NCBI RefSeq assembly: GCF_000003815.2
Contig: NC_049980.1
Span: 13,736,379 to 13,800,378, forward strand
DNA: 64,000 nucleotides
Source: Branchiostoma floridae
Taxonomy: Eukaryota > Chordata > Leptocardii > Amphioxiformes > Branchiostomatidae
Direction of reading: 5' to 3'
The translations under genes and the position numbers were made by a program. This document shows, piece after piece, positions 1-64,000 of the stretch (the stretch's first letter is position 1; each line of letters begins with the position of its first letter). Below the pieces are notes generated by a model that was not told where the DNA came from, made no database searches, and saw only the letters and a program-made list of their open reading frames with translations.

Positions 1-86
1 CATTCACCCACAAACACACATCCCCGTCCTTGGTGATGAAGGACATTCACCCACCTACACACATCCCCATCCTTGGTGATGAAGGA
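1..86. repeat. Two tandem copies of a 43-bp unit
   Basis: The unit starting CATTCACCCAC and ending GGTGATGAAGGA occurs twice in a row with three differences. It lies in the intron just upstream of the first visible peptidase exon. The array may continue beyond the left edge. Confidence 0.8.
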
Positions 87-196
87 GTAGCCTTCATTTC
101 ATTTCTTACCAGCTGAAACACTTGGAAACAGCAGACAGACAATGTCAAGCTGTGCTAGAATTTCTTCACATTAATCCTATCCATATTCTCCACTAG

Positions 197-1402
197 ATGG
201 TTTGACATCAGCCGTCCAGAACTTCAGTGATGCAGCAGCAGAGTTCCAGAACAAACTGGACAGAGTAGACAAGGACAAGTGTGTATTGCAATATATTGGC
301 CTACATGGTAACTGTATATGTGAGTGTGTGTAGAAGAATATGTAACAGCTCATTACTACTACCTGAGATCATAGACTGACTGATGACAGATCGACCAATG
401 GATTTCATATCATTTTGATAACATGAAATTATATACATTTAGGCAGTGCATTATATTCCAGTTGTAAATCAATTGTTATACATACCCAATTATTGTCACT
501 CTATGGTCATTTATCGTTCACCATCTAGTGGAAGGGGATCATTGCTGTTCACTTGCCATTTTCTAGGTCATAGATAATGACATAACATTATTGATTTATG
601 TTTTATTGGATCAATTTGACAGCCCAATCCAGGCGCGGATTGTTAACGACCAGCTGGTTGCATTAAACAGAGCTTTCATTGACCCCAACAGGCAACATGT
701 TTTCTTCAAGTAAGTATAGTTAACTACATGTACACTACCAAACAGAGCAATATCTGAAATTTCTCCCATACAATATTTTATGCAGACGAACGAAATTTAG
801 TTAAGGATCCTGATAGAAGTCACAGCTGTTTTCTTGTTGAAACTGTGTGTCCATACTGTACATGTATGTTCCAGTTGTGTTAACTTGGCCCTTCACTGCT
901 TCCCTACAGGCACATTTTATTCTCCCCACCCTACTGCACTCTGGGAACCAGTAACTCCTTCCCTGGGATTATAGATGCAATGTGTGGAGGTCCACAGGGC
1001 GAAGGTAACTTGAAACTCTTAAAAGTATAAGCTAAATCAATATTATATGATTGTATTGAAAAAGTTTATTAGTACATGTACCACACAAGTTATTCTCGAT
1101 GATAATGGTAGCTTTTCACATGGTCATGTTAGCTATTAGCTTGTATTTACTCCATTGGTACACCTGTATAAGATCTGAAGATTACATTTGGACATTTACA
1201 GTGCCACTCATCATTTCAGCGTCATCAGAATGAACTGGCATTCACAGTAGCCATTCAAGTATTTCCAAAACTAATGACACGTACTTTCTTTTTTGTTCTA
1301 GGTTGGGAGGAAGTAAAGAAGCAAGTGGCTAGCATTGCTTTTACCATCCAGTCAGCAGCTGATGTTTTAAATGATGTAGACAGCATTGCTGGGCCAACAT
1401 GA
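197..1402 (+). CDS. NAALADase / glutamate carboxypeptidase II-like protein, C-terminal 120 residues (partial)
   Basis: Four exons with canonical junctions and consistent phase: 197-278, 623-709, 910-1004 and 1302-1402 (TGA at 1400-1402). The joined product has SAVQNFSDAAAEF, NPIQARIVNDQL, RAFIDP, SFPGIIDA and WEEVKKQVASIAFTIQSAA in order. This matches the C-terminal helical dimerisation domain of the M28B peptidases FOLH1/PSMA, NAALAD2 and NAALADL1, including the NDQL...RAFIDP and FPGIxDA landmarks. Family members are type II membrane zinc exopeptidases that remove C-terminal glutamate from N-acetyl-aspartyl-glutamate or folate polyglutamates. The catalytic and zinc-binding residues lie upstream, outside the window, so activity cannot be judged. 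The usual glycine-rich PFYRH segment reads as RQHVFFKHILFSPP. Which family member this is cannot be decided from the tail alone. The gene converges on PREB. Confidence 0.86.
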
Positions 1403-3735
1403 TGACAACATAGAAGCAGCCAGAGTGTGGTTTTGACTGCACATGCACAGCAATAATGGGTAATATATAAAAGGTGAAGATCCTAACTTTAACAGTTCCT
1501 TGCCTGGACTACGCTTGATACATGTCCAGTCATGTTTTGTCTCAGGGGCCTTCAACTTTGACATTACCCACAATGCACTTTGCTGCATTTGTGTAGTTTG
1601 AACCATTAACCATATACTATATGTGATAAAACCCAATAAAACTGGAAAGTTGTCTCTTGGACTACAAAACCTGGATTTCTTTTCACGGTAGCTAAAATAG
1701 AAGACGTTAATAAATAGCATTGACTGATGTACCATTGTTGTGCCTTTATTCAACATTTGATTTGTGTTTTTTAAGGCAAAAACAGTGAAAGTAAAATAAA
1801 CAGAAGCTATCTTAGTATTAAAACTTGTTCACTGAAATAGCCATACATAAATACCAGTATCAGTCTTAGCCTGAAAGCTGTCTCGGGGAATGGGCAGATG
1901 TCAACAACTTTTAAGTTAAAACTTTTTAACATCACGTATGATCATTGAAAGTTGTTTAATTCTAAATGATCACAGAGCAGAGCTTGGCAGAAAGCTATAG
2001 CTTTCTATTCCAGATTCCTCTTACTGAATTTCTTTTTCTGGGAAGGTAGCCCATGTTGTGTCTGTTCATTCCATTGGTCTGCATGTGTATCGCAAATTCA
2101 GTCCATGACTCGATGGAGCCAATCTCTGGGCTTGACCAGTGGGAGAGTTGCTAGAAGCGTGATTTATTCAGGCTCATTTCATCATACCATATTCCATAAT
2201 TATCAAACCAACACAGTAATAATTCTTAAAGTAATCATACCAAATGAAAACACACTAATGCAAGCCTTTCTAGGTATCTGGTTTGTACCCAGGACACCTT
2301 CACTTACGCAAGTTACACAATTGTGATCATCAACAAACCTCAGGCAAATAAAGGGGCAAAACAAGAAACATTGTAGAAATGATCCACTGCAATTTAGTTA
2401 ATCACGTGAAGTTGAGTATCAACAACAACAAACATAAGCAATATGTTATCTAGAAGCGTATTACAAAAAAAAATCTCTGGATGTGCTGTTTTCCACATCA
2501 AAATATTTCCCGCAGACATTGTACATGTACAAACTTACATTCAAATGGTGCATTAAGAACAGGACAATGGGGCAAGAATGGGCGGGCAATATCACAGGAG
2601 ATAAAGGTACCGTTAACGATACCTTGTTATTGAGAAAGTCAATGGTTTACATGTACTTGAAGGATAAACATATAATTTAAGTCATCCCTGTGCTAATGCA
2701 GGTACTATCACAGGTGGTCCAGATTCAATATTGATGTTTACTACACAGTACAAACCAATAATCTGACCACTGTAGACGTAACTATGTTACTTTAATGAAT
2801 GTCACACATTCAGAACCTTTCTACAACTTTGCTCCCGATTACTGACCCCAACTAAGGTCAGTGCTGGGCTGGGAATAGCCTGGAATCCATCATATTCTAG
2901 CTCCAGTATCATTCTCTGAGCACATTTGCCGACTTGTCTACCTGGCCAACCAACAGATAACACTGCTCACGACTCCTAGCCATGGTGTGGAGAAGGTTGT
3001 GGTGGGCTCTAGCCTTCAGACACAGAAGTCTGACACTACATCCCACATAGACACTGATATACAAAGGTACATATAGTACACAAGGCAAGATCTGAAATCA
3101 AGTCACTTCACTGCAATACACTCAAGTATCAAAATAGTTGTCCTACGATCAACTAACGTTAATTTGTTGCGAACAGATTTCCAACATTGTCATGACATGA
3201 TTTGATAACATCAATTCCTTCAGCTCTGAATACAATAAATATAAAGTCAATTCAAGTGCCATCCTACAACATGACTTCACACGATTGTGTAGCACATATA
3301 TTACTATTGCTGGATTCACATTTTCTCAAGCTCCATTAAAAAGGATGGACTTGCTTGATACGTAGATTATTGCTACCATTTCAATTGTAATGGTGTCTGT
3401 CTCAACTAAAATGATGTCTGCCTCAACTAAAACTCCAATTCTTATCTAAAAATGGCTACTTTTCAAATTGTTACAAGCAACAGAAGTAGATATGTTTGCA
3501 AAATCTGATTTCATTGAGTTATGTCAGACTTATAGATTTACAGTTAATAATTCATACAACAAAATGGTAATGGCTTTACGTAGTAAATTTTGTAACAGAA
3601 AGAAATCCCTTTAGTTAGATGACAATTTCCTACCAAAGAAAGAAGTCCCTTTGATTAGTAAGACCAAATAGAACTATAACTTATTTATAGTTATAAAAAA
3701 AAGCATTTGCTTCTCTGCAGCAAGCCAGACGTTCT
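1403..3735. other. Convergent 3'-UTR/intergenic interval
   Basis: It holds the 3' ends of the peptidase (+) and PREB (-) genes. A TTTATT at 1745-1750 is an AATAAA on the minus strand and could end a long PREB 3' UTR that overlaps the peptidase tail antisense. I see no further coding exon here. Confidence 0.5.
1635..1640 (+). terminator. AATAAA poly(A) signal of the peptidase gene
   Basis: An AATAAA hexamer lies 233 bp after the stop codon in the sense orientation. Further AATAAA-like hexamers at about 1709 and 1795 are alternatives. Confidence 0.5.
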
Positions 3736-6700
3736 CTATATGAGTCCCTGTTGTCCAAGGTAGATCATGACTACTACCACCAGCACCAGGAAACCGATCA
3801 CAGCAAACCACACACTCACCATAACTGGAAAAACAATAATGGAACATCATCAGCAACTCTGCATAAATAGGTTTCATTGCTGTCCTTGTTAATGTTACCA
3901 AATCCTGCAGTAAGTACATGTAGATAGCAGGAAGTCATTGAGTGAAAAGATGATCACAAAGGTCCAAGGTTTACCATGGCAGGAAATTAAAGAATCAAAG
4001 GTGACAGAACCAATCATCAATCAGGCATAACTGTCTAGGTCAAGGGGCAAATGGAAGAGGCTACTAATTGCAGGGAGATATTGTTTGTTTCTCTGTGTGT
4101 TTGTAGTTAAATATTTTCCATATGCTAGTCATGTTCACTGTAGAAAATAAGAACTAATCAATGGACACACATATGGTAATGTAAACATTATTTGCCAGAT
4201 TAATCTACAAATTTAGACAATGAATTCAAAATATTTTACGGAGTTGTATGATGTTTCATCTTGCCCAAGTTTTCAGTACAATTGTTGACTACATGTAGCT
4301 CTAAGATTACTAATCATATCGAGTTATCTCCTTCTTCAAGGGCTATAATTTGGTGAAGAGTTCAAAGTAAAAATCATGCTGGTAACTTACATCTGGGTCG
4401 CAGTGGTGTCAGGTTTACATGATGGTCAGCAGACACACTGACCAGGGCAGTCTCAGCACCTTTGGTCAGTTCTGCTGTTATAGCATTATTCTTGAGGAAA
4501 CATAGACCAGTCACAAAGATGCCATGGGCCTCACTCACCCGGTGAACTTTCTGGGGAGAAAATGTGGAACAAACAAATCTGTCAGTATAATTGGCTTTGG
4601 TGAAAATACACAATGACCAATATTGCACCCATCTCTGCAGGACTTCAGTTTCATCAGTTAAGACTTAGAAATAGGTTCCCATCACGATGAACCAGCAGGA
4701 AAACTTCTATGATGAACTTCTGATCCTAAAAGAAGAGTGACTCATTTGCATCAACATGGTCTTGAACTTGTCTTACTTTAAAAATTTGTTTCCTGGACTG
4801 AGTACCTAAAAGTTGTTTTTATCTCCTTTACATAGACTTTGCTTTCCACTCCAACTCTGTAAGTCTAAAAAATTAGATAAAGAGACATGGCCTAAATAAG
4901 GATTTACCATATACGTAAACCATCCAACGCTTAAGACATCAAATCCTACCTGTAGACTCCAGGACACATATATCATGGTATCACCAGAGTTGGTTCCCAC
5001 CCCAAGAAATACTCCATCATCACTGCAAAATGAAAATTAGATACTATAAGTGTGGAGAAATCAACAGTAATATATCAATAAATCTGCTTACCATTATCAT
5101 TACTTTTGGACCTGCAATACTGGAATTTTCTTCCTTACCTACAATGTATATACTATCATCTGCCATGATTATAATATTGTATAATTTCTTCTCATTATCA
5201 GTTAAGGCCCTTAAAAGCCATTAGATAGTGATTGCTGAGCGACCATCATTATATTGAGCCACCAAAAGTTAAGTTCTGTTATAATCTATCTGTCTGCCTT
5301 ATATCATAATTGGATGCAAAGACGCAAGAGTATGAATTACAAGATTTTTTATTTGTTAAATTTGTTGAGCAACCTGGCAAATATTTAGACACAAACCAGT
5401 CGCTCACTTGGGTGTAAGGTACAATTGACATCTATATACTATAAATGGAAAGCATTTCAAAACCAGTTAGACTATACCTGACGGCTAGAGAAGACAGTAG
5501 CTCAGTGCCTGTAGATTGTGTCTTGACTGGTACAAACTTCATGGCGTCCCACTTGGTGAGGTAACAGGGGAGAGGCTTCCTCTCTCTCCGTGCCGGGATG
5601 TGCATCGTGTACAGCTGTACTGTTGACTTCTTCTCCTGCGATGTGCCAAACCTTCAACAAGACACAACAACAGCAGTCCATAACTACAATCATGTACTAA
5701 GCCTCTGTCACATATTCAACAAGCTTCAGCCGTATTTGTTGATCACTAGATGATTGTTGAATCTTAAGATCACCTAAGAGCATGTTTCCCCATTTCATAA
5801 AACCAGGCTCATTAATATTGTGCTGCAAACATTGACCACTCACTAAACACTACACAATGATAGAGAGACTACTGAGTGTATAACTGACAAAAATGGCACT
5901 GAAAGCTTGCAGACTCGATAAATATTCCTGCTGTGTGGGCTTTTGAAACACCACAACTAGATGGCTTCTAATGTCAATTGTCCCACCCATGGTCTGGAAA
6001 GGGTCAGGAGGCCACGGTTGGTTGTCTGTGACAGGGGCTTCAGCTAGGAATATCATTCTGCTAAACATGTTAAATGAGGAATGTCGTACCTTACAGCCTT
6101 TATTCTGTAGCTCTTTTCTGGCACATTCTTATCCCAGTGTAGTTCTGCCTCCCTCTTACCGCTCTCTACCTTCCACACATAGGCATGGTAGTCTCGGGAC
6201 ACAGACACTATCTGTTCAGCAGCATAGAAAGTATAAAACTTATTTAAAGTACAGAATATTTAAATATATATATACATGTACACAGAACTGATCCATACAA
6301 AAAATATGCCATTATCTTTTTTCTTCTTCAAAGGATGAAGCCTATACATAATTTTCCAGCTCTCAACATACTGATTTTTGACCAGGTGCTTTATTGAAGT
6401 AATTGACAAGAAATGGCAAATAGTGCATACTGCATACAGGATTCTGATTGCAGCAGAATGAATATTATCATCAGACTCAGGGCTAGTTACCTTGTTCCCT
6501 GATGGACTGATATCCAGGTCATCGATCTCATCCAGGTGGGCCTTAATGTCCAGCTTCTTCTCAAGCTTGGGGACCTGGGAACCATGGAAGAGGATTGAAT
6601 ACAACTAGCACTATATATACTTAGTCTAATAGATACTCTTTTATCAAGGGCACTTCAACTTACATTAATCATCTTCTAGCGCTGACTTCTAGCACCAACA

Positions 6701-8611
6701 TGCTAAAGGCAACTTGGCTACAGAATTTCAGATTCAAGCTCAGAAGAGAGGTAGGAAAGTTTGTAGTTAGTTTTAGTATCTACTTTATATCATGCACTCA
6801 GACCCTCTTTCTGTATACCTAACTTTCAATAAATGCACCCATTCCTGAGTAAAATTAATTTCAAGTCCTTAACATTGTGTAATGTATGGACACACACAAC
6901 ACTTACCTTCCATACCCTAACATGCCCATCTGCCCCTCCTGTGGCGATGATGTCACCATCCCTGCTGAATCGCACCACCTTCTGAAAAGGCTCCTCCTTG
7001 TGGAAGTCAGTATCTACGCAGGCCAATGACTCCACCTTGTATTCACTACTCTGTTCTGTCACCTCTGCAGACTTCTCTGCCTTGTTTCCTGTCGACCCTT
7101 TTCTCTTTCTCAAGTTGGCTTCATTTTCTGTGTGGAAACAATTTTGTCACCACCATTTACTCAATTGTTGTAGGTGTTTATGACTGACAGACACATCATA
7201 TTATACTATTATACCTGAACAAAATATCTTTATATCCAGTACATTTGAAATAGACCCTTTGAGTCTGAACACAATGATACAAGCAAGTAACATTATTTGC
7301 AAGCTGCAAACTTCAGAAAAGACTTCATTATTTAAAACATGTGGTGCGTTAGTGGGGTTATTAACAGCGAACATACAATGAAATCCATTGCCAAAATTAG
7401 CTCAGAGTCAGAGGCTCAGCCTGTTGCAGTGCATCACCAAGTTAAGGTTAAACCTGTACACGTAACACCATGACACCTTATTGTTGTATCTACATATATT
7501 CCAGGTAAAATACAAATATAATCAGTGCCAATGCTTTTGAGTACATTATAAATACACGGCAAAGTGCAGTTTTAACTGGCCAGTTACATTGATCAACCAA
7601 CCGGCAGATTTGGTTTTCTTTCCACGTTTTCTCCTTCCTCTCTTCCCACCCTCTCTCTCTCCTGTCTTCTTACCCCTCTTGCCTGCTTGATTAACTCTAC
7701 TTGCTTCTGAACACATGGTCAGAAATAGACCATAAAACAGGAAGACAAAGACAACTCAATAGCAAAAGGTTGGGAAGAATTGACCATGAAAGTGAAAGAA
7801 CATATAGGATAGGTTGGTGGAAGGAACAGTACAGTACATAGCGGAAAAAGCTATAGAGTACGTCAGAAGGTGGAAAAATTAGTGGAAACTAGGGGTGGGT
7901 ACCGGTACAGAAGATTCAGGTCCAGATCCGGTTCACTTGGTTCAGGGTCCAGAGGATCAGGTCAAGGTCTGGACCTGAACCTGGACCTGATTCAGTATGT
8001 GAAAACTTGTCAATAGACGATGCTCAAACACTGGTTCATTTTGCAACAAAGGAGTCTGTTTGTGGAGTCCTACTGGCATTACAGAACTATACAAGGCTAA
8101 CTGCCTCTTTACGATTGATTGTGAAACTTGGTAGAAATGACTATAGACTCTACTCTACTTTGCACTTATTATTTTCCTCAACCAGTAGGCCCCAAAACGC
8201 ATGAATGCCTGATCATATACTAGAGTAATCTGTTCATTTTCCAATAGGTCCAACATCCAGTCCACCAAATTTTTCCAGGTCCGTTTTTTCTGGACCGGTC
8301 TAATAAGAAAAACTGGTTTTGTACCGGTACGGCCCTAGTGGAAACACTCTTTTCGACAACACCAGGAAGGTGGTTATCAGCAAGGAAACATAATACATAC
8401 CTTTATCTACATCTTGCTCTCCCTCATCAGATGCCTCCTTGCTTTTTGTTATTCTGAACAGCTGGCATTTCCCATCCATCCCAGCTGCTACCAGGTGCCC
8501 CTTCCCATCAGCCTTTGCTGCCAGGCTCATGACAGCCCTGGGGTCGGTGCTGTGCTTGTGAAGGCTGGTGGCCACACAGTTCTTCCCCTCCCCCTGGAGC
8601 TCAAAGATTTC
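3736..8611 (-). CDS. PREB: PREB / SEC12: ER WD40 guanine-nucleotide exchange factor for SAR1 (first exon not found)
   Basis: Exons in coding order: 8401-8611, 6907-7127, 6491-6574, 6090-6211, 5478-5651, 4950-5022, 4391-4550 and 3736-3824. All have GT-AG junctions and the phases close to 1134 nt, 377 residues plus stop. Landmarks shared with vertebrate PREB include VVRFSRDG, ATGGADGHVRVWK, KAHLDEIDDLDISPSGNK, IVSVSRDYHAYVWK, PCYLTKWDAMKFVP, GVFLGVGTNSGDTMIY, EAHGIFVTGLCFL and ETALVSVSADHHVNL. The last exon encodes a hydrophobic tail, FAVIGFLVLVVVVMIYLG, matching the single C-terminal membrane anchor of SEC12. The family sits in the ER membrane, loads GTP on SAR1 and starts COPII coat assembly. 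Human PREB is about 417 residues, so roughly 40 N-terminal residues are missing here, including the glycine-rich loop of the first blade. That exon may lie in the gap at 9555-9654. Confidence 0.93.
7674..7706 (-). other. Candidate 33-nt cassette exon of PREB
   Basis: On the minus strand a pyrimidine-rich tract ends in TTCAG before position 7706, and a strong donor (G/GTAAGA) follows 7674. The 33-nt segment has the same phase at both ends as the junction between exons 8401-8611 and 6907-7127, so including it adds 11 residues (ASRVNQAGKRE-like, basic) without a frameshift. It falls in the hydrophilic insert between two WD40 blades, where length varies between species. A longer Lys/Arg-rich version using a poor donor near 7600 is also in frame. 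No transcript evidence is available here. Confidence 0.4.
7890..8337 (+). mobile_element. hAT-type MITE, copy A (PREB intron)
   Basis: The ends are TAGGGGTGGGTACCGGTAC and, inverted, TAGGGC...GTACCGGTAC. The element is flanked by a perfect 8-bp direct repeat GTGGAAAC at 7882-7889 and 8338-8345. An 8-bp TSD with TAGGG ends is the hAT signature. The interior is made of near-palindromic GGACCTGAACC/GGTCCAGGTC motifs and has no transposase. It shares end-to-end sequence with copies at 31689-32154 and 39969-40403. This copy has lost part of its right terminus. Confidence 0.9.
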
Positions 8612-10733
8612 CTAGGAAAACATTCAACAACTCACAAATTTGAATGACTCTGGACATGGAAACTTTTGATCACATTGACAAATAGCAAGGAGGTTCTAGT
8701 TCTCCATTTTGGACAAACAAGATGCACACATGATAAAATATATTAGAAGTGTGACCATCCAAATCAGCCCACAGTACATTTTGTACATGTTCAAAATTAG
8801 TATATCTAGCAAATCAATTATGATAAAAGACAACGGATGCTACTGTGCCTGAAAAATTGAAATGCCTGACTCTTTTTCAAATCTTGATTAATTTCTTTTC
8901 TACATAATGTTGATATTCTACCTGGATGTTGAAATTTCATTGGCGAAATTACTGATGTGTTCCTCATAAAATTCTATGAATGAAGAATGTACCTTTCCAT
9001 ATTTGTTACAAATCGTATTAACAGTTACAGAGCACAAGTGGGTGTTGCTTCCACATTAACAGGTAGCTATTTTGTTGAAGAATCTGTCCATTGATTGATT
9101 AGAATCCAAGATGATTTCAGTTTATCATCATTTTATTAACGAATACTTGCAAATGCTGCAATTTTTTAAACTAGTACTGTAACTAGTATAATTATCATGC
9201 ATATGTACATAAAGGTGTAAGTGGACAAGATGTTGCAATAGCATGTGACTCATTGTGACCCTTGGATATATTCTATGGACAATGCTACGTGTACAGTGTG
9301 TACACATATGTAAAATATTATGCAATACCCCTGAGGCCAGGCATATTATTATAAAGATAGCCATGAACTGCACTAACTTGCCACATATTTTCTCATATCT
9401 TCATTTCCTACAAAAGTTGTTTACTTCTTTCTAATCTATATATATTATGAACGGTCGTCCTTTATACTCGGGTAATCTAATAGCCAATGTGACTGGGCAC
9501 TGACAGCTGAATCATCAACATCTGGAAACCCCCGAAGAGGGGGAGGGGGCAAGANNNNNNNNNNNNNNNNNNNNNNNNNNNNNNNNNNNNNNNNNNNNNN
9601 NNNNNNNNNNNNNNNNNNNNNNNNNNNNNNNNNNNNNNNNNNNNNNNNNNNNNNAGCGTACGTTTGTAAACCACATGAAGATACTACTTCACCAATTACC
9701 CGCCAGCATGGTGGTCGGGGGATTCAAAATATGACGTCAATGATGTGCAGAAAGTGTCTACTTGTAGGCTAGACTAGTATCACTGCAGCTGCGCCCAGTG
9801 CTAATGGCCACAGGTGACACCTGTGTTCTACCACACTAGTGATGACGTCATCTCTATAACGTTAACAAGGGAAATGATTTCTACAGCGCTGCATACTGGG
9901 CCAAAACCTCACTGGTGTCACTCCAAAAATTATATACCATGCCACCACAGGACATACCTTCCTATTTTTTGGCGTTTTTTTTTAAATGTAATATTGGGCC
10001 AGGTCGAAGGGAAACCAAATTTCTTGTGTGTGTGTGTGTGTGTGTGTGTTTTTGCCTCCATGAAAACAGTGTATAGCTGCCTTTCCTAGTGTGTGCCCGC
10101 AGTCCCGCAATAGCTAACGTTATATCAGTATCTAAATTCGGGTTGGGGTAAATGATGAGACAAGTCTGACCCTTCGCACCAAAGAAAAGCCAACAGCTCA
10201 AAATCAAATTGTAAGAAAATAACTTATTTGCATTTGCGACATGCAGCTTAGGTGCACGCAAGTCTCCAGAGAATTCAATGATAGAGCCGCACAAGGCTGC
10301 ACACGGCCGTGATGTTTGTGCGCTTTGACCTTCCCGCCACGCCACTTCCGTCGGTGATAGAGCCCCGATGCACGGTTAACTTTGTAGTAGCTCCCAGTGT
10401 GATGAGATGTCAGGTGAATTTAAGACTTGCACTTCAGTTAGATCTAATATTAGGTCCTATCAGTAATGTAATAGATCTAACGTTACATATGTAGATAAGA
10501 CTATATTTTGATTTAAAATTTGTAGTGCTTCACCTCACCCCTGGTCTGTCCGACTTCAACTGGATGGCATACAGTGATTGCTGACCCCTAACCACCCCCC
10601 CACCCCCCCGGGAGTGTTCATCTGAAATCCAGCCCATCTCACCATGACAATCACAATGCCGTCTGCTGTGGCGGCACAACGCGCCAATAAAATGCACAGG
10701 AAATTACATATTGCCAGACTAGACAATGTAATA
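8612..10733. other. PREB upstream region with assembly gap
   Basis: It should contain the missing first PREB exon and promoter. The gap is 9555-9654. A (TG)n tract lies at about 10025-10050. I searched the minus strand for a glycine-rich AGGGG-KTG-like N-terminus and did not find one in the readable bases. Confidence 0.5.
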
Positions 10734-11638
10734 CAGTCAAACCTGTCTATAGCGGCCACTCAAGGGACTGGTCAAAATTGGCCACTATAGAGAGGTGGCC
10801 ACTATAGAGAATATGCTAATTAATTGACCACAAGCAATAAGTTACACATGGTTTTAGTACCCACTGATCTTTATTCACATAATACAGTACTGTACATGTA
10901 CTGCAATGATTTTACACTATATGTATTAAGAAAACAAAAGCTATAAAAAGTTTTAAATGTTCTGCAGTTGATATTGTCTGAAGAGACCGGTATCGTCATA
11001 TTTCTTTGATCTTTCGTCTTGTATCCTTTGATACTTCGCCGTCCGTGTGTTCCCTCCCGCGTTCACACGTCAGGTTCGCCCATTATGCTAATGTGGTACT
11101 CACAAGAAAAGTCTCGTCATTTTAGACTTATCTCTTAATAAATGTAAGAATAAAATCCACCATAGTCTGAAGTTCATATCATTTTGTCTTTGTAACAATT
11201 CATTTAGAAAGATTTTGTGATAAAAATTAACCTAAGCGATAGTGTATTAGAACGTAACTTTAACGCAATTTACCTCTGTAATATTGGTGTCGTCTATTGA
11301 CCTTATATGACCTCGCTTGTCGGCGGGTATGGGTAGCGCCAGTTTACGAAGTTTTGTTTTGAAAATAAATCAAAGAGGTTTTAAATCCGGCGTAGGGTGA
11401 CGATACGGCAGCTGTATATGGCCGAGCGCGTGCCGAAACATAGATCAGCGGTCCGCGTGGCCGTAATCGGCAGTGTTTTTGTACCTGCGGGACCGGAAAT
11501 CGTGTGGCCGTGGCCGCGTTGGACAGGTGGCCGCTAAGCCTATTTCTTAATCATTACGAATCCAAGGGACCGACAAAAAGTGGCCACTATGGGCAGGTGG
11601 CCGTTATGCAAAGGTGGCCGCTAATACAGGTTTGACTG
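10734..11638. mobile_element. Non-autonomous pogo/Tc1-like element with CAGTCAAACCTG ends
   Basis: The termini are CAGTCAAACCTG at the left and its inverse CAGGTTTGACTG at the right, flanked by TA on both sides (10732-10733 and 11639-11640). TA target duplication and CAG termini fit the pogo/Tigger branch of Tc1/mariner. Subterminal copies of a GTGGCCACTATAG-like motif occur several times at each end. No transposase frame remains in the 905 bp. The superfamily call rests only on TSD and terminus. Confidence 0.75.
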
Positions 11639-14600
11639 TATATGTAACTGCGACACCTTCATATATAAATCATAAGGCTTAAGGACAGTAAATAGTACAG
11701 CTCCTTGGTACAGTACTTCGTCTTCTAATATTCCGAAGTTCCCCTTTCCCTTGCAGCAAGCCACCAGCCACCTTTTATTACACCCTGTTGGCGCCACGAC
11801 CGACTTTGATACTCCCGGTTCTAACCCAACCCGCTACATAAAGACGCCTAGACGCGAACACAGGCGGCTTGATCACTAGTATATGAATCATTGGACGTCG
11901 CGCGCGTGAAGCAGTTTTTGTTGGTTTCCACAAAATATTGCAACCATACTTTCAATCTCACAAAGGAAATATAAATGCAAATAAGCAAATAAATGCAGCA
12001 CATTGCAGAAAACGTCGTAAAACGGATACTAACGGGTGAAATCTTCCAAAATAAAAAGAAACGAACATGTAAAGTATGGCGGTTTAGAGAAGGTGTTCTT
12101 TGACACCTGTTCCACCATACCCTCCATTGCCATTGTATGTGGAGAATCCAAATAAATAAAAACATAAAGTAAAAGATAAAAAATCTATTGTTTGGTATTC
12201 CAAATTGTTCTCTGTATTGAGGCATTTGTTCACCCTTCCTAACCACTTAGATTTCGTAATGAAGACAACTCTTTTGGCTATTTTTTCTTCGCACGCTAGA
12301 TTAAGTTTTGGTACCTAGTGGATGTCATCCGTATAAAAAAATTAGTATGGCCTTATGTATCTTGTCGAGCACTAGAGGCATGGCTTGTCGCTTGGCCTAA
12401 GACCACTTGTATACTATACGCTCGAGAACACTTGTATGCGCTACATACACTCCAGAATACTTGTATACGAAAGGGGTGATTAGCTTTGATTATGTACATA
12501 TGTGACCTCATATAGTAGTTTCAGCCATTAGACACTGATATATATCCCTATATATCAGGTACACAGGCAGATATTGTCCATATCTTGGTATCATGTTCTC
12601 CCATATCCACCTGAATAGGTCAAGTTCGTACTTCATTCCAAAAGAAGGACTAAATCATCCATACACGACAATATAACTCACATACTGTTTACAGTGATAT
12701 TTTGTAGTTCTGAATGAAGGATAGATTAACAATGTACAACTATGTAGTATGTGTTGCCATACATTGTGCTATCTACGATTGTCAAGCAATGTAAACACAA
12801 TAGCTATATATATAGTTTATTTCATAAGCTTGTTTTATCAAGCTAATAAGTCACTCACTACTAGCAACGCAGTCGTGCAATGCTCCTCATATGGCTAGCT
12901 ATATATAAATTATAACCATGAAAATGCGGATGTCTGTAAAACAAAATGACACAGAATGTCATGGAATCAACCTGGCTTAATACGAACGGGTGAAAGTATG
13001 GTGATTTTCCCCGTTACTGAACTTCTTGTTCCATAACCCGGCAGTGTAAGGACTAGGAAGGGAAAGTGAAGAGGATTAGATCTAGCTATATAGTGCTGCG
13101 GGGTTAACGTTGTTAGACAGGAGCAACGGAGTTTTTTTTCTCATTTTTTGACGCACAACGAAGATGATAACGGGAAACCTTTCAAAGTTCAAGCCCCGCA
13201 TACAGTGTGCAACACTCGGATGCCATAAAATACTCTTGTGGGAGTCATCTTAGCGGCTAAAATCATGGATGATACAAACATGGGCTATTCGTCCTTCTTT
13301 CCAATTATCTGGCCTCTAGTTTCTAAGATGGACCTATCTTAGCTGTGTGGATATATCACACTAACACTGTGAGGCTGGTTATATAACCCGCGCTTGTTGG
13401 TAATCATTCCCACGTACCTCGGTGTACGCAATGTCATTCCGGTTATATCCGTGAAGGGCTAAGTCGCCATTAACATGTAGAGGGGAAATCCCATTAGTCC
13501 ATATGCATTAAGAAAAGGCCATTCCTTGGACCCGAAATTGCCCTTTTTATTGGTTTTCCACTGGTTCTTTCGCCTGGATGCCATCTACATGAGGCTTAGT
13601 CCGCTTCGATAGTCGATGGTAGCTATTTTCGGAGCGGATTTAAGCCTGACTAGGATAAATAATAGGCCAAGAGTTCTCATAAATCACTGTAGGAATGTAA
13701 AATACGACATAAAGTTCAACAATATGCAGACCCTACATATACAGAGAACAGAGTCATGCCAAAGGTGGCAAGGTGTGCTTGTGGTTGGGATCTCAAATCT
13801 CTATCAGACCCTAATGTTGTGCCCTTGGGTAAGGCATTTTACACCTATTTCCTCATTCCATTCATATGAACATAAGAACTACTGTACTTCCGTTTGAGTG
13901 ACGTCCTCTCGGATGGGACTTAAAGCAGGTTCTGTGTTTGAGAAGAACCACGCCTCAAGCATGTTAAGAACCCACCATACCGTAATATAAAAGAGCAAGG
14001 GCCCCTGCCGGTGTGGGTGGATCAAACCTTACAGTCCAGTATTGAGTTAAGCAGTGGATATGAGCACGCACTAAACTCCATGGTCCTGCCCCCTACCCAC
14101 CTTGAAGGTCTCAATCATGTACTAGTACTAGTATTACTCGGAGTGCCTAACAAGGGCCAAAACCAAAACGGCACTGAGCACGAACATGTATTTATAGCGG
14201 TCAGAAATTCCTTTTCAGCCACCCCAACTGTTTTCAGACGTCAGTCATGATGTCGAAAGTTTAATTTGTTGGTAACGAAAGAAACTAGCAGGTAATGTCC
14301 GGCGGCCATGCAAGGGCGGAGGTACAGTCCTGGATTAGAGCGGTAGGGTCGTTTGACAGCAGCACGACAGTGCCGTTGGCGGGGCGAGACCAGGTTACAA
14401 TAAAATAGCTTTAAAATACAATGTAGACTAAAAGGTGCTGGTAAAAGTATACAATGAACGGTAAATGTGCTCAATATAGAATATATGATATCAATATTTT
14501 CCCCGTAGTTTCATATGGAGCGTGACCATAAAACGTAGGCATTTTCGTACCGAAATAAATGGTAAGCCGAACCCGACGAACGAGACCTTAGAAGAACAAT

Positions 14601-15172
14601 GCGCAACTAATAGCCCATTAAAATTGCAATCAAACGGCACGCAGCACAGGGGTTCCGACTCCAGCGCCATTCACATAGCAGTACTTATGTCTTATTCTGT
14701 CCACACAATTTTACGCCTACGCGTATGAGATTATAGAGACGTTCTCTCCTTGTTATATACGATTTCATTCTACACACTAATGTGCAATCAGGGCGTCATT
14801 GCCGAAGACATTTGTATGTGCTAGAAAGTAGCACAGAAGGAGCAGGTAATTAGTACCCAGACACAGCGTTAGGCTGTGCATGTATTGGTTTCTTCCATCT
14901 CCAATTGATACTGAACTATATGGCATCACTTAAGCTATCTACATACCAAATATCATGCGGATCCGTCGACCCCTTCATGAGTTATTCCCGTTCAAAGACA
15001 GACACTAAACCGCCCCTTCGGTTCTAAAATATCCCACTAGGGGGCCAGAACTATACCACTTACTATTGGTCTCAAGAATTGTGTAGTACTGTAGAGGCAT
15101 TACCGTTAAAGGGTCTTGGAAAGGGATCCATTTCATATGGGGTTTAGGGTCATGCAAGGGAGGTAAGACTTA
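11639..15172. other. Gene desert, no recognised feature
   Basis: Short open frames here (for example 11848-12246 on the minus strand) have no recognisable domain, compositional support or neighbouring exons. The stretch 12300-12370 shares a GGATGTCATCC...AGTATGGCC motif with 41195-41240 and may be an old dispersed repeat. Confidence 0.45.
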
Positions 15173-15290
15173 CTCTCCAACCAGAGGTTAAGCTCCGGCT
15201 GGTTTTGTTTGTTTATTTGTTTTTAAACTTATTTTTAGTCGTTTTTATCGCGGGCTTATTTTGCATTGTATCTTGCTGTGTCCGACCGGA
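15173..15290 (+). repeat. Solitary left arm of the H hairpin repeat
   Basis: The order CTCCAACCAGAGGTTAAG, CTCCGGCTG, a T-rich tract, AGTCGTTTTTATCG, GGGCTTATTTTGCATTG and TATCTTG matches the left arm of the hairpin repeated at 47.7-63.4 kb. The right arm and the rest of the composite unit are absent, so H-related sequence is not confined to the cluster. Confidence 0.7.
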
Positions 15291-15913
15291 ATGTTGTTCT
15301 GTACTGAGAGACTGTGAGGCTGTGAGGTTCTATGTCCTCAGACATCTGGCAGACGAATCACGAATGACGCGGCACTTCGGTGTTCAGACAGGTAAACCCA
15401 GTGGCTTGTCCATGATTGGTCTATACTAGAAAGTCCCCGCGCTGTCATAGGTCAAAAGAATGCACTTGTATGATTGGTTATCTAAAATAATGAAATTAAC
15501 TGTAGCGCAGGCCCACTAAACGTTACGGTACTGCAGCTGGATGGGTACAATCCTCTGCTGTTGCCGCGGACTCAGTCGTGCTTGCTTACCACGGATAGCA
15601 AGCAAAAAGAATGAGCCAGGGGTAACTACAGCGGGTGGTACCAAGGCTAGATAAAGACAGTCAAAGTTTCAAAGTTCTCAAGTTTTTCTCTTGACAAGTA
15701 CAGACCCAAACCATGGCACAGCGGAAAACGCAGCTCAACAAAGGTACCCGGTGAAAAGGGGAAGAAAATAAAAGGAAATGGACAGAATTCGAAAGGAAAA
15801 AATGGCCCAACACAGCGATGTAATGAGATTTTCACAACCTACTTTCTGATTGAAGGGCTTATTGATCTGTTTACAACTTAATCATTGCACGACAATTGTA
15901 AAATGATACAATG

Positions 15914-16275
15914 CAGGGTTGTAGCCAGCCTGAAATCATTTTCAGTCCCCTCGATTTTGAATGGGAATCCTATCGAGCACCGGAGACATGGCGTGACGTT
16001 GCGCGTCATTTCTAGGGGGTCTGGGTCCCAGAAAAGTTTTAAATCAAGACCCTCTGAAACACTAATTTCCTTTTGAGGTGCAAATTTTGCTTGTAGACTA
16101 AGCTGTTCAATGGCATCTGTTTGGGTGAAGAAGAACACATGGGTTTCAGTTTTTTTTATATCTTTACATATCAATTTTTGTCTGTCCCAGGGGACGGAAT
16201 GGGGAAAACTTTTTTCAGTCCCCAGCTGCAAAATTCCTTCAAAGGACTGAAGGACAGGTGCTGGCTACAACCCTG
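15914..16275. mobile_element. 362-bp hAT-type MITE with CAGGGTTGTAGCCAGC ends
   Basis: The left end CAGGGTTGTAGCCAGC and right end GCTGGCTACAACCCTG are perfect inverses. They are flanked by a perfect 8-bp direct repeat ATACAATG at 15906-15913 and 16276-16283. No transposase is encoded. A 117-codon open frame on the minus strand across it is a by-product of the repeat. It is unrelated in sequence to the TAGGGGTGGG family. Confidence 0.92.
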
Positions 16276-16283
16276 ATACAATG

Positions 16284-17257
16284 TGTGGCCAATTGTACAT
16301 ACAAAGCAGTTGAAATACATGTGTTCCTTAATCTAACAATTTTATTAACTAATCTAATTTGTGAATGAGAATAGTATAAACAATCAAGCTAGTAAAGTAA
16401 TATGTTTTGTATTGTAGAATATTATGTTAATGGTACTATGCTGTTTTTGCAAAGAGTTGTGAATAAATTGACATACAAAGCCAAGGTTTGATATTTCAAC
16501 TTCGTACTCCTGGTGGTGGTAATTTTGCTGGAAGACAAGATCCTGACAAAAACGCATACAAAGACGGAAAAAGAGCCCAACCTCTGCTTTGGATTGTATA
16601 CCTTTAATAATGTGGCGCATTTCAAACAACGTAGACATAGGTTTGGTAGCTCGACAAGCTCGTCCAGCATTAAAAGATTAACTGGAAGATTGGCATTAAA
16701 AACAGTTCATTATTCTGAAATCAGTAAGATGAGTAGGAATACATGAGTCATTGTAACATTATATCATGCAGTACGAGAGCACATTCTTATATCACTGTAA
16801 TTGTACTTCTGCTTTATCATTATGGCCTGTACTAAATGGGCAAGCATTCGCCTACTCTTGGCGTTAAATTGAAGAGAGATTGCCGCTATCAGATTACGTT
16901 GAAAGCACGATTGTCCCTAGAATCATAGACGCGGGATTGGTCACACTTCGAATTGGCCTGACGTAATTACTAATGGTAGTATCTGTTAAAAGACGATTAA
17001 TCATTTTTCAGATTACTAGTATCAAAATCACCATCTTGGGTAAAAATTCACTCGTTACACCTTTTTCCGCTAGAGGCTTGGACCGTTGAGCGACCGAAAA
17101 TTTGATAGATTGCTTAGCAAATTTCACACATAATTAACTATTTTGTTTCACATTTTGTGTGTCTTTTCAATGATTCATTTACGTTGTGCCGAATGCGCAA
17201 GCTCTGTTGGTCATGACATGATGGGAATTCGAAGTAGATTGACCATGATGAGGGGCC
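16284..17257. other. Intergenic, nothing recognised
   Basis: AT-rich sequence between two transposons. No exon-like, RNA-like or repeat structure could be supported. Confidence 0.4.
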
Positions 17258-17261
17258 TTAA

Positions 17262-18280
17262 CCCTATTCAGACCGGGGGGGGGGGGGGGGGCTTTTGAGG
17301 CCCGCGCCAACTTCGATGTCCTATAACGCCAGAACGCCTTACGCTAAAGCCACCAAATTTGGGGAGTTTTCCTAAAAAATTGTTGGCAACAATTTTACGA
17401 AGTTTGACAAATTTTCCATTTTTGCGGGTTGCCATGGCAACCGTTTGCTGACAGGCAGTTTTGCCAAAAATCACTATTTTTGGGTCTAACAATGGATTTT
17501 TCCCATTTATTTGCTATATTACCGCTATTTTGTTACAAAAATAAAATCTTATATTTTTTAGCATATCTTTCATAATTATATATGCCAAAATTATGCTAAT
17601 TTGAGGACGGCATCAGCCCAAAATCCAAAATGGCGGACCGTATGGCCCGATCAAGAATAACAAGCTAATTATCCCGTAAAATTTGTAACTCCCTGGTATT
17701 TTTTCCTCCAAAACCATCTAAATGAATGAATTTAGTNNNNNNNNNNNNNNNNNNNNNNNNNNNNNNNNNNNNNNNNNNNNNNNNNNNNNNNNNNNNNNNN
17801 NNNNNNNNNNNNNNNNNNNNNNNNNNNNNNNNNNNNAAGTACTTTTAAAAATTCAAGGTAGGGGATATAATATGCCGGAGCTTAACTCGTATCTTAGATG
17901 TGCATGACGTCATTTTAGGACGTCATTATGACGTCATCGATGTTGCTATTGGCAATACAAGTCGTAATAAACATTATTATTCTGTTATCTGCACTTGTTG
18001 TAACATTTTTGTAGTATAACTTGAAGTTGTCTGAGAATACCCTTTTTTCATGGGTCCGGCCAATATAATCAAATTGAGGACGTCATAATTACGTCATCTT
18101 ACGTCAACGTAACGTCAAACGTCAAATACTCGTCAGATATTATGTCGATATCATGTCCGGGAAATTTGGTGGCCTTACGGCACGTCGTTCAAGAGTTAGA
18201 GGACTTAGAAGTGGAGGGCCTCAAAAGCCCCCCCCCCCCCCCGGTCCAGGGATGACCAAAAAAGCCCGGTCTGAATAGGG
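17262..18280. mobile_element. piggyBac-like non-autonomous element with homopolymer-bearing termini
   Basis: The ends CCCTATTCAGACCGGG and, inverted, CCCTATTCAGACCGGGC are each flanked by TTAA (17258-17261 and 18281-18284), the TSD and CCC terminus of piggyBac elements. Just inside the left TIR is a run of 17 G (17275-17291) followed by CTTTTGAGGC. The right end has the inverse, GCCTCAAAAG-like sequence and 15 C (18228-18242). A 100-N gap (17737-17836) hides part of the interior, so total length and any transposase remnant are unknown. Interior motifs such as ACGTCATTATGACGTCAT are also palindromic. Confidence 0.8.
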
Positions 18281-18284
18281 TTAA

Positions 18285-21066
18285 ATGTCGAGATCACTAT
18301 GTGTCTTGTCTGTTCACCAGATACTGTACAAAGGATTGTCTTTAGACTGGAAGATCCGCAAATTCCCTATCACGTCCACGAGATAAATACCTCGTTGGTT
18401 TCATGTGTAATACAGAAATGAAATCTGACATCCATACGACAGAAATCATGATCAAATCATATAGCGAGAATCTTCCTTTCAGCATGTCAATACAATTTTC
18501 AATCAGGTCACGCTACAGCCAGATTCGGATCAGTATTAGCTGTGCAATGTAGTCGTTTGTTTGTTTTTTTACTTATTCGCACACAAGTATTTATTCGCAC
18601 ACAAATGTAGTCGTTATACAGGGGTATATCAAAAGGTGCACTCTCACTGCACTTGCGTCAAGCCTGCGTCACTGTGGATTTCGTTCACTGCGTCACCGTT
18701 TTGTTATTTCCTCCGATTTTTTTATAATTTAGATATTGCGTAAAAGAATGACTAAGAAAACGACAAAATACACAAAAAGTACGAAAATCCGTTCTTTATC
18801 TCTTATTATATCTTTTGAACCACGCAGTGATGCAAGCTTGACTCAAGTGCAGTGAGAGTGCACCTACACACGTAATGACTATTTGGCGTGAGACGAACTG
18901 CGCATATGCGGATCGATCAAAGATGAAGGCCCTTGACCTTAAACATTTCTCGACTCGGCCATGCTTTATACATGTCCAGGTATATACACGTATGGCCTTC
19001 GTCGGGTTTTTTTTAGGACAATGTCCTGGTGTGCACACCTGTCACCGTTGACCTGCACATGTGTATTTAGATTCATGAACACGCCTATTTGCAATGGCTG
19101 AAAACCAAAACGAGACCCGGATCCAATCCCCCTATGTTTCATACCTTCCGTTTCAAATAGCCAATAGCTCGAAATTGTGCTTATCTCTCCCGAACAGATA
19201 TCGGGAATTCTATAACGTACACATGGCTGATTCCATGGAGCTTTTCTATCATCTGAACATCTGTGCATGTTATTCTACTCGGTTCATATGCTGCAACTAT
19301 GAATGTGACTTTCAACCAGATTCGTCGTAGTATGATATTCCGTGAAGAAAAGCTTTAATATGATATGGCGGCGGTGATATACATGTTATGAGGAACCGTA
19401 TAAGTATTAGAGACAGGCGCGTATACCATGAAAGTACTCGACGACAAAGCAATTTGCTGGAAGTGCGACCAAGGGCAGATATCAGCTTCACCGAGCGCTG
19501 TGCAATGCGAATCTGTAAACTCTTCATCATCAAATAGTACATTTTGTAATTCCTACCCGATTGGCAAGATAAAGGGTGAATACGTATAACTTTGCCGTCT
19601 GACGAAATGTAACCACTATATCTTGGAGAGTGCACGTGTGATTGTTTCTATATGTTCCGTATAATCTGCTTAGCTTTATCGTCGTAAAATAAAGTTTAAC
19701 ACAATTTCTCGGATAAGAACAATTCTTACTTCTTCTCAAGACAACAAAACACCAAACGTACAAAATAGTCATGCCCTTTATTTGTGCATATCTATTGATG
19801 TGTAGTTTTCGTGACGCCTGGTATCCAGCCGTATTATAGCCCTGAGTCTCTTCTGTTCTCTCCGCAAAAAAGGACAGAAGAGACTCGGCAGCTATAATAC
19901 GGCTGGCTACCAGGCTACTTTTGTGTGCCCGCAAACAGCCCGATCGGGCCCGGGTTAGGAATGTGACCCTCGCATTACATGATGGACCGTCTACTTAATG
20001 AAAGCAATACTCAATTTATGACAATCTAATCGAATCTAATTAATTCAATTCCTTAAATCTCTCACTGTTCCCTCCAAAGAGGATGACGCTGAAATCTCTG
20101 AAACGACTCAGACATTCTAGAAATAAAATGTTACCACGAAAAGCGATCGTTCTTACCTTTTAAAGAGCACTAAGCTCAGAGATGACAAATTGCAGAGGAA
20201 CTTTAATCTATTCTTAGCCGTTATCGGAACGGGAATGAATCAGAAGTCTATAATGACAAATTTGCTTGCAGCATAGAACATCTTACTCTACTGGGTAATC
20301 CCTGTATTAGCGATGGCAGGTGACATATAGGCTGGTATCTGTACTAGTGCAGTAGAATCAAAGTCATTGCTTATTCCTAGGGCCTGAAGAATTTACAAAT
20401 AGTTTCACGATTCAGTAAGCTCGTTTCTAAAGTCCACACAACTGCTATGCTTGACACTCAAAACATGGTTAAGATTTCTTGTCACATGAAGTTACATGTA
20501 GATCAATGACCGTCCTTTCAGTATGCTTATGGACACCTCTAGATCTCGACTTACAGAGTTATTGCCTGGTACAATACTATTGCATGGTGCAATACTACAG
20601 CTATTACTTCTGTGTATTTCTCAGGTATCAAAGGAAATAAAGCGTAGGTATATCAGCGTTCTGTTTCTGATAAAGGTGCTAAAAATTATTGGATCGGTAG
20701 GCCGTAGGTAGGGATTTTTTCCCTTTTGAATAATTGGTCGAATTCATCCAAGAAATACCATGGACTAGTGTAGAACTGACATGTATCAGGACACTGATTT
20801 AGTTTTTCAAAATCAATTTAATGCTACTAATTGTACCCCCACAATTTCCTCTTGCAGCAGATTTGGGGAGAACATTTTTATCATATCGATGTCAAAACAC
20901 ATCAAATCAAAAATTTTACGTCCCTTGTCACAACTAGTCAGCCCCTTCCTATTTTCCCCTGAGCCTATATATCTTCCGTTTCAAATACACCAACGTCTTC
21001 TTAGAATGGCGTAGGCGTTTCATGTCCTTCTTTGATCTCTTAGCAGTTCCGTAGTAGAAAATTAGG
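18285..21066. other. Intergenic interval downstream of TMEM200
   Basis: It contains the hairpin repeat at 19816-19915 and probably the TMEM200 3' UTR. No other gene is supported. Confidence 0.4.
19816..19915. repeat. Near-perfect 100-bp inverted repeat (hairpin)
   Basis: GCCTGGTATCCAGCCG at the left and its partner CGGCTGGCTACCAGGC at the right continue inward through GTATTATAGC/GCTATAATAC and GAGTCTCTTCTGT/ACAGAAGAGACTC. The loop is only about 15 nt. It looks like a foldback MITE. The flanks TAGTTTTCGTG and TACTTTTGTG are similar but not a clean duplication. Confidence 0.8.
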
Positions 21067-21798
21067 TCAAGTCAGCGTGAGTGTTTCTCCCTCACAGTCT
21101 ACAGGCTGAAACCTGTACAGATCTCGCACCGGTACAGGGGAAGGCATGGCCTGCATGTAGCCGCGGGATGGGTTCAGGTGGACCGGAGAGCTGGGCTGGT
21201 AGCGCAGGTCGGGACACGAGCCAACCGTGCGGGGTGACAACATGGCTCCCGGTCTGCACTCCTGCGGAGAAACGGTATACCCCCGGTACTGTGATGTTCC
21301 TGAGATCGGTCCTATACCTGGTGACGAACCTGGCTTCAACTCCTCACTTGGTTCGCGAATGATGATTCGTTTCGTTTTCTTGTCCCGGTCTTCTAGTAAC
21401 GCAGTAATGCCACATAACATGGTGAACACTCCGAGCCCAAGAATCAGCGGACCAGTCAGCTGAAACGTCCGCTGAAAGTCGCTGTGTGCGAGGAAAGCCA
21501 GGCCAATGTCCCCGTCCATGGTGCTAGAAGAGCTGCTGTTATTGTTGCCGATAGATACTTGTACATACTCGTACGCAAACATGGATATAACCACACCAAT
21601 GGCGAAGACAAAGAATCCCATCACAATAACGACTGTCGACAACGATAGGAGGTTGATCCTGCCCTTGATCACCATGATCTGAGGTGGTTTAGGGACAAAA
21701 TGGCTCGCCTTCTGTAGTGCTTCCTTTTGTAGTTTCAGGGTCCGTTTTCTTCTCTCGCTGGCTAATTTTGCCCCCGCCAGGGCTCCACGTCCCATCAT
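21067..21798 (-). CDS. TMEM200: TMEM200-family two-pass membrane protein (intronless)
   Basis: A single uninterrupted frame of 243 residues from the ATG at 21798. A basic N-terminus (KLASERRKRTLKLQKEAL) is followed by VIKGRINLLSLSTVVIVMG starting the first membrane segment (about residues 50-76), a short extracellular/lumenal loop with an NNNSSSSS run, a second segment QLTGPLILGLGVFTMLCGIT (about 112-135) and EDRDKKTK. The pattern of an (I/V)(K/R)G(K/R)I start to TM1 and a GPLILGLG-F-CG TM2 ending in ENRD/EDRDxxTK is typical of TMEM200A/B/C, whose function is unknown. The C-terminal 110 residues are Pro/Ser-rich and shorter than in human TMEM200A and C. The frame is open ten codons further upstream, but that part crosses a TTTTCAG that could be a 3' splice site, so the MMGRG start is preferred. 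Confidence 0.82.
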   Translation of the reverse strand: MMGRGALAGAKLASERRKRTLKLQKEALQKASHFVPKPPQIMVIKGRINLLSLSTVVIVMGFFVFAIGVVISMFAYEYVQVSIGNNNSSSSSTMDGDIGLAFLAHSDFQRTFQLTGPLILGLGVFTMLCGITALLEDRDKKTKRIIIREPSEELKPGSSPGIGPISGTSQYRGYTVSPQECRPGAMLSPRTVGSCPDLRYQPSSPVHLNPSRGYMQAMPSPVPVRDLYRFQPVDCEGETLTLT

Positions 21799-24700
21799 CT
21801 TGACGACTGAAAATCGGCAACAGTCCAAGAGAGTGCTCAGCGGTCACGCGTGTCTTTCGTCTGTTATGCACAGGTCCAATTATTCTGTGGCACCTCTAAA
21901 GTAGGGGTAAATCCTCGTGTGCATACTGTCGTCTTGAAACGTCTATAGCAATCAACTCCGGGCAAAGATCACATCAGCTCCCATCTACGTCAATAAAAAA
22001 GTCCTTCTAAAGATTATAGAAGAAACGCAAACCATCTCATATCATATGGACAATAACACTGATGGACGAAAGGCATATTTCGGAAATAGAATTACTGTTC
22101 TTCACTTATGGTAAAAATATACATGTTTCTTTATCAAGAGATTGGTGACAACATATCGCAATATAACAGGCGGTTCCCACGTACATTTACAGGATTTATG
22201 TTCTACCTCACGCCTTGATGTATGCATGAAGAACTTTTGGCGCTCAGGCTTTCGCCTCGAGGCAGAAAACTTGATTACATGCCTCGTAGGATGAGGTATA
22301 TCTGTATTTTTTTAGATGCGGTCAAAATTCGGTTTATCAATTCTCATTCTAAAACGTAGGTTTGATAAGCACAATAGTGATCCTAGGAGCTGTACAAAAT
22401 CAAATTCGTACATTATGTATCCTAACGATTAATTCAATCCTTGGTAACCTCGTCATACCGTCTCAGAACTTTCTGTTATACCTCTCAAGAATTCACACCG
22501 ACCGTAGTATTTGATTTATGGATTTCTAGCTAACCATATGCGGTAAACTGTTTCACTAGTGACGCTACATTAGAGTCAAAGATAAAACAAGTGAAAATAC
22601 CTCCGGCAAAATCCTCTCCACCTCCTGTGAACACGCGTAAGACACCAGTGATTCAATAATGTGGCCGTTTGCAACACTCTACAGGAAGACAAGTCTCCAA
22701 AATTCAGTCGTAGAGACACTCATCCAGGGTAGGCATTATCACTAATGAGCGGGATGGGTAGTTAACTATACAAGAGACGTATACAGAAACGGTCGCACAT
22801 CCGGTACATGTGCAGGGGAGCGAGTCTGCTCTTGATGTGAACCGCCCGGGTCAGAGTTGTTCTGGAGGAAAGCCGGCCTGGGAAATTACAGCCCACTTCA
22901 AGTCACCACACGTACCCATCACACGGGCTCTACCACCTCTAATTCTATGATGAGGGCCTACAGCCTTGTCACTCCACTGCACCGAAAACGTGGAGGCTTA
23001 CCAAGGCCAAATGAATGTAGGATACTGTTTGGACTCCCTTTAAAAGTGCTGTATCTTCATAAATATTTCCTACTTTATGAACATGTGAATCGCTAAACGT
23101 ATCGAATATGAGTAGACAATCAATATTATCATTGACTCATCCATGACGACTTTAAAAGAGTACACCTGGAACATTCAATTTTCAAAACGACCAACGATGA
23201 CAAGTTCATGTTCAAATCTCTCTTTAGATGGATGGCGTCCACATTCAAGTACGTGCTATTATCCTTCACGTGTAGGTATAAAGTGTTTTTATCTAGCTAA
23301 TAACTATACCACGCATCCGTAACGTGTGTTTTGAACATTAGTTGATTCATTAGCGTGTCCTATTGCCCTTCAAAGAAAGAAACATCACCAGTAAGACTGT
23401 ACAGATATTGATAAATCATCAGTGAAAAGTAGGCAGTCCACCCGCCGTGGCTTGTGATTGCCCTCTAAGATCACACGATACCTGGCCTGACCTGGCAGTG
23501 CTTAATCACAGGCACATGTATGTGGGGAATGAAAGGAGAATTCCTCTATTTGCCCTCCACAAATTGGTAATTTATAAAATCCGCCTCTACACTAGAGCCT
23601 AGCTACCGAGCGACCTCAGGTTTGACGGATCGATCAACGAATTTCTTAGATAAAAGGTGAGTCGGCTTAACGCCTTGTGCATCTCTATTTTCTTTTCAAT
23701 ACATGTAATTAACTTTTTTTTATCTTGCATCATATTCCAATTATCAAATCAATGATTAGGACAAACCCATGTTTGGTCACTGTGCGGTCGCTCGGTGCTC
23801 GCCGATTTTTGGATCATGGAAAGGAGGCCCAATTCGCTTAACGTCCAGTCGAACAGTACAACAGACCAGCTAACATCGACGTTTGGAGCTTACGCACAAA
23901 TCTCTATCGACACCGGGGCTTAAGTCATTCTTTATGTAAAGGCCGGGAGAGCGAGCTGCGGTGTTGACAAACGCGGGGAGGGTAATGGAAGTCACCTGAT
24001 GTAATTTGCCGGTCGAACGTGGTGATAAGGTGAAGGAGGCGGTGAGGATTTTGCCATGCATCAAATGATCCAACTCCTGCACTACAAGGCATGCATACTG
24101 CTTATTCTTTGGTGGTCGATATGCCAATTTTTAACTTGTCCTTTCTGGGCACGTTTAACCTTTATTTGCAACTGGCACATTCAACTTTGAAGGACACATT
24201 TAACTTACACCTAATACTCAATCATTAAGGTAAGAAAATATGCAACACAATGATTGTGAAATAAATTCTCCTAGGAACCATATAGATTCTATACGTCAGA
24301 TGAAAACCAACAAAGTGCCGTTGGGCGGCCTTACAATCTAACGAGGATACGGTTATCGGATATGATTTAACGTCATGAAGTTTAAAAAAAATTGTCACGT
24401 GCAACTCACACGAGTGAGCAGGATGGTGCCCTTATTACATGTTTCATGTGACGAGAGGAAGAATGGAGCTGCTCGGCAAATACGTTATGAAGCTTCTCCT
24501 TCAATTTGGGTGGAGCATCTCCCGGGTATTTAATGCTAAGGCCATATCAAATAGCTTTTATGGACGGTTATGGGTGCGCGCATTGATTTTTGCTTTATTT
24601 TGAGAAAAAAAACATTTGAAATTCCCTTCCCCAACGCATTAAGTGAAATTGAAGAAGAAGTGATAGCCTTGATTGTACTTCTAATGATACTGGGCCAACA

Positions 24701-26204
24701 CACTACTAGTGTCACATTTTGGACTTTTTGAATTAAAAAAATATTTGTTGGCTGTGATGCCAAGTTTTGTTTTAAAAGCGTTTACAGTCTCTGTTTCAGA
24801 AACTTAGACATCTTTTACCGTCGATCGCGTCTTAAGCTTGCTTTCGTGCCCTTGCATAATATTAGGAGTCTGCAAAAGATGCCATCCATCAAATTTACTT
24901 GCTGTGGCCTAATATTTACCTTCTTGATTTTCAGTTTCCGTCTCGCGTATTCTTTCTCACCTTTCTAGTGTGATTTAACGTTATGTTTTAACAGCATGAA
25001 ATTATCTTATGAAAGGTGAAATTCTCTTATGAAATCTACTCGATACCACAGTTCCTTCGGAGATATGCATGTTGTGCCTGGTTTAACAATAAATATTTGA
25101 TTTTTACATTCTTTCTTTGCCCTTGGTTTTCTAGCGTTTACAGCGTTTGGTCAAATGCACTAAGTATTGCAGAGTATAAGTCTACTAGTTAGGCAAACGG
25201 TGTACGTATAATCCGTGAATTTCCTGCAACATCTGTGCCTGCATAGCCCATGTAAACGACCTGTCACATCTAACCTTTGCAAGGGTTGTTTAAAGCTATC
25301 GAAGGCCTTGCTGTACATGCTGCACAATGCTGTATTAGGTGGCAACGAGCTCTACTCTACGGTAGTTCTAAGTAAAACGAATTTTCAACCATCTCAATGA
25401 CACTTGCTGACAAACGATATACAAAATGTATATAGACAATCTAACACTTGCTTCCACGACGGTGAAACGTAATCAGACAAAATGTGAAAATGGTCATGCA
25501 TGACGGTTTAAAACTTTCATCGATTTATTATGAGTTCCATTGAATACATTCCAGCAGCCAGTATAGCAGACTGGAGTTCGAGGTGCCAGGGACATTAGCA
25601 GACCATTTTGACCTCTTTCTCTGAAAACGAAATGTAAGGCAAAAGGCGATCAATACATTCTGGGTCTTATCCAGAAATAAGGTGCACAACTAAAAATTGT
25701 GAGCATGACCATTATATAGTTAGAAGTCTTTTACCTATATCCATCTAATTTCAAATCATAATGGTCATAAAAGTCTTCCGTCGACATCCTTGAAAATCAG
25801 TGGTCACTGGCGACAAAACATGGGTTAACTATAGTCAGAGCTAGCTGTGTGGGTTGTGTAACTCCATGTCATTAAATCTGTATTGTTAAAATGTTTGATA
25901 TTTCGTATTTCAACTAGAAAAAAATACTAGTAGCTTTCAGGATAGCAAGTTGACCCGCACACCTAAGGCTCAGTTGTCCATGTTTACGTTACTTTGTGTC
26001 GCCTGTAAAGTAATGATGATGACTTAAATGTTGATGGACTATCATAAAAGGCTTTATTCATACTCCGAAATTTGAGTTCTGCACTTCATTTCTGGGTGCC
26101 AGAGAACGTCACAAACCCACTTATGCGGATCGATAATCTGATAGAAACTGTGGTCGCTGCTTTACAGAGGAATCACCCATTTCATATGCCGCACAAGGTC
26201 CGTG
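21799..26204. other. TMEM200 upstream region and gene desert
   Basis: Nothing beyond isolated short frames was found. An acceptor-like TTTTCAG just upstream of the TMEM200 start suggests a non-coding 5' exon somewhere to the right, but none can be placed. Confidence 0.4.
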
Positions 26205-26699
26205 TTCCTTACTTCCTTTCCTTCCTTTATTCCGATACCCTTTAGCCCTATTTAGGGCTAGTCTACCAGGGTTCATATGAAACAATGAAACATACATAAA
26301 CAAACGAAAATATATACACAAACATACATGTATATATACAAGCAGATAATAATAGACGCACAATCATTAAAAAAAAAACTATTGGCTTGAGAAGACTTGA
26401 TACATTGCCTTTTTAAAGCGTGAGATGTTGGGCAGGGATTTGATGTAAGGTGGTAGGTCATTCCAAAGACTGATGGCACGGTAGAGAAAAGTTCGCTTTT
26501 TTGAGTTTGTTTTTGGCTTAGGGAGTTTAAAACTGAAGGAGTTGGATAATCTAGTTGAATATGTGTGGGTAGAATGGACAGGGACGATGGAGCTGTAAAT
26601 GTTATGGGGCTCCTTACTGACAAGTATTCTGAAAAACATAGTCAACGTGCTGATGGCGAATCTTTCTCGTACCATGGGCCAACCCAAGTCTGAATGCAT
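26205..26699 (-). mobile_element. Non-LTR retrotransposon 3' end (5'-truncated), family 1
   Basis: The minus-strand frame 26379-26699 contains HTYSTRLSNSFSFKLPKPKT followed by KKRTFLYRAISLWNDLPPYI and FKKAMYQ. This is the conserved C-terminal segment after the reverse-transcriptase domain in CR1/L2/Jockey-like LINEs (NTR...P...R...F.YRA..LWN.LP..I...FK). Downstream on the same strand a short hairpin AGCCCTAAATAGGGCT precedes AATAAAGGAAGGAAAGG, a microsatellite-like 3' tail. The element is a dead 5' truncation. Confidence 0.75.
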
Positions 26700-27488
26700 T
26701 TGCTTAACATGTGTTTCTAGTGCTTACTGTGCTTGGAATTACTACATTGTTATCATAATATCAATAGTGTAGTCAATATTAGGCAGCCATCCTTTATTGA
26801 CCTGAAGGGGGGTGCAAAGTGGGTAGAAGTAGAGCAATATCGCTTGCCAAAGCTTGCATTTTTAGCTAAATGCACTGGGTTACCCTACTCATCTCGATAA
26901 GTGAGTTGGATTACATTTCACCTGCATTAGGCCAAGGCAACTAAATTGATCACATGGGTGACATCAGTGCATGCATATTAACCTGATTTTGATTATAAAA
27001 TCACATTTTGATCTCTTCCAATATTCAACATGACTGAAGAAAATACTGAAGATGTACAAATATTTGTAAACTTTGCCAAATGGTTAAATTAGTTTATTGC
27101 CCCCATAAAAGTAAGCCCTATTGTTGCCTCTGTATAGTTTTAGATTTCACTACTGGGCACTGCAAGGGCCATTGTTGCATGACACCCAATCATACTTTAC
27201 AAGGATGTGTGAATTGCTATCTTCCTGGCCCACTGACCCATTTACAAAATGTTACAAAAATGGTAGAAAATGGTAAACAATGGTAGAATGCTGTTATCAT
27301 TATTTAGAAACAGAAGTATCCAATGTCCTAGAATATAATTACAAAACTTTAACATTGATTCTAAACAATGGTATCAAACATCCGCACGGTGACTTGGAAT
27401 GGGCTCTAGCAGCTAGATTTAGAATAGCAGGGAGATTTTTACAATAGTTTCTGAACAGGATAGCTCAAGAAAAGAATGTATTTTTTTA
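26700..27488. other. Intergenic, nothing recognised
   Basis: No supported exon, RNA or repeat. Confidence 0.35.
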
Positions 27489-27592
27489 ACGGCCATGTGG
27501 CACATTGGGATGATCTCGGAAGTTATGCAACGCGTAGTTTGGACAGTTCTTGGATGGGAGACCACGCAAGGACGATCGAATGCTGTAGCCAG
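27489..27592 (+). pseudogene. 5S rRNA-derived sequence (pseudogene or SINE3 head)
   Basis: ACGGCCATGTGGCACATT matches the 5' end of eukaryotic 5S rRNA. TGATCTCGGAAGTTATGCAA matches the A-box/helix III region. CTTGGATGGGAGACCACGC contains an intact C-box. ATGCTGTAGCC matches the 3' end. About 10 nt of the usual CGCCCGATCTCGTC segment is missing and the A-box is degenerate, so it is not a functional gene. Sequence after 27592 lacks the T-run terminator; a T-run precedes it instead. Confidence 0.78.
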
Positions 27593-28052
27593 ACCCAAAA
27601 ATTCCACGAAATTGTCTTCCAGGAGGGACGTAAAACAGGGGTGGAACTCTAGTTAAAGTTGAAAAGGAATTATCTTTAAATTCATTATTTGAGATTTCTA
27701 CAAACAGAATCAGCACATTGCAATGTTTACACAAGTCATACCCTGTCTTGATCAAGATGATGTCCTGGTGTTTGCAATTACCTAGAATATACTTTGTCCT
27801 CTACCTTTTGTTAGCTACTGAATGTAAAGCATTTCCATTGAGCTAGAATAAGTGTCAATGTACTTTTTGAGCAAACATGGAGTCATAGTTTATTTCATTA
27901 TTATCATTCACTTCATTTATTTCAATAAAGAGATTAGGACCAAGTAAAGAAAAACAAGTTCTTTATGCCTGTATCTATGAATTCACATATCATTCTAAAC
28001 AACATACAATCAACATTGTTGCTACTGTGACGTTCATATATGGTGTCTACAG

Positions 28053-28151
28053 GTGATTGGGACAGCACAGCTTGCACATGATACTGGGATGACTGTTGAT
28101 GATCAGCCTATGTGGAGGCAGGATGCCCAGGATAACCATCTGTCTTCAAAG
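28053..28151 (+). other. Exon-like 99-bp segment of unknown gene
   Basis: A TCTACAG acceptor precedes and a G/GTGTGC donor follows a 33-codon phase-0 open segment reading VIGTAQLAHDTGMTVDDQPM and onward to NHLSSK. Composition is more protein-like than the surrounding AT-rich DNA. I do not recognise the peptide and found no partner exons on the + strand nearby. It could be a remnant or chance. Confidence 0.25.
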
Positions 28152-28668
28152 GTGTGCTGAGGTCTCTCCAAAGTGTCATCTAATTTCTACATTATACAGG
28201 AAGCAAAGAAGAACTTTATAGTATATGGTACTGTCATGCCGTACATAGTAAAATATGTGGAGTAAACCATTTCTGTTTTGAAGTAAAATTGACTAACATC
28301 ATTAAAGCTTTAAAGACATTTTGACCAAAAGGTTTTTGAATGTGTGAACCATTATGTGATATATAACATTATACATTTTACTTCTATTGTTATTGAATTC
28401 TTCAAGCAAATCTAACTAAAGATAAAAAATGCTTCAAGATTAATTGTCTTTATAAGTACACGCTATATATATTCATGTAACATGTAACGTATGTATATAA
28501 AAAGTGCAAAGTGTAAAAAAAATTTAATGCTAATCTGGAAAGTTACTTTTGGAAAATAAGACACAAAAAGTTGCTTTTAAATTAGTAATTGCTACCTAAT
28601 ACAATACAAATTGGTTTTCTAGGAGGCCAAGACACTTGACATGAGTTAGACAGTGAAGTATTGCTTTA

Positions 28669-29235
28669 ATAGGTCATTCCCTATAGAAGCCCATTAAATA
28701 CAGATGGGAAAAGGATTGGAGTATTGGAGAGGTATATTACAACTGGTGATTAGATAGGCCATCCTCTCTGAATGCCCATTACTAAACAGGAAAGGGCAGT
28801 GTGATTGAATACTTGTAATTGGATAGGTCGCCCTCCCTACGCACATTAGACTTTAGGGAGGCTAGATTGATACAGGTGATTGGATAGGTCATCCTTTTAC
28901 TGGCACATTCAAGTGTACACATAAAGTACTGGTAGGAAGAAGCATGTTGTATAGGAGGGTTACAGTAATATTCTAATTAGGGAATTGGATAGGTCATTCC
29001 CTCTACATTTTATAAGGTCCCTTTCAAATATGGAATACTGGTAGAAAGGAGCAGGGTGTGTGGGTGGGTTACGTCATTTGTACAAGGAGGCAAATTAGAT
29101 TGAACCTCCTTGATAGGGGTGATTGAATAGGTCATTCTTCCTACATTTTGTGAAAATCCTTTCAGACATAAAGTACTAGTAGGAATGGTGTGCAGAATAT
29201 CAAATAGGCCACCCTGTCTACATTTTGTAAATTCT
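28669..29235 (+). repeat. Decayed minisatellite with GATTGGATAGGTCATTCC core
   Basis: About seven diverged copies of the core (near 28669, 28751, 28820, 28880, 28984, 29119 and 29197) are separated by 60-130 bp of more loosely similar sequence containing CTACATTTT, AAAGTACTGGTAGGAA and GGGTTAC motifs. It looks like an old tandem array of roughly 80-120-bp units. Confidence 0.6.
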
Positions 29236-29878
29236 CTTTCGATTTCAAACATCCAGAAATAATAGGGAAGTGAGTAACAGAAGTTCAATAACAATTCAGT
29301 AACACCAGTTGTAAATTTTTGTTCTTCCTGACAGTACATTTGACATATAGTTATTTGCTAACACTTTTCAAAATTACTGTCAGATGGTTGATACATTCTC
29401 TTTATCCTGTACATACTAGAAGACTTAATATGACAAAGCCTTACTGTGTTACTTACCCTATCAGTGCTAGCATCCACTTCACTTCTGTTCTCAAGGAACT
29501 GAAACATGAATATGATACCAATATCTGAATCTTTCTGGTAAAGATATTGTTCTTCAACTGCTTCCATCATATAGCTAGAGGATCTTGACCAATCAGAAGG
29601 CACCAGGGTTATCAAATTTAATCAAAGGACACATAATGTGCTAAGTGTGATTTCTTATTTCTTTTGGTGAACCCTGCACAATTAACACTACTTTAACATT
29701 ACCACATAACCCCACATCTTGAACTAATTCAATTTCCTATACATGTACTCTTGTTATTTCATAATGCATAATAACATTCTCACAGATAGATGAATCATTC
29801 CATCATCATGTGTTTGGTATAATGGATAACATCCAAGCTAAAGGTTTTACCTGTACATTGTAGCAAGTGTAATGCATG
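29236..29878. other. C8orf76 downstream region
   Basis: Presumed 3' UTR and flank of the C8orf76-like gene. No additional gene is supported. Confidence 0.35.
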
Positions 29879-34078
<4,200 letters not shown>

Positions 34079-36240
34079 TTCTCTGTTTCAGTCAAGGAGA
34101 AAAAAAACTCTGGGTCAGAGAGTAAAGGTGGCTGAAGGTTAGAGATTAAAGGTTGACAGTTGCGTCTATTTCATCATGAGGGGTCAGCAGGAGGAATAAA
34201 AAAAATGTCAAAATATATTGAATTGGTGACATCATTACATTTTTGTAGATAGAAATGTATGAAAATGCTTTTTTTTGTCTTTGTATCAGTTGTAGTTCTG
34301 ATTGACATTGATTTTAACGAAAAGAAACTGGAAACTCACCCCTATTATCTAGTTTAGTATATTCCACACGTCATCTCGCGCCACCCCCTGACCTGTCTTT
34401 CCGTCTTTTACAGCTGCAGTACACAGATCACATGTTGTCACCAGGTGTCCTACATTACTGCGTCACACCTGCGGTGTGTCTGGTTATTGACGTTATATAA
34501 CCCTTTGCCACTGGTGCCATAATTTTGATGAGAGGAGATCTTGTAAGGCGCGGACGAGTCTCTAGATATTGCTCGGGGCCGGGATAACGTTATAACGTTC
34601 AGAATCAGAGGTTAGTAGTTCGCTGCTAACTGCAGTGCATTGTGCAACTGTTGGTTTTTAGCTTCCGCTTATAGCTCACGCGAGCTAACGTTATAAGCGG
34701 AAACTAAAAACCAACAGTTGCACTGCAGCTAGTTCGCTGCATTTTTTTTTTACCACAAACCAAGGAGGAGGTTAAACTCCTTGCACAAACTTGACAGTTG
34801 TAGAAAATTACCCTTCACTCTTTGTTTAAAATTCCTGCATGTGTATTTATGAGTTCGATAACATCAGCATATGACGGTGTAACATTACCATTGTATCACA
34901 GCTTCATGAATACATGGCGACAAATTTATAAGATATATTACTATCTGTTCGGAAGTCACATTTGTCGTTTGATGTATAACACTGACTTTTCACAATTGAT
35001 GTCATTTGCACCATATTTGGTTTCAACTTATAATCATGTTGCATGTCAGTCTGCTGAAATCCAATGATTTACGAGCAAGCACTGTCACCAGAGATTCAAC
35101 TTATGATATGATTACAGTAAGTCTGAGAGTCTTTCTCTGTTACCAAGGAACTTTCATCTTAATTTCCTACGATTATCTGTAAAAAATTAGCAGTCTCCGA
35201 GCATCCGTATCAGCCAAATAAAAAAAAAAAGAGAAGAATTTGGCAAAATAGGCACAAATAAGTTGCCATGTGATTTCAGTCAGTCTTTTGCAGTTTATCC
35301 AGCTATCACCGGCTGGCCAGTTCACTGACCTACTTCTATGCCAATATTAATTAACTATTATTCCTAACAATAGTAACATGGCCATAGTCCCTACTTGTGC
35401 ACACAACAAAAGTGTTTTGCATCACGTGCACAGGTACCAAAGTCCCCTTTTATTATTTGGCCCAGGTGGAAGTCTGGTAGAGACTATGAATATAGTACAA
35501 ACATTTGTGGTCAACTTGTACAGAGGCTCGGTCACCGCTTCAAGTATGCTTGCGCAAGATGAAAGATGAAGGCCCTTGGCTTGAGGCATGGTGGTATTAT
35601 GCAAATTAAGACTGTATGATAAAGCGAGATGGTGGAGATGAGAGCTGTTTAAAGTCCGTCATCTTTGACCTTAATATGTACGTTACATTAATGGTGAAGC
35701 TTTAGCCTGACTTACTAGTATAAGATATAATGTAACTTATGTAAAGCTCTAGACTGACTGAATCACACTTCTAGTTCTATGATCCAATAAACTCTTGTTA
35801 ACAGTGAGAGATTAATGTGACATGGGCTAGTAGACAGGGCTCGAAATACTTTTTGCAGGAAACTTTTGAAATTACCTACTAGTACACCAGGGAATTGTTA
35901 GAGCTCTTAACTGCTCTGGAGTTTTTGTCACAGCACAACATGCAATCCAGTGTCATGATCAGTGATTACAAGAATTCTATAACTTAAGTCTTGCAATGTT
36001 AGAGTCAGTAATTATAAGTGTAGCCTGTTGATATGCATGTTGTAAAATTTCTTAGTATGTCAGTGCTCCAGCTCAAGAAGAATTTCACAGCATGAACTTT
36101 GAAATAGGAATTTGCAGGTATTCCTTACAGTATGATTTCATTTTGTTCCCAAGTAAACGTGATAATTATTGATGATACCTTTTCTGTCTCTCAGAATTTT
36201 TCTTTAGGAACACGCACAGTTTACATCCAGAAGAACAATC
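34079..36240. other. Divergent promoter interval between C8orf76 and SLC46
   Basis: Both genes read outward from here. TTTCTCTTTAG-type acceptor signals at about 36194 and 36207 lie just before the SLC46 ATG, so SLC46 probably has a separate non-coding first exon. I cannot place it. A long hairpin sits at 34643-34722. Confidence 0.5.
34643..34722. repeat. Hairpin repeat in the divergent promoter interval
   Basis: TGCAACTGTTGGTTTTTAG and CTTCCGCTTATA are followed after a 15-nt loop by TATAAGCGG and CTAAAAACCAACAGTTGCA. The arms are about 34 bp with a single main mismatch. AGTTCGCTGC occurs directly on both sides (near 34616 and 34731). Confidence 0.8.
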
Positions 36241-39200
36241 ATGGCAGTTTCTGTGTTTGCCTGGCTGCGGAAGTACCTGACCGTAGAGCCTGTGATGCTG
36301 CTGTACATGACTGGTGCATTCCTACAGTTCCCTATACAGCAGCAACTGGTCTACCAGAAAGTCTGTGTCCAGACCTACAATGACACCGTACTCTGCAGCA
36401 ACATAAGCGCACATGAAACAGAGGAAAAGTTTGTGGAGACAGTGGCATCTGGGTATCTCCTGTACCTGAACGTTGCAAATGTCATCCCTTCGGTGCTGGT
36501 CCTGTTCTTCCTCGGATCGTGGACCGACAAGTTTGGACGTAAAGCCGCAATGGTCCTTCCCTCCATCGGAGCCATGATAAGTGCTTCAAACCTCATTATT
36601 CAGTCATATTTTGTCTATGCTGCAGTACCTTACCTCTTCATTGGGTCCATCGTGGCAGGCCTTACAGGAGGCTACGCCTGTGTCCTGATGTCCACCTACA
36701 CGTACATAACAGATGTAACAGACGACACCATGCGCACATGGAGGATCGGCATCGTGGAGGCCATGACTGGTCTGGGGGCAACTATTGGCTCCGCTTTGGG
36801 AGGAGTCATGGTGGACCAACTTGGCTTCATGTGGGTTTTCATCCTGTATCTTATCTTGAATATCATTTTGATCGCCTACGTTGTGCTTTGGCTGAGAGAA
36901 ACGGTACAGAAGAAGCCAGAAAACATCCAGGACCAGCCAACTGGGAAGGTAAATGGGCTGCTCAACATTGAGAACGTGAAGATGTGGGGGAGAGTCATTT
37001 GTAAGCCGAGGGAGAAGAGAGGACGACTTCACATCGTTCTCCTGCTCTGTGCATTCTTCATTAGCATCATAATTTTCATGGGTAAGTCCATTCCACCAAC
37101 CATCTGTTTTGAGACTTGTTATGATAGTAAACAAATTGGTTGTGGTTTCAAAGGTTTACTGCCAGTAACAAATGTGTCATGTCTCCTTTCCATATTCATC
37201 ATCCTAAAGCATGATTATCAATATAAAGTAAAGTGAACACTATCATGATGTATGAGGAAGAGGTTTACCAGCAATTGAAATTCTTTATTGATAAAACACA
37301 ACAATACTGTACAATGCTACAATAATATTCACTGATGAAAAGTTAGATTTTTGCCTCATTAAAAACAGTCTCAGGTATTATTGTAATCAGTTGTAGTGTT
37401 TGTAAGTTTGTCCTGGTGTGTGTCCATAGTTAGTGCCAGCTGCAGGGAGAAATGTGGTAATATGATACAAAGAGAATGGGATGTCTGATTTGGCTCTGCT
37501 CCAATGTTGTAGACAGGCAGGAAGTGATGAGTCAGGAGTACATGAACACAGCTATATCTGCATAGGCATTAAAGACAATGCATTTAGAGTTTGTTTACTT
37601 TTTTGTCTAGCATATAGCACACCTAGTTATTACTAGTTAAATGCTGTTTTATGAAAAGATGATATAGCCAGCATTACCAATTTATTGAACCCCCCTCCAT
37701 CTCAGGCTGGAGTGACATAGGGTTCCTGTTTGTGAAGTACCAGCTGGGATCACAGTGGAGCAGCACCATGTATGGGACCTTCCTGGCTGTCAGTGGAATA
37801 CTGGCAGTAAGTGAAACTTGATATGCTAAGTATTACTGCTACCATAGTACTACTGCATTATGCTCAGCACATAAATTTAGGAAACTTAAATTTGATCAGT
37901 CATGTCTCTGTTATAACTTTGTTTAGTATTATGTATCATCGGAAAGCTTATTAATCACTCTTTATTATTTACATGTCATGATCTGACACTCAACGTTCAA
38001 ATATCAGAGCTCAGAGCATGCAATTGTATTAAAAAAAGTAGCTGATAGAGTACAGTAATTTTCCTGACAATACAGTGTCTGACATAAGTAAGGCGATTTC
38101 GGCCCTTTTTTGGATGACCCACTAACAAAATCAGTCAAAGTATTATCACAAAAATCTTAAAGCAAAACACAAATCAATGGCTTTCTAACAACATGTCACA
38201 TAATGCTAATCATTAAAGATCAAGGGACATGTGGTCAAGGAAAGTTTCAGGATTTTTTTTACAACCAACTCACATGCATAACTAGCCCTGGTGCATAACT
38301 CCTAGTTTTGAAATGTACAAATTTATCATAGCAAATAAGGTTAGCATAGTAAAAGTTACTTCCCTGGACTGTTTTTGTATGACTATGAGTTAAGATTTGG
38401 CAGCAGCCATCCTACTGATCATTTCCCTTTTCATTGCCATGTTCAGTTCTTAGGACTTTCACTGTTCCTACCGTTGCTGTCACGTTTCCTGGGGGACACT
38501 AAGCTGGGCCAGGTGGGCATGCTGTCCAGAGCAGCCAGCAACATCATGGTTGCCTTCACTACAACTGTTTGGATGCTCTTCCTAGGTATGTGTATATTGT
38601 GTCAGACAATACATGTGCATGTATCTGTCCTCTTATTAAGAATAGCAAAATGCTATACCTCTTGGCAGAAAGGTGGTCCAGAATGTGCACTGGCTAACAC
38701 AGATTTTGTAGCACAACTGTTATTGTTGAAATTTGATCACAATACAAGCACACCTAACTATAAAGTAGTAGTTGAACATGTAAGGATCATATGTGATTGT
38801 CAATCATGTAAATCATGTTTAGATTGGTTCCTATAGTAAGACAATACCAGTAACAAATAATTAGTGTGCTTGATTGAAAACTTAGGGACTGGTGACAGTA
38901 AAGATGATTTACTGAATTGTTCCAGAAATGCAACAATACTGAGATGATCCTGTCACTGACAGTATTATTTCAGTACCAATAGTTTGCTAATGTTTGGTGG
39001 GGGTGATGAAGAGAATTACAGTGGGCAAAGTGGAAGAAGTTAGTTGGGGTTGTACCTGACATCCTTTTTTTGTACACATTCAGTCTGTGGCACAACACTT
39101 TGTCAGAGCTTTGCTTTGTGTCAGTAACTTTCACAATTTGTAAAGTTAGAGTTAATCGTGCGTTACCTTTACAGGTCCTGTAATTGGATTGTTTTCTGGG

Positions 39201-40886
39201 TTTGGTGCTGCCTCTTTACGATCCCTTTTGTCAAAGGAAGTTGAACCCACAGAAAAAGGTAATTCATATTTATTCACATACTATAATGTGTTGTACCTGT
39301 AAATCTTGAAAGTAGATTTGCTGCTTTGCAGTATTGTGGCTGTATCCTCAAAGTTTAACTATGAATCACAACACCATGTTTATAAAATATGATAAAGGAC
39401 ACTCTCAGCATTATCGTTTCAAAAGATATAAGAATAATGTACAAATTAATTTTGCCTACATGTACGACAGTCTTCTTGTTGTATCCATGCCTGAGTAGAA
39501 ATCTAACGTTGGCAAACTGTCTAAAAAAACATGGAATTGTCTTCACACTCAAAGTCTGTGATATTGCTGTTCTAAAAAAAGTTAATATATGGCTATAGAA
39601 ATACTGTAAATGCACAATGTTATAAAAGGGGACATAGTAAGCCATTGTACAAGTCATTAGATATTGATTTATTTGTTTGAACTGCAGGTGCACTATTTTC
39701 TGTGGTGGCATCAGTGGAGGTGCTAAGTCAACTGCTGGCCAGTGTACTGTTCAACAATCTGTATCCCGCCACCCTCAGCTTCTTTCCTGGCTTCTGCTTC
39801 GTACTGATGGGGGGAGTTATGATCATTCCTATGAGTATACTACAGTGAGTGAAGTTTTCATATTTCATGCTCATTACAAAATGCATTGTATCTAAATCTT
39901 AATCTGATTCTTATTGGGGCTCCTATTGGAATTAGAGGGTAGACCTCAGATTTCACAATAGTTTGGAGTAGGGCTGGGTATCGGTACAGCGTACTGGTAC
40001 AAAATCGTTTTTTCTTATTGGACCGATCCAGAAAAAACGGACCTGAAAAAATTAGGCGGACCGGATGTTGGACCGATAAGAAACTTAACAGATTATTTTA
40101 TCAGGCATTCACAGGTTTTGGCACTTGCAGGTGGAAGAAAATAACAAGAGTGAAATAGAGAACAGAGTTTATAGTGATTTCTACCAAGTTTTACAGCCAA
40201 TCGTACAGAGGCAGTTAGTGTTGTATGATTTTAAAACGCCAGTGTAAGTCTAATACTCCACCAAACAGATTTCTTTGTAGTGAAATGGACCATTGGTATG
40301 AGTCTTACTGCATCAGGTCCAGGTTCAGGTCCGGACCTGGACCTGATCCTTTGGACCTGAACCGGACCTGGACCTGAATTTTCTGTACCGGTACCCACCC
40401 CTAGTTTGGAGAGTTATTTTTCCTTAATACAGATGTGATTGTTTTACTGTAATATTGGTTCAGCGCACCAAACTCACAAATATATATTCGACACAATGAA
40501 ATACTTGTCACTTCCTCAATCCAAGGAGGTTAAACCTCCTTGCTCAATCCAAGTATTTTCACTGGGGTGACTGTGCTGTGATTGCTAAGCAACTAAAGAT
40601 TTGATAGATGGCTCAAGAAAGGTCATAGATTTGTGAATTAGTTTTATTGTCTTTAGGTCAAACTTTCATATATTGCATAAAAATCCATAACTTAATCAAG
40701 AGTCACACGAATCCACACGGATGCATCATGTAATGGGCTGGGGTTTGAACGGTCAGTATGGATAACTGTGATACCTCATTGTCCAGGTGGCTTGAGATGG
40801 ACATTAAGCGTACCAGGTCCTACTCCACCCTTCAGGAGGAAGGTGAGACCCCAGACGAGAAGCAACCGTTATTACGTGACAAGTGA
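36241..40886 (+). CDS. SLC46: SLC46-family (PCFT/SLC46A3-like) MFS transporter, isoform ending in an acidic dileucine
   Basis: Exons 36241-37081, 37706-37806, 38447-38585, 39175-39258, 39688-39844 and 40787-40886. Phases close to 473 residues, the usual size for SLC46A1-A3 (about 460). It belongs to the major facilitator superfamily: about 12 hydrophobic segments, motif A as GSWTDKFGRK (residues 92-101), YITDVT near 155 and a conserved RIGIVEA near 168. The first loop carries two Cys and an NIS glycosylation site (N54). SLC46A1 is the proton-coupled folate transporter; SLC46A3 and related members are lysosomal exporters. Substrate cannot be assigned. The start is the first ATG after probable 3' splice sites and lies in a full first transmembrane context (MLLYMTGAFLQFPIQQQL). 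The tail DEKQPLLRDK holds EKQPLL, a match to the [D/E]xxxL[L/I] lysosomal sorting signal. Confidence 0.93.
39969..40403 (-). mobile_element. hAT-type MITE, copy C (SLC46 intron 5)
   Basis: The same family as copies A and B but in reverse orientation: TAGGGCTGGGTATCGGTAC at the left and GTACCCACCCCTA at the right. It has a perfect 8-bp TSD, GTTTGGAG, at 39961-39968 and 40404-40411. Confidence 0.92.
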
Positions 40887-41449
40887 AAGTGTTATGAGGT
40901 GACCATATGGAGTTGGCAAGAGCAGTTTGCATCTCTTTGTTTCAGTGGAGTTACTAACAAAAAGCTCTTGCATGTCTTAACAGTCCAGATCTCAAACTCC
41001 TTTGTAGTGTCTTATCTCTGCATGGACAGTAGTTTCCCCTAGTAGTCATAATGCATGAATGTGTCACTTCATGGTGTATTAAATGCCACCCTGACTTGAT
41101 TATATGAATGACATCTGTGCACACATTTCATCTATTTCCTAGAAAAAGTTAGGGACCATGCCATGACGCATCACATGTAGTTTTAGAGTGCCCTAGAGGG
41201 ATGTCATCCATATAATCACAATCAAATCAGTATGGCCAAAATTCTACCCTGTTGATAGTGTTGACTGTTTGTAATTACCTCACAAATAACTCACACTCCT
41301 TTCCCTCACTTTCACTGTCCCCAGTATTGCATGCCAAATGAATAACATGATGTAACTTTTAAAAAACACCTGTAGAGAGTCTGCAATGGAGAATAGTATT
41401 TATTTAGATGTCATGTTTAACTGATGATAGTTTATTTTGTCCACTACAG

Positions 41450-41562
41450 GAACTGAGTTGGATGGATCTCCTGATGTCAGACTATCTCAGGACTTACAGG
41501 CCTCTCCACAGTCCCCAGCACATCAACAATCTGAACCAGAAATATCCAATGTCACATGCTAG
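41450..41562 (+). CDS. SLC46: Alternative last exon of the SLC46 gene
   Basis: Within exon 40787-40886 there is an internal donor at 40842/40843 (GAAG/GTGAGA). Splicing from it to the acceptor CCACTACAG/GAACTGAG at 41450 keeps frame and gives a different C-terminus, GTELDGSPDVRLSQDLQASP to EISNVTC and a TAG at 41560-41562 (496 residues in total). This form lacks the EKQPLL motif and gains a Ser/Pro/Gln-rich tail. Without the splice, translation stops at 40886. Both junction phases and sites are good, but use is unproven. Confidence 0.7.
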
Positions 41563-42416
41563 TGTCTAGAGAAAATGTAGATACCCAATATTTTGTGCTA
41601 TAAATTATTTTGATTTACTTTTAAGCCCTTTATTTAAATGTTTGTTGTTATAAGTTTTAGCCAGAATTCATGGGTTGTAATTATTTTCACTTTTTTTCTT
41701 GCACTGTTATGATTTCTATCAGTATTTTTTGTATATTGGTGTAGAAGTTATTTCGTTACACCAGTGGCTATAATATAATCTCCCAAGCCATCAACCAATA
41801 TGAATGATGTGGTGCATCTTTTGTAAACAATTACAGGGATTGTGGAAAAACAAAGGAACCACTGATGTTGTCTATAATTTGCGCCATATCAAGTCGTAAA
41901 GGCAGGCAACTGTATTTTTTACATTTCGATGAGAACAAGCCTATAATCAAGAAAGTGACCCTCTGATAATCAACTGTCTTACCCTACCAGTAGTCAACAG
42001 GGGTCATCAACCACTAAAATTGATGAGAAATGAGGCAAAATCAAAGATTGTTGAGACCATGTTTGATTGTATCTGCATCTGCATATATACCCCCAAATGA
42101 CCCCGCGAGGGGCAAAAGTAGGGGGGGGAGCTGAGGCTCCCGGGTTAGGGCGGGCAGGCCGCCTGCCTGGCACGGAAGTGCTCAACGTTGGGAGCGCTTA
42201 CAACCGTGCCAGGCAGGGCATTCCACTCGGGAATTGTGCGTGGGGAAAAAAGAGTGTTTGTAGATGTCGGTGCGTGAATATGTCGGTGCGTGTTGGTGCG
42301 TGCGATTGTATCTCAGCTACAGTATAATAAAATCTTACCATGACTATCATAATTGTGGTCGTCTTTAACATAGTAGGTAACTTAGGGCAGTCTTGTTCAC
42401 AATTATCAGGTGCAAG
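41563..42416. other. Convergent interval between SLC46 and the unknown gene
   Basis: Presumed 3' UTRs. At 42155-42215 a hairpin formed by TGCCTGGCACGG and CCGTGCCAGGCA encloses about 36 nt. A G-run and GTCGGTGCGTG repeats follow at 42265-42303. Confidence 0.45.
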
Positions 42417-42422
42417 TTTATT
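42417..42422 (-). terminator. AATAAA poly(A) signal of the 42.6-44.3 kb gene
   Basis: TTTATT on the + strand is AATAAA in the gene's sense, 160 bp after its stop codon. Confidence 0.5.
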
Positions 42423-42582
42423 CTCTGAGAAAATGCAATCATAACCATTATATATATGCACAATGTAGCAGCAATATCTTTGTATTCTTGATAATGACTT
42501 GTATATCTATTCAATACAGGATTCTTATTGTTTTTGATAGCACTTTTTTTAAAGCACTGATTTGTGTAGTAAAGAAATCTTG

Positions 42583-44311
42583 TCATAGAGTCGCAGGTCC
42601 TTTTTTGGCAGATCCACTCATGTACTGTCTCAGCATCTTTGCAACATCCGGCGTGGCTTGGTTATATGCCATTAAGGCTGCGACATAAGTGGTGTTTATT
42701 GTCCATTTCCCCTCACTAGCATCCCATACCACATAACCGTCCAGTGCTCTGTTGGATCCAGGCTTCAATGTCTGAGACTTTGGTCTGACAGGCCATGGGG
42801 GCATTTTGGGGGTAGATAGGTTACTGCTTCCCTTCTCCACAACTAGTGCCCCGTTTTTAACCACAGGCGCGTTTCTACATGTGACAAGAAGGCGTGGGGA
42901 TGCACAAGGTCCCTGCTGCTGAGTTTCCAGCTGTTGCGCCTCTGGAGAACTAAGATTGGCAATACCATACATCTCCGCTAGGCGGCGCTTTTCTTTTCCC
43001 ACCTGTTGATAGTTCTGTTTGCGGTGGTACTTGCGGAAAGCGCCGAACGCCGGAGAGGCCGAGAGGTAACCCCCAACAGGGGACAGGAAGACGGCCTCCG
43101 CAGAACTGGGTCTTCGGATATCTTCTGAACCTGAAATTTGAATAAAAGCAGAGATCACTAAATCGGCACTGCAAATGACGATTCAAGGGTATACTTGAAT
43201 CAAGAAACATGCACTACTTTTTATCCGATGAAATGTCAACTAATAAAAAGAGGTTCACAGTTTTATGACATTTTGCTAATTGAATTTTTTTTTAATTATT
43301 ACTGGTAATTTAGAAAAAGAAGTCGAAATTCTTACGAAGCAGAAAGGTGACAAACATTATTAAAACGTCGTTTTTACCAGTGGTTTTCTCGGTGGGTGGT
43401 TTGGCGATGAGTTTTGACCTACTAGGACCACGTCTCGGTCCTGCTCTCTGCTGATCCGGCAGTCTGTTCGTCTGTACGGTTATCTTGGACAGGCCGGTTG
43501 TGGCGGGAACTTGTAGGGTGTTCTCACTGGTGCTGGCACCGGAGACGGAGTGGGCTTTAGCGGACGTACTATTCGTTGTCATGGAGACGGCGCCCTCCTC
43601 GCTGGACGGGCTACTGTATCGTTGTCTGTTTGTTGGCATAGGAACCGACGGATCCAAGTCGGGATCGGGAGTCTCCGTCATTTCTCTTGGTGTCCTGAAA
43701 ACAGAACTTTACATATAACATCAGCTTATACTAGGGTCACGTTTTGAAACTGGCCCCGACTGGGTAGTGTGGGGGGATGAAAAGTCTGATAATACCTATG
43801 TACAAACACACAAAATGTAAAAAAAATGGCCAGGAGCATGATTTCTATGTATTTACCGATAAACATTTTATTTTTCACTCCCACAAACGAGAATACTCAA
43901 AGCTCCTGATCGTTCCTGACCATGTCCTTACCTTGTTATAGTTGACGCCGAGTCACCTACTGAGTCTCCATCCTCAGACATGACAGGACTCTCCATCAGC
44001 TCCTGTTCCCCCAGACACGTGTACTTCTGTCGGTAATCCCTCATGTATGATCCGACGTCATCGAAATGTTGAAAGACGTACTTTTCTGGAGTCGCACTGC
44101 CTTTTCTTCTGCTTAACAAATTATTTGGTTGCTTGTACTTCGTGAGTTTACCTGCCGATGTCTGTGGTTGTTTTCTCCTGGAGTGCGGGACTAGAGCCCA
44201 CCCCTGTACGACATGTGCGTCACTGCGAGCTCGGAGGTCCGAACAGAAGCACAGTACGTCTTGGGACGGCTCGGAGTCTAAGAGAACCCGCACACAAGTT
44301 GTATCCGCCAT
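42583..44311 (-). CDS. Unrecognised three-exon gene, 414 residues
   Basis: Exons in coding order: 43932-44311, 43378-43694 and 42583-43130. GT-AG junctions and phases (2, 1) all agree, giving 414 residues from MADTTCVRVLLDSEPSQDVL to the TGA at 42583-42585. An ATG 11 codons upstream (44344) is in frame and possible. There are no obvious transmembrane segments or signal peptide. The middle exon is Ser/Thr/Pro/Arg-rich and looks disordered. The ends look folded: VFQHFDDVGSYMRDYRQKY in exon 1, AFGAFRKYHRKQNYQQVGKE and LDGYVVWDASEGKWTINTTY in exon 3, the latter continuing into an Ala/Met-rich helix-like tail. I do not recognise the family. Exon structure and non-random composition make it a real gene rather than noise. 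Confidence 0.77.
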
Positions 44312-45809
44312 GTTGGGAGGGGCTTTTTCGAACTGATTGCACATTTTGAATCCCTACCCCACTGAATTCCATCCGTTTGTCGTTGTAGTTATCACATCAT
44401 CATCATCGCTAGACTGTACATGTACGTATAACACGACATTTTCTTATACGGGTTGTAGAACATCCTGCTAGCCTCGAGGCACCAGTTTTGTTGCATAGAC
44501 CTGGAAAATCAAAACAGGTGTTTTGATAACATCATCATAGCATAGCATATAAACTAGGCATGTTGGTTTATGATGACTTTACTCGCGGTATCTTGTTCTC
44601 TTTTGTCAGTTGATGATGATGCCCACTTCTTGCCCTTATGTACAAGTATCTGAAATTCCTAGGACAAAATATTTTTAGATCTGCTAAAGTACCAAGGATA
44701 GCCACCATGAGACCCAAAACATATCCATAGACAAAATATTGTCACAATCCATCCAGAAGTCTTTGATGTGATGATCCGATAAAACACAGAAACACACACA
44801 GACAAGCACTCCCCAACTATACCTTCATTTTCACTAGGTAATAATATTATATACAGGGTAAATTCATACACATTTCCTCACAAGCAGCGCCGATGATTGC
44901 CTTCCTGTCAAAATGTCAGGCACTAGCTATAGGTAAAACTGAAAATAACAAAGAGGGTCATAAGTTGCTCTTAGCAGCAGTATATAGAACAGGTTGTCAA
45001 ATCGAACAACTATTTCAGTATAAGATATTGCAACATATCACTGTAAAAACGCCAAGATCGACCATTTACAAAGTATAGGCACGTTGGAATGCACAATAAA
45101 ACCTGCCGTTTCTAGGCTGAGAAATGTTATGGCAATACTCTATTCTAATCAATCACCAGTTCAGGACCCTCTGTGTTTGTACTTTTTGCCCTTATCGTCA
45201 CACTGAGGTCACGAATAATTTCTTCGCGCGACACAGAACAATTTAGCAAACAGAATGGAAATAATCACCCTGACTAACGCTAGGCAACAAAGATCATTAG
45301 GAGACAACACCACATAGTGTACGTCGATAAAGGTTAGACATCCAAGTTATAAGACATGCCAAAAAGCAATTACTCAAGCAACTGGTTATGATTTTGGAAG
45401 CCAGACATTTCAGATAACATCCGTTTATCTTTCGTCAGTGACACTATATACTATATAGTATAGACGTAGACGAACGTCACTTGTTGCCTAAACACTTCAT
45501 CAACACATATACACAGCTTGTAGCCAAAATATGGTGAGGGTTAACATTTGCCGTGAAGAGTCTTGTTTCTCTACATGGTGGTCTTCACTGTGCGCGCGCT
45601 CAGGCGCTCATAAATTGTAAGTTTCAAGCCCCAGTCATTATGGGTGAAGGGTGGCTAGGCTAGCGGACACGAGATCGAGACTCACGCGTTCGATTCCTAG
45701 TATTCCTGACTAAACGTTGTGTCCTTGGGAAATACTATTGGGGGCCAAGTGTTGCAAAATTACTTACATATAAAGACAAGGATTTCCTCATATATAATGC
45801 ATCGATTAA
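44312..45809. other. Upstream flank of the unknown gene
   Basis: Contains the dispersed repeat at 45355-45450. Otherwise nothing recognisable. Confidence 0.4.
45355..45450 (+). repeat. Dispersed repeat, partner of 62104-62200
   Basis: TGCCAAAAAGCAATTACTCAA, then CCAGACATTTCAGATA, ATCCGTTTATC and TTCGTCAGTGACAC parallel ACGCCAAAAAATAGTTACTC, TCAGACGTTTCGGATAG, ATCCACTATC and TTCGTCAGTGACAC at 62104-62200. The second copy interrupts a P array, so it is mobile. Confidence 0.6.
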
Positions 45810-46099
45810 CACACTCATATATCTTCAGCTTTACACACACATATATATCTGGCAGGACAAACACATATATGTTCGTCTGCACACATACACATAACACATC
45901 GAAGCACACGCTCTTATATGTTTCTCTATACACATGCACATATACATGGTAGGACACACTCATATATCTTCAGCATTACACACACACATATATATGGTAG
46001 GACAAGCACATATATGTTCGTCTGCACACATACACATACACATCGAAGCACACGCTCTTATATGTTTCTCTATACTCATACACATATACATGGTAGGAC
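45810..46099 (+). repeat. Two tandem copies of a ~145-bp CA/TATA-rich unit
   Basis: The unit from CACACTCATATATCTTCAGC to CATATACATGGTAGGA occurs at 45810-45954 and 45955-46099 with about 10 differences. It continues as a decayed third copy to about 46240. It shares the CACATATAT alphabet of the P cassettes but not their spacers. Confidence 0.8.
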
Positions 46100-47018
46100 A
46101 CCAATATATATTTCAGCTTTAAAAGTACACACTCATTTGTTTCAGCTTCACACACACACTTGCGCACACAGACACACATATATATAGTATGTCACGTTCT
46201 TATATGTTTCGCTTTACACACACACACATAATTACGCACACAGACCCACTCACATATTTACATACATGATAACTCAGTCATAAATTTCTGAAAATTATTA
46301 CTGTCACAAGCTATGGTCATGATTCTTTAAAGTAGAAAGCTCTTACTAGTCGTAAAGAATTGGCGTCGGCTTAGGTCCCCTGTTTTGTTTGAGAAATTGA
46401 AGGGTAGAACTCCAGAAATGTTTGACAAATCTTCATAACTATTTGTATGTTCATAGCTTAATAAGTGATGATGGATATAAGCTCACGCTACATATGCAAA
46501 GAATGATCTACTTTGCATAATTGTGTGACTTTAGAACATGAAGAGAGTGAGATTAACTTTAATTGGAAACTTTGCAAATAAAGACATCATCTGCAAAATT
46601 GGTGTGTGCTGCAAATCATATATACGTATATGTATCATATAATTATACGTTTGGGCTGCAAACACTCCAACCGTTTGTCTTTTGTCGTCACCAATGATCA
46701 TAGAAAATATCGTCATGTTAGTCCAATGTTAAAGTATGCGGCAACGGTGTGGTGAGGACCAAGGTTAGCCTCTACCAGGCTTCGTAGATCGGTGGTCTAA
46801 ATGTAGCAATTGGACAAATAGAGTATTACTACACTAGGGGAGTCAGCCGGCCAGAACAATCATTTCCTCCGTAGGTCGCAAGCTGTTCCCTAGCCGGCTG
46901 TACTTCTCTGGCCGGTTTACCTATATTTGTTCCATCCTATGGTTTTCCGGCCAGCGACCTATGAAGTCTGGTATAGACTAGACTGTGGTACCAAACTTGC
47001 ATCAATGTTAAATGTTAA
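46100..47018. other. Left flank of the composite repeat cluster
   Basis: The stretch 46770-46870 (ACCAGGCTTCGTAGATCGG, GGTCTAAATGTAGCAATTGG, ACAAATAGAGTATTA, GGGGAGTCAGCCGGCCAG) is homologous to the ends of G segments at 48865-48925 and 52255-52345. CGTAGGTCGC and GCGACCTATG around 46875-46965 form an inverted pair. No gene. Confidence 0.55.
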
Positions 47019-47943
47019 GCGGCGTCACATATATCTGTGCTACAAAACATAGACATATGTGCGTGGTGAAGCACATATATATATGTTTTGCAGGCAGATG
47101 TATGTGTAACTGGTGCAGCACATATGTCTGCCACAGGACACAGATATATATGCGCTTCAGCACACACATATGTCTGCGTGCAAAACAGATATATATGTGT
47201 GATTCACCACACATATATGTGTGCCGTTGAAAACAGATATATATGCACTCCACTAAGCACATATGTCTGTCTTCGACGGCACACATATATGTGTGTGGTG
47301 AATCATATATATATCTGAATTTGACGGCACACATATGTGTGTATAAAGTAACACATATATCTGTTCTTTGCAGCACACATATATGTGTGGAAAGTCATAT
47401 ATAAAAAGGAGTCGAACCCAATAATCCAGGATCTAGAGTTAGCTTTTGACTAGTTTTAGAGTACAGTAGACACTTGTGATTTTGTATCTTACACTGTTCT
47501 TAATCTGTTATGTTAATTGCAATTAGCCCACGGGCAAGAACTTGCAATTAACTTGTCAATATATAAATCTCTGCTATTTTTGGAACATGGTTATGTGATT
47601 TAAAAATATATCTGATAATATACTATCACCGATATCTTCTTTAATGCACTGGCTCGCCCATCCATTCCAGCCGATTGGGAGTCGCACTACTCTCCAAGTA
47701 GAGGTTAGGCTCCAGCTGTTTTTTTAACGTTTTTTGGTCGTTTTTTATCGGACTCTCTATTTGTATCTTGTTAGGGTTTGACAACACAAGATACAATACA
47801 AATTAGAAAGCCCGATAAAAGCTATTTAAAAAAAGGTAAAAAAAAAACAGCCGGAGCCTAACCTCTGCTTGGAGAGGCCTGCAAGTTCACGGAAATATTC
47901 AACTTGCTCCTGCTAGCCTTTACTAAGGTGCCGTTTGCATATA
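47019..47943 (+). repeat. Composite unit 1: P array, L linker, H hairpin, truncated G
   Basis: P 47019-47402; unrelated insert 47403-47555 with a TTAATTGCAA/TTGCAATTAA inverted pair; L 47556-47689; H 47690-47876 (left arm CTCCAAGTAGAGGTTAGGC, right arm GCCTAACCTCTGCTTGGAG); G reduced to 67 bp. This is the outermost and most diverged P array, with several spacer substitutions. Confidence 0.85.
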
Positions 47944-48960
47944 TTATATCTGTGCTACAACACACAGATATATGTAAAGCGGCGTCACATATATCTGTGC
48001 TACAAAACATAGACATATGTGCGTGGTGAAGCACATATATATCTGTTTTGCACGCAGATATATGTGTGACGGGTGCAGTACATATATGTCTGCCACAGGA
48101 CACAGATATATATGTGCTTCCGCACACACATATGTCTGCGTGCAAAACAGATATATATGTGTAATTCACCACACATATATGTGTGCCGTTGAAAACAGAT
48201 ATATATGTGCTCCACTAAGCACATATGTCTGTCTTCGACGGCAAACATATATGTGCGTGGTGAATCACATATATATCTGTCTTTGACGGCACACATAATG
48301 TGTATAGAGTCACATATATATCTGTTCTTTACAGCACACATATATGTGTAGAAAATCATATATATTTGTAATTTTTGGAACATGTATATGTGATTTACAC
48401 ACATATATATCTGATAATATACTACTACCAATCTGTTTTTTAATGCTCTGGCTCGCCCATCCATTTCAGCCGATTGGGAGTCGCACTACTCTCCTAGCAG
48501 AGGTTAGGATCCGGCTGTTTTTAAAAACTTTTTTTCAGTCGTTTTTTATCGGGCTTTCTATTTTGTAGTGTATCTTGCAATGTTGTTAGGGTTTGACAAC
48601 ACAAGATACAATACAAAATAGAAATCCCGATAAAGATGACTAAAAAAATGTTAAAAAACAGCCCGAGCCTAACACTGCTTGGAGAGCAGAGACGCACGCG
48701 GTCGCGCTGAATCTAGGACCCAATTGTGTGTGTGGTTGTTTGTTTGTTTGTTTGTTTGTTTGTTTGTTTGTTTGTTTGAATCATTGTTTATTCATAAAAG
48801 CTCAAATCGACCTACAGGCCTGCAAGTTCGCGAGAATATTCAACTCGCTCCCGCTATCCTTTACCAGGCTCCTAGGATCGGTAATCAGTAGTCTAATAGT
48901 AGAAATTGGACAAATAGAGTTAATCTTTAGTACATTTCAGCCGATTGGGAGTCGCACTAA
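47944..48960 (+). repeat. Composite unit 2: reference copy
   Basis: P 47944-48365; L 48366-48489; H 48490-48686; G 48687-48960 with (TTTG)9 at about 48738-48777. In P, palindrome centres fall at about 48016, 48038, 48060, 48084, 48109, 48131, 48154, 48177, 48202, 48224, 48249, 48272, 48297, 48317, 48342 and 48363. The mean spacing is 23 bp, range 20-25. Cores alternate between CACATATATATCTG, CAGATATATGTG, CACATATATGTG and CACATATGTCTG. Confidence 0.9.
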
Positions 48961-49354
48961 TCTCAAGGCAGAGGTTATGCTACGGCTGTTTTTTTAAACG
49001 TTTTTTTTAGTCGTTTTTATCGGACTCTCTATTTTGTATTGTATCTTGTATTGTTAGGGTTTGACAACACAACATACAATACAAAATAGAAAGCCTGATA
49101 AAAACTATTTAAAAAAAGCTAAAAAAAACACAGCCGGAGCCTTACCTCTGCTTGGAGAGTAGAGACGCACGCGGTCGCGCTAAATCTAGGACCACACGGG
49201 GGAATTGCTTGTGTGTTTGTTTGTTTGTTTGTTTGTTTGTTTGTTTGTTTGAATCATTGTTTATTCATGAAAGCTCAATTCGGCCTGCAAGCCTGCAAGT
49301 TCACGGGAATATTCAACTTGCTCCTGCTAGCCTTTACTAAGGTGTCGTTTGCAT
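48961..49354 (+). repeat. Composite unit lacking P: H hairpin plus G only
   Basis: H 48961-49162 and G 49163-49354. The preceding G is joined directly to CCGATTGGGAGTCGCACTA, the last part of L, so the P array and most of L were deleted between units 2 and 3. Confidence 0.8.
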
Positions 49355-50387
49355 ATATTATATCTGTGCTACAGCACACAGNNNNNNNNNNNNNNNNNNN
49401 NNNNNNNNNNNNNNNNNNNNNNNNNNNNNNNNNNNNNNNNNNNNNNNNNNNNNNNNNNNNNNNNNNNNNNNNNNNNNNNNNACAAAACATAGACATATGT
49501 GCGTGGTGAAGCACATATATATCTGTTATGCACGCAGATATATGAGTGACTGGTGCAGCACATATATGTCTGCCACAGGACACAGATATATATGTGCTTC
49601 CACACACACACATGTCTGCGTGCAAAACAGATATATATGTGTCATTCACCACACATATATGTGTGCCGTTGAAAACAGATATATATGTGCTCCACTAACC
49701 ACATATGTCTGTCTTCGACGGCACACATATATGTGTGTGGTGAATCACATATATATCTGTCTTTGACGGCACACATATGTGTGTGTGCGGAAGCACATAT
49801 ATCTGTTCTTTGTATCACACATACATGTGTGGAAAATCATATATTTATATCTATCCATTATTTTTGGAACGTTTATGTGATTTCAAATATGTATCTGATA
49901 ATATACTACCATCAATCTGTTCTTTAATGCTCTGGCATCTCAATCGATTGGGAGTCGCACTTATCTGCAAGCAGAGGTTAGGCTCCGTCTGTTTTTAGAC
50001 GTTTTTTTTTGTCGTTTTTATCGGACTCTCTATTTTGTATTGTATCTTGTATTGTTAGGATTTGACAACACAAGATACTATACAAAATAGAAAGCCCGAT
50101 AAAAGCAATTTAAAAAAAAGCTAAAAAAACACACAGCCGGAGCCTAACCTCTGCTTGGAGAGTAGAGGCGCACGCTGTCGCGCTAAATCTAGGACCACAC
50201 GACGGAATTGCTTGTGTGTTTGTTTCTTTGTTTTTTTGTTTTTTGTTTTAATCATAGTTTATTCATGAAAGCTCAAATCGGCCTGCAGGCCTGCAAGTTC
50301 ACGGGAATATTCAACTTGCCCCTGTTAGCCTTTACTAAGGTGTCGTTTGCATATATTATATCTGTGCTACAACACACAGATATACAA
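49355..50387 (+). repeat. Composite unit 3
   Basis: P 49355-49850 (gap 49382-49481 inside its first sites); L 49851-49962, with a shortened CTGGCATCTCAATCGATTGG junction; H 49963-50165; G 50166-50387, whose TTTG tract has decayed to T-rich sequence. Confidence 0.85.
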
Positions 50388-50711
50388 ATAAAATCTTTAT
50401 TGACACGACAAAAGTACAGCGACTTTCGTAAGGTCTACATATATAACACTACTCACAGTACAGCTAAACAGACATATATGGATATCTATAGGTATGGATA
50501 CATTAACATAAAGGGTCTAGCATGTCATTTACACTATTGGTTCTACGGTATTAACAATTGTGGATATATTTACCTACTTTTACACAGTGAGATTTATCGC
50601 CTCCCAATATGTAGTTAAATTTATCTATCGAACAGAGAGTAGCAAAGTCTTTAGAGCAAGCGGAAAGTAATGTGAACAGCTCTGTGCGTTTATCATCATA
50701 TCGAGAACAAT
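50388..50711 (-). mobile_element. LINE-like 3'-end insertion inside a P array
   Basis: P sequence stops at CACACAGATATA and resumes at TATGTGATGCGGCGTCAC, which are contiguous in other copies. The ~324-bp insert ends on the minus strand in GTCGTGTCAATAAAGATTT, a poly(A)-signal-like LINE or SINE tail. No coding remnant was recognised. Confidence 0.6.
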
Positions 50712-51465
50712 TCTATGTGATGCGGCGTCACATATATCTGTGCTACAAAACATAGACATATGTGCGTGGTGAAGCACATATATATCTGTTTTGCACACAG
50801 ATATATGTGTATATGTGTAATTCACCACACATGTGTGTGCCGTTGTAAACAGATATATATGTGCTCCACAAAGCACATATGTCTGTCTTCGACGGCACAC
50901 AGATATGTGCGTGGTGAATCATATATATATATATCTTTGACGGCACACATAGTGTGTATAGAGTCAGATATATTATCTGTTCTTTCCAGCACACATATAT
51001 TTTTGGAGAGTCATATAAATATCTTTTATTTTTGGAACATGTGTATGTGATTTACACATATATATCTGATAATATACTACCACCAATCTGTTTTTGCTCT
51101 GGCTCGCCCATCCATTTCAGCCGATTGGGAGTCGTACTACTCTCCAAGCAGAGGTTAGGCTACGACTGTTTTTTTAACGTTTTTAAGTCGTTTTTTATCG
51201 GGTTTTCTATTTTGTATTGTATCTTGTATTGTTACGCTAAAAACAGCCTGAGCCTAACCTCTGTTTGGAGAGTAGAGACGCACGCGGTCGCGCTAAATCT
51301 TGGACCAACGGGGGAATTGTTTGTGTGTTTGTTTGTTCATTTGTTTGTTTGAACCATTGTTTATTCATGAAGTTCAAATTGGCATGCAGGCCTGCAAGTT
51401 CGCGGAAATATTTGATTCGCTCCTGCTAGCCTTTACTAGGCTTTACTAGGTATCGTTCGCATCTA
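50712..51465 (+). repeat. Composite unit 4 (internally deleted)
   Basis: P 50712-51010 lacks about four central sites: the GCACACAGATATATGTG site runs straight into TATGTGTAATTCACC. L 51011-51138. H 51139-51275 is reduced to about 137 bp by loss of the inner arms. G 51276-51465. Confidence 0.8.
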
Positions 51466-52565
51466 TCTGTGCTACATTACACAGACATATGTGCGTGGTG
51501 AAGCAAATATATATCTGTTTTGCACGCAGATATATGTGTGACTGGTGCAGCACATATATGTCTGCCATAGGAAACAGATATATATGTGCTTCAGCACACA
51601 CACATGTCTGCGAGCAAAACGGATATATATATGTGATTCACCACACATATATGTGTACCGTTGAAAACAGATATATATGTGCTCCACTAAGCACATATAT
51701 GTGTGTGGTGAATCGCATTTATATCTGTCTTTGACGGCACACACATGTGTGTATATAGTCACATATATATATATGTTCCTTGCAGCACGCATATATGTGT
51801 GGAAAGTCATATATATATTTGTTATTTTTGGAACATGTATATGTGATTTACACATATATATCTGATAATATACTACCACCAATCTTTTTTTTTAATGCTC
51901 TGGCTCGCCCATCCATTTTAGCCGATTGGGAGTCGTACTACTCTCCAAGCAAAGGTTAGGCTACGGCTGTTTTTTAAACGTTTTTTGGTCATTTTTTATC
52001 GGACTATCTATTTTGTATTGTATCTTGTATTGTTAGGGTTTGACAACAAAATACAATACAAAATAGAAAAACCGATAAAAACTATTTTTAAAAAAGCTAA
52101 AAAAAAAGTCGGAGCCTAACCTCGGGGGAATTGTTTGTGTGTTTGTTTGTTTGTTTGTTAGTTTGTTTGAACCATTGTTTATTCATGAAAGCTCACATCG
52201 GCTTGCAGGCCTGCAAGTTCGCGGGAATATTCAACTCGCTCCTGCTAGCCTTTACTAGGGCTCCCCGGATTGGTGATCGGTAGTCTAGTTGTAGAATTTA
52301 AACAAATAGAGTCAATAGTACGCTAGAGGAGTCGGCCGGCAAGAGGATTTATATCCTCAAGTCATTTTTAAAAAGAGATTAAATTCTACATGTCTGGAGC
52401 TGAAGAACAAAAACAGGTGGATAGCTAGAGCAGTTGTGGTCTAATATTCTCAAATCTTCGATTAACGTGATGGGAAAATTTTAAATCAAAATCCAGCCTG
52501 GCCTTCAGTTACGTGGTGACCTCTTATGACCTCCTTTGTTTGGCCAAACTGCTAGTAATATTTAT
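51466..52565 (+). repeat. Composite unit 5 with an extra 245-bp segment
   Basis: P 51466-51815; L 51816-51940; H 51941-52123; G 52124-52320; extra segment 52321-52565 (TCGGCCGGCAAGAGGATTTA to TTTGGCCAAACTGCTAG). The same extra segment recurs inverted at 62756-63040. Confidence 0.85.
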
Positions 52566-53257
52566 CGTTTACATATATCCGTGCTACAACACACAGATAT
52601 ATGTTATGCGGCGTCACATATATCTGTGCTACAAAACATAGACATATGTGCGTGGCGAATCACATATATATATGTTTTGCACGCAGACATGCGTGACTGG
52701 TGCAGCACATATATGTCTGCCACAGGACACAGATATATATGTGCTTCCGCACACACATATGTCTGCGTGCAGAACAGATATATATGTGTAATTCACCACA
52801 CATATATGTGTGCCGTTGAAAACAGATATATATGTGCTCCACTAAGCACATATGTCTGTCTTCGACGGCACACATATATGTGTGTGGTGAATCACATATA
52901 TATCTGTCTTTGACGGCACACATATGTGTGTATAGAGTCACATATATATCTGTTTTTTTCAGCACACATTTATGTTTGGAAAATCATATATATATCTATC
53001 TGTTATTTTTTGAACATGTTTATGTGATTTCAAATATATATATCTGATAATATACTACCACCGATCTGTTTTTTAATGCTCTGGCTCGCCCATCCATTAT
53101 AGCCGATTGCGAGTCGGACTACTCTCCAAGCAGAGGTTAGGCTCCGCTGTTTTTTAACGCTTTTCAGTCGTTTTTTATCGGACTCTCTATTTTGTATTGT
53201 ATCTTGTATTGTTAGGGTTTGACAACACAAGATACAATACAAACTAGAAAGGCCGAC
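52566..53257 (+). repeat. Composite unit 6, first part
   Basis: P 52566-52990, L 52991-53120 and the left arm plus loop of H (53121-53257). H is broken at AGAAAGGCCGA by the insertion that follows. Its right arm reappears at 54303-54328 and 58747-58797. Confidence 0.85.
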
Positions 53258-54302
53258 ATTTGCTTAGGAGCAAATACAGCATATTGCAATCCATCTTCAT
53301 CCTTGAAAAAATCCCAAAATTCAACAATTTGAAGTAATAGTACTGTGGGCACTTGTCCTACACACCTTCATGCCGAGTTTTTGGTCATTTGGTTTCATTA
53401 CAAGGGCATATATGACAAAAATATACATTTTTAGACAAAAATGGCTAAAAATCCCAAAATAACTCATTTTATAAGTGCTCTATGAAGAAAGTGTTGATGG
53501 GGTCCTGTTGTCATATGTCCAATGCACCTCTATACTAAAATTCAGGCCATTTGGTTTACATACAAGGGTAAAGGGGCCAAAAATATACATTTTTAGTCAA
53601 AAATGACTGAAAACCCCAAAATAACTAATTTCTGAAGTGATCTATGAAGAAAGTGTCAATGGGGTCCTGTGAGCATATGTTCAATGCACCTCTGTACCAA
53701 ATTTCAGGTCATTTGGTTTCTATACAAGGTCATAGGAGCAATAAATATACATTTTTAGTCAAAAATGGCCAAAAAACCTAAAATAACTCATTTTTGGAGT
53801 TAACAATGAATAAAGCGTTGATGGGGTTCTGTGGTCATATGTCAAACGCACCTATGTGCCAAATTTCAGGTCATTTGGTTTTAATACAAGGGCATAGGAG
53901 CCAACAATATACATTTTTAGTAAAAAATGGCCAAAAACCCTAAAATAACTAATTTTTGAAGTGATCTATGTAGAAAGTGTTGATGGTTTTCTGTGCTCAT
54001 ATGTCTAATGCACCTCTGTACCAAATTTCAGGTCATTAGCTTGTAATACCAGGGCACAGGGGCCCAAAATATACATATTTTGTCTAAAAATGACCAAAAC
54101 CCCTAAATATCATAAATTCTAAGGCCTCTATCAAGAAAGTGAAAAAAAACGCCTGGGGGTATTTGCTATTTCTACCACCCTGCCAAATTTCAGCTCATTT
54201 GGCCAAAAAATGAAAAAATTAATCCCATTTGAAGATTTGACACGAGAAGAGACAAAGGAAAAACAGTATATTGCATCCATACTATGTATGGATTGCAATA
54301 TA
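53258..54302. mobile_element. Insertion 1 in H: element with a 161-bp internal tandem array
   Basis: It begins with a small hairpin (ATTTGCTTAGGAGCAAAT) and TATTGCAATCCAT. It ends with the inverse ATGGATTGCAATA. Between about 53310 and 54130 a unit of about 161 bp containing CAAATTTCAGGTCATTTGG and AATATACATTTTTAG repeats five times. Flanking H sequence is duplicated: AACTAGAAAGGCCGA before and AAATAGAAAGTCCGA after, a 14-15-bp imperfect direct repeat. No coding capacity. Confidence 0.65.
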
Positions 54303-54782
54303 AATAGAAAGTCCGATTAAAACTATTTAAAACTAGAAAGGCCGACATTTGCTTGGGTGCAAATACAGCATATTTCAGCCATACCCATTCCCACGCAACA
54401 TTGGACTGTTCCAAGTCACCCCTGCGCAAAAGTGCAATATTTAAACTGTAAGTTATCCCCAAAAGAGAACTAATATTGTGAATTGATTCCAGGTCAAAAC
54501 AGAGCTTGCCCAATATGAACCGGGCCCACATGGAAGAATATAATCTTCCACAGGAGCGCCTATGCATAACTGATTGGCTTTTAGAATTGCGGCAGCTCCT
54601 ATTTTTCCGAGAGTGAAAAAAAAACGCATCTTCCATTCAGAAGATTTTCATCATGAAATTACATGACGCCATCCAACAATTTCCACGTCGATAACTAGGT
54701 CTAAGTACCGTCATAATCTCCTTGTGATGTGGGTACATTTATTATTGCATTGAACTTTTTTTAATCAAGTAGGGCATACGTT

Positions 54783-55170
54783 TTAATATGTGTACAATTC
54801 CTTCATACCAGTTAATTCATCCCACATGTATAATACTAGATTTTCTGTATCTAACAACTTCAGACTACCTAAACCTAAAACAAACAGTGGAAAACGTACC
54901 TTCTTGTACCGAGCAATTATGCTCTGGAACTCATTGCCATCTGACATTAAGGCACTGTGTACATTGTCCAGTTTTAAACAAGCCATCTCAAACATTGTCA
55001 TCTAGACCTTTGACCTCTAGACACTGTGCTCTATTGTAAATACTTTGTGATTGTTGTATTTTTTAAAATATATGTATTCATGTTGATTGTCATGTTGATT
55101 CATATAGATTGAACCTTGGAAGATTAGCCCGTAAGGGCTAAAAGGTTTCTTAATAAACAATAAATAAACA
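54783..55170 (+). mobile_element. Non-LTR retrotransposon 3' end, family 2, copy 1
   Basis: The frame 54790-55005 reads MYNSFIPVNSSHMYNTRFSV, then KTNSGKRTFLYRAIMLWNSL and FKQAISN. It is the same post-RT segment as the element at 26.4 kb, but a different family. A terminal hairpin AGCCCGTAAGGGCT and AATAAACAATAAATAAACAA tail follow. It is 5'-truncated. Confidence 0.78.
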
Positions 55171-55705
55171 ACAATAATTGTCAAGCAGGTGCAGGTGTTG
55201 TGTACTTTAGTAGTAGGAGTGTGTTGTTGTTTTTTTTAAGCTAAAAACTTCAATCTTCTTGTTTTGTATGAGCCATTACATAAACGGAGACGTCTCGAAT
55301 TTTTACAAGAATTTTACCACCCTGTCGCTTCATTTCTTTTCTGAAAAATCCCAGGACCAACAAGTTAACTTGATTTGGCTTTATGTATATATTTCATTTT
55401 CCTTCGAATTCTTTGTTAAGTATATGTCCTGCATACCACTGTTAAATTGTTTTACTTTGTATGCAATCAGCCATCGGACGTAATCTTGTCTGAGTGTTGT
55501 AATTTCCTGCTCGTAGCGTGCGAGACCTGGAGGATAGGAGTTTCTACCTTGTTCGGGGGTTTCTTTTCGGAGGTCAGTGGTGATACTCTGGTACTAAGAG
55601 TGTTTNNNNNNNNNNNNNNNNNNNNNNNNNNNNNNNNNNNNNNNNNNNNNNNNNNNNNNNNNNNNNNNNNNNNNNNNNNNNNNNNNNNNNNNNNNNNNNN
55701 NNNNN

Positions 55706-55925
55706 AACACACAGATATATGTGAGGCAGCGTCACATATATCTGTGCTACAAAACACAGACATATGTGCGTGGTGAAGCACATATATATCTGTTTTGCAC
55801 GCAGATATATGTGTGGCTGGTGCAGCACATATATGTCTGCCATGGGAAACAGATATATATGTGATTCAGCACACACATATGTCTGCGTCCAAAACGTTTA
55901 TATATGTGTCATTCACCACACATAT
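55706..55925 (+). repeat. P array fragment
   Basis: It emerges from a gap with ACACACAGATATATGTGAGG and runs through the standard spacers CGTGGTGAAG, TTTTGCACG, GGCTGGTGCAG and GCCATGGGAAAC before ending at TTCACCACACATATTGACGG. About nine sites are visible. Confidence 0.8.
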
Positions 55926-56215
55926 TGACGGTAATATTCAACTGTTTTAACCTACGTCACTTTAACGTTGTGGATGTTTGAAAATAAAAATAAAGAAATC
56001 CCAAACCTGGGTTTCCATGCTCTAGTCACAAGACAAAAGAGTTGTGTATATAAAATGAAACAATAAACCTTTAGAAAAAATTGGCCGTATTTTTAGAAAA
56101 AAATGCCTGGATGTTTAACAAAATCACAAGAAAAGAAAACTTTAAAGTATTGAATTGGTCTCTTTCTATCAAAAGACATAAAATGGGATTTGTTGAGCAA
56201 AGAAAAAAACACGTT

Positions 56216-56310
56216 GTCACAACTGGGATTCGAACTCACATCTGCGGAAACTGACTGTGTGTTGAACGCATGCAGAACTTTACCATTAGACCGCTCGGCC
56301 ATCGTGTAAC
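56216..56310 (-). pseudogene. tRNA-like sequence (Ser/Leu-type, long variable region)
   Basis: On the minus strand GTTACAC opens the acceptor stem and TTGTGAC closes it with six of seven pairs. A-box-like TGGCCGAGCGGTCTAATGG and B-box-like GAGTTCGAATCCCAG are well preserved, and the length (95 nt) suits a type II tRNA. The T-stem and anticodon stem pair poorly, so it is more likely a pseudogene or tRNA-derived SINE head than a working tRNA. Confidence 0.5.
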
Positions 56311-56398
56311 AGTTGCGCAACTGAGGTTTAGAAGGGTCCTAAGAAGGCCGGTTAACTTGACCTACTAAACGATCCATGGAACAAACCGCTTCTATCAA

Positions 56399-56470
56399 GA
56401 TTCCTCACAGGAACTTGCGGCCCCTGGATCTAAAGAGTGAAGACAGCTCTACGACTGAGCTACGCGAATC
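56399..56470 (-). pseudogene. Second tRNA-like sequence (72 nt)
   Basis: The minus strand carries a near-consensus D-arm, TAGCTCAGTCGTAGAGC, and 5' GATTCGC facing 3' GAGGAATC. The T-arm is degenerate (CGCAAGTTCCTGTG), and the anticodon loop lacks the invariant T33 in the best alignment. It sits 88 bp from the other tRNA-like copy on the same strand. Confidence 0.35.
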
Positions 56471-56529
56471 GGCCAGCCAGAGGAGATTCAATATCAAGTG
56501 TTGCCATTGACATGGGGATCAAAATACAG

Positions 56530-56920
56530 AATATGTGATGTGGAGTCATATATATGTTGCTCCAAACACAGATATATATCTGATGTGGCGTCACANNNNN
56601 NNNNNNNNNNNNNNNNNNNNNNNNNNNNNNNNNNNNNNNNNNNNNNNNNNNNNNNNNNNNNNNNNNNNNNNNNNNNNNNNNNNNNNNNNNNNNNNACACA
56701 GATATATGTGTGATGTGGCGTCACATATATCTGTGCCCCAAACACATATATATGTGTGATGTGGCGTCACATATATATGTGCCCCAAACACAGATATATA
56801 TGTGATGCGGCGTCACATATATGTGTGCTCCAAACACAGATATATGTGTGATGCGGCGCCACATATATATGTGCTACAAACACAGATATATGTGTGGTTC
56901 GGTGTCACACATGTATGTCA
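56530..56920 (+). repeat. P-type array, 46-bp subfamily B (gap inside)
   Basis: Here the array is a simple tandem of about 46 bp: GATGYGGCGTCACATATAT plus GTGCYCCAAACACAGATATA. GGCG phases at about 56718, 56764, 56809 and 56855. Each unit holds two palindromic cores, so it is a dimer of the 23-bp spacing. A 100-N gap (56596-56695) interrupts it. Confidence 0.85.
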
Positions 56921-56930
56921 CAGTAGAGAT

Positions 56931-57100
56931 TGCGATTCAGAACAATCGCCGATTGTCCTAGGAGAGATCGCGATCGGAGTTTGTCCTGGCTAGGACAAAC
57001 TGCGCATGCGATCGGGATCTGTCCCAGGACAATCTGCGATTCTGTTAGTACAGATTGCAATATCAATCGGGATCTGCCCTAGGACAAACTCCGATACAAA
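56931..57100. repeat. Cluster of palindromic TTGTCCTAGGA / AGGACAA motifs
   Basis: AGTTTGTCCT and AGGACAAACT are perfect inverses around GGCT. CGATTGTCCTAGGA, GATCTGTCCCAGGACAATC and GATCTGCCCTAGGACAAAC recur within 120 bp, and CTCCTAGTAG/ATTGTCCTACTAG appears again at 57603-57640. Possibly the ends of another element. Confidence 0.6.
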
Positions 57101-58330
57101 CTCAAATGATGCTAAGTTAAAAGAAACAGCAATACTTTGATAAACCATGACTACTGAAGGATACCAGACTTGTGTCTGTACTGATTAGGTGTGGAATTGT
57201 AAGTAATATCTTGAAACTGTGATTGATATTTGGGCATCTGTTTGATGCCTTTACAGTTGTAATTCTTCTTCCAAATTTGTGAAATGATTCAGTATATGTT
57301 TACTGACTATTGAAATGTACTAAATCGTTGTGAAACTGTAATATCTTGACACCTTAAAATTTGCATTCTGACACATTGTTTGATCACCTTTTGTCATCTT
57401 TCACATATCATTGGATGTTTGCCACTACAGTACTTTATCAGAAATTATTTTATCAGAAAACATACTCGCATGTAATTTATCCGTTACAAATTACAAACTA
57501 ATTCACCTAGAACAGTTAGTAACTCTGAATGCAGGTATGCTTAACACTGGTTGCAATGTTAGTTGCGCAGTGATTCATTACATTTTTATCTAATCAGAAT
57601 TTCTCCTAGTAGAATTGGAGATTGTCCTACTAGAATCGCTGTAAACTTTTGTGGATGACTAGGTGCAAGCTGAAACGTGTGATGTTCNNNNNNNNNNNNN
57701 NNNNNNNNNNNNNNNNNNNNNNNNNNNNNNNNNNNNNNNNNNNNNNNNNNNNNNNNNNNNNNNNNNNNNNNNNNNNNNNNNNNNNNNAAAGTTTACGTCA
57801 AAAAAGAACAACAACACTAACGTTAGAAGTACCCACATTTGTTTGGGAAAAAATACATGCATTCTCGCCACTGACACTGTCAAACTTACGTATCAAAACT
57901 AAACGCAAACTGTCCAATTTTCCCGCGTTTTCTGCCAAGTAACATTTTCTCGATTGTCTCAACTAACCCCCAAAGTCAAATCTGCCAAAAATGATTGATA
58001 GTGCCATGCGGAATGTTGGTAAATTCATCGACACAGACTTGTATTCTGACGTTCAATGCACGCGTACCGTCCGCTACCGCTCAAATGACCCTGTCTGAAC
58101 TCCAAATCCTCGCAAACTACAATTTCAAACCGGGCACAGGGTAACATATGACCACTGTAAGGCTGTAATATGCATCTGTTTGTGTATAAACGGGATTGCA
58201 AGGCCCCGCTTATGAATATTAACTAGCATTCGCCTTTCTCGTCGCTGATTGGCTGGCGTCCATAAAGTAATTAACTCTCGCTCTCCCCAGACCGCTGGCA
58301 CCTGTGGGCTCTGGGGTCACGGGAGTTCAC
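57101..58330. other. Repeat-cluster interior, nothing recognised
   Basis: Includes the gap 57688-57787. 58200-58330 is GC-richer than its surroundings but has no supportable exon. Confidence 0.35.
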
Positions 58331-58746
58331 AGGGAGAAGGCCGAAAGAAACCAATTTCCCCTCAGAAAGTGCAGAAATTAATAATTTGAAATTGGTTCAT
58401 GCCAAAAATTTTACTTGGATCATTTTACCAACTATCTAATGCCTATCTACACCAAATTTAAGGTCATTCCACTGTAATTCAATGGTACAGGGGGTCAAAA
58501 TATACCGTTGTGGTCAAAACGTGACCTTTAAACTTCAATAAAATCATTTTAGAGGCAGATATGAAAAAAATGAGAAAAACACACCTCGGTATTGACCCAC
58601 TCTACTTTTGTACCAAATTTCAGGTCATTCGGTCCCGGAACGACGGAGATGATTCGATTTGAAGATTTGACAGGAGAAAGAAAGAAAGAAAGAAACATTA
58701 CGAATACAATATATTTCACCATACCATATATGGTATGGCTGAAATA

Positions 58747-58974
58747 TAAAAAGCTAAAAAAAAACAGCCGGAGCCTAACCTCTGCTTGGAGAGTAGAGAC
58801 GCACGCGGTCGCGCTAAATCTAGGACCACACGGGGGAATTGCTTGTTTTTTTGTTTGTTTCTTTGAATCATTGTTTATTCACGAAAGCTCAAATCGGCCT
58901 GCATGGCCTGGAAGTTCACGGGAATATTCAACTTGCTCCTGCTAGCCTTTACTAAGGTGTCGTTTGCATATATT
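58747..58974 (+). repeat. Composite unit 6, displaced remainder (H right arm and G)
   Basis: AAAAGCTAAAAAAAAACAG and CCGGAGCCTAACCTCTGC are the right arm of H whose left arm ends at 53257. G follows at 58798-58974, with GCACGCGGTCGCGCTAAATC and TTTATTCACGAAAGCTCAAA. Confidence 0.8.
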
Positions 58975-59751
58975 ATATCTGTGCTACAACACACAGATAT
59001 ATGTGATGCGGCGTCACATATATCTGTGCTACAAAACATAGACATATGTGCGTGGTGAAGCACATATATATCTGTTTTGCACGCAGATATATGTGTGACT
59101 GGTGCAGCACATATATGTCTGCCACAGGACACAGATATATATGTGCTTCCGCACACATATATGTCTGCGTGCAAAACAGATATATATGTGTAATTCACCG
59201 CTCATATATGTGTGCCGTTGAAAACAGATATATATGTGCTCCACTAAGCACATATGGCTGTCTTCGACGGCACACATATATATGTGTGGTGAATCACATA
59301 CATATCTGTCTTTGGCGGCACACATATGTGTGTATAGAGTAACATATATATATGTTCTTTACAGCACATATATATGTATGGAAAATCATATATATATCTG
59401 TTATTTTCGGGACATGTAAATGTGAATTACACATATATATCTGATAATATACTACCACCAATCTGTTTTTTAATGCTCTTGCTAATGATCCATTTCAGCC
59501 GACTGGGAGTCGCACTACTCTCCAAGCAGAGGTTAGGCTCTGGCTGTTTTTTTTTAACGTTTTTGGTCGTTTTTTATCGGGCTTTCTATTGTGTATTGTA
59601 TCTTTTATTGTTAGGGTTTGACAACACAAGATAAAATATACAAAATAGAAAGCCCGATAAAAACGATTAAGAAAACGCTACAGACAGCCGAGCCTAACCT
59701 CTGCTTGGAGAATAGAGACGCACGCGGTCGCGCTAAATCTTGGACCCTCGG
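58975..59751 (+). repeat. Composite unit 7: most intact P array
   Basis: P 58975-59395 with all 16 or so sites; L 59396-59516; H 59517-59719; G start to the gap at 59752. In this copy TTTTGCACG (59075-59083) and its exact inverse CGTGCAAAA (59168-59176) are symmetric about 59125.5. GTGCCG (59212-59217) and CGGCAC (59268-59273) are symmetric about 59242.5. Confidence 0.9.
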
Positions 59752-59851
59752 NNNNNNNNNNNNNNNNNNNNNNNNNNNNNNNNNNNNNNNNNNNNNNNNN
59801 NNNNNNNNNNNNNNNNNNNNNNNNNNNNNNNNNNNNNNNNNNNNNNNNNNN

Positions 59852-60522
59852 TACTGTGACATATGTGATGCCGCATCACACATATATCTGTGTTTTGAGA
59901 GCATATATATATGTGAAGCCGCATCGCAAATATATTTGTGTTTTTAGCACATATATATGTTAAGCCAGATCACACATATATCTGTGGCTGTAGCACATAT
60001 ATATGTGACGCTCACATCACACATATATCTGTGTTTGTAGCACAGACATATGTGACGCCGCATCACACATATATCTGTGTTTGCAGCACATATATATGTG
60101 ACGCCGCATCACACATATATCTGCGTGTTGTAGCACAGATATAATATATGCAACGATACCTTAGTAAAGGCTAGCAGGAGCAAGTTGAATATTCCCGTGA
60201 ACTTGCAGGCCTGCAGGCCGATTTCAGCTTTCATGAATAAACAATGGTTCAAACAAACAAACACACACACAAGAAATTCCCCCATGTGGTCCTAGATTCA
60301 GCGCGACCGCGTGCGCCTCTACTCTCCAAGCAGAGGTTAGGCTCCGGCTGTTTTTTAGCGTTATTTTAGGCGTTTTTATCGGGCTTTCTATTTTGTATTG
60401 TATCTTGTGTTGTCTAAACCTAACAATACAAGATTTAATACAAAATAGAGAGTCCGATGAAAAACGACTTAAAAAAGTTTTTTAAAAAAAGGCGGGAGCC
60501 CAACCTCTGCTTGGAGAGTAGT
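59852..60522 (-). repeat. Inverted unit: 46-bp subfamily B array, G and H
   Basis: P-type 59852-60150 repeats GCCGCATCACACATATATCT and GTGTTTGTAGCACATATATA in ~46-bp steps. G follows inverted (60151-60319, CTAGCAGGAGCAAGTTGAAT to CAAACAAACAAACACAC), then H (60320-60522) runs into a gap. This marks the switch from + to - orientation of the cluster. Confidence 0.85.
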
Positions 60523-60759
60523 NNNNNNNNNNNNNNNNNNNNNNNNNNNNNNNNNNNNNNNNNNNNNNNNNNNNNNNNNNNNNNNNNNNNNNNNNNNNNN
60601 NNNNNNNNNNNNNNNNNNNNNNNNNNNNNNNNNNNNNNNNNNNNNNNNNNNNNNNNNNNNNNNNNNNNNNNNNNNNNNNNNNNNNNNNNNNNNNNNNNNN
60701 NNNNNNNNNNNNNNNNNNNNNNNNNNNNNNNNNNNCTTTAAAATCCTCACTAGCCACGA

Positions 60760-61150
60760 ACCACAAAATGTGTACAATTCCTTCATACCAGTTAATTCAT
60801 CCCACATGTATAATACTAGATTTTCTGTATCCAACAACTTCAGACTACCCAAACCTAAAACAAACAGTGGAAAACGTACCTTCCTGTACCGAGCAATTAT
60901 GCTCTGGAACTCATTGCCATCTAACATTAAGTCACTGTGTACATTGTCCAGTTTTAAACAAGCCATCTCAAACATTGACATCTAAACCTCTGACCTCTAG
61001 ACACTGTGCTCTATTGTAAATACTTTGTGATTGTTGTATTTAAAAAAATGTATGCATTCATGTTCATTGTCATGTTGATTCATGTTGATTGAACCTTGGA
61101 AGATTAGCCTGTACTGAGGGCTAAAAGGTTTCTTAATAAACAACAATAAA
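60760..61150 (+). mobile_element. Non-LTR retrotransposon 3' end, family 2, copy 2
   Basis: Nearly identical to 54783-55170: the frame 60770-60985 differs at a few residues only, and the same 3' hairpin region and AATAAACAACAATAAACAAC tail follow. The close identity suggests recent insertion or co-duplication with the cluster. Confidence 0.8.
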
Positions 61151-61355
61151 CAACTCTATACACACATATGTGTGCCGTCAAAGACAGATATATATGTGAT
61201 TCACCACACACATATATGTGTGCCGTCGAAGACAGACATATGTGCTTAGTGGATCACATATATATCTGTTTTCAACGGCACACATATATGTGTGGTGAAT
61301 TACACACATATATCCGTTTTGCACGCAGACATATGTGTGTGCGGAAGCACATACA
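61151..61355 (-). repeat. Inverted P array fragment
   Basis: Reads inverted from the TATAGAGT spacer site through GACGGCAC, GGTGAATCAC, GCCGTCGAAGACAG, TTCAACGGC and TTTTGCACGCAG to GCGGAAGCACATA, then is cut by a different element. Confidence 0.85.
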
Positions 61356-61508
61356 CTCGGCACAAAAAGTTTGGAATATCAACTTTGGTATACCATATTT
61401 CCGTTATTTATGCATCAATTTCACTGTATTATATATCAATAGAAAGCTTATGTGATTTTCTTTCCTATGGTATCAAACTTATTATTATGTAAACACAGAA
61501 ACGTGCGT
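61354..61508 (+). mobile_element. Candidate Tc1/mariner-like terminus
   Basis: P sequence is cut at TA followed by CACTCGGCACAAAAAGTTTG, which resembles termini of Tc1/mariner elements. The rest runs into a gap, so the other end and any transposase are not visible. Confidence 0.35.
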
Positions 61509-61718
61509 NNNNNNNNNNNNNNNNNNNNNNNNNNNNNNNNNNNNNNNNNNNNNNNNNNNNNNNNNNNNNNNNNNNNNNNNNNNNNNNNNNNNNNNNNNNN
61601 NNNNNNNNNNNNNNNNNNNNNNNNNNNNNNNNNNNNNNNNNNNNNNNNNNNNNNNNNNNNNNNNNNNNNNNNNNNNNNNNNNNNNNNNNNNNNNNNNNNN
61701 NNNNNNCGCGTGCGTCTC

Positions 61719-62103
61719 TACTCTCAAAGCATTGGTTAGGCTCCGGCTGTTTGTTTTTTTTAGCTTTTTTTAAATAGTTTTATCGGGCTTTCTATTTTGT
61801 ATTGTATCTTGTGTTGTCAAACCCTAACAATACAGGATACAATATAAAATAGAGAGTCCGATTAAAGCTTTAAAAAAAAAGCTTTAAAAAAAACAGTCGG
61901 AGCCTAACCTCTGCTTGGAGAGTAGTGCGACTCCCAATCGGCTGAAATGGATGGGCGAGCCAGAGCATTAGAGAACAGATTTGTGGTAGTATATTATCAG
62001 ATATATATTTGAAATCACATAAACATGTTCCAAAAATAACAGATTTTTATATATATATATGATTTTCCACACATATATGTGTGCTGCAAAGAACAGATAT
62101 ATG
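61719..62103 (-). repeat. Inverted H hairpin, L linker and start of a P array
   Basis: H 61719-61926 with arms ending GGCTCCGGCTG and CAGTCGGAGCC; L inverted 61927-62045 (CCAATCGGCTGAAATGG, AGTATATTATCAG); P sites begin at 62046 and are cut at 62103 by the dispersed repeat shared with 45355-45450. Confidence 0.85.
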
Positions 62104-62434
62104 TGTTACGCCAAAAAATAGTTACTCAATATAATATGGTTTTGAAACGGTCAGACGTTTCGGATAGAATCCACTATCCTTCGTCAGTGACACTGAAGAG
62201 ATCTGGAAGAAACAGGTCTTTTATTACTCTAACTANNNNNNNNNNNNNNNNNNNNNNNNNNNNNNNNNNNNNNNNNNNNNNNNNNNNNNNNNNNNNNNNN
62301 NNNNNNNNNNNNNNNNNNNNNNNNNNNNNNNNNNNNNNNNNNNNNNNNNNNNNNNNNNNNNNNNNNNNNNNNNNNNNNNNNNNNNNNNNNNNNNNNNNNN
62401 NNNNNNNNNNNNNNNNNNNNNACAGGAGTTAAAA
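62104..62434. mobile_element. Insertion in the inverted P array (partly gap)
   Basis: Left part 62104-62235 is the partner of 45355-45450 and holds GGATAG...CTATCC. A gap covers 62236-62421. P resumes with the TATACACACATATG site. Confidence 0.55.
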
Positions 62435-63181
62435 GATATATGTGCTACTTTATACACACATATGTGTGCCGTCAAAGACAGACATATGTGCTTAGTGGAG
62501 CACATATATATCTGTTTTCAACGGCACACATATATATCTGTTTTGCACGCAGACATATGTGCGTGCGGAAGCACATATATATCTGTGTCCTGTGGCAGAT
62601 ATGTATGTGCTGCACCAGTCACACATATATCTGCGTGCATAACAGATATATATGTGCTTCACCACGCACATATGTCTATGTTTTGTAGCACAGATATATG
62701 TGACGCCGCATAACATATATCTGTGTGTTGTAGCACAGATATATGTAAACGATGAATATTACTAGCAGTTTGGCCAAACAAAGGAGGTCATAAGAGGTAA
62801 CTGAAGGCCAGGCTGGATTTTGATTAAAAATTTTCCCATTACGTTAATCGAAGATTTGAGAATATTAGACCACAACTGCTTTAGCTAGCCACCTGTTTTT
62901 GTTCTTCAGCTCCAGACATGTAGAATTTAATCTCTTTTTAAAAATGACGTGAGGATATAAATCCTCTGGCCGGACGACTCCTTTAGCGTACTATTGACTC
63001 TATTTGTTTAAATTCTACTACTAGACTACCGATCACCAATCCGGGGAGCCCTAGTAAAGGCTAGCAGGAGCGAGTTGAATATTCCCGCGAACTTGCAGGC
63101 CTGCAAGCCGATGTGAGCTTTCATGAATAAATAATGGTTCAAACAAACAAACAAAGAAACAAACACACAAACAATTCCCCC
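62435..63181 (-). repeat. Inverted composite unit with the 245-bp extra segment
   Basis: P 62435-62755 (two sites deleted between CAACGGC and GTTTTGCACG), extra segment 62756-63040 (CTAGCAGTTTGGCCAAACAA to GGCCGGACGACTCC), G 63041-63181. It is the inverted homologue of 52124-52965. Confidence 0.85.
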
Positions 63182-63845
63182 GAGGTTAGGCTCCGGCGGG
63201 TTGTTTTTTTTTAGCTTTTTTAAAAATAGTTTTTAACGGGCTTTCGATTTTGTATTGTATCTTGTTGTCAAACCCTAGCAATACAAGATACAATACAAAA
63301 TAGAGAGTCAGATAAAAAAACGACTAAAAAACGTTAAAAAACAGTCGTAGCCTAACCTCTACTTGGAGAGTAGTGCGACTCCCAATCGGCTGATATGGAT
63401 GGGCGAGCCAGAGCATTAAAAACAGATTGGTGGTAGTATATCATCAGATATATATGTGTAATTCACATATACATGTTCCAAAAATAACAGATACATATGA
63501 TTTTCCACACATATATGTGCGATACAAAGAACAAATATATATGTGACTCTATACACATTATGTGTGCCGTCAAAAGCAAATATATATGTGTAATTAACCA
63601 CACACATATCTGTGTGCCGTCGAAGACAGACATATTGGCTTAGTGGAGCACATATATATCTGTTTTCAACGGCACACATATATGTGTGGTGAATTACACA
63701 TATATCTCCGTTTTGCACGCAGACATATGTGTGTGCGGAAGCACATATATATCTGTGTCCTGGGACAGACATATATGTGCTGCATCAGTCACACATATGT
63801 CTGCGTGCAAAACAGATATATATGTGCTTCACCACACACATATAT
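63182..63845 (-). repeat. Inverted H, L and P of the last unit
   Basis: H 63182-63374; L 63375-63490; P 63491-63845, ending abruptly at CACCACACACATATATATGG. It is the inverted homologue of 51466-52123. The final 155 bp of the window (63846-64000) show nothing recognisable. Confidence 0.85.
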
Positions 63846-64000
63846 ATGGCGTGAAAACAAAAAAACTAGTTGGACTCACCACACATACTAGGTCGCTGTA
63901 CAATACCGATATATAGAGCTTCGATTCAGCCTCTTGGGCAGACCTGTTCCATAGGGCACCAAGCGCGACTTCAAAATTACGCGGCATAGCTTGTTTTCCT

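Follow-up and report, generated by a model that had tools for sequence, protein, structure and literature searches.

A palindrome cassette of fixed spacer order in Branchiostoma floridae as a probable component of the long inverted arms of a foldback-type DNA transposon

A stretch of 64,000 nucleotides from Branchiostoma floridae (contig NC_049980.1, positions 13,736,379 to 13,800,378 of the forward strand; the window) carries repeated strings of AT-rich palindromes whose spacers differ from one another and recur in the same order, which raises the question of what kind of sequence this cassette (P) represents. The results point to a foldback-type DNA transposon that moves by cut-and-paste and whose inverted arms are very long; with a probability of roughly 0.85, P forms the internally repeated part of these arms. 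On this reading P is not a satellite existing on its own, nor is it a novel independent structure, and the element family is large and unusual.

By hand decomposition, the consensus P was resolved into 17 cores with a centre-to-centre distance of 23.4 +/- 0.9 bp, in agreement with an earlier note on this DNA, which had placed about 16 AT-rich palindromes at a spacing of about 23 bp in the same positions. With at most one mismatch allowed, the window contains 89 copies of the core CACATATATATCTG, compared with 0.03 expected. Cores of 12-16 bp, palindromic or half-palindromic, had been proposed; both kinds are present, but exact palindromes range from 6 to 16 bp (6 bp being the lower limit searched) and many cores are half-palindromic only. 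Where at least nine arrays or fragments had been counted, module mapping placed 13 P segments in the window, nine on the forward strand (47009 to 59457) and four on the reverse strand (61153 to 63843); this count includes a tail piece of 70 bases. Over all mapped stretches, 116 segments (61 long and 55 short) were found. At least 135 P matches were obtained, and among the matches listed these fall on C2 (the window contig), C11 and C14 only (40 of 97 first-look candidates scored).

The fixed order of the spacers held across 48 aligned near-complete copies, picked from the genome match list, although some of them have lost or gained steps. Identity to one reference is mostly 85-98% (minimum about 80%); the relative youth of the copies probably explains why the order has persisted. 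Certain spacers are the reverse complement of another (TTTTGCACG / CGTGCAAAA), and the spacers partly reflect inverted duplication, as seen in the two long hairpins (46 and 55 pairs) into which the consensus P folds. The effect on fold energy is modest: 6 of 200 permuted-and-flipped versions and 7 of 200 permuted versions fold at least as well, compared with 0 of 200 letter-shuffled ones. A pairwise spacer test gave a weak excess (3 of 256 comparisons with p<0.005, 1.3 expected) under a crude core definition. Moreover, P, tail, MITE and head recur jointly as a unit of ~0.7-1.5 kb according to module mapping (Table 1). The contrast with a satellite drawn earlier was too strong, P itself being amplified inside a unit of ~1 kb. 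Because of runs of N in the window (100 N at 49382, 55606, 56596, 57688 and 59752; 213, 198 and 186 N at 60523, 61509 and 62236), the order and orientation of the pieces to the right of 49.4 kb are uncertain.

Table 1. Features of the window (positions counted from its first nucleotide)
Feature	Position	Strand	Basis or remark
Target-site duplication GAAATAC, left copy, 7 bp	45729..45735	.	right copy C2:13813246-13813252, beyond window
Element terminus TATTGGGGGCCAAGTGTTGCAAAATTA... and 48-bp subterminal repeat with CACATATAT-type cores	45736..46250	+	99.2% identical to inverted right-end copy
Terminal inverted repeat, non-array part	46251..47005	+	99.3% identical to inverted right-end copy; 97.7-98.3% to other loci over 750 bases
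P cassette, first copy (P1)	47009..47403	+	module mapping
P cassette and tail	47945..48425	+	module mapping
P cassette, 5' part lost in N run	49482..49911	+	module mapping
P cassette, internal deletion	50729..51082	+	module mapping
P cassette, one core+spacer step deleted	51457..51878	+	alignment, module mapping
P cassette, complete	52561..53060	+	fold z -12.9 (DNA), -14.3 (RNA) over 52574-53060
P cassette, left half	55706..55925	+	module mapping
46-bp satellite, close to first unit of P	56701..56900	+	module mapping
P cassette, complete	58974..59457	+	module mapping
46-bp satellite, inverted	59861..60121	-	module mapping
P cassette fragment, opposite arm	61153..61353	-	module mapping
P cassette fragment, opposite arm	61984..62109	-	module mapping
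P cassette, opposite arm	62436..62756	-	module mapping
P cassette, opposite arm	63431..63843	-	module mapping
~190-bp palindromic MITE, CTCTCCAAGCAGAGG ends, riding in unit	48496..48690	+	module mapping
Further MITE copies	47697, 48968, 49970, 51948, 53129, 59525 (+); 51137, 60318, 61717, 63185 (-)		palindrome: orientation loose

The feature begins upstream of the first palindromes, at 45736 and not at 47019 as first noted. An element terminus (TATTGGGGGCCAAG...) starts at this position and has an inverted copy 31.1 kb further on, which delimits an element on C2 (13782114-13813245) with GAAATAC on both flanks. A second P-bearing element, C11b (6537229-6604581; 67 kb), is flanked on both sides by GCGTGAC. 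The termini read TATTGG..CCAATA, and on C2, C14 and C11 unique flanks join this terminus with base precision; at a further locus, C11a, the left end has GTTTGG in place of TATTGG and one end abuts an N run. P is oriented by arm: in the C2 element, 9/9 segments on the left are on the forward strand and 7/7 on the right are on the reverse strand, and in C11b the corresponding figures are 13/14 and 14/15, in P-bearing arms of about 16-17 kb each. Because N runs interrupt the C2 and C11 elements internally, this arm layout rests partly on scaffolding. Long terminal inverted repeats (TIRs), a target-site duplication and tandem repeats within the TIRs, features of foldback-type TIR DNA transposons, are all present. 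Inverted termini and target duplications were both found, in support of the earlier suggestion of a foldback-type element with P as its terminal region.

The same terminus also occurs in elements related to those described above. Genome-wide, the terminus pattern has 76 matches (44 forward and 32 reverse), compared with 0 for the control, and neighbouring termini within 80 kb are convergent in 28 cases, divergent in one and on the same strand in five. The common terminus is found in about two dozen relatives with convergent ends, 6-25 kb long, among them C1:34670820-34683305 and C3:17219003-17235569. Two of them (10.5 and 12.5 kb) were read at both ends and have matching flanks and a 48-bp subterminal repeat, a period twice the P spacing, with z values of 11.0 at the window terminus, 8.6 at the left end of the C1 relative and 9.9 at the right end of the C15 relative. 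The C1 relative has GTCCTAC at both flanks; the C15 relative sits in a C run, which fits a duplication and does not fix its length. Of the four end pairs read for target duplications, three therefore show a clear 7 bp and the fourth is compatible. No exact match to the 27-base terminus pattern was found in the viral collection, and a literature search found nothing pairing "foldback" with "amphioxus".

An unlikely alternative in the light of these ends is that P is an ordinary higher-order satellite spread by recombination among C11, C2 and C14, the terminus being the edge of a duplicated block. The concentration of copies in one C11 region of ~170 kb, the variable number of P units, and the same host flank seen by eye before the terminus at C9 and to the left of the C11a cluster are consistent with it, whereas the meeting of unique flanks with an identical terminus, the 7-bp duplications and the convergence of neighbouring ends argue for discrete elements. 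Within the transposon, it is possible, though only tentatively so, that the phased dyads are kept by selection as a putative protein-binding scaffold for a transposase or a host factor, and transposase binding is a possible candidate function of P. The 48-bp period common to the window terminus and its diverged relatives favours this reading, as does the proposal of multiple subterminal binding sites for Galileo and other transposons (PMC3573991). However, the cores are no better conserved than the spacers (minor-allele frequency 0.0375 vs 0.0409, p 0.16), 2 bp is the most frequent indel length (22 of 56, with indels counted per copy), and the 24-bp repeat is absent from the C1 (z -3.3) and C15 (z -3.5) relatives, which have only CACA runs spaced 23-25 bp.

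The hairpin-RNA source put forward earlier, by which each P would be transcribed into a long double-stranded hairpin feeding small-RNA silencing, is very unlikely. A single copy folded as RNA beats 100 of 100 shuffles (z -14.3), yet among 46 distinct copies two-sided changes affect only one of 101 pairs (1.1 expected), the paired cells amount to 96.0% as against 96.1% in shuffles, and Rfam gave no match across 45000-64000. Similarly, frames of 120 to 178 residues cross many copies on both strands (such as 48000-48485 on the reverse strand) and might encode a protein with an 8-residue repeat, but of 56 indels, counted by copy, no more than 3 have a length divisible by 3, and frames open on both strands would be expected where TAA, TAG and TGA are scarce. 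The 48 aligned copies show no coding signal, and a coding repeat was rejected as extremely improbable.

As regards a coding partner, the search was negative: five Pfam transposon domains were sought in the 28 intervals between convergent neighbouring termini and occurred in none of them. The genome as a whole contains 3 matches to the P-superfamily domain PF21787 (10/10 candidates scored), 12 to KDZ PF18758 (21/21), 27 to MULE PF10551 (71/71), 13 to DNA polymerase B PF03175 (9/9) and 22 to rve_3 PF13683. On these grounds KDZ, MULE and Polinton identities were rejected, and so was the P superfamily, to which the Galileo-like arms and the duplication of 7 bp had pointed; rve_3 too is absent from all 28 intervals. 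Two frames tried in C15:6446000-6447500 (1.5 kb inside the relative, part N) gave no Pfam match. At 6565714-6566319 (reverse strand), the C11b core has an open frame with weak HTH matches below the cut-off, which at first resembled the transposase; the frame's sole other genome match, C6:26773069 (52%; 4/4 candidates scored), lies outside the intervals, the viral collection contains no relative of it, and it was rejected as a transposase. Together with an rva_4 piece at C11:6561464, the one weak match to that domain and confined to the C11b core, it can be read as a gene with introns that belongs to the C11b copy only.

Polinton/Maverick elements are large TIR elements similar in size to the element described here. 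Comparison with known systems revealed partial likenesses. Galileo of Drosophila (P superfamily, foldback-like) has long, internally repetitive TIRs of about 1.26 kb at most, 7-bp target duplications and non-autonomous copies that are mainly TIRs, and its tandem repeats were proposed as secondary transposase sites (PMC3573991). The present element shares such TIRs and the 7-bp duplication, which fits the P superfamily (7 bp in Galileo, or ~8 bp), but differs in its far longer C11b arms and in the lack of the P-superfamily RNase H in the terminus intervals. Tetris of Drosophila virilis, an apparently non-autonomous foldback element with TIRs of up to 1,735 bp, likewise has TIR-internal tandem repeats that expand into satellite-like arrays, although its repeats are ~220 bp and its duplications 8-10 bp (PMC4079207), whereas the present element has units of ~1 kb and duplications of 7 bp. 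IS3EU and GingerRoot share the TA..TA termini (PMC10045372), but their duplication is usually 6 bp and rve_3 is absent from the intervals; the TATGG of a C10 relative fits the TAYGG..CCRTA ends of IS3EU in rust fungi (PMC12730594), while the main terminus, TATTGG, differs. In Kyakuja (KDZ), two families from fungi have duplications of 7 bp (PMC12730594), yet the termini are CA..TG and TIRs are lacking. The 6-bp duplications of Polinton/Maverick (PMC10045372) and the lack of TIRs in Dada-U6 and -U1 (PMC3706591) also set these apart. It is rather doubtful that the terminus family (the TATTGGGGGCCAAG.. terminus, duplications of 7 bp, a subterminal period of 48 bp, a length of mostly 10-25 kb) constitutes an undescribed superfamily of large animal DNA transposons with its own transposase type. 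In that case, its foldback derivatives would have repeat arms ~10x the TIRs of the two compared papers, their transposase-site arrays would have become a dyad-rich satellite of ~1 kb, and the C11b copy would carry as cargo, between its arms, about 34 kb of host-like DNA containing introns. A family of large transposons has been exposed whose intervals match none of the five transposon domains sought.

For the foldback transposon, a stepwise origin of P may be suggested. The element would move with a transposase supplied by relatives, and the phased 48-bp subterminal repeat may originally have been a transposase-binding array. P could have arisen as such an array gained dyads by inverted duplication, and might then have been multiplied in the arms by unequal exchange as a ~1-kb unit of P, tail, MITE and head, the copies afterwards drifting without detectable constraint. 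This would provide a route from a transposon subterminal repeat to a complex, ordered, dyad-rich satellite within the transposon's own arms. The two C2 ends, inverted to each other, are 99.2-99.3% identical over about 1.27 kb, compared with 97.7-98.3% for the terminal repeat between loci. Because its ends are more than 99% identical, the C2 insertion is probably recent, a pattern that gene conversion would resemble, and it could be typed in populations.

The loci that carry P, the ordered cassette of short AT-rich palindromic cores, share homology that extends 1.27 kb upstream of the first P and ends at TATTGGGGGCCAAGTGTTGCAAAATTAC, a terminus preceded by different flanks on contigs C2 (which holds the window, at 13736379-13800378), C14, and C11. 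On C2, the same terminus recurs in inverted form 31.1 kb from the left end. Target-site duplications, for which a search had been proposed in the earlier note, are present at this C2 element, whose flanks read GAAATAC/TATTGG and CCAATA/GAAATAC (7-bp GAAATAC on both sides), and at a second element on C11 (C11b), which has GCGTGAC on either side. In the C2 element, left and right ends share 99.2% identity over 516 bases and 99.3% over 755 bases, compared with 97.7-98.3% over 750 bases for ends of different loci. P segments are + in the left part (nine segments) and - in the right part (seven) of the C2 element, and the corresponding figures in C11b are 13 of 14 and 14 of 15, both layouts being based partly on scaffolded pieces. 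In the left part, successive P copies start at intervals of 0.7-1.5 kb. We call this element, with its terminal inverted repeats (TIRs), target duplications, arms of mostly opposite orientation, and repeat unit of P, tail, MITE, and head modules, a TIR transposon with foldback-type arms. In the other P-bearing locus on C11 (the C11a cluster), one end abuts an N run, the left end is GTTTGG, and two further + ends lie inside, behind N runs; on C14, a single end was found within the 30 kb read, a stretch that has a 4,351-base N run.

The coordinates of the palindrome arrays in the earlier note were confirmed in the window, where the core CACATATATATCTG occurs 89 times with at most one mismatch (0.03 expected) and module mapping revealed 13 P segments (nine on + and four on -, one of them a 70-base tail piece). 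The whole module map takes in the window, three short pieces, and 23 of 24 10-kb pieces (L028, the remaining one, consists entirely of N). It shows 61 P segments that exceed 300 query bases and 55 that are shorter, copies split at a piece border being counted twice. A genome search (513.4 Mb, 431 contigs) with a 382-base P gave at least 135 matches, on C2, C11, and C14, a lower bound obtained by scoring 40 of 97 first-look candidates.

The first 102 bases of the terminus were found at 12 places (12 of 12 candidates scored), namely two on C2, six on C11, one each on C14 and C9, and, in diverged form, two on C10. In the C9 copy, homology stops after 0.9 kb, and no P could be found in the 3.7 kb read after the terminus. 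By eye, the host flanks before the terminus of the C9 copy and the C11a cluster are nearly identical, which would reflect either duplication in the assembly or copying of the site. The two C10 relatives, with the terminus TATGGGGGCC, lie 38 kb apart in the same orientation, have similar flanks, and are probably a segmental duplication. The first 401 bases of a C10 relative were detected at at least 43 places (40 of 78 candidates scored), with many + and - ends 10-43 kb apart. Using a 26-base terminus pattern with up to two mismatches, 44 forward and 32 reverse matches were obtained versus none for the reversed control, and adjacent termini within 80 kb were convergent in 28 cases, divergent in one, and on the same strand in five. 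The spans of 24 pairs of relatives range from 6.0 to 25.4 kb (median 15.9 kb), a range that omits the 43-kb C3 pair and both P-bearing elements. With both ends read, the C1 relative has GTCCTAC and the C15 relative a C run on either side; a 7-bp duplication is clear in three of the four end pairs read, and the fourth (C15) is compatible with it. Subterminal repeats of 48 bp were observed at the C1 left end (z 8.6), the C15 right end (z 9.9; the left end peaks at 47), and the window terminus (z 11.0, with 7.6 at 24). A 24-bp repeat scored z -3.3 in C1 and -3.5 in C15, which argues against a common 24-bp repeat, although their CACA runs are 23-25 bp apart.

Whole-genome domain searches gave no match within 28 terminus intervals (the C11a cluster and 27 pairs of convergent ends) for PF21787 (P; 3 genome matches), PF03175 (Polinton polymerase; 13), PF18758 (KDZ; 12), PF10551 (MULE; 27), or PF13683 (rve_3; 22), and one of the 13 PF24764 (rva_4) matches, a weak one, fell in the C11b core. 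Such absences are negative tests rather than proof, because a domain can escape a search when its gene is split by introns, its protein is divergent, or an N run covers it. Because of these negative tests, and because the terminus resembles the TA..TA termini of IS3EU but the duplication is 7 bp versus usually 6 bp in IS3EU (PMC10045372, PMC12730594), the superfamily is left without assignment. Parallel cases are Galileo, with long, internally repetitive TIRs and 7-bp duplications (PMC3573991), and Tetris, in which satellite arrays arose from TIR repeats (PMC4079207). The P-bearing element appears to work like both, and membership of either family is not claimed. Transposition is probably carried out by a protein that the relatives supply, with the phased repeat as its putative binding array, and P probably grew through inverted duplication and was amplified through unequal exchange. 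Judged by titles or the beginnings of abstracts, no paper on this element was found.

By hand decomposition, P contains 17 cores 23.4 +/- 0.9 bp apart. Its periodicity scores z 10.0 for a 24-bp and 8.2 for a 48-bp repeat. One complete copy has a far stronger fold than dinucleotide shuffles, with z -12.9 as DNA and -14.3 as RNA. The spacers, described in the earlier note as fixed and distinct, keep their order but are not all independent, since the P consensus folds into two neighbouring hairpins (46 and 55 pairs) and some spacers across the dyad are reverse complements of each other. Among 200 controls of each kind, the observed fold energy was reached by 6 that were permuted and flipped, by 7 that were permuted, and by none that was letter-shuffled; spacer order contributes modestly to the fold. 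A direct pairwise spacer test gave a weak result, with p<0.005 in 3 of 256 comparisons versus 1.3 expected. The first unit of P resembles that of a 46-bp satellite. In an alignment of 48 near-complete P copies (46 distinct), 96.0% of hairpin cells were paired versus 96.1% in shuffles, one hairpin pair showed two-sided change versus 1.1 expected, and core and spacer variation were equal (0.0375 vs. 0.0409, p 0.16). Among 56 indels counted per copy, 22 were of 2 bp and three were multiples of 3. Therefore, hairpins, cores, and reading frame show no sign of constraint since the copies arose, and the fixed spacer order may reflect a fairly recent amplification of P.

Locations of the P-bearing elements, their relatives, and neighbouring features
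Feature	Location	Strand	Remark
C2 element	C2:13782114-13813245		inverted terminus at 13813245
L028	C2:13800379-13810378		10 kb after window; covers right middle of C2 element
C11b element	C11:6537229-6604581		
C11a cluster	C11:6434479-6511889		
Flank before C9 terminus	C9:16027420-16027719		
Flank before C11a terminus	C11:6434177-6434476		
C10 relatives	C10:17579147; C10:17617205		
46-bp satellite, free-standing	window 56701-56900	+	
46-bp satellite, free-standing, inverted	window 59861-60121	-	
Probable host gene	window 42583-44353	-	three open frames
MITE, ~190 bp	window 47697-53256; 59525-63363		in most units
Partial MITE match	window 15218-15275		
162-bp tandem repeat	window 53383-54109		4.5 copies
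P-free block of C11b	C11:6554500-6588000		~34 kb; L021-L024, L038
100-N joints in C11b	C11:6558882; 6560289		
RVT_1 frame	L016:572-1480		E 9e-16
Reverse-transcriptase-like frame	L024:6055-6753		

The nearest of the three open frames ends ~1.4 kb from the insertion, and a Pfam scan of two of the three gave no match. The MITE is palindromic with CTCTCCAAGCAGAGG ends, and the 162-bp tandem repeat is separate. The P-free block of C11b has nearly no matches in the other stretches read, and would be a host-like block between two arms if the 100-N joints are right. It contains pieces that resemble an AAA ATPase (E 0.014, which misses the cut-off). It also contains an HTH frame and the rva_4 integrase piece, which share a strand and appear to belong to one intron-bearing gene. 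The two reverse-transcriptase-like frames inside the C11 clusters are similar by eye and are probably nested LINEs.
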